A DNA stretch of 64,000 nt, taken from NCBI GenBank assembly GCA_021234155.1, contig JAJEKV010000003.1:29805166-29869165 (forward strand). Direction: 5' to 3'. A program made the position numbers and the translations under genes. Shown one piece after another: positions 1 through 64,000 of the stretch; within the stretch, counting starts at the first letter, position 1, and the number at the start of each line of letters is the position of its first letter. The notes under the pieces are model-generated. The model made no database searches and was not told the DNA's origin. It saw only the letters and a list, made by a program, of their open reading frames with translations. The stretch is from Isoetes taiwanensis (Eukaryota > Streptophyta > Lycopodiopsida > Isoetales > Isoetaceae).

Positions 1-589
1 CTCTAATCTTTTCTTGAACTCATGCATATAAGCTTTGTTTTCTACAAATTGTGCTTTGATAGATAGATGTTATTTTATTATGAATTTTGTGGTAAGTAAG
101 GGCAGTTTACATTGTGCCATGAAATAAAAAGGGCTAATAAAAGTTTAACCTTCCCAAAAAAGGGCAACTCAAAATATGCCCTTAGAAAAAAAAGTAGGGT
201 CTACCCTTATAAGTTGAACCCTGATGCGACGGTGCCACATAGAACAGCCACCCATAACGGTCTGCTCTATCAAAAATCGGATCTAATCTCCTTATCTAAA
301 CTTCCAAAATGCAATCAAAGCTTCAAAATGCAACCAAACTTAATTACGGCTTCGATTGCCGCTTGCTACTCCATTTTATACCAACACATAGACACTCTAG
401 AACATTCTTGACCTGCGCTCGAAACTTTCACGAAATGCTTAGTACCTTCTAGAAATCCCGCCGTTTTCATATTCATATGCTTAGACATAAGCAACCTCAA
501 ACATAGAAATATTTTAACATAGCCACATTTAAGCTGCCCCCTTATCCTCCATATTACAATTATCCTCCATTCTTGACCTGCGCGGATCT
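1..589. other. Intergenic, no gene recognised
   Basis: AT-rich DNA with short open frames of low-complexity composition that I do not believe code. A 16-base string (cattcttgacctgcgc) occurs at 403-418 and again at 568-583, the second copy close to where LINE-A homology starts. I see no splice-flanked exon, RNA gene or promoter. Confidence 0.5.
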
Positions 590-1383
590 ATAATAGCCCA
601 GAGCTTGCTGCGAATGACCCATTTTGTTACCTCTCTGCTGATATTGTGCTCTATAAAACTAAAGGACAGGTTTATGTAATAGGCGACATGAATGGCAGGC
701 TCAAGAATAAGCAAGCTACTGTTTTGGCTCATGAAGGAAATCATTTGTGGCTTATGGAACAGACAGACCCTTTGTTGTCATGGCCTAGGACCTCTTATGA
801 TATGCATATGAATAAAATGGGAGAACACATTCTTGACTTATGTGAAGCACATGAATTAGTCGTGTATAATGGTGCTGCTGTATTTCCAGAATCCAACAAA
901 TACACATGTTTTCAGCCCAATGGAAATAGTACTGTGGATATGTTATTGGGAAGTCCAGAGATATGCACTTGGTGACTAGTTTTGAAGTTCTTCCTCAGCA
1001 TGAGGACTCTGATCATGCCCCTCTTGTCATAAAATACAAGATGAAAGTCAAATGTACGGGGAAAAGCAAAAAACAAGCCCCACCCATGTTTAAAGTGCAA
1101 TATAAACTTGATGGGCAATATGAGAAAGCAATTAATTCAGGCTTGGAAGGAACTCTTTGGCCTACAGATGATGTTGAAGAAATGCATACACTGCTTAAAG
1201 CAGTCCTATCGCAAGCCGCTGCAAGTGTCTTTGGACTTACTAAACCAAGGTCAGCTAAATACCATAATAAAAAGTGGTTTGATCACGAATGTATTATGGC
1301 AAAGCGCGCATTCCAAGCTGCTATAGACAAATGTGTTGCCAAGAGAGATTATAAGAATTTTGTTAAGCATAAAAAGCGAAAAT
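590..1383 (+). pseudogene. LINE-A, 5' fragment: APE-type endonuclease and start of the RT linker
   Basis: This is the C-terminal half of an apurinic-like endonuclease of a LINE. The nicking-enzyme motif GDMNG (a GDFN variant), then an NSTVDML block and a final SDHAPLV block appear in the expected order. The reading frame shifts near 965, just before the SDH block, so the copy is dead. The 5' end is truncated: nothing recognisable precedes the ADIVLYKTKGQVYVIGDMNG stretch. After SDH come the basic spacer and the FGLTKP...KKWFDHEC block shared with LINE-B. The frame is then cut at 1383 by the LTR element and resumes in register at 14350 after removal of one AAAAT copy. Confidence in the LINE assignment is high; the exact 5' border is uncertain. 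Confidence 0.85.
1379..1383. repeat. Target-site duplication AAAAT, left copy
   Basis: AAAAT immediately precedes the LTR terminus TGTGACG. The same five bases follow the right LTR terminus CGTCACA at 14350-14354. Removing one copy restores the LINE-A reading frame, which confirms the borders. Confidence 0.92.
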
Positions 1384-2948
1384 TGTGACGTTCCAAGTAT
1401 TTATACGGTATACGTATAAATATATGGGACACGTCACACGGTATAAGGCACGCCACCTGGGAGATGATAACCTAGGGGGTTGGCCACAATGGATTTAATT
1501 AGCTATGTTAACCAAATTATTAAGGATAATTATCAAAAGACATGTGATTAAGTCAAACCATAGTAGGAAGGCGCCATTTGGCTTCACCCGGGTGGCCAGC
1601 ATGAGGGTTGCTAAACTGGGCCACCAAAGGGCAGCGCCATCCTAGGATCAGGCCAATTTCGACCCAGCAAAATGCCAGGAGCAGCTGAGCGCTCAGGAAA
1701 TCGTTGCTGCTCGCCCCCAGATCGCCAAACACCCTTTCACTGTTGCTGTTACCCCGGAAGCACCCCTTGACAACGGGTCCAGCCGAAACTCTGGTTAGTG
1801 GTAGTTAAATTGCGTTTTGTAGAATAACACTCTAGGATTCTTTTCTGGATAGTTTTGGGTGAGACTAACCCTTCTCTGGTAATTAGGAATACTTTTCAAT
1901 TATGAATGATGCTCTGTTATGGGATGGTTGATGTCTCTATGAGTCGGTTTAGTCGTTCCAGTAAACAGGGATTAAAAGGGGGGGTAGAGGCCTCTGAGCT
2001 TGAGTTTAGAATGCTCCTAGTGCTTCCTGTATCACCCTAGTAGATTCGGCCTGTGCGCAAGAGCCCACCGGGTCATAGACGCTATGGTCTGGCTTAGCAC
2101 CAGATAAGGGACACAGTGGTGAAGTAGGGGGTGGGGTCTTGCACGAGCATAAAAGGCTCCTGAGACCCATACAGTGGGCTAGGCCTGATAGCCGGTCACG
2201 TGGAGGGCCGGGTATGGGTCTGACACTCCCTGGGTATAGTGGTGTGACCCGTATGGGGCACTTTGAGTAGAATTAGGGTGAGTAAGTCGGGTACGGATGC
2301 GGGGGTCGCTGATGCGGCACATATTCTCTAGCTCACCCACGACACCACTGTGATCCTGGAAGGGGACGCCTCCCCCACCTGCCTCATCGGACCAGGTGTC
2401 ATGAACCTGGAGTAGACTCAAAGGGTGATCCCTAGAGTCTGCGTCTCCGGAAGGCTATAGCGAAGCCATAGCGTGAATCGACCCATCTGCAAAGTGTGCA
2501 CAGGAGGGGCGGATGGAGTGGACAACCCTAGCCAATGTTCTATGCCAGCCCACGCCATGCCAAGATTCGGTCTGCCGAACTCCTGAGACCCAGTCGTCAG
2601 TCGCTCCCCCACTATAGTCTGAGCCGGGGTAGAACCTGAGGTTTGGGCGTTTTCTTAGTTCTAGATGCATATTCTTTGCCGTTGGTATTCAGATGGATGC
2701 GCCACCCTTCGTGGTGGTTATTTATATGTGAATTATGCTGTGTGCTAACCCTTGTATTCATGCTTCCGCGACGTAGGCGCCCATCGAAGGCGTGGGCCGA
2801 ATGACCCCTTCGTGTCCTTCTTTCGGCACCATAATATGGGTGTCCGGAATAGACGGAGGGCCCTGCTCGTGGCGAGATGGACGCCATGGGAGGGGAAAGT
2901 CCCCGTATGTATACGACCGGGGGTCATATATATTCAGGGAGCGTCACA
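1384..2948 (+). repeat. 5' LTR of the chromovirus
   Basis: About 1565 bp, beginning TGTGACGTTCC and ending GGAGCGTCACA, with a 7-bp inverted terminal repeat TGTGACG/CGTCACA. It matches 12806-14349 over its whole length. Relative to the right LTR it has an extra segment of about 29 bp near 1848-1876 and about 17 bp near 1780-1796, and it lacks short insertions present on the right. Open frames inside the LTR appear in both copies but look like chance frames with no recognisable domain. Confidence 0.95.
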
Positions 2949-2949
2949 G

Positions 2950-2962
2950 TGGTATCAGAGCC
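2950..2962 (+). other. Primer-binding site, initiator Met-tRNA type
   Basis: TGGTATCAGAGCC starts one base after the 5' LTR end. This is the standard complement to the 3' end of initiator methionine tRNA used by most plant Ty3/gypsy and Ty1/copia elements. It sets the direction of the element as plus. Confidence 0.95.
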
Positions 2963-3242
2963 GTGATTTCGGTTGCTCGAAATCATAGCACTGGCCAAAC
3001 ACTAACTCGTAGCACGGTAGTTAGGTGGAGGCTAAGTTAATGTGTTGATAGTCCTCTTTGATGTTTGGTTCTGTGTTAGGTTAAATTAGGAAATTATAGC
3101 TTTAAGAAGGATAGGGCGACTGGAGGGCCCAAGAATTGGAAGAATTGTAGATGTCAGGGGTAGCTCAAATGACGGAGAAGGTGCGTCCATTGGATCGGAC
3201 ATACTCAAATTACCCTAGAACGGTCGTCTCCAGGCGAAAAAT

Positions 3243-3450
3243 GGTCAAGGGCAGGCCCGAAAACCAATTCGGGCGCCGCTTGCTTTTTGTCGTCTTGCAG
3301 TCAGGGTAGAAGAGCCGAAAATGCAGTCGGCGCCCGACCGGTCAGATGGGAGTCAACGCGGGCCTGCCAGGTCAACTCGGGCGCCGCTTGCTTTTCGACG
3401 ACCCCCAGTCGAGGCGGGAGCACGTATAATGCAGCCGGCGCCGACCGTAT
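3243..3450 (+). repeat. GC-rich leader tandem repeat (period about 108 bp)
   Basis: Two imperfect units in the untranslated leader. Each contains TCGGGCGCCGCTTGCTTTT followed some 55 bases later by a GCAGYCGGCGCC-type block (3324-3340 and 3431-3447). The units differ by point changes and small indels. The sequence can fold into strong GC stems. It lies between primer site and ORF1, where packaging and dimerisation signals of retroelements usually reside; that role is inference. Confidence 0.6.
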
Positions 3451-3734
3451 CCTCGCGTATTTCCGCCGTATAATTATTTTATAATAATAAAATTTAAAAG
3501 TTAATAGGAAAATTTAAAAATTTCAAAAGTTATCTGGCCGTTTAAAATTTCTTGTTGTTATTTGTTTGCCTTGCCTTCAGCACCTTCGACCGCTAGAGCC
3601 GCTGCCCGCCATCGCCACCGGACTTGACGTTGCTTCGTCGCCCTTGTGGCCTAAGGAACCCCAGCGCCTTCTTTACCGCCTTTTCCGCCACCAGCGCCTC
3701 ACTGTCTGCCTTCGTAGACCTTAGCACCACAGCT

Positions 3735-5093
3735 ATGGCCAACACCAAGAGCGCCCCTGACCCTTCCACCCTCAGCATAGTGGAAATTTACGCCATGATC
3801 GCCCGGTATATGGCCACAGACCCGGCCTTCATCGACATCCTTTTGGATGAGTTGGTGAACCGGTTCGAGAACAACGATAGGATTCCCTATCCTATCTATC
3901 ACTTCTCAGAGCCATTTCTGATCCTGCTGAACCTCTGCCAGCTCTCCTATACCATTGTCGAGCAACAGGACATCGTCATGATGCTCATTAAATTCTATCC
4001 TCCCGAACAGGAAGGGCACACCGAGGAGGAAGACATTAGAACGGAGGCCGACCGTGTCAGAGGCTTGGCCCGGGAGGATGACCACCGGGAAATAGAGCGG
4101 GCTGATACGGCCACTCGAGGAAGGGAGTATCGGTACCTCGGGGATGGCCTTGCCGTCATAGATGGTAGAGCAATAGAGGTTCCCCCATACCGTTGGCACG
4201 AGGATTCCAGCAGTTTTATATGGGGGGAAATCCCCGATATCAGCATAGACTATCTGACAACCATTCAGATAGATATGGGTCTGCGGCCACAGCGGTACCA
4301 GGCTGAGCTTCTTCGTCGAAGTGCAGCCCAACTTTTTGCTCAGATTCAAGAAGATCTGAGGAGGGCCCGGGAGGAACGGGAGAGGCTTGAACAGGAGGAG
4401 AAGGCTCGGCAGGATCAGCTGAACCCACAGGACGGAGGAGCATCAGGGAGTGGGCCGGGCCCAATCCCGACGCATGTGACCATTAAGCACCGGAGGAAGG
4501 GTGTAGCCCGAAAGACCGGCAGTCAGTATAAAGAAAAACTAAGGACTGTCGGGGCCTTTGGTAAGAAGGCGAGCTCCGATCGGAGGCAGCAGCGGGTAGA
4601 TAGCTCCCGACCGGCTGTTGGAGCTAAGACGGTGCCAGCACCGAAGGAGCCGCCTACAAAACCCGCCCCACAAAGGAAACCCCATCGGTACCGACCCGGT
4701 ACCGTGGCCTTGCGGGAAATCCGCAAGTTCCAGAAGTCCACACAGCTTCTGATACGGAAGCTACCCTTCCAGAGGCTGGTACGGGAGATCGCGCCGCAGT
4801 TCAAGACCGACCTCCGTTTCCAGACCTTTGCAATTTTGGCACTCCAAGAGGCTGCTGAAGCCTACTTAGTGGCACTTTTTGGTGACGCCAATCTTTGCGC
4901 GATCCACGCAAAGAGGGTAACCATAATGCCTAAGGATTTAGCCGTCGCCCGCAGGATTCGGGGGGAGCATCCTTATTTTGCAGGGCTCCGTATTGTAAAT
5001 ATTTTCTTTTGGTATTTAATAAAAACTTTTTATTTTGTATTAACAACTTATTTATTTTGTGTTAAATATGAAAAAATGCTGACGTCAGCCTAA
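3735..5093 (+). CDS. Accessory ORF1 with a C-terminal histone H3 fold
   Basis: An uninterrupted frame of 452 codons from the ATG at 3735 (context GCTATGG; the frame is open upstream but without ATG). Residues 1-105 are mostly apolar and helical and unrecognised. An acidic, charged linker follows. Residues about 190-228 form a Glu/Arg-rich coiled coil, and a Lys/Arg-rich stretch (about 255-310) replaces the H3 tail. Residues 315-412 (4677-4970) are a full histone H3 core, aligning without a gap to H3 K37-R134 with about 84 of 98 identities to plant H3.3 by hand. Kept are [17 protein letters not shown], the [11 protein letters not shown] segment (one change at its end), [11 protein letters not shown]110, H113, R116 and KRVTIMPKD. 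Changed are K36R, Y54F, E59Q, Q76P, D77Q, H87F, G102A, E105G, T107A, I124L, Q125A, L126V and R134H. The last 40 codons after RRIRGE are AT-rich and apolar and may be read-through. No H3 introns are present. The H3 identity is certain; the function is unknown. Confidence 0.9.
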
Positions 5094-5100
5094 ATAAAAG
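5080..5100 (+). promoter_or_regulatory. Possible internal promoter: CRE-like TGACGTCA plus TATA-like box
   Basis: A perfect 8-bp palindrome TGACGTCA (5080-5087), the bZIP/CRE core, is followed two bases later by TAAATAAAAG (5091-5100). A pyrimidine-rich leader and then GCCATGG of ORF2 come about 65 bp downstream. The spacing suits a Pol II core promoter for ORF2. Alternatively, CTCCCTTCTAG just before the ATG is a splice acceptor and ORF2 is expressed by splicing from the LTR transcript. Sequence alone cannot decide. Confidence 0.35.
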
Positions 5101-5166
5101 GAGTTAAAAAGGACTTTTAAAGTTCATTTCAATTGTTTCTCTTCCTCTCTCCTCCCTTCTAGCGCC

Positions 5167-6567
5167 ATGGCTGCCGCTGACCTTGTCGCTTGGTACCATG
5201 ACGGAGAGAAATGGGATCCGCAAGTCCCTTTCGACCTGCTGCGGCCTTTGCTATGCCAGCGCCTAGATCTCCTTGCCAATATGCAGAGGCACCCGGATTA
5301 CGCCGGATTCTTGGACTTCTACATGGAGAAAATGCTTCCTCTGTGTATTCCTCTTGGGGATCCTCCCCAACTGTATCTGGAGCGGGAGGTAGTCCGGGAG
5401 ATGTTAGGGGGAGACACCCATGCTTATGATGTCCTGAAGGGGAAGCGCCGATGGGGCAAACACCTGCCTGTGGTGCAGCATCAGGGGCGGTAATATCTGG
5501 AAGTTACCTTCGCCCTAGCCATCCTCATGGACCAATACGTCGAGGATGAAACCTTGCCTGTAGAAAAAGGCAAACTGCCTGAGTCTTCCGAGGAGGGGGA
5601 AGACGAACACATAGGTATGGGCGACTTCGCTCGTTGGAAACAGTTAGCGGAAGAGCTGCCACCGCGCCGTGAGCAAGCTATAGGCTTGTCAGGGTTAGAC
5701 GGCCTTCCAGTTATCTATCACCAAGGGCAAGAGTATCTTCTCTTGGATGATATTATCTGGACTTATCACATGGTGGCCGGATTTTGACGCAAGCGCAAAG
5801 GCCATGTGCTTTATGAGCTTGCGAAGTACTGTATGGACGATTTCATCGACTTCAATTCTACTGAGCTTCCTCCAGAGGTGCAGCAGCTGCTCCAGTTCCG
5901 CCAAGAGACCATAGAGCCGGAAGAGACTCTACTACGTCTTCTGGACTTCGTGTTGCAGGAGCCGGCCTCTCAGCCCTCACCAGATGCCTTCACGGCTATG
6001 GGACCTCACGTCCCAAATATCAACATGGTTGAGGTTCCCTCCGATTCAGATGACGAGGGAGAGGATTTATATCATAATCCTGCTCATGTGAAGGAGGAGC
6101 AACAGGAACTTAAGGAGGAAGAAGTCCCTATGGATTTCGATAAGGAAGTGGCTACGTCCGAGACCTCGCAAGGGAAGGTGTTGGGCAACCACCTTACCCG
6201 TTTCTTTTTGTCAGCCTTCCGACAGGGGCAAGTCCTTTTTATAGCCCGAGATTTAGGGCCAGAGGCTGAAGCTTCATGGTGGGCCCTCCGTGCTCTCTCT
6301 ACGTTGGCCGGCCACAAGAAGCTCCCCTATCGTACGTTTACTTATGTACTCGTGCGACGGGATCTTGCTCTGACGGCCTTGGGTCAGGACATTGTGCCCT
6401 GAATGAGCATGAAGCTCCTCACGGCAGCCCCATTGGCCGTTGCCTATCCACCAGAGGTTGCATCTATTGCGGCTGCCACAGTAGACCCCGGGGTGACTCT
6501 GCTGCGACACCGACCGCCTCCACCGCCTCCTAGGCCTACGGATGAAGAGGGAGGACCTAGCTCTTAA
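5167..6567 (+). pseudogene. Accessory ORF2, unknown protein, three in-frame stops
   Basis: One frame of 466 codons starts at ATG 5167 (GCCATGG) and runs to TAA 6565-6567, broken by TAA 5491, TGA 5785 and TGA 6400. Reading through the stops keeps sensible composition. The N-terminal third is Leu/Pro-rich with a FDLLRPLLCQRLDLLANMQ helix; the middle is acidic (PESSEEGEDEH; later PSDSDDEGEDLY and a Glu/Lys-rich stretch); the C-terminal part has a FFLSAFRQGQVLFIARDLG block and ends in a run of six prolines. I recognise no domain: no zinc knuckle, envelope-type membrane segment or histone fold. The position between ORF1 and gag and the matched GC content say it belongs to the element. Point mutation of a formerly intact gene explains the stops. 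Confidence 0.6.
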
Positions 6568-6795
6568 ACTAATTGTACTATGCATTTTAGTATTCCGTAC
6601 GGTTGTGGACCTTTGGTTTGGCAAATGCCTTAGCCATGTTATAATATGATATACCTTGTTTTCTCATTAAATATAGTTACTGTCTTGATAAGTATAAGTG
6701 AATTGCTCTTTTCCATGATGTCCTCTTCAAAGTATTGGCGTTTGGAATATATTGGAAGTACAGAATGTTCTATATTCATTTCAACTGTCTTGCAG

Positions 6796-7153
6796 AAGAG
6801 ACCCTTTGGGAATATGAGGAGAGGATTACCGACATGATCAGGAGGGATGATCCCGGGCCGCCAGAACAGGACTATGGCCAGAGATATGGCGAATATCCCG
6901 AATGGGATGAAGGCTATGAGATGGAACCCCCGCCACCAGGAAAGGGTTGGAGATAGTTAATATCCTTAGGGACAGAGCTTACAACGACCTCAAGCAGGCG
7001 TTGTGCCGTACCTGGGACTATTGGAGCATGTCCAGGCACGAGGCTTTCGAGGACGCCAACGACCACCTTTGGCAACTCTTCTATGCTCTGCGGAGGCTTT
7101 TCAATCTTCTCATTGTTAGCCCAACGTGGGAATACCAACCAGTGATTGTCTAA
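6796..7153 (+). pseudogene. Accessory ORF3, unknown, one frameshift
   Basis: A short frame without an ATG begins at a good splice acceptor (TGTCTTGCAG ends at 6795). It encodes an acidic, Pro/Glu/Tyr-rich segment (ERITDMIRRDDPGPPEQDYG ... EPPPPGKGW), then shifts frame near 6950 into a helical stretch with the motif CRTWDYWSMSRHEAFEDAND and LWQLFYALRRLFNLL, ending in TAA at 7151-7153. No family is recognised. It may be a 3' exon of ORF2, since 6568-6795 is AT-rich like an intron, or the N-terminal part of the gag precursor. The call as coding rests on composition and codon texture only. Confidence 0.4.
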
Positions 7154-7498
7154 GCCTGGGCACGCTATAAGCTCATTAGGGCTGTACAGGAGAGTGTCCG
7201 CTACTCGATCCTATACCCCTTTGCGAACCCCTAGGCTTGGTCACTCCAGTTATGTTTTTTTTGTTGTTGTTACGTTGTGTGCGAGTAGAACTTTAAAACT
7301 TCCACTGTATAATACCTCCTTTTGTGCCAACCTATGTACCAATCAACTTGTCGTTGTACTCAACTTGAATGGAATGAAACATCAGTTTCTATTTGTACTT
7401 TTTCTTGTCACTGTCAGCAAATGTTATCTAAATGAAATTGTATGTTACTGTAAGTCTGCTTATACTTTCATGAATGCTCGATATAGACGGTGCACGCA

Positions 7499-8639
7499 AT
7501 GCCGCCTGACAAACGCCCTCGAATGCTAGTAGGTTGACACCTGAACAGGAACTCATGTTAATGAAAAGGCAGCTAGGCGAGTTGCAAGCCTATGTATTGC
7601 ATGTCAATCCACCCCAGCACATACAAGAGGACGGGCCGGAGTTACCTCCGCAACCACCTAGCCCACCTACACAGCAACCGTCCCCACCAGAAACCAGCCC
7701 TGTACCTGTATAGAGGAAGCTTCATGCCAAACGTCGTCGGAGTTCCTCCAAGGATAGCGCCACCTCCTCGCAATCGGCCACTTCTGGGTCCTCTGCGTCG
7801 TCTGCATCGTCTAGTGATCATACGAAGCGTCGGGACAAGGAGTACCGTAAGACGGTTGATACCGCCATAACTAGCATATGGAAGAATAGGAAGTTGGCCC
7901 AGTTTGATGGAAAATCCAGAGGCGAACTGAATGCAGAGTCTTGGTTGGACAAAATGAAGGAGTTCGGGAAGTCTTATGGCATGACGGAAAAGCATACAGG
8001 AAAGGTTGCCACTACCAATCTTACAGGAGCTGCCCGTATTTGATGGAAGGGCTATGCCAGAGCCAAGCATTTGGACAGGAGCAGATGCAACTTCAGAAAG
8101 TTTGCCAAGGCCTTTAAGTCGCATTATGTGCCCCGTGCGCACAAATGCCAACAGATCCAGACTTTCTACAGGTTGGAGCAGAAGAGTATGTCCGTACAGG
8201 CTTACACGGATGAGTTTATGCGCCTGAGGCTGTACCTGGTATGAATGAGAAAAGGGCAGTGGAAGGCTATATTGAGGGATTGGCACCATCAATCAAACGG
8301 ATGGTTAAGGCCATAGACCCAAAATCAGTTGCAGAGGCAGAGGCTAAAGCATTGAGCCTCGAGGAGGACACGCCAAAGAACCAGTATCCACGTCCTGCGC
8401 CTTACTCGCAGCCACGGCCGTCCACACCTTACAGACCCCGCTCGCCAAGTCCGGGACCCTCTCAACAGAACTCTTATGGTCGCCAGGAAAAGAAAGTCGC
8501 CTTTAGCACGCCAGATAAGCAGAACAATGCCGGTAAGAAAGTTCAGAACCTCTTACAGTCCATTCCTAAAGAGGCCCGTGAACAGCTCCGCCGAGATAAG
8601 GCATGCTACAGGTGTATGAGGCCAGGGCACTTCATGTAG
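7499..8639 (+). pseudogene. gag: gag (capsid/nucleocapsid) of the chromovirus, disrupted
   Basis: The frame probably starts at ATG 7499 (MPPDKRPR). A Pro-rich N-terminus and a Ser-rich basic stretch precede the capsid region (LAQFDGKSRGELNAESWLDK ... TNLTGAARI.WKG ... FKSHYVPRAH), then a Pro-rich linker and a CX2CX4HX4C zinc knuckle near 8606-8645. Lesions are a frameshift near 7535, TAG at 7711, TGA at 8041 in place of a conserved Trp, a frameshift near 8235, and TAG at 8637 inside the knuckle. After the last stop the same frame runs straight into pol, so gag and pol were one reading frame, as in many chromoviruses. Confidence 0.85.
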
Positions 8640-10709
8640 AACTGCCCTTATGTCACGCAGACTGCCCAGCTGGCCATGGCCGACCTCGACTGGGATGATC
8701 TCGAATCAACACAACCTGTCGAGGAGGAAGCTCCCGATTACATTCACGGTGCGTCTCATATCCTTGCAGCTATAGAAACCAGCAATGCTGAAAGTCAGCC
8801 TGCTGTTATTTCTACCATAGGCCAAATAGACAGGAAGCCTTTTGTAATTCTTATGGATGCGGGCAGTACACATAATTTTGCTTCTCCTAGGATGGCCCAT
8901 GTCTTACGTCTAGAAACATTGAGGTCCCGACCGAGACCTGTCACTCTAGCCAGTGGTAAAGTCAGACATACCCATGGCCGCCGCATCAATCTCAACATGC
9001 AACTCCCAGGTGCACCGGTTGCTTTGGGTGCTGAATTGATGGATATTGGCAAATATGACCTCATTGTTGGTATGGAATTCCTGGCATCCGCAAAAGCGAA
9101 CATAGACTGCGAGAAGAGAGAAGTTACCTTCAATGCAGCTAATGGAGCTCGCGTAACTGTTAAAGGTGAACCTTTCAACCCTATCCTGCAGTCTATGTCC
9201 ATCAGGCAGTTAGATAAAGCTATACACAAGGAAAAGCTCCTTTACATCGTTATGCTTGCTTCCATCGAGACGGATGCTAAGCAAAAACAAGTAATTGACG
9301 CCCTCCCAGAGGGGATTGCTAATCTTCTCCGCGAATTTGGTGATCTTTTTCCGGATGAGATTCAGAAGCTTCATCCTTTTAGAGGGGTGGAATGTGAAAT
9401 AGCTTTAGAACCAGGTACCAAGCCTACCAGTAAGGCTTCGTACCGTATGAGTCCTCCAGAATTGGCAGAACTTAAGAAGCAACTTCAAGAGCTATTAAAC
9501 CTAGGTTTCATCCGACCTAGTGTTTCACCTTTTGGCGCTCCTATTCTCTTCGTTAAGAAAAAGGACGGCTCGCTGAGGATGTGTATTGATTACCGGCAAC
9601 TCAACAAGCATACCATCAAGAATCGCTATGCTTTGCCTAGGGCAGATGACCTAATGGATCAGTTACAAGGGGCTAAGTATTTCTCAAAGATTGATCTACG
9701 CTCCGGATACCATCAGATAAGGATCAAGGAGGAGGACATTTATAAATCCGCTTTTCGCACTAGGTATGGGCATTATGAATTTACAGTTATGCCTTTTGGA
9801 TTAACTAATGCCCCAGCAACGTTCATGCGACTAATGAATGATGTCTTCCGACAATACTTGGATGATTTTGTTGTTATCTTCTTCGACGACATCCTCATCT
9901 ACAGTAAGACCCTTGAGGAGCATGAGAAACATCTTAGATTGGCCCTACAAAAGCTGAGACGTCATCAACTCTATGCCAAGTTCTCTAAGTGCAAGTTCGC
10001 CACTCCGAAGGTTGATTATTTAGGCCATATCATTTCCGCAGAGGGAATTGCTACAGACCCCGCAAAGATAGAGGCCGTAAGGGAATGGCCTATTCCAGGG
10101 AATGTTTCCGAAGTCCGGAGTTTCTTGGGATTAGCAGGCTACTATCGAAAATTTGTAAAGGATTTCGCGAAGATTGCAGCTCCTCTTACAAATTGGATGG
10201 ACCACTGGAAGACGAAAGTTCAGCAGAGTTTCCAGCAGCTTAAGGATGCCCTAACATCAGCACCAGTTCTCACATTACCCGATCCTGAACAGGATAAGCT
10301 AGTGGCGACAGATGCCAGTAAAATTGCCACTGGTGGGGTCCTAATGCAGGAGGGGAGAGTAATTGCCTACGACTCAAAGAAGATGAATGAGACAGAGCAG
10401 CGATATCCCACCCATGATCAGGAACTGTTGGCCGTGGTCCGTGCCCTGCGGATATGGAGACACTACCTTCTTGGAAGAAGATTCCAGTTGGATACGGATC
10501 ACCAAAGTCTCCGTTATTTATCTACCCAGCCGAATCTCAACCTCCGTCAAAGGAGATGGATGGAATTTCTCGAGGAGTATGATTTTGAGATTATGTATAA
10601 GCCTGGCAAGCACAATGTAGTTGCGGATGCTTTATCACGCCATCCCTTGGTGACCGAACCCATTGTAATGCCATTTCTACACTCACCAGTGAGTTTGGGA
10701 AACAGATAG
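8640..10709 (+). CDS. pol: pol: aspartic protease, reverse transcriptase and RNase H
   Basis: An open stretch with its first ATG at 8676 (677 codons from there). Protease: active-site DAGS at residues 61-64. Reverse transcriptase: [20 protein letters not shown], then [24 protein letters not shown] and the catalytic FFDD at 402-405, an unusual form of the F(I/L)DD seen in most plant gypsy elements. The thumb and LGHIIS block follow. RNase H: TDAS at 545-548, the DQELLAV glutamate and the TDHQSL aspartate. This part carries no stop, unlike gag and integrase. It ends at a frameshift near 10690, beyond which the pol polyprotein continues in another frame. The frame would need gag read-through to be expressed. 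Confidence 0.93.
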
Positions 10710-12239
10710 AGCAGACCTTGGCAACAGATCCAGATTTTTGTGACATTTGGGACAGTTTGGCTAAGGAAGCTCGCACGGATGCAGAACGCGAAGCTTTTCG
10801 TGCATATAAGAAGGAGGGCAACTTATTATATCACAAGGATAAGTTGTGTGTCTTAGAGACTTCAGGAGTACGGAAGCTCATTCTTCATGACACACACAAC
10901 AACCCTATAGCTGGACATGCAGGTTTTATGAAAACCTACTTTAAAATTCGCTCCAGTTATTTCTGGCCTTCTATGAAAAAGGACATAGCCAAATACATTA
11001 GGCAGTGTCAGGTATGCCAGCAAACAAAAGCGGAGCAGTTAAGGATTCCAGGCGAATTGCAACCTCTGGATGTGCCAAACGCCAAACGGGAAGTGATAAC
11101 CATGGACTTCATTGTGGGCCTTCCAAGAACTCTCCGGGGATATGATGCCCTAATGGTTGTGGTCGACAAATTGTCGAAAATGGCTCATTTCTTGCCATGT
11201 CGAACCACGGATACAGCCTTTGATACTGCTCTGCTATTTGCCAAGGAGATCTTCAGATTACACAGAATGCCACGGTAATTGTGTCGGATAGGGACCCCAA
11301 ATTTGTAAGTGCATTCTGGAAAGATTTCTTTGCCACCATCCAGACCAAGCTTGCTATGAGTACAGCGTATCATCCTCAAACAGATGGTCAGACAGAACGT
11401 ACCAATCGTATTATAGAAGATATGCTGAGAAGTTATGTGTGGAGTAAGCAATCGCAGTGGGCTGACTATATTTATCTGGTCGAGTTTGCTTATCACAGCA
11501 TGAAGCAGGAATCCTCCAGGATGTCCCCCTTTATGATAAATTATGGTTATCAATGCCTTACCCCAGATACATGGCATAACCCGTTTCTCAACAACTCCTC
11601 TTAGAGATGCAAGCGCTGGTCGAAGAAGTTCGTGATTATTTACTAGCGGCACGCAGTCGTCAGAAGAGTGTGGCCGACAAACACAGAACCCCACGCATTT
11701 TCCAGATCGGCGAATCAGTTTGGCTGAAGATTAAGGTAAAACAAGCCAAGCTTAAGATTGGTAACTGTAAGAAGTTGGCACCCAGGTGGGCTGGACCGTT
11801 CAAAATTATTGACCGTGTTGGAGAGCAGGCATATCGCTTGGATTTGCCGCCCCGATTAAAGATCCACAAGGTCTTTCATGTGAGTCTTCTGAAGCAACAC
11901 ACCCCTGATCCAGAGGAGGTTTTGGAGACCCCAACCCTCCTAGAAATGACGGAGGAGCAACTCGAGATAGTCCCTGAAGCTCTTCTTGATCGGGCTTACA
12001 AACAAACCAGAAGGACTCAAATGTTGCAATACTTGGTTAAGTGGAAACACTTACCAGTTGAGGATGCTACGTGGGTGATGAAGATAGACCTTGACAAGCA
12101 TTATCCGGATTTCATGCGTGAATCTCAAGGCCGCACCATCAACGATGTTATCAACCCCGCAGTCAACGGTAAGCTTAGAAACCTAAGTACCAAGGCTGGC
12201 GCCTTAGAGGGGAGATGCATCGTAAATAATAACAAGTAA
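10710..12239 (+). pseudogene. Integrase with GPF motif and C-terminal chromodomain, two frameshifts
   Basis: Pieces in three frames form one integrase. The first has the HHCC zinc finger (HDTHNNPIAGH ... CQVC) and the first catalytic Asp (TMDFIVGLP). After a frameshift near 11275, VSDRDPKF gives the second Asp, and the Glu lies in GQTERTNRIIEDML. A second frameshift near 11600 leads to the SVADKHR block, the GPF/Y motif (RWAGPFKIIDRVGEQAYRL) and, at about 11980-12120, a chromodomain with YLVKWKHLP and DATW, the core strand and aromatic positions of chromovirus chromodomains. The frame stops at 12239. The chromodomain is known in this group to steer integration to marked chromatin. Integration by this copy would have needed integrase from elsewhere. 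Confidence 0.9.
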
Positions 12240-12792
12240 CCGAGGATGAGATCACCTTGTGTTCTCTAGGATGTGGTCTGATATTTATAGCAATCGGACC
12301 GCAACTTGTTGCAACAGCATATAGTTGATAGACCGTTTCCTCTCAGCTACAATGGGAACTTGACCAATCCCTATGCTGCAAGGAACCGCAAACCATAGAC
12401 ATGATAGGTTCCCTGATAGATAGTATGTTCTTTAAATTATTATAAGGGGGTGGTCCCTTCAACCACAATTTCATCATATGTACTGATACGCTGACATGTG
12501 CAGGCCAGTAAGCAGTACGTGCCCTGCCCATGCTAGAGGGTTACTGATGACCCGAACTCTTCAGTTTTGTTTTGCCTACATGTTTTGTTTTTTCGTTCCA
12601 CTGATGTTGGTATTGCTTTTCGGTCCTTAAAACTGTTTGATTATGATAATCGTGTTGAATGCACCACGGTGCTTGAAATGTTTTGCAAACTTTACAGTTT
12701 GAATATATGTATTACTTTCGGAAACATAACGGCTTACCTTCCTTCATAATGTATTTCTTTCTAACCCCAATGCTGAGGACAACATTGATTCT
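12240..12792 (+). other. 3' untranslated region of the chromovirus
   Basis: Some 550 bases between the integrase stop and the polypurine tract, without coding signal. It contains GCTGAGGACAACATTGATTC just before the tract, a block also found in reverse at 54478-54500 in the second gypsy remnant, showing the two elements are related. Confidence 0.7.
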
Positions 12793-12805
12793 AAGGAGGG
12801 GAGAA
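12793..12805 (+). other. Polypurine tract
   Basis: AAGGAGGGGAGAA directly abuts the right LTR start TGTGACG. This is the usual plus-strand primer of plant chromoviruses. Confidence 0.92.
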
Positions 12806-14349
12806 TGTGACGTTCCAAGTATTTATACGGTATACGTATAAATATATGGGACACGTCACACGGTATAAGGCACACCACCTGGGGGATGATAACCTAGGGG
12901 GTTGGCCACAATGGACTTAATTAGCTATGTTAACCAAATTATTAAGGATAATTATCACATGTCAAGTCAAACCATAGTAGGAAGGCGCCATTTGGCTTCA
13001 CCCGGGTGGCCAGCATGAGGGTTGCTAAACTGGGCCACCAAAGGGCAGCGCCATCCTAGGATCATGCCAATTTCGACCCAGCAAAACGCCAGGAGCAGCT
13101 GAGTGCTCAGGAAATCGTTGCTACTCGCCCCCAGATCGCCAAACACCCTTTCACTGTTGCTATTACCCCGGTACAGCCATGGAAGCACCCCTTGACAACG
13201 GGTCCACTGGTTAGTGGTAGTTAAATTGCGTTTTGTAGAATAACACTCTAGGATTCTTTTCTGGATAATTAGGAATACTTTTCAATTATGAATGATGCTC
13301 TGTTATGGGATGGTTGATGTCTCTATGAGTCGGTTTAGTCGTTCCAGTAAACAGGGATTAAAAGGGGGGGTAGAGGCCTCTGAGCTTGAGTTTAGAATGC
13401 TCCTAGTGCTTCCTTTAACACCCTAGTAGATTCGGCCTGTGCGCAAGAGCCCACCGGGTCATAGACGCTATGGTCTGGCTTAGCACCAGATAAGGGACAC
13501 AGTGGTGAAGTAGGGGGTGGGGTCTTGCACGAGCATAAAAGGCTCCTGAGACCCATACAGTGGGCTAGGCCTGATAGCCGGTCACGTGGAGGGCCGGGTA
13601 TGGGTCTGACACTCCCTGGGTGTAGTGGTGTGACCCGTATGCCCGTATGGGGCACCATGCACTTTGAGTAGAATTAGGGTGAGTAAGTCGGGTACGGATG
13701 CGGGGGTCGCTGATGCGGCACGTATTCTCTAGCTCACCCACGACACCACTGTGATCCTGGAAGGGGACGCCTCCCCGACCTGCCTCATCGGACCAGGTGT
13801 CATGAACCTGGAGTAGACTCAAAGGGTGATCCCTGGAGTCTGCGTCTCCGGAAGGCTATAGCGAAGCCATAGCGTGAATCGACCCATCTGCAAAGTGTGC
13901 ACAGGAGGGGCGGATGGAGTGGACAACCCTAGCCGATGTTCTATGCCAGCCAACGCCATGCCAAGATTCGGTCTGCCGAACTCCTGAGACCCAGCCGTCA
14001 GTCGCTCCCCCACTATAGTCTGAGCCGGGGTAGAACCTGAGGTTTGGGCGTTTTCTTAGTTCTAGATGCATATTCTTTGCCGTTGGTATTCAGATGGATG
14101 CGCCACCCTTCGTGGTGGTTATTTATATGTGAATTATGCTGTGTGCTAACCCTTGTATTCATGCTTCTACGACGTAGGCGCCCATCGAAGGCGTGGGCCG
14201 AATGACCCCTTCGTGTCCTTCTTTCGGCACCATAACATGGGTGTCCGGAATAGACGGAGGGCCCTGCTCGTGGCGAGATGGACGCCATGGGAGGGGAAAG
14301 TCCCCGTATGTATACGACTGGGGGTCGTATATATTCAGGGAGCGTCACA
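12806..14349 (+). repeat. 3' LTR of the chromovirus
   Basis: About 1544 bp matching 1384-2948 throughout and ending CGTCACA before target duplication AAAAT. Small differences from the left LTR include a short duplication near 13640-13660 (cccgtatg repeated) and loss of the TAGTTTTGGGTGAG segment. Confidence 0.95.
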
Positions 14350-16550
14350 AAAATGGGAAAGGGAACACTTGCAAAAACTTCTAGATGATATTGCAGTGGA
14401 TCCAAAATGTTTTTGGACAAACTGCAACATCCCATTGAATTGGGAGAGATCGCACAGGAAAGTCTGCTTGAATGGATAAGAGAATTATACACTGTTGCTA
14501 ATAGCAATGAAATGCAAATTGGTACTGCCTATACTACACTCTTTGATAAGAGTGATGTTACATATGCTTTACAAAGGATGCAAAATGGGAAGTCCTTAGA
14601 CCTAAATGGGTACTGTGCTGAGCTGCTTAAATGGGGAGGTGATCTTTTAAATGATAAGTTGGTTGATATTTGTAACTTGGCTTTCCATTATGGCTTTCCA
14701 CAGGAATGGTATTTAAGCAAGGTGGTTCCTATTCATAAGTCCGGTGATAAAAACCAGGCAAGAAATTATCGGACAATTTTGGTTAGCAATGTATTTGCAA
14801 AACTCTTTGCAACTATGCTTGAGAGAAAGCTCTCTAATTGGGCTGATGAGAAGAACGAGCGCGCTTATGGACAAGCAGGTTTTCGCCATGACCATTCCAC
14901 TGTTGATCATTTAGTCACTTTACGGGTGACTAATGAAAGTGCAAAGGGTGCTAGACATAATCAGTTTATGGCCTTCATTGATCTAGCAAAAGCTTTTGAT
15001 AGAGTTGATCGAGGTGACTTGCAGAATAGAGAGCTGCTACAAGTTCCTCCAGAGCTCCAACAAGCAGTTGCGCGTCTATACCAACAGGTACTCATTGAAC
15101 TTTCATTTCCATTTAAAAACACTGAACAGGTCCAGAGCACGATTGGGGTGAAATAGGGGTGCCCTTGTTCTCCCACTCTCTTTGGACTTTATATTGATGA
15201 ACTAGAGGGGTGCTTGCACGTATGGGAGGAGTTGGAGTCAATGTTGGTAGATATCTCATACAAGTTTTACTTTTTGCGGATGATATAGTTTTGATTTCTA
15301 GAACTGCTGCTGGTCTCCAACATCATTTAGATACTCTTCAGGAATTTTGCGATAAAAAAGGTATGGCTATCAATGTTGCAAAATCTAAAGTCATGATAGT
15401 TGGCACAAAAAAAAATTTCGATTCACCATTGGGGAATGTGAGTTAGAAACAGTGCATAGTTATAAATACCTTGGAATAGAGGTAGCAAGTAATTATTTAT
15501 GGAAGCTGGCAGCTGAAAACCGCGCTTCTGGTGGGCTTAGAACCCTTTATGGTATGTTCCATACTTGTCGTGTGAATAACTTGTGGCATTGGAAACTCAG
15601 GAGATTACTTTATGACACTCAAGTTAAGGCAGTCGTTTTATATGGTCATCCCAGCTTGGGCCCCCGGACTTGATCGGCAAAAGCTGGGATAAGATTGAAA
15701 AGGTGCGTAAACGATTTCTCATGGAAGAGCTTGGAACTAAAATGCAACTCCATACTTGCATTATGCTTATGAAACTGGATTGATACCCCTTGAAACTGAA
15801 GCTTTATGCCGTACTATTACATATGTAAATCGGGTGAAATTGCTCCCTTGGATCGTCTCCCTTTCCGGGCTATCACAAAGAATCCAAAGTACGAGGATGG
15901 TTCTTCCAAGTGATTCAATGGGCGTAAAAAGTGGGGTGTAGATGATTCTCGGCGCTGATCAAACCAAACTAAAAAGAGGTACGCATGCAAATACTTCCAA
16001 GAGTCTTGGGCAAAATGTGGGATCCAAATGATATTCTTTGTGAAAAACTTTTATAGAGATGATATTAATAGTATGGCTGCATATGGAGAACAATCTTACT
16101 TGCTATCTAATATTAGCAGGAAAAATAGAATCTTGATTTCTCAGCTACGAACTTCCTCTCATCATCAGAACATTGAGACAGGAAGGTGGTATGAAACTCC
16201 TCGACATACAAGGTACTGCCCAAGCTGTCTTGACCCTAAAATTGAGTCAGAGGTACATACTTTTTTGGAGTGTCCTGCCTATGAACATATAAGAAGTAAG
16301 TATAACATTTCAGGATTCACATTGTCAGAGCTTTTTAATACGCCTCCAAATCTCCTTAGTTCATATCTCAAGGATGTTTGGAAGGAACGAGCTGACATAA
16401 TGGAGTTGTTTGTTAATATGGAAATACTTGAAGCTATAGGTGCCTTTGTTTAAGCGCCTTGTGGACTATATATCTTTTGTAATATTTTCGCCATATGGAC
16501 CTGAGGGTCTTAAATGGCATGATTAATATATTATTATTATTATTATATTA
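14350..16550 (+). pseudogene. LINE-A, 3' fragment: reverse transcriptase, zinc domain and tail
   Basis: This continues the frame broken at 1383. It shows the RT palm and fingers (KVVPIHKSGDKNQARNYRTI, GQAGFRHDHSTVDHL, FIDLAKAFDRVDR), then GVK followed by TAG at 15154 where LINE-B has a Gln codon, and GCPCSPTLFG. LLFADDIVLIS with the catalytic Asp pair lies near 15265-15300. More frame breaks occur near 15445, 15670 and 15945. The C-terminal CX2C...HX4C finger (RYCPSCLDPKIESEVHTFLECP) lies near 16215-16275. The element ends in a small hairpin (GGACCTGAGGGTCT), TTAAATG and an ATT-type microsatellite tail (16526-16550). About 60-70% similar to LINE-B by eye. Confidence 0.9.
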
Positions 16551-18455
16551 GAGATAATTATTAGTTATTAATTAGCTAAAATAGCAAAATTAGCTTAACT
16601 AAGGGTACATTCGCACCCGCAGTTAAGTTAAGTTAAAATATAGTTTTTAACTAAATTTACATTCACATCACTAGTTAAGTTAGCATACAGTTAAGATATA
16701 GTTAAGAATTTAATTAACTTTTTTAACCAAAAACACTAACTAAACTTGTCTTCGCAGTTTGTTCCCCATAATTTTGTGCTGCCAAGCAAGACAGAGACTG
16801 GATTTGAAATCGCCCAATCAAAATTTGTTCTGTTAAATCACAGAAACCCAGCCAGAGTTTGTTCTGAGAAAGCACAAATCCCAGAGTTTCAACTTTCTAC
16901 ATACCTCACAATCCCCCTTTTGGATCTGGCACCGGAATTCGTGCAGTGGGAAGAAATGGAGATGGAGGGCTCCATCGGATCGTCCAGCTATGGCGGATCT
17001 GTCAATCTGTTGCAATTAGAAGGATTGGATAATGGAACCCAGAAGTTCACAATCTTCCATTTGTCGATTTTGTGAACCAAATCCACCAAGAGAAAACCCA
17101 CCAGCAATTAACAGTAGCCCGGGCTCTTGTGTTGCTCCAATGGCATTTTCAGTTATCTCAGAGCGAGGAAGGAGCTCCAACGAAGTAACCCATTTTCAGA
17201 AGAGGCTTGGTAAGCCATTTGAATGCAGTCATGGTTTATCTGCCAGAAGTGGAATACCCTGGCTTTAGAAGGGCTTCTAGCTATGGTCGAACATGCAAAT
17301 AGCCAGGGATTGCTTGCAGAGCAAGAAAGCCACCGTGAGAGATCTCCAAGATTGGACGGAATCATGTCGACCACCTATTTGGGCCGCTCTTGGATCCGCC
17401 ACATCACCTCAAAATTTCAGGCGAAATCTCAAGCAACACCTCCTCAAATGTTCTACAATAGCGCAAACTAAAAAAACATTCCTCATAGAGCCCATTCCGG
17501 CTTCCTTATCTCCATACTCTAGAAACGACAACATGAATATGAATGAAAGTTTGTGCCTAGGGTATAGTGAGCTTCATAATACAGCAACATGCAGATCTGG
17601 TGAAGCATCCACCAAAATGTGCGACATGAAAATTCAAGAGAAAACAATCCGTATGAACCCTTTTTAGCATAGCACAATCCCGGATTCGGCATAACACATC
17701 TGCTTCATGCATAGTTGGCATAGAACGGCGTTCTATGCCATTAGAACGGCAGAACGCCGTATTGAGACATCAGCCGTGCTCCTGTGCCGTGCTCCTGTGC
17801 CGTGACGGTGGAATTTGGGGCACGATTTCACAAAAGATGTGATTGGGGCTTCAATCTACATTGAAGACATTGACACAGAATTGGGGTTTGGTCTTGGAGT
17901 GTCCGGATTCAGCTTGGCTGGTCCGCTGGCTCTTTGTGATGCCGGATCCATGAATTTAGGCCATCGTTTATGTTGGATTTGAGGTTTGAAATTGAGGGAT
18001 GAGCTCAGAGCATGGCTATGGTGGCAGATTGCTAGAACAGAGCTCTCTGGAATGCAGATGTCCTCAATCCCATGCAGGAAGTATTATCCCATGCAGATGT
18101 TCCTGGGTTATCCAATTCGAAATCTCTACTTAAAACTGGAGTTGACGTCTCAAATGGATAGTAACCGGTAATATTCCTGGAACCGAAGAAACCCAAATGA
18201 AAAAATAAGACTAATTCAACCGAAGAAACACACATTGTTCGAATTAAAGATAGCAGGATTGAAACACGAATTTGTCGGAATAAAATAAAATAAAATAAAT
18301 ACTCACGGAACTTTGTTTATAGAAGAACAAAATTCAATTCTGTTGGTTGTGCATAGAATTGAATTGCTAAATCTTTGTAGAGCAATATATATTGAAGGAA
18401 CATGGATCTAGCCCGGGGGGGGGAGGGGGGAGGGGGGAGGATGAGGAGCCTTCCC
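16551..18455. other. No recognised gene; unassigned open frames and hairpin
   Basis: 16551-16740 is rich in TTAAGTTA-type words. From 16956 an ATG opens a 39-codon frame (MEMEGSIGSSSYGGSVNLLQ), and overlapping frames at 17032-17268 and 17293-17667 have protein-like composition, including SICRFCEPNPP, but none matches a family I know. A perfect hairpin GGCATAGAAC-GGC-GTTCTATGCC sits at 17717-17739, followed by two copies of GCCGTGCTCCTGT near 17773. A G-rich run with only A interruptions lies at 18414-18440. These may be pieces of a decayed gene or element. Confidence 0.4.
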
Positions 18456-18665
18456 AAATGAGATCCAGCTTATTGCCGATGAAGATATTCAAGGATTGCT
18501 TGCAGAGGAAGATCACACGTGTGGAAGTAAAGAATTTTCCTTTTCTAAATTTAGGAAAACCAAAAATAATGTACATGTCAAGCTATGGGCTCTTCTCAGC
18601 CTAGAAATATTAGACATCCATTTTTTAAGAACAAAATAGACTGCTTTATATAGGTAGTGATAAGG
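18456..18665 (+). repeat. Dispersed repeat R18, copy 1
   Basis: About 210 bp shared with 19349-19527. Both begin AAATGAGATC(C/T)AGCTTATTGCC, continue with GATGAAG.(T)ATTCAAGGATTGCTTG and end TAGACTGCTTTATATAGGTAGTGATA. Copy 1 has an extra segment of about 30 bp after GCTTGCAG. It has no coding content; it could be a non-autonomous element or an old segmental duplication. Confidence 0.75.
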
Positions 18666-19348
18666 GCATTTTGAAAATTTCAAAAAAAACAAAGGGCTTT
18701 TTGAGAATTAACTCAACAATTAAGGTTACTTTGGTAAATTTCCTATAATAATCTTATTTTCTTTGTTGATTTTATCGAAATGAACCTGATATTCAAACAT
18801 TACAATTGATTTGATTGACCCAGATCAAAAAATATTATACCTTAGAGATGTCAAATAGGTCAGAAGGATTGCAGTTTTGGGGCCACGTTGTTATTAGGCC
18901 ATAGCCCATGAATGGAAAAATCTGCAATGGTTTTTTCGGTGGATGGATGGCAGCAGACGCTCCTCGTGTCGCAGTAAGATCCTGCCCACTAACAAAAGAT
19001 TCTAGTCAATCAGAAAAAATAAAAGGCAACAAGAACAAGCACTCATATCCAAGGCACCTAAAGTACGAGGTAGAAAAAATCGATTCCTGAGATAGGCCCA
19101 TGGCCTGCGCGACTAGACACAAGAATAACCATCTCTAAGCCACCTTTTCTAGCGCAAATTTCGTGCCCATTTTTTGTAGTACAAAAGAAACCGAATGCTC
19201 TAGCTTTAATCAAAAGTAGCCACAATCAGCGCCTTGCTGCAGCGGCAATGCTCTTTTGTGCACGCAAAGTGGCCATTCCGTCCATAGCTATAACACCTTC
19301 ATTTTGTAAGCGTTGCAACTGCTGCACTGAACATCTTGTGAGAAAATA

Positions 19349-19527
19349 CAAATGAGATCTAGCTTATTGCCGATGAAGAAATTCAAGGATTGCTTGTAGT
19401 GCTTTTTCTGAATTTAGAAAAACCGAAAATAATGTACCTGTCAAGCTGTGGGCTTTTCTCAGCCCAGAAATATTAGACATCCACTTTTGAAGAGCAAAAT
19501 AGACTGCTTTATATAGGTAGTGATAGT
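19349..19527 (+). repeat. Dispersed repeat R18, copy 2
   Basis: Second copy of the block at 18456-18665, lacking the internal segment of about 30 bp. It is followed by a short GTGATAGTGATAGTGA slippage tract absent from copy 1. Confidence 0.75.
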
Positions 19528-20401
19528 GATAGTGAGTGATGTAAAGGATCACTCAAAAATCTCCTCATGAAATGGAACTATGTTTACACATTAAGAATCA
19601 CTCAATACTTATTTTGGATCAAGATTGAATGTTCAAAACTGACTCTTTTTTTTTTTTCACTTCATTCAATGGTTTAGATTAGGAATAATTCTGTTTGGTC
19701 CATTATTGAAGATTCTATTCATTTTACCATGGACAATGGTTCATTATTGGGGATCCTCCCCTAGCTGCCAAACCTACATGCTATTTTAATATGAATAATT
19801 AGTAAATTTTTTTAGCAGGCTTGCCTAACCTCTCCTACAACAATTCTTGCAATTCTAGCATGTCCACGTGATCTGACACCTCATATAAAACTGAGAAGCA
19901 TCGTTGGATTCGTAATTTCTTAATCTAACGGACATGAAAATTAGAAATGTTTGAAAAAATAGATGCCCGATGCTTCGATCATACTGCCTCCGTTTCAACA
20001 TAGTGTTGCGATTCTTGCATAGAGTTAGTTTCCTATTTGGCCTCAGACTCTGTTGTAGTTTCGAAGCTGGATAATCATTCTATTTAAGCAGGTGCATGGT
20101 GCACCATGTCAAAATTAAGGGATGGGTATAGTTTTCGTCAGATCCTGCAAAAGCATGTTGTTTCAAGCCCTAGAGTTGGCCATATTCTTGAAGGATGGAT
20201 CCAAAATAACGGCAGTGGGATCTAGCTATGGAGGAAATGGATTTTCAATTGCAGAAGGAAACTTTCTAGTGTTCCATTGGGTCCTACCTGGAGATTCCAC
20301 CCTCTTGTGTTATAACTACGAAATACACGCTTTCAGGTATATCATCATATTTATAAATTCATCTAGTTAAAAAAATCTAAGATTTGATGTGTATCTATAT
20401 G
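19528..20401. other. No recognised gene
   Basis: AT-rich DNA. An 82-codon frame at 20122-20370 starts at an ATG and has a mildly hydrophobic composition, but no motif or splice context supports it as a gene. Confidence 0.4.
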
Positions 20402-20930
20402 TTTTTTTTTTTTTTTTTTTTTTGAAGGACGAAAAGCAAGTTGATTAATCATAGATAAACATTACAAGATGTATCTAGTTTGCAAGCATAAGACAACGCT
20501 CCCGAAGCACGAGCATGAAGCATTATGTACTAACTCCAGCATAGGAGACTAATGATAAGAATTGAATCCAAATATGGTCTCTCACTTCCCTGAGGGAGGA
20601 AGATTCATAAGCCATCAATATCTTAGCCTGGGCTACAACAATGATACTACGAATGGGTGAGTAAATGCCTTGAAAAATGAGCAACCTATGACACTCCCAA
20701 ATTGACCACAATAACCAACTAGACCCGAGATGAAATGCCTTCCCTTTATCTGGGGCCCATGCACCTAGGTAGGATGCTAAGAATAGATTGGCAATCTAGT
20801 GTACTATCAAATAATGTTTGAAGCCAGGACCATGCTAGTTGAACTTCTGGACAAGACAAGAGGTAGTGGCAAAACGAAACGAATTTCACGCATGAACCTG
20901 ACTAATTCAAGCATATGAATACTTGTAGAA
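20402..20930 (-). pseudogene. LINE-F: 3' end of a poly(A)-tailed L1-type LINE
   Basis: Read on the minus strand, this is the terminal part of a plant L1-type ORF2. A CX.. zf-RVT-like stretch in broken frames (SFCHYLLSCPEVQLAWSW) is followed by the characteristic WSIWECHRLLIFQ block near 20700, and the sequence ends GTCCTTCAAAA in a poly(A) tail (the T run at 20402-20423). The same 3' terminus GTCCTTCAA plus poly(A) is found in LINE-E at 57690-57710. Frames are broken throughout. Confidence 0.6.
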
Positions 20931-21879
20931 GACATGAGGTTCTTGGCATAGTAGTACAGAGTCAATCAAGCATCAACACTTGAAAGACCGCTCAAGCATT
21001 TCATATTCTAAAATCTTAGGCAAAGTCGTATGGAGGTTCGATATTCCTTCAAAGCCTTAGGCGGAATCGTATTTCATATTTCAAAATCATAGGCGCCTCT
21101 AACCATAAATGACTATATGCGAAACGAGAGGTGCCCAGAGGCCCCAACATACGATCTGGGTTGTAGGATCGACGAATCCGACGATTGTGGTAGTCTAGGG
21201 TGCACCTTAACAGGACATCTCCGTTTTACATTGTCTCTTTTTCCTTCTTGCTCTTCTCGGCCTTGCTCCCTGTCAATCCTCCTTGCCTGCATCCTCTTTG
21301 TCTGGTCCTTGTCTATATGCTTCTTGTCAACTAGTTTCTTTGCAACTGTTAACTATTCAAGAATATACTCGCTAGGCTGATCTGGACTCCCTAAAAGTGT
21401 GCAGTAGAAGAAATATGTGCAGTTTGGTCGAAGTTGTTAGCAACTTTTGGGAGCATCGCTGGTGCCACAGTCCAACCACGGAGCTTACAGGCAGCCGATC
21501 AACTTCACTCTCGACTGCTATACTTGTTGGCACCATCCACTGGACAACATTAATCCCACTCATGCAATGATCACTCTTTCTGCTTTAGGACTTCTTGACA
21601 CCACTCCAGATTTGGAAGAAAGGCTAGAACAATTGAAGGACATGCTATGGTTTTATGGCCCACTTTCTGGATCACTACATACCCCTGGTCATTTCTACTT
21701 GTGAGAAGAACATGATCATAGTATTCATTGACCTTTACAAATTCCATTACAGGTCTTTTGTGAATATTGGCCAGCTCCTCTTTCAGTCCATTGACTTCAA
21801 CATCCCGTGGTTGGTGTCTAAGTTCCCCAGCTGGGATACAATAGCTTGGGACATACAAGATCGGTGGCTACAATATCTA
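20931..21879. other. No recognised gene
   Basis: Open frames on both strands (for example plus 21447-21704 and minus 21571-21858) overlap without a recognisable motif. I cannot tell whether 21440-21880 is a decayed retroelement segment. Confidence 0.4.
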
Positions 21880-22105
21880 GCATTATAACAGGGGTTTTTT
21901 TTGTGATTTTATACGCTTTTTGGCATGGTTTTCATATGATTTCATGGGCGTATTGCACGAGGCATACTAATCAGTATATCTAGAGTGCACCAAGTTTTTG
22001 CATGCAATTTGTGCAATTTTTGTTTCTGCTCCTCAATGGTTAAGATCAGAGGGCTTACAAAGAAAGCCCTCTTTTAATCCAAAAAGATCCAAGGGCTTAT
22101 AATGA
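21880..22105 (+). repeat. P-module, copy A, upstream of RER1
   Basis: One of three similar blocks (also 40058-40255 and 42716-42890). The shared order is TAGCAT.ATAACAGGGGG, TTTTTTTTGT, a TTTTGTAC-like run, TTTCATGGGCGTATT, TACTAAT.AGTA.ATCTAGAGTGC and, about 60 bases on, CAATGGT. Copies A and B then have an inverted pair GAGGGCTT/AAGCCCTC. Copy A ends about 220 bp before the RER1 start codon. It could be a promoter segment or the end of a mobile element. Confidence 0.6.
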
Positions 22106-22322
22106 AAGCCCTTTTCTCAAGAAATTTGAGACAGCCAGAATTAGGGCATGGTTAGGGTTTGTGGAATCGATGATGGCGTCATAACCTTGCCCCTTTGCAT
22201 GAGCCTTCCCTTTCTGCTTTTACACAATCACTTCGGCAATGGTCACATTGGCCAGTACTTACGACCAGAGCTTAAGATTCTGAACTATGGGGTTGAGCTC
22301 GTTTTCCTATGCTGCATAAAAA

Positions 22323-22666
22323 ATGGAGGGAAATAGTTATGGGGATGAGCCGACTTTTGTAAGGCCGGCTAAGAAATGGAAGGAAGATCTGTCTCGCAAA
22401 TGTCAGCACTATTTGGACAAGTCTGCACCCCATCTTGGATTCCGATGGCTTGGATCTGCTGTAGCTGCTTTAATATACTGTATCCGGGTTTATTACCTTC
22501 GGGTTTTTTACATTGTCTCGTATGGGCTTGGCATCTACATTTTGAACCTTTTAATAGGGTTCTTATCTCCTCAAGTGGATCCTGAGAGCGAAGGTCCGAT
22601 GCTGCCCACAAAAGGGAACGATGAGTTTAGACCCTTTATACGCATGCTGCCGGAGTTCAAGTCTTG
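22323..22666 (+). CDS. RER1: RER1, first coding exon (Golgi-to-ER retrieval receptor)
   Basis: RER1 is a four-helix membrane protein of the cis-Golgi that returns certain ER membrane proteins in COPI vesicles. The exon begins at ATG 22323 and runs 114 codons plus two bases with no stop. Its motifs are strongly diagnostic: [28 protein letters not shown] and [20 protein letters not shown] (first hairpin of membrane helices), [27 protein letters not shown]. It ends TCTTG|GTATGT, a donor that splits the Trp codon. The residues after it in the family (start of the third helix) are not seen within the next several kb. LINE-B lies 440 bp downstream, so it is either a gene with a very long intron or a captured first exon. 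Confidence 0.92.
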
Positions 22667-23105
22667 GTATGTTCACTTTTCTTTGTCTGGATTTTGGAGA
22701 AAGAACTTAAGTATTTGTCCTATCGTCTTATATACCAAGTCCCTGCCTTTGATTTCTGCTACTTCATTTTCTTTATCTGTCTACGGATAGAAATGTTATG
22801 GCCATTTATCCGCAAAAGATGATCACTTCCAAAATATAAAGGAAAACGAGTTTATCCTTTGCTTGGAGCAGCAAATTTTTCTGTTAGAAGCACTTAAAGC
22901 TTATAGCATGATCTATTTTGAAAGGGAATAATATGTTGAGAGTGTGTTTATGATTCTCTGAGTCATGATGAAAGCCTTGTAACATCAGGTTTCTTTATCG
23001 GGGTTGCATCTCTTCAAATAAGCATCTTGGATTCGCATCTCTCTTACCACATTAGGACATTTGATTTTGTTATTATGATCATTAGTCTTTTGACATGTTT
23101 GGACT
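22667..23105 (+). other. Start of RER1 intron or gene-fragment border
   Basis: The sequence follows the GTATGT donor and is pyrimidine- and AT-rich with no RER1 exon 2 homology. The 5' border of LINE-B lies in its last part; I could not find a clean target duplication. Confidence 0.5.
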
Positions 23106-25430
23106 ATGACATGGGATGGCAGTCAAGAAAGAAATATGCAGATTCAGCATTTGATACAGGATGTTGCATCCTCTGTTTTTGGATATACCAATCCACAGGG
23201 AAAAAGGAAAAAAGATAGTAAATGGTTTGATAGAGAATGCTTTGATGCAAAGAGGACATTTAAACAGAGTAAAGGGGTACAAGATCTGAAACATTATAAG
23301 AATATAGTAAAAAGAAAGAAAAGAGAATGGTTACGGCAGCATCAAGAGACGGTCATGAATGAACAGGAGATAGACACAAAAAAGTTTTTCAACAGATGCA
23401 AGAAGCATACGGGCATGGGTAATATACAAAGAGATGATCTCTTTAATTTGGTAAAGGCCTTATATCAGACTATTCAGGTAGAGGGCTTTACACGTAGTGG
23501 TGAGACATCATTGCTTTTTACACGCACAGATGTTTCTGATGCGCTTAGAAACATGGCAAATGGCCGAGCAAGTGATTCAAATGGGTTGACAATTGAGCTT
23601 CTAAAATGGGGAGGATCCAAGTTACATGAAATTCTTGCTGACCTATGTAACGATGCCTTACAAAATGGATTTCCTGATACATGGTGCTTAAATAGGATTG
23701 TGCCTATTCATAAAGCTGGTAGCAGAGATGATGTGCGGAATTATCGGACCATTTTGGTAAGCAATGTATTCGCTAAATTATTTGCATCTATGCTAGAACG
23801 GAAGCTGTCTCTATGGGCAGATGAGAATGATACTCGGACCGTTAGTCAAGCAGGTTTTAGAAGTGACCACTCCACCTTGGACCATCTGGTTACGCTGCGC
23901 GTATTGTCTGAAAGTGCAAAGGGTGCTGGTAACAAAAGATATCTTGCCTTTATAGATCTCACTAAGGCTTTTGATACATTTAAGAGGAAGGATCTTGCAT
24001 GCAGATTGGAAATGCTACAAGTTCCAGAGGAGCTTCGTCATGCAGTTGCGTGCTTATATGACAGGGTGTTAGTAGAACTATCTTTTCCATTTACAGGGCC
24101 AGAAAAGGTGCAGAATACGATTGGGGTAAAACAAGGTTGTCCCTGTTCGCCAACTCTTTTTGGGCTGTTCATAGATGAACTAGAAAATTGGATGATGAGA
24201 CTCGGAGGGCTGGGAGTCCATTTGGGAAGGTATGCTTTGCAGCTTCTGCTTTTTGCTGATGATATTGTATTAATCTCAAAGAACCCAGCTGGATTGCAAC
24301 GTCATTTAGATGTATTATGTGGCTTTTGTGAAGAAAAAAGCATGAGGGTAAATCCTGATAAATCAAAGATAATGATACTAGGAGGTCGGGATACCACAAT
24401 TTTTTACATAGGTGGTGTTCCGCTTGAGCAGGTTACGAATTACAAATATTTAGGAATTGAAGTGTCAAATAACTATAAGTGGACATTGGCAGCCCAGAAA
24501 CGTGCATCAGGTGGTCTCAGAGCATTTTACAGTATGATGAATCAATGTAAAATTAACAACTTTGAACATTGGCGACTAAAGAAGCTCCTTTTTGGGATAC
24601 AAGTCAAAACAGTAATTCTTTATGGAAGCCCGGTTTGGGGGCCAGGTTTGTCTTTAAAGGGGTGGAGCGATATAGAGAAGATACAAAAAAGATTCTTGAT
24701 TGGTGAATTGGGAGTCAAGGTGCAAACTCCTTATTGCATGATGTTGGCTGAAACAGGTCTACTACCTCTTGAAGTAGAGGCATTGTGCAGAACCATTTCA
24801 TTTGTTAATAGGGTTCTAGATATGGACACTGAACGGTTACCTTACCAAGCCCTTATGCATAGCACAAAAGGCTGGTATGCTGATGTTAAGAGATGGGCAA
24901 GGAAATGGCTTGATGATGACAATTGGCCGCTATCCCGGAAATTTGAAGATATACATGATTATGTGGCTGCACGGGCAATTCGTAAGCTTTGGCGAGTAGA
25001 GGATGATAAGGATGTGAAAAAAAAGTTTTATTTGGCTAATCTAAATGATCTGGCAGAGTATAAAGAGCAGCCTTATCTACTCTCATGTATCAGCAGGAAG
25101 AAACGCATGCTTATTTCGCAAATGAGATTGTCATCTCATAACTTGCGAATTGAGACTGGTAGATGGGACGACACACCTCATAATGAGCGGTTTTGTCCAA
25201 GTTGCTTAGAACCAGCTATTGAAGATGAAGAACATGCACTCTTGAAGTGCACAGCATATGAACAGGTAAGGGCTCGTTATGGCATTACAGCTTTAACACT
25301 TGGTGAACTCTTTCTTTTGCCTGCACATACTTTGTATTCATATTTTAGAGATCTTTTGAAGGAAAGAGAAGACATAATTGAGCTTTTCACTCTTATGAGT
25401 AATTTTGATATTGAAGGCGCTCTGAATTAA
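23106..25430 (+). CDS. LINE-B: reverse transcriptase ORF, 774 codons, uninterrupted
   Basis: A 5'-truncated LINE with an intact frame from ATG 23106 to TAA 25428. It starts at the RT linker (ASSVFGYTNPQG ... KWFDREC), so the endonuclease is missing. RT motifs follow in order: NRIVPIHKAGS...NYRTILVSNVFAK, QAGFRSDHSTLDHL, FIDLTKAFD, GVKQGCPCSPTLFG, LLFADDIVLI (catalytic Asp pair) and a KYLGIEVS block in the thumb. Near the C-terminus is a CX2CX8-9HX4C finger (RFCPSCLEPAIEDEEHALLKC). Without endonuclease it is not autonomous, but RT coding is preserved, which argues for a young insertion. It sits just downstream of RER1 exon 1. LINE-A, C and D are relatives. Confidence 0.93.
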   Translation: MTWDGSQERNMQIQHLIQDVASSVFGYTNPQGKRKKDSKWFDRECFDAKRTFKQSKGVQDLKHYKNIVKRKKREWLRQHQETVMNEQEIDTKKFFNRCKKHTGMGNIQRDDLFNLVKALYQTIQVEGFTRSGETSLLFTRTDVSDALRNMANGRASDSNGLTIELLKWGGSKLHEILADLCNDALQNGFPDTWCLNRIVPIHKAGSRDDVRNYRTILVSNVFAKLFASMLERKLSLWADENDTRTVSQAGFRSDHSTLDHLVTLRVLSESAKGAGNKRYLAFIDLTKAFDTFKRKDLACRLEMLQVPEELRHAVACLYDRVLVELSFPFTGPEKVQNTIGVKQGCPCSPTLFGLFIDELENWMMRLGGLGVHLGRYALQLLLFADDIVLISKNPAGLQRHLDVLCGFCEEKSMRVNPDKSKIMILGGRDTTIFYIGGVPLEQVTNYKYLGIEVSNNYKWTLAAQKRASGGLRAFYSMMNQCKINNFEHWRLKKLLFGIQVKTVILYGSPVWGPGLSLKGWSDIEKIQKRFLIGELGVKVQTPYCMMLAETGLLPLEVEALCRTISFVNRVLDMDTERLPYQALMHSTKGWYADVKRWARKWLDDDNWPLSRKFEDIHDYVAARAIRKLWRVEDDKDVKKKFYLANLNDLAEYKEQPYLLSCISRKKRMLISQMRLSSHNLRIETGRWDDTPHNERFCPSCLEPAIEDEEHALLKCTAYEQVRARYGITALTLGELFLLPAHTLYSYFRDLLKEREDIIELFTLMSNFDIEGALN

Positions 25431-25546
25431 GTGCCAAAGTATTTGATTTGTATTCTTTGCCATAGAGGCCTGGGGGCCTAAATGGCTTGATCAATAAATT
25501 AAATTAAATTAAATTAAATTAAATTAAATTAAATTAAATATGAAGA
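25431..25546 (+). repeat. LINE-B 3' end: hairpin and (AAATT)n tail
   Basis: After the stop come AGGCCTGGGGGCCT, which folds into a short GC hairpin, TAAATGGCTTGATCAATAAATT, and about nine AAATT units (25495-25540). LINE-A has the same layout with an ATT tail. The tail is a microsatellite, not poly(A). Confidence 0.85.
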
Positions 25547-26447
25547 AACAAAGGTCGTAGTGTCTTTCTGGATTGCCAGGAAGTAAACAATGGACAGTCT
25601 TCCAACACGTGAATCCCTCCCTCTAGAATATCTTTGTTATGGATCTAATTTTTCTTTTCTTGTTAGCATGGGCAACCTCTGAATATGTGGTCCTCCCAGC
25701 TTATACTTTAATTGTCATACTGTTGCTGCATATCAAGATTGGTAATGCCAATTGCAGAAATGGTTGAGTATGTAGAAAGTTAGCCAGAAGGCTGTTTTAA
25801 TCATGGAATAATTTAAGGGCTAAACTTAGCTATTTGGCGATTTTTTAGCACATTTTCAAAATAATTTGGCTAAAGTAAATGGAAAAAATTGGGAAAAAAA
25901 TAATAATTTTAGCTTAACTTTTTTCGGGACTGTACCAACCTTGGAGCTCTTTAGCCAAACGCTAGAAAGTAAGAGAGTGAAATTTTGTATTGTTTAGCTA
26001 AACCATAGAAACTTTTAGAATGAATTTCGGGCCAATTTAGCTAACATCATTCTAATTTATATGAAATATAGGATTAGTAGTTTAGTTTCTAGCATTATGA
26101 ATTAATTTGAGTCCTAGACTTTGCTAGTTAGCATTATTTTAGAATGTTTTCACAAAGAAAATGACCAAAATAAATGGAATATATAAAGAAAAAGTATAGT
26201 AATTTGGCTTAATATTTTCTGTTGGTCATACCATAAAAATTTTTGGGTTGATGTTTGGGTTAGTTTAGCTAAACGCTAGAAAGTATGAGAGGAAAAATGT
26301 GTAGAGTTTAGCTAAACCACAGAAAGTTTTGGGATTAATATCGAGCAAGTTTAGCTAAAGTCATTCTGGCTAATAAGAAATATGCGATTAGTAATTTATT
26401 CCCTGGTTTTAATGGTGGATTTTCATTTCTTTGAAATGTAGGTTTAG
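25547..26447. other. No gene; AT-rich with internal sequence repetition
   Basis: Two related stretches near 25810-26080 and 26150-26400 share words such as GTTTAGCTAAACC.. and AGCTAAACGCTAGAAAGTA.GAGAG, suggesting an old tandem duplication of about 300 bp. No coding signal. Confidence 0.5.
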
Positions 26448-26603
26448 GTATTCGTCGGACTTCCGATGCGCCTCAACAAGCATGCCGTAGCATGGAGAAT
26501 TCTTGAAAAAGCTGGATTGCTTGATGAAGCAAGGGGTACAATGCCCTGGATTACAGATTATTTTATAAAGGTTCATCCTTCCAAGAATGAGCTATACTTC
26601 CAG
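26448..26603 (+). CDS. Orphan internal exon of an unidentified host gene
   Basis: A 52-codon segment lies between a splice acceptor (GTTTAG before 26448) and a donor (CAG|GTGAAA after 26603), in phase 0 at both ends and open throughout. It encodes VFVGLPMRLNKHAVAWRILE, then KAGLLDEARGTMPWITDYFI and a KVHPSKNELYFQ end. Composition is that of a soluble, conserved-looking protein, unlike the surrounding repeats. A possible next acceptor (CTATGCAG, 26728) would add eight codons before a stop. I do not recognise the family. It lies downstream of LINE-B on the RER1 strand but is not RER1. Confidence 0.45.
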
Positions 26604-27049
26604 GTGAAATTTCACCCCTTATCCTTCTAAGCATTATCTTATCTTCTATTTTTCATTATGCATTGTGCTCTCTCTCGTTTGTGCTAAAGTATTCTCTGTA
26701 CTATTCTATTCTATTCTATTCTATGCAGGTTCAAAAAACATTTGCAAGATGTTGATATCTCTAGCAATGCTTACGATGGCAATTACACAAACAACTAAGG
26801 AAGATCAAGTTTGTCGCATGATCCATTTCTATTTTATGTGTAACTACCAATGTCTACAGTTTCTATTCAGTCAAGACAAATTGAACGCGTTGTTGCAACA
26901 ATGCTATTTTAGAATGATTTCAACACAATTTGAGCGCATTGTTACAATGTTGTCATTTTGGAGCCTATAAATTATGCAATTTAAAATATATGGTTTGCAA
27001 TAACACATCAATCATTTTGTACTTTTATTTTATTTTGATTTTTATATTT

Positions 27050-27245
27050 TTTTTTTCTTTTGTGGCCCGAAGGGCCAAAAACATTTTGTAATATAACAAC
27101 CAACATAACTACTATGAACATTAATTAACACAAACCATTACATTAAACATGTTTAAAATTAAATTCCCCCTTAAACCCCCTTTTGTTTGGGTGCATATTC
27201 ACACGGGGGGTGATGTAGGTACGCATGCGTTGCAGGTGAAGAGAG
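27050..27245 (-). repeat. Hairpin repeat H, solitary arm
   Basis: This shares with 42250-42490 and 45165-45320 the GC palindrome GGCCCGAAGGGCC, ATAACAACCAACA.ATAACTA, ACATTAATTAACACAA, CCCCCTTAAACCCCC and GTTTGGGTGCATATTCACAC followed by GGGGGGTGA. Here only one arm is present, without the inverted partner. In the reverse direction the palindrome is followed by an A-rich run, as at the 3' end of a retroposon. Confidence 0.65.
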
Positions 27246-28519
27246 ATTATGTATTCTCCATGTATTATGATGTGCCTAATGTCCATGTAATTCATAAAAG
27301 CATGTAATTTTCGTGCATGTTCTATGTACTTTATGATGTGATAGTGATAACTATGGTCTGGAGGTGGGTTATCATATAACTAATTAGGTTATCACATAAT
27401 TAATTATAAACTAATTAGATTATCATAGACACTATTCGCAAAATGCATGATTTTATGCATACTTTGACTGCTACCTCACTTGTAGAGCGAAATACACTAA
27501 AGCATTGCGACATGATTTAGATAACTTACAAGGAATATTGTACCACCCTTGCAGTTGTATTCAGGTCTACACTTATTGTAGTGAGTGCCAATTGAGATGT
27601 TACAGCACTTAGAAGCCTTCATTGCTTGTAATTGTAGTGCTCCCTGTATTCCTTGGCAACTATCTTATCCATCTTTTCTATGAGTGCCTTTGCTGCTTCT
27701 ACTGAGTGTTGCCCATAAATGACTATGTAGCGAACTGTGTCGCTCTTCTTCAGGTCATCCGTGTCTTCCATGGATAGGGCTTGTCAGCACTTGTGTCCCA
27801 CATGGGGGGATGCACTTATTAATAAAAGGGTGACATCTAGATTCGAAGAGTGCCCAAAAATATCCCTAGTATATTGATCTTTGAATGCAAATTTAACCCC
27901 TAAAGTAAATATTTTGCCCTAGATAATGGAGAAAAACCCCCTATTGGTAAGTATACAAATACAAAATGGTAAAAAAGCATCCCCTTTATTGCATGCACAT
28001 GTTCCATACTGCAAAGAATACTGCAACAACAGTAGCATCAACAAAGAGGGGAAATCCTACCCAAAGCTCAGACGCATGGGAATCGACTGACGGCTTGGGG
28101 TCTCCAGAAGTCAATGCAGACAGAATTATGGCAAATGGATTTGCCTGGCATAAGAACATGGTTGTTGGGTTCCATCCGCCCCTCTTGTGCATACTTTGCA
28201 GTAGGTTAAAAAGTATTAAGGGTGTGACCGTAGCCTGCCGGATGCATAGTCAGAGGGACTACTCCTGGGTTGCATCTCGCCAGTCCCGATAGATCACTCT
28301 CCTCCAGAAGGTCCATGCCAACTATAGGCAAGCTAGAGAGCCACTGCTCATCTACGACTTAAACCCCATTGAGGCGACGCATCACCTAGGAGGTGTCGAG
28401 CCCATACCTTGCCCACACTCAGTGGCAAGCTATTAGGCTTAGCCCACAATGTTCCCCGGCCATTGTTACGCACCAGAGGGATGAACTGTAGCTGGACAAG
28501 CCTTCCTTATCAGCTGGTC
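27246..28519. other. No recognised gene
   Basis: Anonymous DNA. The stretch 28265-28520 has LTR-like GC content and precedes the repeat at 28520; it may be part of the same degenerate element. The 108-codon plus frame and 68-codon minus frame at 27966-28292 overlap and show no motif. Confidence 0.4.
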
Positions 28520-29165
28520 TAACCCTGCCACCCATGGCCAGGCGAGCTCCTATGCACGGGCCACATTTATTGGGTTCTAATGAGGCTACTTAGGAACATC
28601 ATCCACGAAGGCTCTGCGTCTCTATCTCCCCTCCCCAATACACAAGAGATGCAAACCGAGCAATACAATATCATCCAATGAACTGAAATAATCGAGTAAA
28701 GATCTAATCTATCTACTCTAATCATACATGGTTAGGTTCATTCGTTAGTGACTAAGGTTCTTAGGCTCTATAGGTCATCTACAGCTCAGAATGGATGTAA
28801 ATCTGGCCTAGTGCCAGTCAGAAAGCTGGCGTTGCATAACAGATCAACTACATACCGGATCCTTGGTCCATGTTGCCAGAATGGGCTGAGATGCTGGAGT
28901 CTCGACGATCCGCTTCAGAACGCGAGCTTCACTGCTGCTAGAAGGCTGAAATGAGTCGGGCGCTTGAGCAATACACGCTCCTGAGGCTGGAATCCAAAAA
29001 GGGGGCACTTTTAGGGTTCCTGCCTCTTTATGCCCATGTTTTAGGGTGAGGGTCTAATGCGCCATATGGCTCATATGGGGTATTGCCATGTGGCAATATA
29101 GAATATATTCACATGTTGCATAACATGTGCAATATAATGGGTTCTAATGGTTGTGCCCTATGGTA
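28520..29165. repeat. LTR-like repeat G, copy 1
   Basis: About 645 bp similar to 55365-56125. Shared landmarks include CTCCTATGCAC.GG, AGGAACATCATC, ACACAAGAGATGCA, CAATACAATATCATCCAATG, GAATGGGCTGAGATGCT, ATGAGTCGGGC, TTCCTGCCTC, CATATGGCTCATATGGGGTA and GGTACAACCCTTTA. This copy has the empty site for the MITE present in copy 2. It is probably a decayed LTR of a gypsy element read on the minus strand. Confidence 0.7.
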
Positions 29166-30298
29166 CAACCCTTTACGGTTGTCGTGTACTAGTGTTGTCA
29201 GGTACGTTAAGTACGGTACGGGTATTATACGTACTTAATGTATTAATATCGTATGCATACCTCTCATTTAAAAAGTACTTTAAATACGTTTTTTGGAATT
29301 ATAAAATACTTATTAAATACATAAAATACGTACTTTATGTACAGTACGTTAAGTACTTCCTATAATTTTTTAGAACTATTATTTCTTATATTGCAGTTGA
29401 AATAGTTGCAATAACAACTAGTATGAAGAACTTCAAGTTTTAAAAGAAGCAGTACCAGTGATATATTCTAGTTTGCAATCTACACCCACAGATAAATAAA
29501 TTTAACTAATGTTGCTCATTTGTTGCATCTGAAGCTATTAACCACCGCTGACCTCTGTATTTCTTTCCTAGCATGAATGCAAAGGTACTGAAGTATTAAG
29601 GAGAAGGCCTGCCTCCTGCCATGACAAAAGAAGGAGAAAGGTGGGTCTGCATCTCCATCTTCATTGCGATTCCGCGGCCCGGGTAAGAAGAAAGAGGGGG
29701 AAAATGCAGAGGTTTTGGGCTTTTATTTGCAAGAAAATTGTTTTTGTTTTTTCTTTTTAAAACTACAATTCCATAATTTTCCTAATGTCTAAAGTCTTCT
29801 AATGTGTTTTTTACTCCTATTCTATAATATACTAGTAACATTGCCCGGCGTTGCCAGGCTTTAGTAAACATGCTATGTTAGGGTGAGGATTTTGTGTTCC
29901 TAATGTGACTTTTGGGCAAAAGCAACAAACCACCAAATAATATTCATTTACATCAAATTGTATAATAGCATAAGAAACCTTGTAACAATTAGAATAATTA
30001 AAATGTTTGTTCGAAAGGAAAACAATTTATTGCAAAGTTGTGATTAAAAGAAGTCATATCTTTTTACATTTAGAACTGTAGTGGAAACACGGGTTAATGC
30101 GAGGCATTTAGTTGGATATGAAAAGGTGATGGTAGACATAATGAACAAATTAGACATCAAAAAGTAGGACATGAAGATGATGTTGGAATTTGCCATATTG
30201 ACATGGATCTTGGTCAATAGCTATTGCTATGCATAGTGAGTTCCACATTTCAAGTTGATGCTTTATGTTTGATATGATTCACATTTGCGAAAGAGGAA
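29166..30298. other. No gene; GTAC/TACGTA-rich segment
   Basis: 29190-29360 contains at least eight TACGT/GTACG words and the run GTTAAGTACGGTA, also present at 54262-54280. The remainder is AT-rich and unassigned. Confidence 0.45.
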
Positions 30299-30306
30299 GT
30301 GTAACT

Positions 30307-30835
30307 CCCGGGGATACCACTTAGTGTATAAGGGATGGGTTAAAGCATGTTAGGGTGTACCACTTTTGGAACCTACCTAAAATATCCACTGGGTACTCAC
30401 ATATGGTGATATTGCTTCATGCTCATGATAATGGGTGATATGAAAAGTGCTCTAAGACATCATTCTTCTATTATTCTCAATCATGAAGCAAAAATATTGA
30501 CTATTAGCTTTTATTTAGGTACTTTTAATATCAATTAGGTACCTGCAGAAAAAGTACTCTAAAACTACCTTTTAGATACTTTTTTTGGCACACCCTAACA
30601 TGCTCTCACCCGGATACGCCATGTGCGAGGAAGGGGTCATAAAAAACCCCTTCGTATACGCTTTTTTTAAGGTCTAAAAAACCCCTTTCCATATGAAATA
30701 CATCACTAGAGATTGGATTTTTTAAGGTCTAAAGAACCCCTTCCCGTACATATTCGTACGCTTTAGGTTAAAAAAAAAAACCCCTTATCGTCCACTCACA
30801 TGGTATATACGCCTACACTATGTGAATCCCCCGGG
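30307..30835. mobile_element. 529-bp non-autonomous element with 8-bp target duplication (hAT-like)
   Basis: The ends are inverted: CCCGGGGATACCACTTAGTG on the left and, reversed, CCCGGGGGATTCACATAGTG on the right. An identical 8-bp duplication GTGTAACT flanks it at 30299-30306 and 30836-30843. Inside is a 14-bp perfect inverted pair (GCATGTTAGGGTGT at 30345-30358, its complement at 30590-30603). The right half has three loose copies of a TTTTTTAAGGTCTAAA...ACCCC unit. It has no coding capacity. An 8-bp duplication suits hAT elements, but the tips are not the usual CAGGG, so the superfamily is a guess. Confidence 0.75.
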
Positions 30836-30843
30836 GTGTAACT

Positions 30844-31623
30844 TTCATGTTGAAATACTCGATGGAGTCTATGTAGTAATTTAGAAAACGTTTTGAAGAA
30901 AGAAGCATGGATTATCTAGTAACTTCGTAGAGAAGTATATTCATTGCAATGGGTTTCACCAATTACTTGGCCAAAAGTAAATGCATGTCAAACTAATTGC
31001 AAATGCAGTAAGTAACTTGCGAATTTCAATCTCCTTTGCGAGTGGCTCTTATTGTTGATTAAATTTGTCACATTGCAGAGTCTTTAGTAAGTGAAACGAT
31101 ATGTTTGACTTATTTTGCATAGGGGATGTATAAACATATCCACACATGCTTTCACGGGTAATTAAATTAATAACTTGAAGACACGTGTTTAGTTTCCAGT
31201 CAAATCACACAATCCCAACTTCCCAAGCCTCGCAAGCTAGAAAATGTCGGCTTTTATCATTTATGGCATTCTTCTGCCCAATGCACATTTCAAAGTCGTA
31301 ATAAGGGCATTTCGTAACATGGATGCTTAGTTTTTTCTTGCATATGATATGTGTTAGGACAAAGAACAATGAAAATAAGGAATTCTTGAACAATGGTGAA
31401 TCTTTGAACAATGAGATTGGAATAGTTCCATTTCCACCTTGTATTAACTCTTATTGAAGCATTGCATCTTTGTCCTCATCTCTTTGAACTCTTTGAATGT
31501 GAAGAAATACAATTGAGTGTCCTCGTCTCTTTGAACTCTTTGAATGCATTGAGAAATCTAACTGGGTGTCTTCAAGTAAAACAATTCAATTTTCGCAAAA
31601 ATCCAATCAATGTTCTAGAGTAT
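30844..31623. other. No recognised gene
   Basis: AT-rich. 31440-31570 contains a short imperfect tandem block with TCTTTGAACTCTTTGAATG twice. Nothing else seen. Confidence 0.45.
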
Positions 31624-31989
31624 GAATAGAATAGAATAGAATAAAATATACATTAACGTCCCTCAGGCCGTGAGGCCCCCGGACTTGTGTAGCATCCTGC
31701 GAGCTCCCATAGGGTGCTGCCAGCAAACAGATGCATAGGTTTTATGTAGCCATCTAGCGGGCTTCACTTGTTCTTTACATATTACCCGCATCGTGCTTAT
31801 AGCTGGCTTCTTGGCCATACACCAATGCATCGTTATAAACAGTTTTGAACTGTACTTTGTGGGCTTCTCTGATCCGCCTCATCCGTGCTTTTCAGATTAA
31901 TAGCCCTCTCTCTTTGTGCACCCCCCGGTGTCTTATTATCATTTCTTTTATAGCTTTCGCTATGTCTGTGAGCGTCTCTTCTTTGTCCA

Positions 31990-34900
31990 TCAGTGCTGGG
32001 AGTGGGAGATCCCGACCTTGTTAAATTTGGACCTTATGTCGTTGTAAACCGGGCACTCCTTTACCATGTGCTCTTCGTCTTCTATTTTTCCTGAGTCACA
32101 TATCCGGCATATTCGCTCTGCTCTATCTATTTTCCTCCATCTATCTTTCTCAATTCGGAGGTCGTGGCTTCCCATCCTGAATCTGGCCAGTGTTCCCCTG
32201 TTGCTTCTATTCAACATGGTGCTTTTGTATGTGATATGCCCTATCTGTTTCCCTGGATTGAAGGTTTCCAATAGCCACTGTGCTTTGGGCCCTGTGTGCC
32301 GTGCCATCCAGGCTCTCACTGCTCTGCCTGTCCATTCTTCGTCCCATCCGTCTGCTTGTATAATCTGACTTAGTTGCATCCCCATATTTGCTGTCCATTT
32401 TGCCAATTCGTTAAACCATCCTTTGCCCGCTGTTATATGTTGTTTTGCTGATTCATCTATCGCTAGTGACGACAGTTTGTCCTCTTTCCCGTGGCTGTTG
32501 TCCTTTATTAGGTACCTAACTGTTCTTTCCCAGGCCCTCACTTCCATTGGCTTTTCCCCTGTCTCATATAATATTGTGGCCAATGATGTACCTGTCTTCA
32601 CCTGGAATTCCTGACCGTGCCATTGCCTCAGTATTCCTTCTTGTTTCTCCCATTTCTTTTCTGACAGTCCTGGTCCCCACGTCTCACATCCGTACAACTG
32701 TGTTGATGCTACTATTGTGCTGAATAGGTATGCTTTGATTTCCCAATTGGTGATCCTGTTGTTGTTGCAGTAATTCATCATGATGTAATAGTTGCCTATC
32801 GCTGCTTGGAATCTGGTATCCGCTCCTTTTGACCATCTCCCCCCCCATGTGTGTCGTACCCCAGATACCTGTACCCTGTGGCTTCCTCTAGCTCCTCCCC
32901 CTTGTATCTAAATGGTCTGTGTTTTATCTTTGTCCCGAAGGTCACTATTTTTGTTTTTCCCAGGTTGACTGTCAGTCCTGTCTCTTCACAGAATTCTTCT
33001 AGTATCTCTAGCATCCTGTGCATCCCTTTGGCTTTGGTCGCCATCATACCTAAATCATCTGCATATAGCATTATTGGTACTTTTGTTTTCCCTATCGTTG
33101 GTGCTTCCCTGTCTCCCTGTCTTTCCCTGACAAATTCCTGTAGTGCATCTATGTATATCCCAAACAGTGTGGGTGATAGTGGACATCCTTGCTTTACTCC
33201 TGTATCGCATTCTATGGCTTCTCCTCCCCCCTCTGTTTTGGCATACACCTTTTGGTACAACCTTGCGATTGATCCTACTAACCCGTCTGGTGCTCTTAGT
33301 CCTATTAGCCTGAGTAGAAGCTTATCCCTAGGCACTGTGTCGAAGGCTTTCTTAAAGTCCACGAAGTAGCATATGATCTTCTTATTATTCTCCTTTGTCT
33401 GCTCTATCATTATCCTTAGAGTGACCAGATGGTCTGTAGTCGAATACTCTGGTCGAAAGCCTGCCTGACCTTGTGCTCTGAGCTTCCCTGCTTCTGCCCA
33501 CGTTTTCAGCTTTTGGTCTAGCGTTTTCCCGAACCATTTCACAAATACTGAACTGACCATAATAGTCCTTTAGTTACTCGGCTCTTCCTTGTTTCCTCCT
33601 TTGTGGAGCGGGATTACCTTGTTAAACTGCCATCTTTCCGGGAGACCCAAGTGCACTACCTCATTGAATATATCTGTTATAATCCCTATTATCTCTGTTC
33701 CTACGCATTTCAACATCTCTGCTGTCAGCCCATATAGATCCGGAGCTTTATTGTTTGCCATTTTGTTTAGTGCCCATGTCACTTCGTCCTTGGAGAAAGG
33801 GGGTTTGTGTCTACCTTCCGGGTCCATGATTGGTGCAGCTCCTGTTTTGTACAACCGTTCCAGGTATCTTGTCCAGTCTATTTCTATTTCCGTTCTTCTC
33901 CCCTCATCCCCTGCCGGTGCATCCGCCTTTGCTTTTGAGCCCCTTTTCATATTGTTCCAGAATACTTTAGATCTCCTTTTCAGGTCTTCTGCCAATCCCC
34001 ATTGATGGTTCTTCAGGTCCTGTGTTTTCTTTCTTTTCAGAATTTTCACGTACTTGCTGCGTTCCTCTTGGTATGCCTCAGTTCCTTTTGCCTGTTTGGT
34101 TTTCCTTCGTTGTTCCATGCACCCTTCATCAAACCATACTGATCATCGGAACGCTATAACCCTCCTTCCTTTTTGTCTCCTCCCGAATGCCACTTTAGCT
34201 GCTTCCTCCAAGATGTCGTTCATATCATTCCCTCTGTCCTTCATCCCCTCTCCCCATACCTTCGATTTTATTCCCTTTTGTACCGTTTTTATGAATGATC
34301 CCACTCTGTTTTCTCTGAATTTAATTGTTATCTCGGCATGTTTACCTCTTCGTTGCTCGTGATCTGTTCTTCCTCGTGTCGCCCTTAACTTGAGCAATAT
34401 GGGCCTGTGTCCCTCCCTCCTTCCTATCGGCCATTCCCCTAATTCCATCTTTCCAATTTCTTTTATTGCTTCTTCGTTTGCTATCACATAGTCTACTATG
34501 CTGCTCCCGTGGGCATTTGTGCTTGTGAACTGGCCTGAATCCTCCCATCTTCTTAGACCATTGCATATCATTGTATCTGTCGCTGTACATACCTCAATCA
34601 GTGTTTCTCCTCTCGCTGTCTGTTCCATTTCGTCTGACGTGTCTCGCTGCCATTCCTCCCCTCTTATGGTTTGTGTCCACTGCCCACTCTCGTTGTCTAT
34701 CCCTGCTTTATGTGATTGTTCCCGTCCCGTCCTTGCGTTAATATCCCCCACTATGATCAACATTCCCTTATCCCTATGTCTCATGACGATCTCTCCCATG
34801 TTCAATAGATCCAGTTTATCACACTGGGGCGGATAGTATACTACTAGCAAATACAGATTTCTGTAATCAAGCAACACAACATTTATAAGCATGTATCTTT

Positions 34901-35170
34901 TATTAATGTCGTTTTCCACAATACATGCTTTTCTGATACTGCTATTCCTAATGTAACAGGCTAGCCCTGCGCTACCCCTTCCTATTTTGTAGTTCTTTTC
35001 CCTCCAACAGGTGAACAAATTGTAGCCTGGTTCATCTGGTAACCTCTTTGTGCTGTGCTCCCATGTCTCTACCAGACATATAATATCCTGGTCTCGTGCT
35101 TCGTTTAGGCGTTCTCCATCATCCCATGGATATCCCGTACAATTCCAGTACCAGATCGTTATTTCTTCCT
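31990..35170 (-). pseudogene. LINE-C ORF2: endonuclease, reverse transcriptase and zinc finger
   Basis: The frame opens at about 35170, overlapping the ORF1 stop in the -1 frame, with no early ATG. Endonuclease: DIICLVETWE (catalytic Glu), VGDINART, SSIVDYVIAN and a GHRPILL end where SDHxP is usual. A TGA at 34143 and TAA at 33570 interrupt the frame; the latter replaces the Tyr of NYRTI. RT: NKVIPLHKGG, GQAGFRPEYSTTDHL, FVDFKKAFDT, GVKQGCPLSPTLFG, LYADDLGMM. A frameshift lies near 32840 at a C run. The finger RICRICDSGKIEDEEHMVKEC is near the C-terminus. Otherwise it is in good order. Confidence 0.88.
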
Positions 35171-36217
35171 ACCTTTCTGCATCCCCCTGTCTCCCTGCTG
35201 CTCCATTATGTGTCCTTTCCTTAGCTGTCCTCTCGTTCTTGCTCCCTGATCCCCCACTCTCTCCCTTGTCAGCTTCATGTTCCTGTCTAGGTCCCTTCCG
35301 ACCTCTTTTCCGCCTCCCCATCCTAACTGTGTTTGTGTTAGAACTTTGGGGGCTGTCTCCCGGTCTATTGTCCCTGATGGTGTTATTTCCCTCATCTGCT
35401 TCAGTTGTTCCTGTCCTTTTTCTTGGTTCCCATCTCCCCTCGGCTCCTGTGGGTCCGTCCCATCTCTCTGCGTTGACGGTTCTTGCGGTGTGTTCTCCCG
35501 TCCTCTTTTGAGGTAAAGTTTCCCATTCTTTACCCCGGCTTGTACTCCCGCCCTGCTCAATTCCCTGACTTTCGCCAGTTCTTTGTGTAGCCCCTGTCTC
35601 TGCATGGGTGTCAGGGCCTCTTGTACTTTCATTCCATTCCTGAGTTTGAACCCTGCATGGATGATTCTTTCTTTGGCCGCCAGGTCCCTCATAGTCACAT
35701 TTATATGTCTCGCCCTCCCTCTCCAAGCTCCTAATCGTGCTGCTTTCACTATCACATTCCTGTGTTCCTGAAAAACGTTCTCCATTATCTCTGCAGTGAC
35801 CCGGAACGTGTCTTCGTTAGGCCTCTCGGCTACCCCTATCAATCTTACATCAAGTTTAATCCTTTCCTGTTCTTTGAACTCCACTATGTGCGGTTTAATC
35901 CTATCAAAACTCTGCCATGCATCTAGACCTATTTGTTGCTTTTCTAATATCACCAACCTTTGTATGATTTCCGCTTTTTCTTTCTCTACCTCTTCCATCC
36001 TTTTCCGAATTTCCACCTCTGTATCTTCCACCACCTGCACCCGTTCTTCCACTTTCCCTATTGCCTCTTTGTTCTGTTGCACCGCTCCTGCTAGTGTGTT
36101 CAGCGCCTCCATCCTCGGGACCCTGGCTTCCAGCCTTACGTCCATCTGAGCCAAGAAGTCCTGCAGATCTTGTTTGAGTTCTTCCACCTTGCCCCCCGTT
36201 CCTTGTTGGCTAGCCAT
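35159..36217 (-). CDS. LINE-C ORF1: L1 ORF1p-like RNA-binding protein
   Basis: 352 codons from ATG 36217 to TAA 35159, uninterrupted. Residues about 8-95 are heptad-rich coiled coil (VEELKQDLQDFLAQMD ... IGKVEERVQVVED ... KRMEEVEKEKAEIIQRLVIL). Residues about 120-165 form an RRM-like segment (LDVRLIGVAERPNEDTFRV), followed by ARHINVTMRDLAAKERII and KVQEALTPMQRQGL, matching in order the RRM and C-terminal domains of animal-type L1 ORF1p (Transposase_22). The last 120 residues are a hydrophilic Gln/Glu/Arg/Gly tail. Such proteins trimerise and coat LINE RNA. Most flowering-plant L1 ORF1 proteins instead carry a zinc knuckle, and none is seen here. Confidence 0.8.
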   Translation of the reverse strand: MASQQGTGGKVEELKQDLQDFLAQMDVRLEARVPRMEALNTLAGAVQQNKEAIGKVEERVQVVEDTEVEIRKRMEEVEKEKAEIIQRLVILEKQQIGLDAWQSFDRIKPHIVEFKEQERIKLDVRLIGVAERPNEDTFRVTAEIMENVFQEHRNVIVKAARLGAWRGRARHINVTMRDLAAKERIIHAGFKLRNGMKVQEALTPMQRQGLHKELAKVRELSRAGVQAGVKNGKLYLKRGRENTPQEPSTQRDGTDPQEPRGDGNQEKGQEQLKQMREITPSGTIDRETAPKVLTQTQLGWGGGKEVGRDLDRNMKLTRERVGDQGARTRGQLRKGHIMEQQGDRGMQKGRKK

Positions 36218-36900
36218 TCTTCTTTCTGTTGTTGTGGTGATTCCGCTTCGCTTATTTCCCTTCCCTCCGCTCGCTCTCTCCTACGGGCTTACTATATCTC
36301 GTTCCTTTCTTTATCCGTTTGGACCTTTTCCCCCATATTCCTTCAGTTTTGAATTTCAAAATTCGAATCATCCCATCTAAGATATGATTACTGGGTGTTT
36401 GTGTCCGCTATTTACTATCGGCGTTTTTATGGCTGCCCGTCAGATTCATATTCAATTCCCTGGATTCAGTAATTTTCGGTACCATCTGAACTGTTTTGTT
36501 TTCTTTGTATCCAATTTTGTTTTCTTTGTATCCTTTTGGGAGTGGTTTTTTGTGACTTTGGTGCACCAGCCGGAGGATTGGATCCTCGCTGTCCTGGTGT
36601 ATGGCCGGGGAGTTGCCTCCCACTATCCCGTACTTGGCAACCTCTGTCTTTCCACTTCCATTTTCATTTCCATTCTATGGGCCGGGTAATCTGGTGTCTG
36701 TTGTTTGGCAGTTGGCACCAGCCGGTGGACTATTTTTCCACTCTGTCCTGGTGTATGGCGGAGACACACGTCCCTCTGTCCCATAGCTTAGCCTTCCACC
36801 TTTTGCACCATTTACTCCTGGATCCCCTATTCTATCAGGGTTATGTTCCTCACTTCCTCGTATTTGTTACTTCCCTTGGAATAGTGGATTAAAAGATTTC
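36218..36900 (-). repeat. LINE-C 5' region with repeated GC block
   Basis: Two similar units lie about 153 bp apart: CACCAGCCGGAGGATTGGAT at 36563 and CACCAGCCGGTGGACTATTT at 36716. Each is followed by C(A/T)CTGTCCTGGTGTATGGC or a close variant. They resemble promoter monomers seen upstream of some L1 elements; that they belong to LINE-C is inference from position and base composition. Confidence 0.45.
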
Positions 36901-37944
36901 CACGTATCCGCCCAACTTTTCCTTATCATTTGTATCTCTACTAGGTTGATTGTGTATGTCTGCGTTCGTACGTCTGTGTTCGTACCTATCATATACCTTC
37001 CTGCAGCTATATCTATACTTTCCTTAATACATCACTTTCTCAATACGACCTTACGACCTATATCGTCCATTTACACGCCTTGTCGTATTATCATATTTCC
37101 CTATTACTATATTTCTTTCGTCCCCTTCGTGGGCTCATACCCGAAGATTCGTTGCCACCTTGATCGTCCCCTGTGTGGGCCCATACCCGGGGGGTCGTTA
37201 CCACCTTACTCATACGTCCTCTTTTATCTTCAATCGTGTTTCTGCCAACCTGCTTATATGCTTCTTCCTAGATTCATAAGTCTCCTAAGTCTGTTAATTG
37301 TTGACAAGTAGCTGTTCCTAAATTACTACGTATCACCCAATATGTTCTTCGTATCCCTCGAGATGTATGCGGGCATCCCCGTTTACAGCTATTATCTCGC
37401 TGATTTAGCTACATCATATTAGTTCACAAAATACAGTTATGTTATACGTCTCTTCTGCTTTATGGAAAGAATAACCAATACTGGGACACAAAGTTACTGT
37501 GAATAACATCCGATGTTATATTTACTGTAAAAAAATCTACATTAAAAGGAGAGTTCTTCTCTCACAAACATTGCTTATCTTTTCAGCCAATCTTATACAA
37601 AATCTTTCCTCATAAAGACATACACACAAACAAACAGGTTTTGTTTCCCTTCTGCCCGGGATTACTTACCTGTACTGATCTGTTACAGTCCGATGCAGTT
37701 TAAAAAGTCATCTAAAAGGTCGATGCAGTTTCTGAACATAATTTGTTTGAACAAAGGATTGTTTTGAACAGACAACAGAGAACAGAAAAAGAGAAGTGCA
37801 AGAGGAAAAAAGATATAAAAGATAAAGGATAAAAGGCTAAAAAGGTCAAAAAGATAAAAAGAGTAGCATAAAAGGAGAGCATGGCGTGCATCTGCTCGGG
37901 CCTCCCCTGATTTCATACTGATCCGACTCCTTTCCTGCCCATAA
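36901..37944. other. No gene; pyrimidine-rich then AT-rich
   Basis: 37110-37200 contains two units of a GTCCCCTTCGTGGGCTCATACCC-like block (about 57 bp apart). 37770-37870 is purine-rich on the plus strand (AAAAGATAAAAG words). It may be the far 5' end of LINE-C and the 3' flank of the gene at 37945. No coding signal. Confidence 0.4.
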
Positions 37945-38493
37945 CTAATTCTTTAGCTTTTTTTCCTCTGATGGTTCCCCGATCTTTTTAACTTTTTCGA
38001 GATTCCTCCCCATATACGCCCGGCACAAAAAATCGACGGGGTTCTTCTCACAGCAGTAAATACAAACCTTGCCGAAATCACACACCAGAAGATTGTGCTG
38101 ATAGCTCGAAGACCTTTGTATGGCGGCATGAACCTGCAGTCTATTGAAGCATTGCATTGTGCGATCCATGTCTTGGCGCCTTACCGAATCGTTTTTGTCG
38201 CCTAAAACTCCGAGTACTTCAAGCAACCCTAGGGTATACTGGCTATCCCGCATGGACTGAGCATGATGGATTTTGTCACAGTACAGACAGTGCACTCGGC
38301 CGCAGCTGATACATGAAGGCAAGCCTCTGCTCAGGCACATACAACTGTCGAAGCAGATACACCACGGGTTGAGCTCCTCAAGCTCGGGATTGAATGGCAC
38401 TGTCAAGTTGCCTGGGGTGCCGGAGTTGGGACGCTTCCTGCCAATGTTCTTCTCCCCATCTACACTCACGAGAACCTTTTTTCCTTTGTCCAT
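37945..38493 (-). CDS. Cys/His-rich 182-residue protein of unknown function
   Basis: Single frame from ATG 38493 to TAG 37945. The N-terminus is basic and Ser/Gly-rich. Residues about 43-78 hold a dense cluster (WCICFDSCMCLSRG, then CISCGRVHCLYCDKIHH) with eight Cys and three His, spaced like a small treble-clef or B-box-type zinc site. A helical middle part (TLGLLEVLGVLGDKNDSVRR) follows, then a second cluster (VCDFGKVCIYCCEKNPVDFLC). It ends in a Lys/Glu-rich tail. No transmembrane segment. A TATA box and telo-box lie upstream at sensible distances, so I think it is a real host gene rather than part of LINE-C. I cannot name the family; a transposon-derived zinc protein is possible. Confidence 0.6.
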   Translation of the reverse strand: MDKGKKVLVSVDGEKNIGRKRPNSGTPGNLTVPFNPELEELNPWCICFDSCMCLSRGLPSCISCGRVHCLYCDKIHHAQSMRDSQYTLGLLEVLGVLGDKNDSVRRQDMDRTMQCFNRLQVHAAIQRSSSYQHNLLVCDFGKVCIYCCEKNPVDFLCRAYMGRNLEKVKKIGEPSEEKKLKN

Positions 38494-38646
38494 ACTTGAT
38501 CCTGAGCTAAGGCGGGTGCTGAGGTTTGTTGGTGCTTCTTTGCTCGACTGAGTTTCCAGTGCCTCAGGATCAGGCGCTCAAGCGATCTGGAGAGACTGAT
38601 TTCTAAAGGGCGCCTTCACTATCACTCTTTCTCTCGTTGCAACCGT

Positions 38647-38677
38647 TATTTATAGGGTTTTAGAATATTTAGGGTTT
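38647..38677 (-). promoter_or_regulatory. Telo-box and TATA box of the Cys-rich gene
   Basis: On the minus strand AAACCCTAA (38669-38677, telo-box) is followed by a second AAACCCTA (38653-38660) that runs into TATAAATA (38647-38654). The start codon is about 150 bases downstream, giving a leader of about 120. Telo-boxes are typical of plant promoters active in growing cells. Confidence 0.6.
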
Positions 38678-38679
38678 AC

Positions 38680-38900
38680 GAAAATCTGTCCGATTTCCCA
38701 GCTACTTAATTCCAGCCGTCTGTCTTAAATGCCAGTCTTGTCCTATCCTGTCCCAAGAGTTTTCGTCTGCTAATCCCAGCCACACACCCTTATCCCTATA
38801 GCTGACATGTGTACCTTTCCTATTTCCTCTATACTACTCATTATTATGGCTATCCGTAGCTGTCATGATCACTACTACCCTATTCGTTATTTTACGACCT

Positions 38901-38943
<43 letters not shown>

Positions 38944-40057
38944 CCCTTTCCTACTGCCACGTGCCCTATTCTTTGCCGCTGGACTGTCGCCTGATGTTAT
39001 CTCGCCACTTTGCCACGTTTCGCCCCCCTTGTTTCCAAATTCCTTAATTATCCCCATTTTTTTATTTATTTTATTTTATGCCTATTCTTATTTCTCAACG
39101 GCTCCGAGATTTTGAATCCTCTGTCGACGAAACTTTGAGCTCCTCTTCCCGGTGCCCTCTTGTATTCTACAATTGTGTCTGTTGAGTCGCTTGTTATCGC
39201 TCCTTTATCTACCTTGAATTTCAAATTATCTATAGCAAACGATCTGTCCTGGTCTAATAGTGTTGTGTCCTGCTCATGCACCGATATCTATCTGTTTCTT
39301 TCTCGTCCAGATCATTCATACATTTGTATACTACATAATTTATTTCCTAAGAAGTATGAACATAGTATAATCCTGAACAAATTTTGAGAAAACTAGTGTG
39401 TAAGAATCAGGAGAGATGGGAGATATGCACTTAGCTGGATATTTAGCTGTATGATGTCTGTTATAATTGGTCTTGCATTGCATCTTTTAAAGAGGATTTG
39501 GTTACATTGTTAGCCATAGTAGATGCTTAATTAGAACATGTTCTTTCCTTGTCAAAAGCATATATATCCAATACGTACCATGAATTTATCTTCGTCTTGC
39601 AAATAAACAACACAACACAACAAATTAAAGTTCTTGAAAATCAGCTATAAATGCATTTGCTTTGCTTCGAGTCTTAAGGGAAACTGAAATGGTTGAACTG
39701 GAAATCTGCAAAAAGGGCGGTGAGGAAATTCCAAGACTGCTAATGGAAGTCCCATCTCCATATCAATAGCTGAGCCCGACAGAGAACCTGTTTGTCATTT
39801 GCAAAAAAATGAAAGATAAATTTACAAAAATATAACTGATAGGCTTGCTCATCCCATCCTTCTGAGGGCAGTAGAGTGCATAGTTCTTGATTTATAAATT
39901 AATATTGGCATCTTTGTCTTGAGACTCACTGTAACATGTAGCAGCGGGAAACCAGGGAGAGGATCAAAGGAATGCCAGTCTGAGAGCGGGCAATCAAGGA
40001 GAGGATCAAAAGAATGCCAGTCCTTTGAGATTAAACATAAGCTTGTGAGAAATAAAT
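38680..40057. other. No recognised gene; 36-base poly(T) tract
   Basis: A run of 36 T lies at 38904-38939 followed by six C. It could be the poly(A) tail of a minus-strand retroposon lying to its right, but I see no retroposed coding sequence there. A near duplicate GGATCAAA(G)GAATGCCAGTC occurs at about 39960 and 40003. The rest is unassigned. Confidence 0.45.
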
Positions 40058-40255
40058 ATGTAGCATAATGACAGGGGGTTTTTTTTGTGTTTTTGTACAC
40101 TTTTCACAAAGGTTTTCCTAAGATTTCATGGCGTATTCGAATCGATGTACTAATGCGTACATCTAGAGTGCACCATTTCTTAGTCGTTGATTTAGCTTTT
40201 TTTTTTCAATGGTCCAACATCCAAGGGCTCACAACAAAAGCCCTCTTTTTATTTT
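40058..40255 (+). repeat. P-module, copy B, upstream of the NCL pseudogene
   Basis: Same order of words as copy A at 21880: TAGCATAATGACAGGGGG, TTTTTTTTGTG, TTTTTGTACAC, TTTCATGGCGTATT, GTACTAAT, ACATCTAGAGTGCACCA, CAATGGT, and the GGGCTCACAACAAAAGCCC inverted pair. A TTTTAGGGTTTTA telo-box-like word follows at 40290. Confidence 0.6.
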
Positions 40256-40883
40256 AGGGGCTTGAACATGCAAGCATCGAAAAAACCATTTTAGGGTTTT
40301 ATTCCTTCTTCGATTCTATTTTCTTTTTGCAGGGATCGGCAGGTGAAGGCAAAGGATGAACTCCTTAATCAGACGAGGTTGGGTCTGGTGGGTGTATGAA
40401 ATCAAAGCCAGTTTCAAATGAACCGGTTTGTGCGGTAGTAGCGAAAAGAGATTTCGGGATGTTTGTTTTAGATGCTCGTGCTCTTGGTAAAGGTCGGGCC
40501 TGTATATAAGGGCAGTTGAGGACATGCAGCTTCGACCCACCTACCTACTTTCAAGAAACTCGACGCCACTGATAACTTGTGGACGCTTGCTACATGATTT
40601 TCGACCTTGTTCGATCCAAGGGGTAGAAGCAGTTCGATCCAAGGGGTAGGTCAGTTCCCCCTTTTTATTTTCAATTTCAGGTGTATTTCTGCTGATAAGA
40701 GCCAGGCCGTTGGGGTTAACTCGATCTGCCGGAGCAATCCCCTGCCTGGGCTTCCAAAATCATAGTCTGCATTGTAAAGTATGCCGCAGATGCAACGGCA
40801 GTAACAAAGAACGCAACGCAAATGTAACGACAACGAACGCAAGTGTCTGATCTTGAATTGAATGGCATGGCATGGCATGGCAT

Positions 40884-41920
40884 GCAGTATCTGGGATGGC
40901 AGTGAGTGCACAGGCCGAAGTTCTGGTGGGAATGGGTCTACTTGCTGGATCAACTGTTATGTTGCTTACTCTTCTCTGGGGTAGCTCTCTGCTTGTTGGC
41001 CGTTGTGACCTTCAAGATGGCAAAGCAAAGGATTGCACATTGACAAGGAAATTTGACATTTTCAGTAAGAATTTCCTCTGAGCTAATCTTGCAGGCAGGC
41101 ACTAACGTAACCAACTATCCAGTCTTCGGAGTTTTGACAGATCCGCAAAACAAGAGTGGCAGCTTGGATTATGATTGTCACTGTTATACCCTACTTATTC
41201 GCTCAGATTCCACACACATTTCATAACAGTCAATTGGGACACATATTTGATATTATAAGCTGTGCTTTGGCATTCATTGGACTCTTGGTTTACTGCTCTT
41301 ACCAGGTGCTTCATCAACCTTGATTTTCATTTCTTCAAGTAGCCGCTTCTCTCTTACCTTATTCATCTTCGTAGTGTCATTATGCTACATATTGTTTTGC
41401 ATGAAGTCGCTGAGAATTACACTTTCGTAGAGTCTGGATTATAGGCACTGTCTTTTCAGCTATAAATCAGTCAGGTTGTGGTCTTGCATAGTTGTTTGAT
41501 CATCTTCTATGTCAGGTATTCTCACCTTGGATTCAAGAAAGGACAGATAGAAGAACTCCTAATACAACCGTTTTTTCAAAGTAAGTGCTTGTTTACTGCA
41601 CCAATGCAGCATAAGAAAACGGATCATTCTTGTTGTCTCAAGTCTAGACTTCTCATGCATCCCTTGCTTCATACAGAATCTTTGAAGCCTTTGACATAGA
41701 CAAAAACGGGACCCTTTCCAAAAGTGAGCTGAAATCGCTTGTCTTTGAGTCCGGGGAATATGTACCCACACAAATATACTTGAAGAAGATGAACTCCAAG
41801 TCTGGTTAAGAGACTTTGATATTTCGAATGATGGATTGATTCAAAAAACAGGAATTCATTAACAGCATGTCAAAATGGGTGAAGGCAACTGGGTTTGATC
41901 TATTAGGAAACTTGCAGATT
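40884..41920 (+). pseudogene. NCL: NCL (Na+/Ca2+ exchanger-like with EF-hands), truncated and frameshifted
   Basis: Four exon remnants with canonical introns. 40884-41064 encodes AEVLVGMGLLAGSTVMLLTL, LWGSSLLVGRCD, the alpha-repeat helices of a cation/Ca2+ antiporter. 41099-41305 encodes WIMIVTVIPYLFAQIPH and a following helix ending VYCSYQ, after an internal frame change. 41516-41580 encodes VFSPWIQERT. 41677-41920 has the EF-hand loop DIDKNGTLSKSE and a second degenerate one (DFDISNDGLIQ). Frame breaks near 41150, 41785 and 41850, and loss of the N-terminal region and the second antiporter half, make it a pseudogene. In plants NCL proteins move Na+ or Ca2+ across endomembranes under Ca2+ control. 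Confidence 0.85.
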
Positions 41921-42069
41921 ATGCCTATTATCTTATGTAGCACTATATTCAACTCATATCATGATGGATTTTTAAACTGCATCCGGCTATAAGCCATCGC
42001 TCCATCCAGGAATTTCATGCACATGAATTACGTGCTGAACTATTTTAAAGATTGCAGTTGCTCTTCATA

Positions 42070-42488
42070 ACATTGTGATGAAGAGACAAATTATGCTTTT
42101 ATGCCATTCATATACAGGATACAATGCTGTGGTGAAGAATCTAATTATATATCTATACCATTTAACAGTTAAATGCTGTGGTGAAGCGTATGTAATTAAA
42201 TTACGGTATGCTATAACATTATAGTTTCTCAGGTTTCATATTATGGCTTTTTTAAGGCCCGAAGGGCCCAAAAATTTTTTTAGTATCACAACCAACACAT
42301 AACAACCATTAACATTAATTAATATTCTTACGTCTGCTTGTTTTTTTTAGGGCCCGAAGGGCCCAAAATTTTTTTTAGTATAATAACCAACACATAACTA
42401 CCATTGAAACCATTGAATCCAACACATTTAAATTAAAATCTTCCTTAAACCCCCTTTGGTTTGGGTGCATATTCACACGGGGGGTGAC
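42070..42488 (+). repeat. 419-bp inverted repeat, left arm
   Basis: The reverse complement recurs at 45532-45950 with the same length and only a few mismatches. The arm starts ACATTGTGATGAAG, contains two GGGCCCGAAGGGCCC-type palindromes (near 42256 and 42348) and ends CACACGGGGGGTGAC. Both arms stop matching at the same relative positions. Confidence 0.92.
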
Positions 42489-42721
42489 GTAGGGCAGCGA
42501 GAGCCCTCGTATTTGTATTTTGCACGTACGAAATCAACACCATATAGTATTCCGCTTGAAATCTTATAGTATTTTGTGAATCTTGTTATGCAGTATAGCA
42601 AATCTTGTACTTGCATACCCCACAAACGAGGAACTTTACGTACGGTGTAGATTAAGGAATAAGGGGTGAATATGCCTATCCAACAGCTCTCGTTGCCCGG
42701 AGTCACCCCCCGTGTGAATAT
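42468..42721 (+). mobile_element. Fold-back element F, copy 1 (about 254 bp)
   Basis: It is bounded by CATATTCACACGGGGGGTGAC and its exact inverse GTCACCCCCCGTGTGAATATG. The core of about 212 bp (GTAGGGCAGCGAGAGCCCTC ... GTTGCCCGGA) is almost identical to copy 2 at 45298-45552. No coding capacity. On the right it abuts P-module copy C directly. I found no clear target duplication. Confidence 0.8.
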
Positions 42722-42890
42722 GTAGCATAATAACAGGGGGTTTTTTTTGTATTTTTGTACGGTTTTTCCAATGGTTTTTATATGATTTGATGGGCGTATT
42801 ACACAAGGCCTACTAATTAGTACATCTAGAGTGCCCATTGTATTTGCATACGCTTGAATTAATTTTAATGCCTCTTTTCAATGGTGTAGA
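42716..42890 (+). repeat. P-module, copy C
   Basis: Third copy of the block at 21880 and 40058: TAGCATAATAACAGGGGG, TTTTTTTTGTATTTTTGTAC, TTTGATGGGCGTATTACAC, CTACTAATTAGTACATCTAG and AGTGC, then CAATGGTG. No host exon is recognised after it. Confidence 0.6.
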
Positions 42891-45160
42891 CCCATATATG
42901 TAGTATTTTTTCGCTTAAGTTTTTTTTTTTTTTCATATATTTTTTTTTCGACATGCAAAGCTCGAGCAGCTCATTTTAGGGTTTTTTTCTTAAGGGCGTG
43001 GTTATGTGGGTCGGATTCAAGCAAAGATCGGATTTGGGCAGCGCTTAACCGGTTCAATGAGCTACCTGAGTGCTTGAAGCAGATGCTTGCCAATCCATGA
43101 AAGTCCTTCCTCCTGCTTTTGTGTTTTGAACGATGGAGCTATTTTCCTTTTTTCATCTCTGTGAACCAAGCCCTTTACAGCATCATCCTGGCAAACCCAC
43201 TTGGGAATCAAGGGGGAAGAATGCCCTAAGCTGGAAACTTCCAACATTGCGATTTGGGGTGGATAAAAAGGACTCATTGATTTGACTAGCGGGTAGGAAG
43301 CCTTGAACGGAAAAAAAAATGAACGGGTTTGAAGAGGTATGGCGTGGGAAGGCATATGCAGTTTGGATAAACTAAACTCATTGTTTCTGTCTCTGACCCT
43401 TTACTTTTTCCTGCCCTAAAGCACTACCAAAGGCGAGTCTTCTTCGCCAGAGCTGGAGTTCAGAGTACCTCTTTTTTTATTCATCTCTGTATCTCTGTAT
43501 TTGCTTGACAAAAACCATGCGAAAGCGAGAATAATGGGTTGTGTTCCTTGAGAGAAAGCGTAAACAAAGCCCAAGCATTGAGAGATCTGGTAGGCTCAAT
43601 TGCCATGTAAAATTTACCTTTGCAACTAGCCGTTAGGGGAAGCCCAATCAATCATTAGACTCTGCGAATATTCATCACACTTTCAGATAAATCTCTGGCG
43701 GGGGCTATCGATTTGCATTCATTTCCTAAGACAACAATAGATGTTTTTGCATTAGGGGATTTGAGTGTTGTTCATTGGTGTTCATCTTTGTGGACATGCA
43801 ATTGTGAAAGATGGAATGCATGAATTTACGGATTGTTCTGGATTTATTTGATGTTTTGCGGCCTATGGACACGAGGGTCTGTGATTGGCCGAGAAAATAC
43901 ATTACATTACATTTCCAATATATGTATAGTTGAGGCATTGTAACATTGAACCAGCTATTCTAAGGCATAGCCTACATATGTTGGTGTTTTTCCCATTTGA
44001 AGCATTGTGCGCATTGGAGGAAATCCCTTTAGGCAAGGATTTGAGGCATGTCCAAAGGACGTTAGTATTTGATGAAGATTTAAATAGATGCACTTGCACA
44101 TGCTACCTGAATTGCTTAAACACGACCATTTGAATAGGAACTAGTCATGTGTTGGCGTTGACGAGGGAGCATCCATCTTGACTTCTTTATACAATGCTTA
44201 TGCAAGGAGAACCATGCCTTAAAAAAAGTACCCAAAAATGCTGGTGTCTAGAAGAAAGAATTTAATATTGGTTAGAGCCTCTTGAATCAGGTGTGGAAGC
44301 TGCAGCAATTGGAGGGATAACTAGTTAAGTGGGAACTGCAGAGAACAATGTGCAGGACGGCGGCCGGAATCATGGAAGTAAGTTCAGAGCAAAGGGAAAG
44401 AAAAACTAGAAAGCTACACCTTTTAATTGCTTCTGTAGTAGACTTTAGAAGACCAACTTATGTTGAACCGTTGTTTTGGAGGGCTGATGTATCCTGCTAT
44501 AAAACTGGAAAGTCAATTTTTGTTGACCCTATTATGTTCCATGATGGGGGAAGGGAAGAGGTTTCTTTCTTTGTTCTTAAGCCTCTTACTGCTCTTGGTT
44601 AACTGTAATCACTGAGGCGGAAGGAGGACGCTCGCTGTTTATGATTATTGGCCGAGAAAATGTTGTGTTCCTTTCCGTGCGAGACTTGAAAGCAAGAGAC
44701 TGCCTTGTCTCATTGTTTCCTTTGGTGAGTCTTTTTGCAGTTAGGGCTTTTTCAGTTTGTTAATTTCAAAGTGTTTAGTTGAGTTCGTTGTGACCAACGC
44801 CAAGGCATTGTGAATTGCATTGGTGGGCTACTCGTAATAACAAAGCATGTAGCATAAGAAGACGACTACCCTTCCTATCTTAGGGGTAATCCCCTATCTT
44901 GTTGGTGTTCATGGCTGGTTCCATGTTATGCCTAATGAAATAGTATTCAACCCTTGAAAGTGAAGTATCTTTGGACAACCGCTGATATCTAGCTACCTCA
45001 TGTATTAATATTGGTATTGGTATAATATTAATCAACACAATGAAATTGATATTTTATATCACAAGGATTTGTATGTGGAAAGGCACAGATTATTTCATGC
45101 TTTTAGAAAGAAAATCATAGGAGTTTTGCATGTTTCACATGTTTTTACGTATGTTTGCTT
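42891..45160. other. Spacer of the inverted repeat; one small open frame
   Basis: Mostly unassigned. An 84-codon frame at 44348-44602 starts at ATG with GGAATCATGGAA|GTAAGT, an embedded donor-like site, and encodes RRPTYVEPLFWRADVSCYKT and FVDPIMFHDGGREEVSFFVL. It could be a gene fragment but matches no family I know. TTTTAGGGTTTTT at 42975 is a telo-box-like word. Confidence 0.4.
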
Positions 45161-45297
45161 TTTTTAGGGCCCGAAGGGCCCAAAATTTTTTTTAGTATAA
45201 CAACCAACACATAACTACCATTAACATTAATTAACACAACCATTGGGTCCAACACATTTAAATTAAAATCCCCCTTAGACCCCCTTTGGTTTGGGTG

Positions 45298-45552
45298 CAT
45301 ATTCACACGGGGGGTGACGTAGGGCAGCGAGAGCCCTCGTATTTGTATTTTGCACGTACGAAATCAACACCATATAGTATTCCGCTTGAAATCTTATAGT
45401 ATTTTGTGAATCTTGTTATACAGTATAGCAAATCTTGTACTTGCATACCCCACAAACGAGGAACTTTACGTACGGTGTAGATTAAGGAATAAGGGGTGAA
45501 TATGCCTATCCAACAGCTCTCGTTGCCCGGAGTCACCCCCCGTGTGAATATG
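45298..45552 (+). mobile_element. Fold-back element F, copy 2, with extended arms
   Basis: Same core and 21-bp inverted ends as copy 1. Here the flanks are also inverted repeats, so the hairpin extends outward on both sides to about 45165 and 45680 (GGTTTGGGTG/CACCTAAACC, then the GGGCCC palindromes). The right flank is the right arm of the 419-bp inverted repeat. Confidence 0.8.
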
Positions 45553-45950
45553 CACCTAAACCAAAGGGGGTTTAAGGGGGATTTTAATTTAAATGTGTTG
45601 GATTCAATGGTTTCAATGGTAGTTATGTGTTGGTTATTATACTAAAAAAAAGTTTGGGCCCTTCGGGCCCTAAAAAAAACAAGCAGACGTAAGAATATTA
45701 ATTAATGTTAATGGTTGTTATGTGTTGGTTGTGATACTAAAAAATTTTTTGGGCCCTTCGGGCCTTAAAAAAGCCATAATATGAAACCTGAGAAACTATA
45801 ATGTTATAGCATACCGTAATTTAATTACATACGCTTCACCACAGCATTTAACTGTTAAATGGTATAGATATATAATTAGATTCTTCACCACAGCATTGTA
45901 TCCTGTATATGAATGGCATAAAAGCATAATTTGTCTCTTCATCACAATGT
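45532..45950 (-). repeat. 419-bp inverted repeat, right arm
   Basis: Near-perfect inverted copy of 42070-42488; see that entry. The distance between the arms is about 3.04 kb. Confidence 0.92.
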
Positions 45951-46118
45951 AAACATGAAATAGTATATGTCGCATTATTGTTCCTCTGGCAAAAGGACTC
46001 TTGACAGCTCTATTTCCAAGTGCCAAGGCCTAGCATTTAACATAATGGTTAAGGAAGAAAACACTTGAACATTAAAAAAGTAAATTAGAATTGGTCTGCA
46101 AGTTCCAAGATGTTCGGA

Positions 46119-47090
46119 TTAGAATAGAATAGAATATGATTTTATCGTCCACGGAGACCAACTGGTCTATGGGACCCAAGTACAAAGAAAGAGCAAAGAA
46201 GCGATTACTACCGTGGATTAAAAACCCCCCAAAGGGTTTTGGGAAAACCTTAGTAGCAATAAGGATGCTTGACATCTTTTTTTACGCACGCTTATATACA
46301 TAATCATAAGTACAAATGAGGTTAATGCCTGGACGGGGGGGCATAACTGAAGTCAAGGTCCATTACCTCCCGGAGGTAACGATCCCAACAAGCCTCTGAG
46401 GCCGTGCTCGTTAGCTCATGCAAGGCCCGATGGGGCACAACTAACCGAAAGCATACCGAGCCGGTTATGCTAGTCTGGCCGGACAGGGCACGGAGGGCGT
46501 GACTTTCATCCTCAATGGCGCCTGCTGGCAAAGATCGGACTTCGGTCCTCACGCGGCTCCCGAATCCATCTTCCTGTCTCAATGCGAAGGTGGTGTGCAC
46601 CTGTGCGAATGGAAGCAATCACCCTGCGCTTTTTCATGGGTAGATGGGTGCGCAGGTAGTGGTGTGGGCCCCTCGTGAGCATGGGATTAATCTGCTGTCG
46701 ATAATTTGCCACCTTGACATGTGACAGGGCCTCTGCATCCCAAAGCTTGGCCATGAAGCAAGCATCCAAGTATTGCTTCAAGGCAGCGCGTTCCTTCAGT
46801 GTATGCACTGGTCCACATCTGTGTGCCTGCACATTCCATAGCGAGAACCACTGGGCTTGCTTGTCTTTCCAGCAGGCTTTGAGTCGTTGCGGGCCCATCG
46901 CCACTGCCAAAGCAAGGTTGGGCAGCCGGACTTCATCCATAGCCACCACCTTCTGGAAGTAAATAATGTGACATTCCAGCGCAGCCCTCTGTAATGGAAG
47001 GAAGCCTGTCTCCTGGAGCAAGATCTGATATGGGACCGTGGACTTCACTCCCAGTGCCCGGGCCAAGAAGGCCTTCTGTACCTGCTCATG
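46119..47090 (-). pseudogene. LINE-D: C-terminal part of an ORF2
   Basis: The minus strand encodes the post-RT region of the LINE-A/B/C group: VPYQILLQETGFLPLQRAAL, RRVIASIRTGAHHLRIETGR and, in another frame after a break near 46520, a GAIEDESHALRAL finger remnant. The 3' part has the hairpin AGACCAGTTGGTCT and a (TATTC)n tail (46119-46136). It is GC-richer than its surroundings. The 5' end is truncated near 47090. Confidence 0.8.
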
Positions 47091-47660
47091 ATGCCAGCTT
47101 ATCTATAGGAATGAACAATCCCAGTCCTAGCAACACAAAATGGTGGATTACCTTCAAATATTAAATGGCAAGTAACAAACCATGTTTCAATCTAGAGGAA
47201 TGATCTAGATCCATGCAATTAAGTCGACTTTCTTTGCATGATATGCCCATGATCATTTGTCAAAATGTTTAGCTTCAAAGTCGAATATAACTACAACTAT
47301 AGAATTACTCAACTATCATTACACCCACCATAGATAAAATTAAATGCACTTACCTTGAACATGAAACCTTCTATAAGCAGCACTTGCTATTCATTCTATA
47401 AAAGATAAAAAGGAAATCAGACACATGAGTTAAAAAAGAAATCGGACACATTAGTAATGATGGAGCTAAAATAAAACAACTGGTTTTGATTGTCAACAAA
47501 TTCTATTTACCATAATTTCACGTTTTCTAATGCTGCAATACTGAAACATGTTCTCTCCAAGTGGTGCTTCAATTCCTTAGCTTCAAATCATGGTTAATTC
47601 CTTCTTTTGAGGGTTAAATACCTCATACGTAGGGAAAGGCTTACGGTGCTAGGAGGAGGC
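47091..47660. other. No recognised gene
   Basis: AT-rich DNA between LINE-D and the direct repeats. Nothing seen. Confidence 0.5.
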
Positions 47661-47663
47661 AGA

Positions 47664-48445
47664 ATGCATGTTCCCTAGCGCCATCCCTGTTTATGGCTCA
47701 TGCATCAAGGTGCAACACTTTCAACATGACATTATGCTGAAGTTCACCTAGTACATATTGAACAAAGAATTAATTTTCCACGTTACAGCAACATAGGAAT
47801 GCTGCACTTAAATCTTACCTCTAATTTCAGCCATAACAATAATGCGCCTGTGTAAAGAAAATTGAAATATCCCATCAACATCTGTCAATTTACCATAACA
47901 ATCAACCATGGCATTATATGAAACCATCCCGTTGAGGCATGTAGAAAAAGTTACATCTGCAAAGTTGTTCCTTCAGTGCCAACTCTTGACAGATAGTACA
48001 AAGAAGTGCAGCCATTTTCTATAGAGACGACGTGTATTGCAGAGGCAAATGCTCACACAACTGACTCTACATGCACAAAGCAATAAACGAATGTAGGCCT
48101 ACATGCAAATAAATTGGAAAAATGACAGAAAAAAGAAATGAAGAGAGCTGAACTAATAATCTAACTTATACATCTACTTACGTAAATGCAGCTTTCAATA
48201 TCCTTTTGCATTGATATACAACAATGATTTGCCCACGACTGCTCCAAAAGTTCCACTGTTTCTACTTTAAGTCAAGCTACTTTAAGTCTAGCTTCAGGGT
48301 ACCTAAATTAGATTCATCAGAAAAAAGGATAAGAATCATTTACAGCGGAAACATAAAATATTATCCTTGAAAATCTTAGCCCACTCTTTACCCTGTTTAA
48401 TAATGCAATATGAAGAGAGGATAATCTCAGAAGAAAAATAGATGC
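47664..48445 (+). repeat. Direct repeat D, copy 1
   Basis: Two blocks (47664-47890 and 48233-48445) recur at 48507-48722 and 48751-48887 plus 53189-53300. Shared words include GCATGTTCCCTAGCGCCATC, CACCTAGTACA, TTAATTTTCCACGTTACA, TTTCTACTTTAAGTCAAGCTA and CACTCTTTACCCTGTTTAAT. This copy is uninterrupted and shows the empty site for the Mutator-like element. 47891-48232 has no counterpart in copy 2. Confidence 0.75.
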
Positions 48446-48506
48446 CATTACTTATACACAGGGAAAAAGACATGCAACAAACAGAGTTGCCTCTTACAAT
48501 ATAAGT

Positions 48507-48887
48507 GCATGTTCCCTAGCGCCATCCCTGTTTATGGCTCAGGTGCAACACTTCCAACATGACATCATACTGAAGTTCACCTAGTACAGATTGAAGGAAG
48601 AATTAATTTTCCACGTTACAACAAGAAATACTGCACTTAAATCTTACCTCTAATTCTAGCCATGACAATAGTGCACCTGTGTAAAGAGAATTGAATTATC
48701 CCATTAACATCTGCCATTTGCCCCAATTTCCAACTTAATAGGTGGAACTCCCATGACTGCTCCAAAAGTTGCACTGTTTCTACTTTAAGTCAAGCTAGTT
48801 TAAGTCTAGCTTCGGGTACCTAAATTAGAATCGTCAAAAAAAGATAAGAATCATTTACAGCAGAAACATAAGAGATTATCCTTGGAA
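48507..48887 (+). repeat. Direct repeat D, copy 2, left part (interrupted by the MULE)
   Basis: Matches copy 1 up to ATTATCCTTGGAA, where the Mutator-like element begins. Homology resumes at 53189 with CCTTGGAAAGCTTAG. Confidence 0.75.
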
Positions 48888-49112
48888 GGGTGCAAATTTT
48901 TCTAGGGCTTTTTTGCTTGGGCATTTTGTTCTTTTTCTATCATTTTGATACTAATAGGAAGACAATTAAAATTATAGACTACAACTTGCTCATATTGGAC
49001 ACAAAACAGGAGATATTGATTCATAGAAGAGGCACAAGTCATGTGCTCTCAAAAGTACAAGTAAATATAGAAGATAATTGGCTAAAAAAAAAAAACGATT
49101 ACAATGCAAGTA

Positions 49113-50839
49113 TTACTGTAGAAGTTTCTCCAGAATAGCATCAGGTAGAATAGGCTGGATCAAAGTCAAGTCAACCACTGGATCTCTCTCGAATATCTTA
49201 GTGAGGACATAGAATATATGTTTGCAAGGTGTATAGTTGTTCTTCAATGCTTTGCCTTGGAAGTCAGGACAAGTGCAAGCAGGCTCGTTCTTGATGCTAA
49301 CTGTGTATGTGTTCTTCTCCCTTTTCAAATGGAAATCAACATGCTTTTTGGCCTCTACCACATTCATGCTCATTCTTACATCACCCATGTCTTTGCTCCT
49401 CTCTAGGTTCACTTCGCATTGCCTACTCAACTCTTTTACCATCTCGTCGCAATGGTGGCCCTGGTTGCAGTATCGTTGCTTCGCATGCATGAGCTGGTTC
49501 AACACTAGTCCTGTATAAACCCTCCAAGTTGTAGCCACCATTTTGAAGAATCTCATTGTGTAGCTGGTCTGGAAACTTAGAGCCATGTAAGAATTCATAG
49601 CGGCACTTCCTTTTCAGGTACAACAGTCCACTTATCTCATCCTGGGATTGTCTATTTCTCTTCCTTGTGTCGTCAATCCACTTCCTAAGTCTGCAGAACA
49701 TAACAACATATTAGATTAAAACAATGCAAAATTAAGTTGCTTACACAGGCTTACCTTCTCTGATTGCACAATGGTTCCAAGTGCATTAAGAGAGAATCTA
49801 CTTGTTCAGTAGTTATTTTGTCCACTTCTTCCGCATCTACCTCCATTAACATGCTTTTGCATATTTCGTCCATGGCAATCTCATTTTGCAGTTGCCTTGG
49901 TCCCATAGAACGAACTGAAGTTGAGGTACTATCAACTACATTCTTAAGTTTCTTGATTTCTAGTCTTGATTGTGCTCGTCTAATTGGATGGGAATGGGCA
50001 CTTGTGTGTATGACAAGTCTTGTATTCGTGGTACACTTTGGAAGACAATAGTATATCATAGCATCGCATAATGATATACAACGTGGTTGTTCTTTGCAGT
50101 ATGCACAAGTGACTGAGCCATGTGCATCACATATAGGACCAACATCTGGTCTAACATGAATACTACCACTCCACTGCAAGGAATTATGCTCACCTTTACT
50201 AAGAAAGTAATCACAACATGGATTCTGACATTGAAGGTAGCCACCACAATATGCAAGTCTAACAGTACCTTCAAGTGCAGGAGTGTTAGTGTGATTGTAA
50301 GTTGTCCACATATGTGGATCTTGATTTTGTTGCATACCCTCCATGCTACCCCCCGCTTCTTGTTGGCTAGGTAATTCAAACACAATTCTGCCATCATAGT
50401 AAGGTGTCAAACAAGCAAGCTTCCTAGGTTCCTTCACTTCCATCAAGATTCTTTTAAGCTTGCTATTACCACTCTGAAGTAACATCTTTGAGAAGGTTGA
50501 GTTGTACCCTTTCATTGAACCTGATGATGAAGAAGATGGCGATTCTAAATTTATTATTCTAGTGGGCTTATCTGGTAACAGACCACCATACACAATCACT
50601 GTGTTACCATAACGTGCATCGACCTTGTAACAATGGGTGCCTGCATCATTCTTGCATTCTTCCAACACATTGGAAAGACATTGTGGACCATATCCATTTT
50701 GAACAACACACAAGGCATCTATTGGGAAGTGAAAGAAGGATGCCAAAGCTTTGCTCTCTAGATTGCAAATTCCACCCATGAAAGGCATTGTCATTTCCTG
50801 TTCTCTTCCCCATCCTCTTACTGTGACGCGACTTTCCAT
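49113..50839 (-). pseudogene. MULE-encoded protein with GCM/FLYWCH-like zinc ribbon and SWIM finger
   Basis: Exon 1 (50839-49755, ATG at 50839) encodes about 360 residues. After an N-terminal helical region comes KRILMEVKEPRKLACLTPYY, then a zinc ribbon (AYCGGYLQCQNPCCDYF ... CAYCKEQPRCISLCDA ... LVIHTSAHSHPI) of the WRKY/GCM/FLYWCH type used by transposases to bind DNA. A 64-bp intron (49754-49691, GTAAGC...CTGCAG) leads to exon 2 (LRKWIDDTRKRNRQSQDEIS), which shifts frame near 49500-49600 into the SWIM domain (ACTCPDFQGKALKNNYTPCKH) and stops at 49113. I see no DDE catalytic core between the two domains. Either the core was deleted or this is a regulator-like derivative. Confidence 0.7.
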
Positions 50840-50939
50840 GAAGGAACTAACTGAAAGAATGTACAAGGATAGCCGGAACACATGGATATTTGATTTTAAA
50901 AAACCGTTAAGCAAGTCATTAATTGGATTCCTTTAAAAT

Positions 50940-51480
50940 AATATACCCGTTGTTGCAACGGAGAAATATGCCAACCAACGTTCATTTTTTAACGTTATAA
51001 TAACACACATTTGTAATACTAACATTCGTTAACATTTGAGAACCTTGTTCTAGCCATAGCCACATTTAACCTTGTTCGTTAACATTTGTTAACCTTGTTC
51101 TAGCCATAGCCAACATTTTTAATTGTTAACTGTAGTATTAACCATGGCATTTTTAATGTTAACCATTTTTAACCATGGCATTTTTAATGTTAACCGTACA
51201 TGTGTAACATACATTTTTAACCATGGCATTTGTAATGTTAACCGTACATGTTTAACATACATTTTTAGTGTTTAAGGTTAAACGTTACATTTTAAATGTC
51301 CCTTTTCAAAATACATGATGGTATTTCGAAATCTGCATGAAGTCATAGCTTACATAGTATGAAAATGAACGGTATTAAATGTGGATCGTTTAAAATGTGG
51401 ATCGTTTTAAGGTATGAACGGTATTTATCATTTTCGAATGATTCAGATGCTATTTACCAAGAAATATAGTAACAAAAAAA
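50940..51480. repeat. AT-rich internal repeats of the MULE
   Basis: Degenerate repetition of GTTAACCTTGTTCTAGCCATAG, TTTTTAACCATGGCATTT and AATGTTAACCGTACATGT. No coding signal. Together with the palindrome array it forms the intergenic part of the element. Confidence 0.6.
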
Positions 51481-51506
51481 AAAAAACGTAAGAAAGGAGA
51501 CAGAGC

Positions 51507-52322
51507 CTGGTCGGCGCCGACTGCGGTTTTATGCTGTTGTTTTTTACTTTGAAAACTACTTTTCATGCTCAACTTTTTATGCTGTTTTATGCTGGTCGGC
51601 GCCGACTGGGTTTAAGCATTCTTGACAATCACAGGTCGGCAATCTTAGATATTCTGGCATTTTTGAAAACTCGGTTTACTACTTTTTATGCTATTGCTTG
51701 TATCACTGGTCGGCGCCGACTGGGTTTAAGCATAGCTTCTCCATTCTTGACAGGGTTTTTTTTGCAAGTCCAATCTTCTGGGATTCCTCTGGGTTTTTCA
51801 TTGGTGACAGGTCGGAATCACAGGTAGCCATTTCCTCTGCATTTTACAATCACATGTCGGCATCTTACGTATTTGGCATTTTTAAAAACTCGGTTTTTTG
51901 CTCAAGTTTTTACTACTTTGTATTCTTCCAGCAATCACAGGTCTACTGGATTGAATTTTTTTGCTACCCGATTGCCTTTGAGGTCAATAAGGTAAGCATT
52001 TATTCAATATTTTTTTAGCATATAATCACTGGTCGGCGCCGACTGGCTTATGAGAAGTAGCTGTTCTGCTTGTATTGGTTCTTGCAGAAATATTTTGCAT
52101 CAAAAAAACATCTTCTTTGCAAGTAACCAACTGTATTTTTCTGTATGCATTTCAATGGTCGGCGCCGACTGCCCCTTTCGTCATACATTATAGCCATTCA
52201 GTTAACTGCAGAGCATTCAGGAAAACAATGTTTGCTTTGTGGCAAATAGGTAAGCTTTTATTACTTTCATTAGTTTTTGCATTGTTTCACTACATTCATT
52301 GTGACTGGTCGGCGCCGAGTGG
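51507..52322. repeat. Array of six GTCGGCGCCGAC palindromes
   Basis: Perfect 12-bp palindrome at 51510-51521, 51595-51606, 51709-51720, 52032-52043 and 52158-52169, and a one-base variant at 52308-52319. Flanks are also conserved (CTG before, TGG after). The intervening DNA is AT-rich and partly duplicated: the block ACAATCACAGGTCGGCA...TTTTGAAAACTCGGTTT at about 51625 recurs near 51846. Half-sites GGTCGG occur between. Each palindrome contains two opposed GCCGAC cores, the DRE/CRT core bound by plant AP2/DREB factors. Confidence 0.85.
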
Positions 52323-52529
52323 GTCTCATAGGCCTCTCAGATCACAGATCCTTCTTTGCATTTTAGTAGAATAAGTTGGTGACATTTAGTAGTGCCCGAG
52401 AAGCTGTCTCCTTTATATATCTTTTAGCTGGTTGACCTGCCTGAATTATATTAGATTTTGCTAAGCAAGATCTGCGTGGTTTTCATGAGCATCTTCTCGC
52501 ATAGAATAATCTGCAGTGCAAGGTGTTCA

Positions 52530-52652
52530 TTATTATGGAGTGGATATTGATGAAGGTTTGATTGAATTAGTGCTTTCACGACGCGGATGCACAAGAAAAG
52601 GATGAGTATGAGGATGTGGATGCTGAGGAAGTAGAGGAACCTTCAGACTAGT
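52530..52652 (+). other. Short acidic open frame, possible 3' exon of a plus-strand MULE gene
   Basis: Two adjacent frames give YYGVDIDEGLIELVLS and then HDADAQEKDEYEDVDAEEVE before a stop at 52650, separated by a one-base shift. Upstream CTGCAG-like acceptors exist. I cannot assemble a gene. Confidence 0.3.
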
Positions 52653-53489
52653 CAGTGAGTTAACCACTTTGGCTCTTTCAATTTTCCTTTTCTTTAATTG
52701 GCATTGATGATGTTTCTTTTCTCTTTTGCAGCCTTCTTCCTATTTACGTAGAGAGTACAGCCAAAAGAATGCAACTAGTGGCATCACCAACAATCAAAGA
52801 TAGCAAACAACAAAGATGCATATACATAGACGATGAAGCTACCATAGACTAGTTAACACACCAATACTGTCTTTTTTGGTATTTTTGGCATTTTTACATA
52901 TTTGAGCAAGAATATAAGTAGAAGTACAAGCATTTTGGGATTATTTAAATGTTTCAACTATATTTCATATAAAACACTTCCTTTCATTTGGAAAAAGAAA
53001 TATAAATATGAAATATGATGTCCTTGAGAAATGCAAACCTTCTTATAAAATTGCACTCTTCTTGGAAATTTTTTTCTTTGGAGCTTCTTTTCTTTTTTTG
53101 GCCACTCTATTTGGCTTTTTACAACCTTTATTTGTTTATAAAAGAACAAAGTGCCCAAGCAAAAAAGCCCTAAGAAAAAAACTTCCCACCTTGGAAAGCT
53201 TAGTCCACTCTTTACCCTGTTTAATTATGCAATATGAAGAGAAGAGAATATAAGAAGAAAAATAGGCGTCATTGCTTATCCACGGGGAAAAATGCATACA
53301 ACAAACAGAGCCACAGAGTTGCCTGAATAACATGAATAACTTGTCATACAACTTCCCATGCAAATTGCAGCTGCTTACCCTATAAATACACTTGAAGATG
53401 CTTGCTGGAGCAGAGCAAATCAAAAGTAGGATCTCTACTGCATGAAATATGTGGAGAACGCATGAAAATCTATGATCAAGCAATATTTT

Positions 53490-53520
53490 ATCTGAGCGAT
53501 GGCCCAATCATCGCTCAGAT
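53490..53520. other. Perfect 12-bp hairpin
   Basis: ATCTGAGCGATG (53490-53501), a 7-base loop GCCCAAT, then CATCGCTCAGAT (53509-53520). There is no T run after it. It could be a transposon tip, a protein site or an excision scar. Confidence 0.7.
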
Positions 53521-53763
53521 ATCACATAGTAATTATGACAACAATCTCATAATGTGCAACTTAAAGAAGACAAAACTCTAAATTGTTGAGTTTTAAGTAA
53601 GAACTATACTAAGGGATTCACACTCAGAGGATCTAACCGAGATTCTGTTCTACCAATATATGCCAACATAATTTACTTAGGACCTCCAAGGCCAACAGAA
53701 AAGCCTTAGAGCCTGATTATCTAGGCCTGAAATAATGAGACTTTCAATTTTCTTGTGACTCAC

Positions 53764-53886
53764 CTGGATACTATAGGATATACAAACATCTCCATAGCCA
53801 AGCTTTGAAGCTGCAAAATTTGACTTCCATAGATCACAAGGGAAACTCTTGTGATCACCACTGAGAGGAGGCTTGAAATCAGGAAC
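53764..53886 (-). CDS. Orphan internal exon, unidentified gene
   Basis: 41 codons between an acceptor (GATTGCAG before 53886, minus strand) and a donor (CAG|GTGAGT after 53764), phase 0 on both sides, no stop. It encodes VPDFKPPLSGDHKSFPCDLW and KSNFAASKLGYGDVCISYSI plus Q. A further minus-strand segment upstream ends AATTTTAG|GTATGA near 53972 and may be the preceding exon. No family recognised. The sequence looks like a gene fragment in repeat-rich DNA. Confidence 0.4.
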
Positions 53887-54369
53887 CTGCAATCGTCGAG
53901 GAAGGCTGCATGAGACTGGCAAAACGAAATTGAATAGATGTCGAAACTAAAACCCCTGCTCAAAATCATACCTAAAATTGGCCCTGTTTGCAAAGCGCCT
54001 CCACGGTGAATAGGGCAAAAATTATTTTCCACCTAGCAATCTAACTAACTCGAAAAAGGAATGAAACTCTAAAACCATAAAAAAAATATTCGATTTTTAG
54101 ATAATCGGATTTTTTTCCGGCGACGAAACCCTTCGAAATCTTAGGATAATGTATTTTATCTAATTTATAATTTCACCAATTCTATTGGTCTAATGTCATT
54201 TGGACGCTTTTTTTTTTTAAGTACTATCATACGTACTGTACGTATTAATATGTTAAGTACGGTATTAATAAGAGCTCAATTTGACCTGTCAACTTATAGG
54301 TATAGTACGTATAGTACTGTGAGGAAGGTACGGGACGTATGTAAACGTAAAATACGGGTATGTAAACAA

Positions 54370-56125
54370 CACTGTCGTGTACATATCGTCATAGTGGACA
54401 TGTACTAGTGACGCGGCAGTATAATATATGTATTTAACACCATATATTATGTTGGAATGTCACATTCTCCCCACCTTGCATTGATGTTGTCCGCAGCACA
54501 ACCGTCTTCTTACCTTGATATTTTGCATTAACTTTACAATATATTTAATTACATGCTTACTAGCTTACACAAGATTTAAGTGATTAGTCCGATAGTAAAA
54601 TTATATTTACTCTAGGCTTTAACAATATTTACGACATTTACATATGTTTTAGCGCGAGACTAATAATAATTTAGACAATAACGCTACATAGGTAAGGTTT
54701 TAATATCATTCACAAGAATTAGACATAAGGAGTTACATCCTTACCATGGTTTAGTTAACATCTTAGATAAGCATTACCTTGGAACCCTGCATGATTCTTG
54801 CTAGACTTCTTTAAGGCATGTATTTAATTATCTTACGGTAAGATTCCCACATTAATATTATAGTAATATTGGATATATTGGTTCCAATCATATTATATTT
54901 GAAGGTTCTATGATAACTTTCAAGCCTTTAAAATATCCTTCCCACAATTATATGGAGGCAATAATCCTAATTTAGAAAATATTTTAATTATTTATCATAT
55001 AGTTAGGGTTCTTTATCCTTAGATCCAAGAGTTAAGTGTGTAACTCTCGTTCGCCACTTGGTGATGCTTGAACCTTATAGGTATATACTTTACAATTGTT
55101 ATGCTTAAAATAAGACAATACGAAGGTTTAATTAACATGTTATGTAAACATTATCTTATTTATCCCAATACCAAGATATCTACACAAGACAAAACTTTGT
55201 GTAATTATTGCATTAATATTTAACTTATCTCAACGAGACATATTAAAGCTTGCAACACATTTGCTCACGTGGATTGCCCTAAGTGCATGCCACAATGATG
55301 TACTTTTAGTTTATATATTTTATGTGGTTTTAAGGGATCCACATCCTTGATTTATTTAACTGAGCTAGGCTACCCACAACCAAGCAGGCTCCTATGCACA
55401 GGCTGCATTTATTTGGGTACTAATAAGACTATCTAGGAACATCATCTATGAAGGCTCTTGGTCTCTATCCCTCTTTTCAATACACAAGAGATGCACACAG
55501 AGCAATACAATATCATCCAATGAACTGAAATAACAGAGTAAAGATTTAATCTTAGGTTCATTCATTAGTGACTAAGGTTCTCAGACTCTAAAGGTCATCT
55601 ACATCTAAGAATGGATGCAAATCTGGCAAATGTCGGTCAGGAGGCTGTTGCATAGCAGATCAAGCACATATCGGATCCTTGGCTCGCTCCTATGTTGTTG
55701 GAATGGGCTGAGATGCTTGAGTCACTACCCGAAAAATAGGTATAAATAGCAGAGGATAACGGGCATAAATGCTCACAAAGGGCAAATAAATGTCATTTAT
55801 GTGCCATTTGTGCGCATTAATTTATGCCATTTATTCCTATTTTTGTAGTAGTGAGTCTTGACGATCTGCTGGAACGTGAGATTCACTGCTGCTGGGAGGC
55901 CAGAATGAGTCGGGCACTTGAGCAATGCATGTTCCTGAGGTTGGAATCCAAAAAGGGGGGGGGGGGCTTTAGAGTTCCTGCCTCCTTATGCCCACGTTTT
56001 AGGGTTAGGGTCTAATGGGCTATATGGCTCATATGGGGTATTACCATGTGGCAATATATAATATATTCACATGTTGCATAACAATGGGTTCTAATGGTTG
56101 TGCCTTATGGTACAACCCTTTAAGA
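54370..56125 (-). mobile_element. Degenerate Ty3/gypsy remnant related to the chromovirus
   Basis: On the minus strand AAGGTGGGGAGAA (54465-54477) is a polypurine tract directly followed by TGTGACATTCC, the same LTR tip as the intact element, and preceded by CGGACAACATCAATGCA, its 3' untranslated block. So a 3' LTR starts at 54464 and runs down to about 54375. Upstream about 0.9 kb of AT-rich, non-coding internal DNA remains. 55365-56125 is the repeat shared with 28520-29165, probably the end of the left LTR. All coding sequence is lost. Confidence 0.65.
55723..55853. mobile_element. 131-bp CACTA-type MITE
   Basis: It starts CACTACCCGAAAAATAGG and ends CCTATTTTTGTAGTAGTG, with target duplication AGT (55720-55722 and 55854-55856). 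The paralogous repeat at 28520-29165 has the continuous sequence without insertion. The CACTA tips and 3-bp duplication define the En/Spm superfamily. No coding capacity. Confidence 0.88.
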
Positions 56126-56229
56126 AATTATTAATCAGTATGCATATGATACCTTTCTATTCTTGATAGCAGAATCTCTAAAATGCAAAGCTTCTACTTA
56201 GCACATTTTCCTTAGCCTCTAGAGACCTG

Positions 56230-57710
56230 GTCAGTTGGCAAAATTGTTCTTCATTGTGGACTCTAGATGATGAAGTTTCCACCATGTGTTCTTTACTATT
56301 CCTGGAAGGTGTTGCCTCATGGAAAGGCAACCAAGCTTCTTGGTATCCCTGTGGGTATTCATGTCTCGATTTCTGCTGCTTGGGATGTCATAATAGAGGG
56401 GTTGCGGAGGCATCTTTTTTGGTGGGATACTGCTAAACTCTTTATGCCTAGAAGGGTAACAGTTGCTAAACATGTCTTAAGCAACATGCATGCATGTATG
56501 GCTTCTGCCATTCTTGCTACAACTTATTGCACAGGCTCTTACCCATTGTATTCCTTTTGGTAAAGTCACACTTAGATCTGTTCTTCTATGGGGTATATTC
56601 TATGAGTTGTGGCCTTATCATAATGCTTCTCCATTTCTAGAAGGATTGTTAGATTCCTACCACACAGTCAAAGCGCTATTTCACATCAGTGCAACCGCTT
56701 TGTGCTCATTTGGATGCACCTTGCTGTTGGATCCCCCTGCAGACAATGCACCACTTTGCTTTATAGTGCACCCATTGACTCCACGACGTTGAAAAATGAC
56801 AGGAATCTTAATAATTGAAGCATGGTAAGACTCTGGCCGGCTGCTGTCATGGGAGGTGTTTTAGTTAAAGTTTTTGTTGGAGCGATGGGATAGAGCTCTT
56901 GGCAAAAGTTTGTTGACTATCTACAACCTATTCTGCTACACCAAGAAGATATATTGGTACAGGTTTGTTATGAGGAGGTTAAGGAGTGCAAACTTGTCAG
57001 CTCAATGTATAAGTTATTGCTTGATACTGATATTCTTCCTCCTTCTAATAATTGGCCTCTTCAACTACTTCCTCATCAACGACAGTAGATGTGGTCTTGG
57101 GCATGGGATAAACTACTTTATCCTAAAGTGGTAGTTCTTTGGTGGCAAATTCTTCATAGATGTCTTCGGGTTCACATGCTTGTCTACAAGTTTAACCCTA
57201 GAATATCAGATCAGTGTCCAGTATGCAAGCGTGAATCTGAGACCATTGAGCATTGCTTTTTTTATGTGTGACCACCTCAGACAGGTATGGATTGGATGTT
57301 CTCTCTTTTTCAAGTTTCACTAACAAGTCAATAAGTGCCCTTGGCAATTTACACAACTACTTAGACGGAGTTACAAAGCCAGACTGTTCATCTTGCAGCA
57401 GGATGGTTGCTTTGGATTATCTGAAAAAGATGAAAACTGGTAATCTTCAAAGGTTTGGATGTGGCAGATAACCGTGTTCTCCAAGAAGCTCAAAGTCACA
57501 TTGCTAAGTTGTATCATAATTCTTTATTGCCCCCCGTAAGGGGCGATTGATCTTTGAGGAGTATTTGGATGTGCGCCCTTATGCTTAGGCAGGTTGCTTC
57601 ATTTGATAGGCCTCTGCTTATCTGCTGAGATTTTATTTCTGTCATTGCACTTATACTTGTATTTGACTCTTTAATTAAATAAAGTCTGATGTCCTTCAAC
57701 AAAAAAATAA
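56230..57710 (+). pseudogene. LINE-E: 3' part of a plant L1-type LINE
   Basis: It begins in the RT thumb region (TKLLGIPVGIHVSISAAWDV ... FWWDTAKLFMPRRVTVAKHV), passes through broken frames and reaches the zf-RVT domain (VVLWWQILHRCLRVHMLVYK, then SDQCPVCKRESETIEHCFF). The 3' region ends AATAAAGTCTGATGTCCTTC followed by a short poly(A). This is a different clade from LINE-A to D: the zf-RVT domain and poly(A) tail are those of ordinary plant L1 elements. Confidence 0.8.
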
Positions 57711-58118
57711 GTAATAGAACAACAAGAGATGAGATTTTTAGACTGGTCATTTGCTGACAAAATCTCAAGATAGAAGACAAATTGAGTTAGAATAGGATGC
57801 TCCATATTCTATTCTTACATGCAAAACTCTTCTGTATAGAAGCTAATAGCTGCAGCAAGATAAAACTTCGATGGAACTAATGCTATATCTCAAAAAACAA
57901 ATTTAAAAAACTTTTAGAGATTAATCCACGGACTTTGGTTTAGCAGGAAACTGCGGTACAAAAGCTTAAATGCACGCGAACATTCATTCAATTCCAAATT
58001 ATAAATAAACGGGGAAGTAAAGAATCACTACTTTGTGACTATTACTCTTAGCTTTCGGAGAATTTTAGCCATAAAAATCTAAATCAGGCCACACGTCTAC
58101 TATCCAAATAGAAGATTC
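57711..58118. other. No recognised gene
   Basis: AT-rich flank between LINE-E and the microsatellite. Nothing seen. Confidence 0.5.
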
Positions 58119-58337
<219 letters not shown>

Positions 58338-58769
58338 GTCTATTGCTCTCTTGGGCCTCGAGGGACCATGGAGCACATGAAAATAAGCTTTTTACAGTTT
58401 TTGCAAAAAAGAACGGTGTGAATCAACCACTCGAACATATGGCCCAATAGTCATTGGTGGCATTGTGAATAGTAAGTGTATACTTGTCACCTGAATCCCA
58501 AAATTATGAATATATTTCAACCTCATACACCGTTGTTAGGGGTTTGCGTTCCGGGCAACAGAAAAGAAACAAGGTGCTGCGCACGGAGGGTTGCCCTCCA
58601 TGGTGGGAGGGTGAAGTGGCTTAAATCATATTTCAAAGTCTTTTATTTTTTTCAATCGATCAAAATTGCTACTTCAAAAAAATAGAATACTTGATACAAT
58701 GACTTTATCCACAATCTGTCTCCCTCATTTGTCTCAGGCTCTCTTGAGCATGCCAATGTTGAGCAATAG

Positions 58770-59195
58770 ATGTCTTGTGATAAATATATTTGTCACGCCA
58801 TAGCTCATGGTGAATTTGATAGCAACTCTGACCTTAGGGCGCATGTTGCCAATGTGTCGTCAACAATTGTAAATAATAACGACGATGTTATTGATATAAG
58901 GCATATGGAAAGAACTACTAACAAATCTCAAGATAGTGTACTAAAGAATGGTCATGAAGATGATGATGTTGCAACACTTGATTATAGTAATAAAGTTATA
59001 CAACAAGAAAGTGACTAGGCACCTCTTCCGTACACACAAGGATGTCAGGAAGTAGCCTGTAAGTTATATGATTTAGAACCTCTTAAAGTTCCTCACGGGA
59101 ATATGGACTGTGTGCAGAAAGTAGTTGAGATTGTTCTATTCAAAGCGAAAACACCCAACTATAGATGCTATTTTCAAGAATTAACAGAACCATAA
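58770..59195 (+). pseudogene. Unidentified open frame with one internal stop
   Basis: ATG 58770 opens 82 codons (MSCDKYICHAIAHGEFDSNS ... Asn/Asp-rich) to TAG 59016, and the same frame then continues for 58 codons (CQEVACKLYDLEPLKVPHGN ...) to TAA 59193. Composition is protein-like on both sides of the stop. No family recognised; it may be a retroelement or gene fragment. Confidence 0.35.
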
Positions 59196-60526
59196 ACTCG
59201 AATTTGGTCTGTAGCTATAGCCAAATCAATCATCTGTGTGTTCCTCTTCTTATCTCATTTTGAATCCATCCATATTACTCAGAATTTCTATCCTGTTCCA
59301 ATCACTGTTTCTACAATTTCCTAAATGTGCAAAAAATACATTGATCGGATTTTGCAGGTTAGGGGGCATCAAGAAGGGAGCATCAAGAATGCATGAGCCC
59401 ATTCCATTCTAGATCACATCATTGATTAAGAATACCATGATTTTCTTCAACTCCAAGAGCTAACGCTTTTAAAAACCGTTTTATCACCCATTAATATGAT
59501 GTATCTGGTGAAGAACCCGCAATAAAAATATCTTGAAATAGTCACTCAGCTTCTTCAAGGTGCTTTAATAATATTGTGAAGGTATCCTTGCGTGAACATA
59601 AATGCACTCATAATAATGGGGTTCTTCATTATTGAATCCTCAATTTTCTATGAGTTGGCCATTACTTATGTTGTAAAAGTTAGTACACATGCAATCTCAT
59701 GTTCAATCCTTCATTTCTACTCCATATAAAATTACCTCAAGTTTGCCTTGTAAGCTTCAGTACTTCTTCCCAGAGTAAAGTATAGCGCAGAACAAGAACC
59801 CATCTTTCTACACATCTCCCAGTGACTTGTAATGAATGTGTAATAACCATTAATGAACATTTGCACCAGTAGTAATTTAGAGACAGATTGTGCACTTGTT
59901 GTCTCTGGTTCACCAGCTACATGAAGATTCGCTCAGCTTTGCAAAATACCCAATGTCATTGGCCACAAGTCTTGCACAGAAGAAAACACACATTAGCAGA
60001 ATATCTATTCCTTACTTTTACGCCAAGTCTAATTCCAATTTACCCTACCATTAACCCTAATTTTACCTTGAGTAGATTATTCATGTAACCTACCCTCTAC
60101 CTTACATTTACTTCCAAGCTAGGAATATTGCATATGCTCCACAAGTTTTGTTAAATGCCAACGCTCAAGTCATATTAGTTGAACTTGATTTCGTTCTTAA
60201 GAACAAAGGTTTATCCAAATTGCACATGACACTCCACTACATCTACTCTACATGCCCATGATTAATGCCTGGCCTTAAGGTGGGACTCATAAGGCACATA
60301 GACTCCCCCCTGCCCTTTTTTCGTAATACGTGATTTCAAATTGCTAGTTAGTCAGTCCAGTTTTTGTTTCTCACACATGGTTATAACACAAAGTAATTTG
60401 GAAACTTGCATGTGTGAGGCTCTAAACAAGAATCAAGAACAAGTGAAGACTATGTTTTATGTCTCAAAAGTATTAAAATTTTGTAGTCCGTAACATGGGA
60501 AGGTTTGCATTTATGCGTCCATCAAT
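59196..60526. other. No recognised gene
   Basis: AT-rich, multiple stops in all frames. Nothing seen. Confidence 0.5.
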
Positions 60527-60688
60527 TAGTACAACTCTTTGATCAAATTTCCTTGATTCATAACACTTGCATGAGGTAATGTTCCAAGGTTGTTAAAGGT
60601 TTAGTTCTAGTACAACTCTATGTTTAAATTCCCTTGATTCATAACACTTAAATGAGGTAATGTTCCAAGGTTGTTAAAGGTTCAATGT
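60527..60688 (+). repeat. 81-bp tandem duplication
   Basis: Two units (60527-60607, 60608-60688) starting TAGTACAACTCT and ending GTTGTTAAAGGTT, with a few differences. Each contains CCTTGATTCATAACACTT and GAGGTAATGTTCCAAGG. Confidence 0.85.
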
Positions 60689-62734
60689 CGCAAATGTAAT
60701 GGCTTTTGTAACAACCTCTTACCGAACAAAAAATTGATGTAATGCCATGCACTACAAGAATATAAGCCTGCCAGCATAAAAGCGACCTTCCGAGGAATTC
60801 CAGAAGTGACCATTTCTGTGTTGGATGCTTGTCAAAGTGCTAATTAATAATAATTTACGTTGAAACTTGGTGACATCTCAAACAGCTTGACTGGTTCAAA
60901 CATCACCGGGAATATTGAAACGTGACTTAAAACTTGAATTGACAGCAAACATGACTGCACCTTCAATCGACCAATGATAAACAACAACAAGGTTAAATTC
61001 CAAACCACAACCTTCAAATGTTAGATCGAGGAAAATCGAATTTTATGTGATGAATGATAAAACTGGACCTTTTCATCTGTGTTGATAACATAAAAGACAC
61101 ATGTTACCTTCATTTTAATCTGACATGTTTGTAGATGGTTCTGGATTATTCCAGGAATCATATCTGTGATTAAAACATTTAGGCCTTAGCGCCTTAAAAC
61201 AAGCAATTGCTGATCTTTGTTGAAGATAACAGTGAGCCAAACCTTGAGCAAATATTTTGATAATTGGATTCATCAAAGCAGAATCTACCTTGCATCAGCC
61301 TCCAAATGTGCATATATAATATATTATAGCATTGTTACATGAAAGGAAAATATGAAGCAGTGGATGTCAGTGGCTTGGCGGGGATCCTGTTCTCTGCATC
61401 ATAACACATCCCAGCCCCTATACGAGTGAAATAGTCAAATCTAAGTCAACATTAACACCTATGTTTCCTTGATTCTATCATATGCACTATCTCTGGAAGA
61501 TGCCTGCAGCTAGATCTCTTTTTTCCTTTCCAATTCACAGAAGGCTCTTCTTCTCCTTGCCCCTTATTCCAGACAGAGTTCAAACATCAAGAATTAGAGG
61601 ACAGGGAAGAAAATCCATTGGCTATTCAAAAAGCATGCCACTATTCTGGTGACAGCAGAATTAGGAGCAAGAAAATGGCAATGTGATTACTGGGAGACCC
61701 CCAATGTAGTATGAAGAATTATGATGTAGATGATGATGAATGATGTCAATTTGCCTCAAAATTGTATTTAGCTACTGTCTAATATAGCTTATCTTAAACT
61801 GCTACTGTATGTGGGCTGGATGAGCAAGTGACCTAAGATACTGCATGTGTTGCCCCCAAAGGGCAACATACATACTAATCATTGGTTTATGCTTGAAGAT
61901 TAGGTCAAAGTTTGGAAGACCTTGATAGGGGACATTGATGTTGAAGTCAAATTTGGGAAAAGAGAACTTATTTTGAAGTCAAACTATGCACTAGAAAACT
62001 CTGGGTTGACTAAAGATTGGAAGGCATTTTTTGAAGATTGGAAGTTCAAAGTTTGGAAGACCCCATGGTATTTGATCCCATTCCCTAGCCATTCTCACTC
62101 ATTTTTATTCTTGCCCCTTGAAATTTTCTAGCCTTCTTTTTCCCTATATCTATACTCCCTTTTGTTCACTCTTGCATACCCTATCCTACCGCTCTGTAAC
62201 TTAACTATTCTTGGATTCCTCCACTTAAGCAACACATTAAGCCTAAAATCATGGTCTGTAATTCCGGAAACCTCAAAATCGAACCTACATACTGTAACGA
62301 ACGTGGACAGACATTTTCGAAGGCCCAGAAGTATTGAAGCGTCCATTACCATGGCAGTGCATGATTTCTTGATGATCTCCAAGCTATCTGAGCATTCCTT
62401 AGCCATTGGCAATGATTCATGGCTAATATTCTTCCATAAATTATTTTCCCAAGATTTTTAACTGAGTTTATTGCTTGAATAGCATGAACACAGTATTATT
62501 ATGATTATTTGATTGATACATCAATGAAAATCCCCTGTCAAGTTTGGAAATTTGATCTTTCATTATTTCTGTAACTTTTTGCCACCAAAACATTATTACA
62601 GAAGCATTTTTCATGATTCAAACTACTATTTTATCTTTTGCACATGCTTTTAGGCTCTATTCAGACCTGTGACAATTGAAATCATGCAAAAATACCTTAT
62701 AGAACTCAAGATACAAAAAATTTGCTTGCTGTTT
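60689..62734. other. No recognised gene
   Basis: A 69-codon frame at 61922-62131 and overlapping frames near 62128-62461 have no motif. CAAAGTTTGGAAGACC occurs at about 61908 and 62048. No splice-supported exon recognised. Confidence 0.4.
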
Positions 62735-63130
62735 TTCTGTGACAGTTCATCGACAGAATTTTTGATCGACTTTGAATCCTTTTTCTCCCTCATACAAGTT
62801 CCAAATCAAGCCAAGTTTTTTCCACATGTACCTACAACGGTTTTTTCTCATAGTCATTTCAAGAATCATACAAAAAGGATCAGTAAATCTCGAGATATCA
62901 TCATTTGAGTGTGCAGACCTCATTTTATCTCGGGGAAGTGCACTGGCCAGATTTTCTGTCAACTTTGAACCCGATTTTCTCAGCCATTCCAGATCCAAAT
63001 TGAGTCAAGTTTTTTTTCCACATATCACCACAACTTTTTTTTCTGATTTCTTCTTCAAAAATCATTTGAAAAGGATCTGTACATCTCGAGATATTCATGT
63101 CTCGAGTGCAACCGCCTTATTTTTCTTGAG
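62735..63130 (+). repeat. Old tandem duplication, period about 193 bp
   Basis: Two diverged units. Each has TTTTTGATCGACTTTGAA- or TTTTCTGTCAACTTTGAA-like sequence, then CAAGTTTTTTCCACAT, TTTTCTCATAGTC/TTTTCTGATTTC, AAAAGGATC and ATCTCGAGATAT. No coding signal. Confidence 0.7.
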
Positions 63131-63302
63131 GGGATCCTAAAAGTAATTGATCTTTTCTTGCAAATTTTGCACCAAGATTGGTTGCCTTAAGCAACCTGGA
63201 GGTCCTAACCATGTAGGCTCCATTGAGGTTGGTCCAGTGCCGGGTTTTGGATCAACATTTTGAGGTCCTACCGAGATCTCTCCCCTGGTAGAGATTACTC
63301 GA

Positions 63303-63700
63303 ATGGCTTTTCACAATCAAGGTCCACCTTTTCAGATTGAAGTATGTATTCCTATTCCTTTACCAATCTTTGATGGCTCAAAAGATCCAGAGAATTTTTT
63401 GGTACAATTTGAAAAATACTATGATGAGTATGGTTATAAAAAAGGGGAAAAATGTGTAGTCTTTGGAAGATGTATGGAAAGTGAAGCTGAAGGATGGTTC
63501 TTGTTTGAGCAGAATTATGGTTGTGGAACGATAATTTTGGTCCATAATTTTGGTCCATAATTTTGGTCCATAATTATGGTTTTGATCCATAATTTTGTCC
63601 AAAGATTTAGCACTGTTACAGATGAGATGTTGATTGAGCAACTATATACTTTGAGAATAGAAGAGAAGGAAAGTGTACATTAGGGATTTTTTGAGATCAT
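63303..63700 (+). pseudogene. gag: Ty3/gypsy-type gag fragment with 13-bp repeat expansion
   Basis: ATG 63303 begins MAFHNQGPPFQIEVCIPIPL and PIFDGSKDPENFLVQFEKYY, then CVVFGRCMESEAEGWFLFEQ, the start of a retrotransposon capsid. At 63531-63600 a 13-bp unit (ATAATTTTGGTCC) is repeated about five times, breaking the frame. Capsid-like text resumes after it (TVTDEMLIEQLYTLRIEEKE) and ends at a TAG at 63680. Pol would lie beyond the window, if present. Confidence 0.65.
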
Positions 63701-64000
63701 AAAAGGGCCTTCTAAGAACTGCTGACTAAGCTATATGAACTACCAATCAGAAAACAGAACTGGTAATCCAGTCAGCAAAACAGTTATAACTAACTCACTG
63801 GATCACATTTTCTAGCATAACTGTTGATAGAAAAGTCCAAATGAGCTCTTGTTTGGTGCAATAGATAGATCTCATTGAGAGCTTTCCAACCTTGGGTGAT
63901 TTGCATATCTTTTAGACCCGTAGGATAGTAAAAAATGGTAAAAACCATATTTTTTGGAGTTTTGACAATCATAAGTGGTTAAAATATATGCAAAGCACCT
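63701..64000. other. No recognised gene; possible gag/pol flank
   Basis: Unassigned to the window edge. Confidence 0.4.

Follow-up and report, generated by a model that had tools for sequence, protein, structure and literature searches.

The window, by which we mean the whole 64-kb stretch of DNA analysed, contains a Ty3/gypsy chromovirus that is nested in a LINE and carries a histone H3 core. Both LTRs start with TG and end with CA, a 5-bp duplication (AAAAT) flanks the element, and the alignment of the LINE protein is restored across the junction once the element is left out. The LTR borders and matching target duplication claimed in the sequence-only reading of this DNA were thereby confirmed. 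LINE-type retrotransposons occur at 646-1388, 14389-15156, 23094-25430 and 31990-36280, one of them being interrupted by the H3 element; their Pfam matches are RT at 14407 and 23094 and endonuclease at 34146-35168. The parts of the element, with the basis for each assignment, are as follows.

1379..1383 (+): target duplication AAAAT, left copy (border analysis)
1384..2948 (+): 5' LTR, 1565 bp, TGTGACG...CGTCACA (border analysis)
2950..2962 (+): primer binding site TGGTATCAGAGCC, directly after the 5' LTR
3265..3442 (+): leader with a 70-nt direct repeat, 74% (copies 3265-3334 and 3373-3442)
3735..4604 (+): ORF1 residues 1-290, with acidic first 190 residues, a charged helix and the start of the basic linker (codon phase)
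4455..4676 (+): basic linker in the place of the H3 tail, residues 241-314 (composition)
4677..4970 (+): H3 core, H3 residues 37-134, with FAIL at 87-90 (PDB, Pfam, alignment)
4971..5093 (+): AT-rich frame end, probably read-through and not protein (GC, codon phase)
5167..6564 (+): ORF2, a second accessory ORF of unknown kind, broken (stops, codon phase)
6783..7250 (+): further broken coding-like pieces in two frames (frame inspection)
7513..8638 (+): gag (assigned by position; its Ty3_capsid and zinc-knuckle matches are weak and under the cut-off)
8676..12239 (+): pol (protease, RT, RNase H, integrase zinc domain, SH3-like domain, chromodomain)
12793..12805 (+): polypurine tract, preceding the 3' LTR
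12806..14349 (+): 3' LTR, 1544 bp (border analysis)
14350..14354 (+): target duplication AAAAT, right copy (border analysis)

Structure and relatives of the element

The primer binding site TGGTATCAGAGCC is taken here to be of the tRNA-iMet type. Between it and ORF1, GGCGCC is present near both ends of each copy of the 70-nt leader repeat. The Pfam matches in pol follow the order RVT_1 (E 2.6e-39), RT_RNaseH (E 1e-32) and then Integrase_H2C2 (E 1.4e-21), and no Pfam match to the integrase catalytic core was obtained in the broken pol pieces given. A chromodomain (PF00385, E 1.9e-8) is located at the integrase C-terminus. By eye, its tryptophan is kept and its first aromatic residue is not; the same is described for group II chromodomains in PMC3350952.

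The RT part shows 61-64% identity to the best 40 rows, and its closest row in the tree, P0205, reaches 66%. Two RT trees were built, with midpoint roots for drawing only. The first included the RT of the window and 103 of the 120 relatives listed, namely those with more than 380 aligned residues, 17 being dropped; in it P0237 is the partner of the window's RT, and the pair lies outside the rows of angiosperms and pine, the pine rows being presumably those that bear the tag PITA. The second was built from 33 chosen relatives and one from Closterium, and 32 relatives were grouped in it (100/99), leaving out the window, P0237 and Closterium. The RT of the window falls outside the seed-plant rows in both trees, which contain no clade-named reference elements; we take this position to point to a host that is not a seed plant. 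Among known elements, this one most resembles the plant chromoviruses of the Tekay/Del type. It shares with them the LTR ends, the 5-bp duplication, the primer binding site, the location of RT and RNase H before the integrase, and the chromodomain, and differs from them in having two extra ORFs before gag, one of which contains the H3. Ogre is not a chromovirus, and the pol of Ogre/Tat elements is non-chromoviral; membership in Ogre/Tat was rejected, given that the element has a chromodomain. Ogre, also a Ty3/gypsy element, resembles it in having an extra ORF (550 codons) between the LTR and gag, whereas that ORF is described as being of unknown function (PMC1142308).

ORF2 comprises 466 codons with strong codon phase (0 of 2000 shuffles as strong). 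GC-rich blocks alternate with AT-rich spacers in the region 5167-7250. ORF1 produced no match with ORF2 or gag, the best match between pieces (E 0.078) being that of two ORF2 pieces. Splicing between ORF1 and ORF2 was considered and rejected: there are intron-like steps in composition, yet only two donors scored above the cut, both elsewhere (8239 and 8533), in a simple scoring scheme. The order of primer binding site, H3 frame and gag proposed from the sequence holds, with the addition that the broken ORF2 (5167-6564) and the further pieces intervene before gag.

ORF1 and its H3 core

Positions 3735-5093 on the + strand form one open reading frame of 452 codons (ORF1). The Pfam Histone domain (PF00125) matches its residues 299-409 with E 5.6e-40, and the best solved chain is the H3.3 of PDB 7ux9_E (E 3.1e-51, among the best 60 of 182 distinct sequences with E up to 1). 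From 4677 to 4970, 98 codons line up with H3 residues 37-134 with no gap. In this alignment 84 of 98 residues equal those of the plant H3.3-type core and 14 are different, versus 16 different residues of 98 for the plant H3.1-type core. The changes are Y54F, E59Q, Q76P, D77Q, S86T, H87F (S87F against H3.1), V89I, G102A, E105G, T107A, I124L, Q125A, L126V and R134H. By sequence, the histone fold with alphaN, alpha1-3 and the H3-H3' residues is present, and the alignment bears out the claim that C110, H113, R116 and D123 are kept at the H3-H3' interface. The residues that we take to serve in H4 pairing, H3-H3' contact and DNA contact are mostly retained, with V in place of L126. In the AlphaFold model of the H3 piece with relatives the helices follow the H3 order, at low confidence (mean pLDDT 53.2).

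Residues 87-90, which we take to be the surface read by histone chaperones, are FAIL in ORF1, HAVL in the plant H3.3-type rows and SAVA or SAVS in the H3.1-type rows. Position 36 is R. The H3 tail (residues 1-36, including K4, K9, K27 and K36) is not recognisable before the core, so ORF1 encodes an H3 fold and not a whole histone. Therefore the "complete H3 fold" of the sequence-only reading stands as a fold, given the Pfam and PDB matches, and not as a complete histone. A remnant of the H3 tail in the linker was rejected because 3125 of 5000 shuffles align as well. Hallmarks of CenH3 are a longer loop 1 and a strongly divergent fold; the identity of the core as CenH3 was rejected, since loop 1 is ungapped and the 84 of 98 residues are those of the plant H3.3 type.

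Upstream of the core, residues from about 201 to 230 constitute a long charged helix, coiled-coil-like, and the linker (residues 241-313) contains 18 K+R versus 4 D+E. Residues 258-262 of the linker are ARKTG, and an ARK(S/T) motif arises in 316 of 20000 linker shuffles; mimicry of such a motif is suggestive only. By eye, the chromodomain of the element is devoid of cage residues able to read ARK(S/T).

Codon phase was assessed with the leader as a control, which has no phase (640 of 2000 shuffles as strong). The phase is strong in the first 290 ORF1 codons (0 of 2000 block shuffles) and is detected in the H3 part (16 of 2000); it is weak in the linker piece 4605-4676 taken alone (80 of 2000) and absent in the last 40 codons (1365 of 2000). 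None of 5000 base shuffles of 3735-4676 remained open. Residues 413-452 (4971-5090) are AT-rich, with GC of 0.26. Because this stretch is AT-rich and without codon phase, 452 codons probably overstate the ORF1 protein, whose end lies probably near 4970-5000; the claimed gapless match of 98 codons is retained. Third-position GC equals 0.62 and 0.65 in the two main parts of ORF1 versus 0.45-0.53 in pol. Within the element, a single frame joins the H3 core to a coding N-terminal part that is an orphan.

For residues 1-290, none of 4587 length-matched candidates sharing words with them proved to be a relative (E up to 10), no match was found in Pfam, and PDB yielded only chance-level coiled-coil matches (best E 0.27). 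A pattern scan of IMG/VR for the same residues gave 10 stretches, none of which was confirmed. In the protein search with the whole ORF1, at least 7933 candidates were scored; every one of the best 120 of 4536 matches has the Pfam histone domain, and each covers 40% of ORF1 or less. Since residues 1-290 have no relative among the 4587 candidates, there is no sign of a widespread ORF1 family. Transposon ORFs are often left unannotated. The single-sequence AlphaFold model of ORF1 is of low confidence (mean pLDDT 42.7) and too poor to show the N-terminal fold.

Divergence of the H3 core and decay of the copy

The ORF1 H3 has K53, A96 and L90, as do the plant H3.3-type rows; in the animal rows, position 53 is R and position 96 is S or C. 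This composition supports a host-lineage origin of the H3 part. A viral origin is not favoured, as the pattern-based scan of IMG/VR for H3 returned one locus, a distant relative with 37% identity.

The two LTRs are 93.97% identical with gaps counted; besides gaps, they have 25 transitions and 12 transversions, that is, 37 differences in 1532 aligned bases. At this rate about 3.6 base changes are expected in the 294 bases of the H3 part since insertion, and at least 18 (summed over the 14 changed codons) separate it from plant H3 codons. The capture of H3 would therefore predate this copy, except if what was captured was a host variant that had already diverged. By these counts most of the H3 divergence is older than the insertion and arose either within the element or in a host H3 that had diverged.

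The substitutions are mild, with a mean BLOSUM62 score of +0.5 versus −0.30 to −0.44 under neutrality; 46 to 135 of 4000 neutral simulations were as mild in six settings (P 0.01-0.03). Three of the 14 changed codons require two or three hits. Such multi-hit codons appeared in 1.1% and 1.9% of neutral runs at 20 and 22 substitutions, and in 5.8% and 14.7% when 25 and 30 substitutions were assumed. About half of the neutral H3 simulations at 20–22 substitutions were free of stops. The signals of constraint (divergence, mildness and multi-hit codons) agree, but they overlap and come from one sequence, so that together they are a weak indication. The same signals in H3 would be expected if the element had captured a diverged host variant late.

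ORF1 is intact in the same copy where ORF2, gag and pol are broken. In-frame stops are located at 5491, 5785 and 6400 in ORF2 and at 7711, 8041 and 8637 in gag, which also has a frame change near 8238, and the frame of pol changes near 10707, 11276 and 11602. A changed genetic code was rejected, as the stops that break ORF2, gag and pol include TAA, TAG and TGA alike. The LTR age predicts 1.1 new stops in ORF2 and gag together and 0.47 in ORF1. With six in-frame stops in ORF2 and gag (5167-8638) against about one expected, part of the damage may predate the insertion, or the LTRs may have been converted; possibly an already defective template was inserted. The openness of ORF1 has P of 0.107, based on 11 disablements counted over the 2029 codons that make up ORF2, gag and pol, with the pieces at 6783-7250 left out, and is not significant alone. 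The stop at 8242 may merely follow from the frame change in gag, and with 10 disablements P equals 0.13.

No further copy of ORF1 (tblastn) and none of four gag, pol and ORF2 pieces was found in the 64-kb window. On the − strand, 27991-28632 contains two collinear pieces (61% and 67–68%) related to the LTR of the element, with no gag, pol, ORF2 or ORF1 piece match nearby. Judging from this similarity, the stretch is the LTR of an older relative.

Explanations for the H3 core and known parallels

The best explanation is that an H3.3-type host histone was captured before this insertion and kept as the C-terminus of an accessory protein encoded upstream of gag, to which we assign slightly less than an even chance. 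Retention as an accessory protein is plausible and somewhat less likely than the rivals combined. The earlier proposal of a captured host H3 agrees with the plant-like K53, A96 and L90; its second part, retention as an accessory protein, is supported indirectly, through one sequence.

The foremost rival is passive transduction, where an H3 transcript or processed pseudogene came to be in the element and rides along without a job. According to PMC3726574 and PMC7264820, rice and sorghum LTR elements hold 672 and 1343 captured genes; the rice captures are described as mostly decaying, and purifying selection is reported for a higher share of those in sorghum. The state of the present copy, which looks dead, the non-significant openness of ORF1 taken alone and the single copy seen are what a passenger would leave. 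However, the H3 is fused in frame to a long coding part, its substitutions are mild and include multi-hit codons, and its divergence is too large for the time since this insertion, so that we regard transduction as possible but on the whole unlikely.

Alternatively, a host chimera may have been captured, the H3 variant being already fused to the N-terminal part and the constraint being paid in the host. The GC-rich coding blocks (ORF1 and ORF2) with AT-rich spacers resemble a multi-part host gene, and ORF1 is unlike pol in third-position GC. Against this, none of the 4587 protein candidates matches residues 1-290, and no splice donor at the spacers exceeds the cut of the simple scoring; we consider such a chimera improbable. 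A decoy or dominant-negative H3 that absorbs H4 or chaperones and loosens silencing without entering nucleosomes is very improbable: FAIL at the chaperone site and the 314-residue extension could block proper assembly, but the DNA and H3-H3' contact residues, which a decoy would not need, are mostly retained.

Under the preferred reading, that of a captured H3 kept as an accessory protein, a lineage of plant Ty3/gypsy chromovirus would have acquired a host histone of the H3.3 type ahead of this insertion, and the H3 core would be the C-terminal part of the ORF1 accessory protein, encoded upstream of gag, in a copy that has since decayed. The core would pair with host H4 and be handled by host H3-H4 chaperones, and in this way become part of H3-H4 tetramers or nucleosomes. 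In place of the tail, on which the host writes silencing marks, would stand the basic linker and the orphan part, acting as a tag that belongs to the element. Such a tag could direct the particle or the integrase of the element to chromatin; alternatively, new DNA of the element could be wrapped in nucleosomes unable to carry H3 tail marks. A tentative suggestion that we hold to be rather doubtful is that the element supplies a nucleosome component of its own, in which a private N-terminal module replaces the tail; it would pack or mark the DNA of the element or dock the integration machinery, and the element would escape tail-written silencing.

Single viral H3s are found in xenomavirus, DSLPV1, sylvanvirus and three metagenome viruses, according to PMC9145170. 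They share with ORF1 a lone H3 and, in three of them, a changed chaperone site (SAIL at 87-90 in xenomavirus, TAIL in two other viruses), their fold identity is 73–87%, and three of the six have extended tails; they differ in being carried by DNA viruses (PMC9145170). By likeness to them, the H3 of ORF1 would be loaded together with H4 of the host. The bracovirus CpBV-H4 is likewise a parasite histone that joins host nucleosomes and acts via its N-terminal tail, but it is an H4, belongs to a wasp DNA virus and is reported from experiments (PMC5423620). A captured domain kept through several replication rounds is also known from the orchid Gypsy elements with a 2-ODD (m6A demethylase) ORF, which is an enzyme and no histone and is known from several subfamilies (PMC9289625).

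Among the literature matches listed, which did not include subscription papers and preprints, no retrotransposon-encoded histone was recognised by title or start of abstract. The word "histone" is absent from the main text of PMC7264820, PMC5408684, PMC6338049, PMC11963269, PMC6431247 and PMC3726574, and occurs twice in PMC9289625 in other contexts. The viral-histone review PMC9145170 does not mention retrotransposons or retroviruses and uses "transposable" and "transposon" once each, in other contexts. As far as searched, an H3 inside a Ty3/gypsy element is undescribed; the earlier statement that no such family has been described agrees with the matches listed, to that extent only. Histone capture is already known from DNA viruses, and LTR retrotransposons live under histone-based silencing. 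If it also holds for LTR retrotransposons, it would give a transposon a direct route into the nucleosome itself and offer an immediate way to probe the writing of transposon silencing by H3 tails.

Elsewhere in the window, 42070-42521 and 45499-45950 constitute an inverted repeat with 452-nt arms, 96% complementary and 2977 nt apart, possibly a DNA transposon, with no clear target duplication by eye. An ATT microsatellite of 74 copies with 98% matches is located at 58115-58336.
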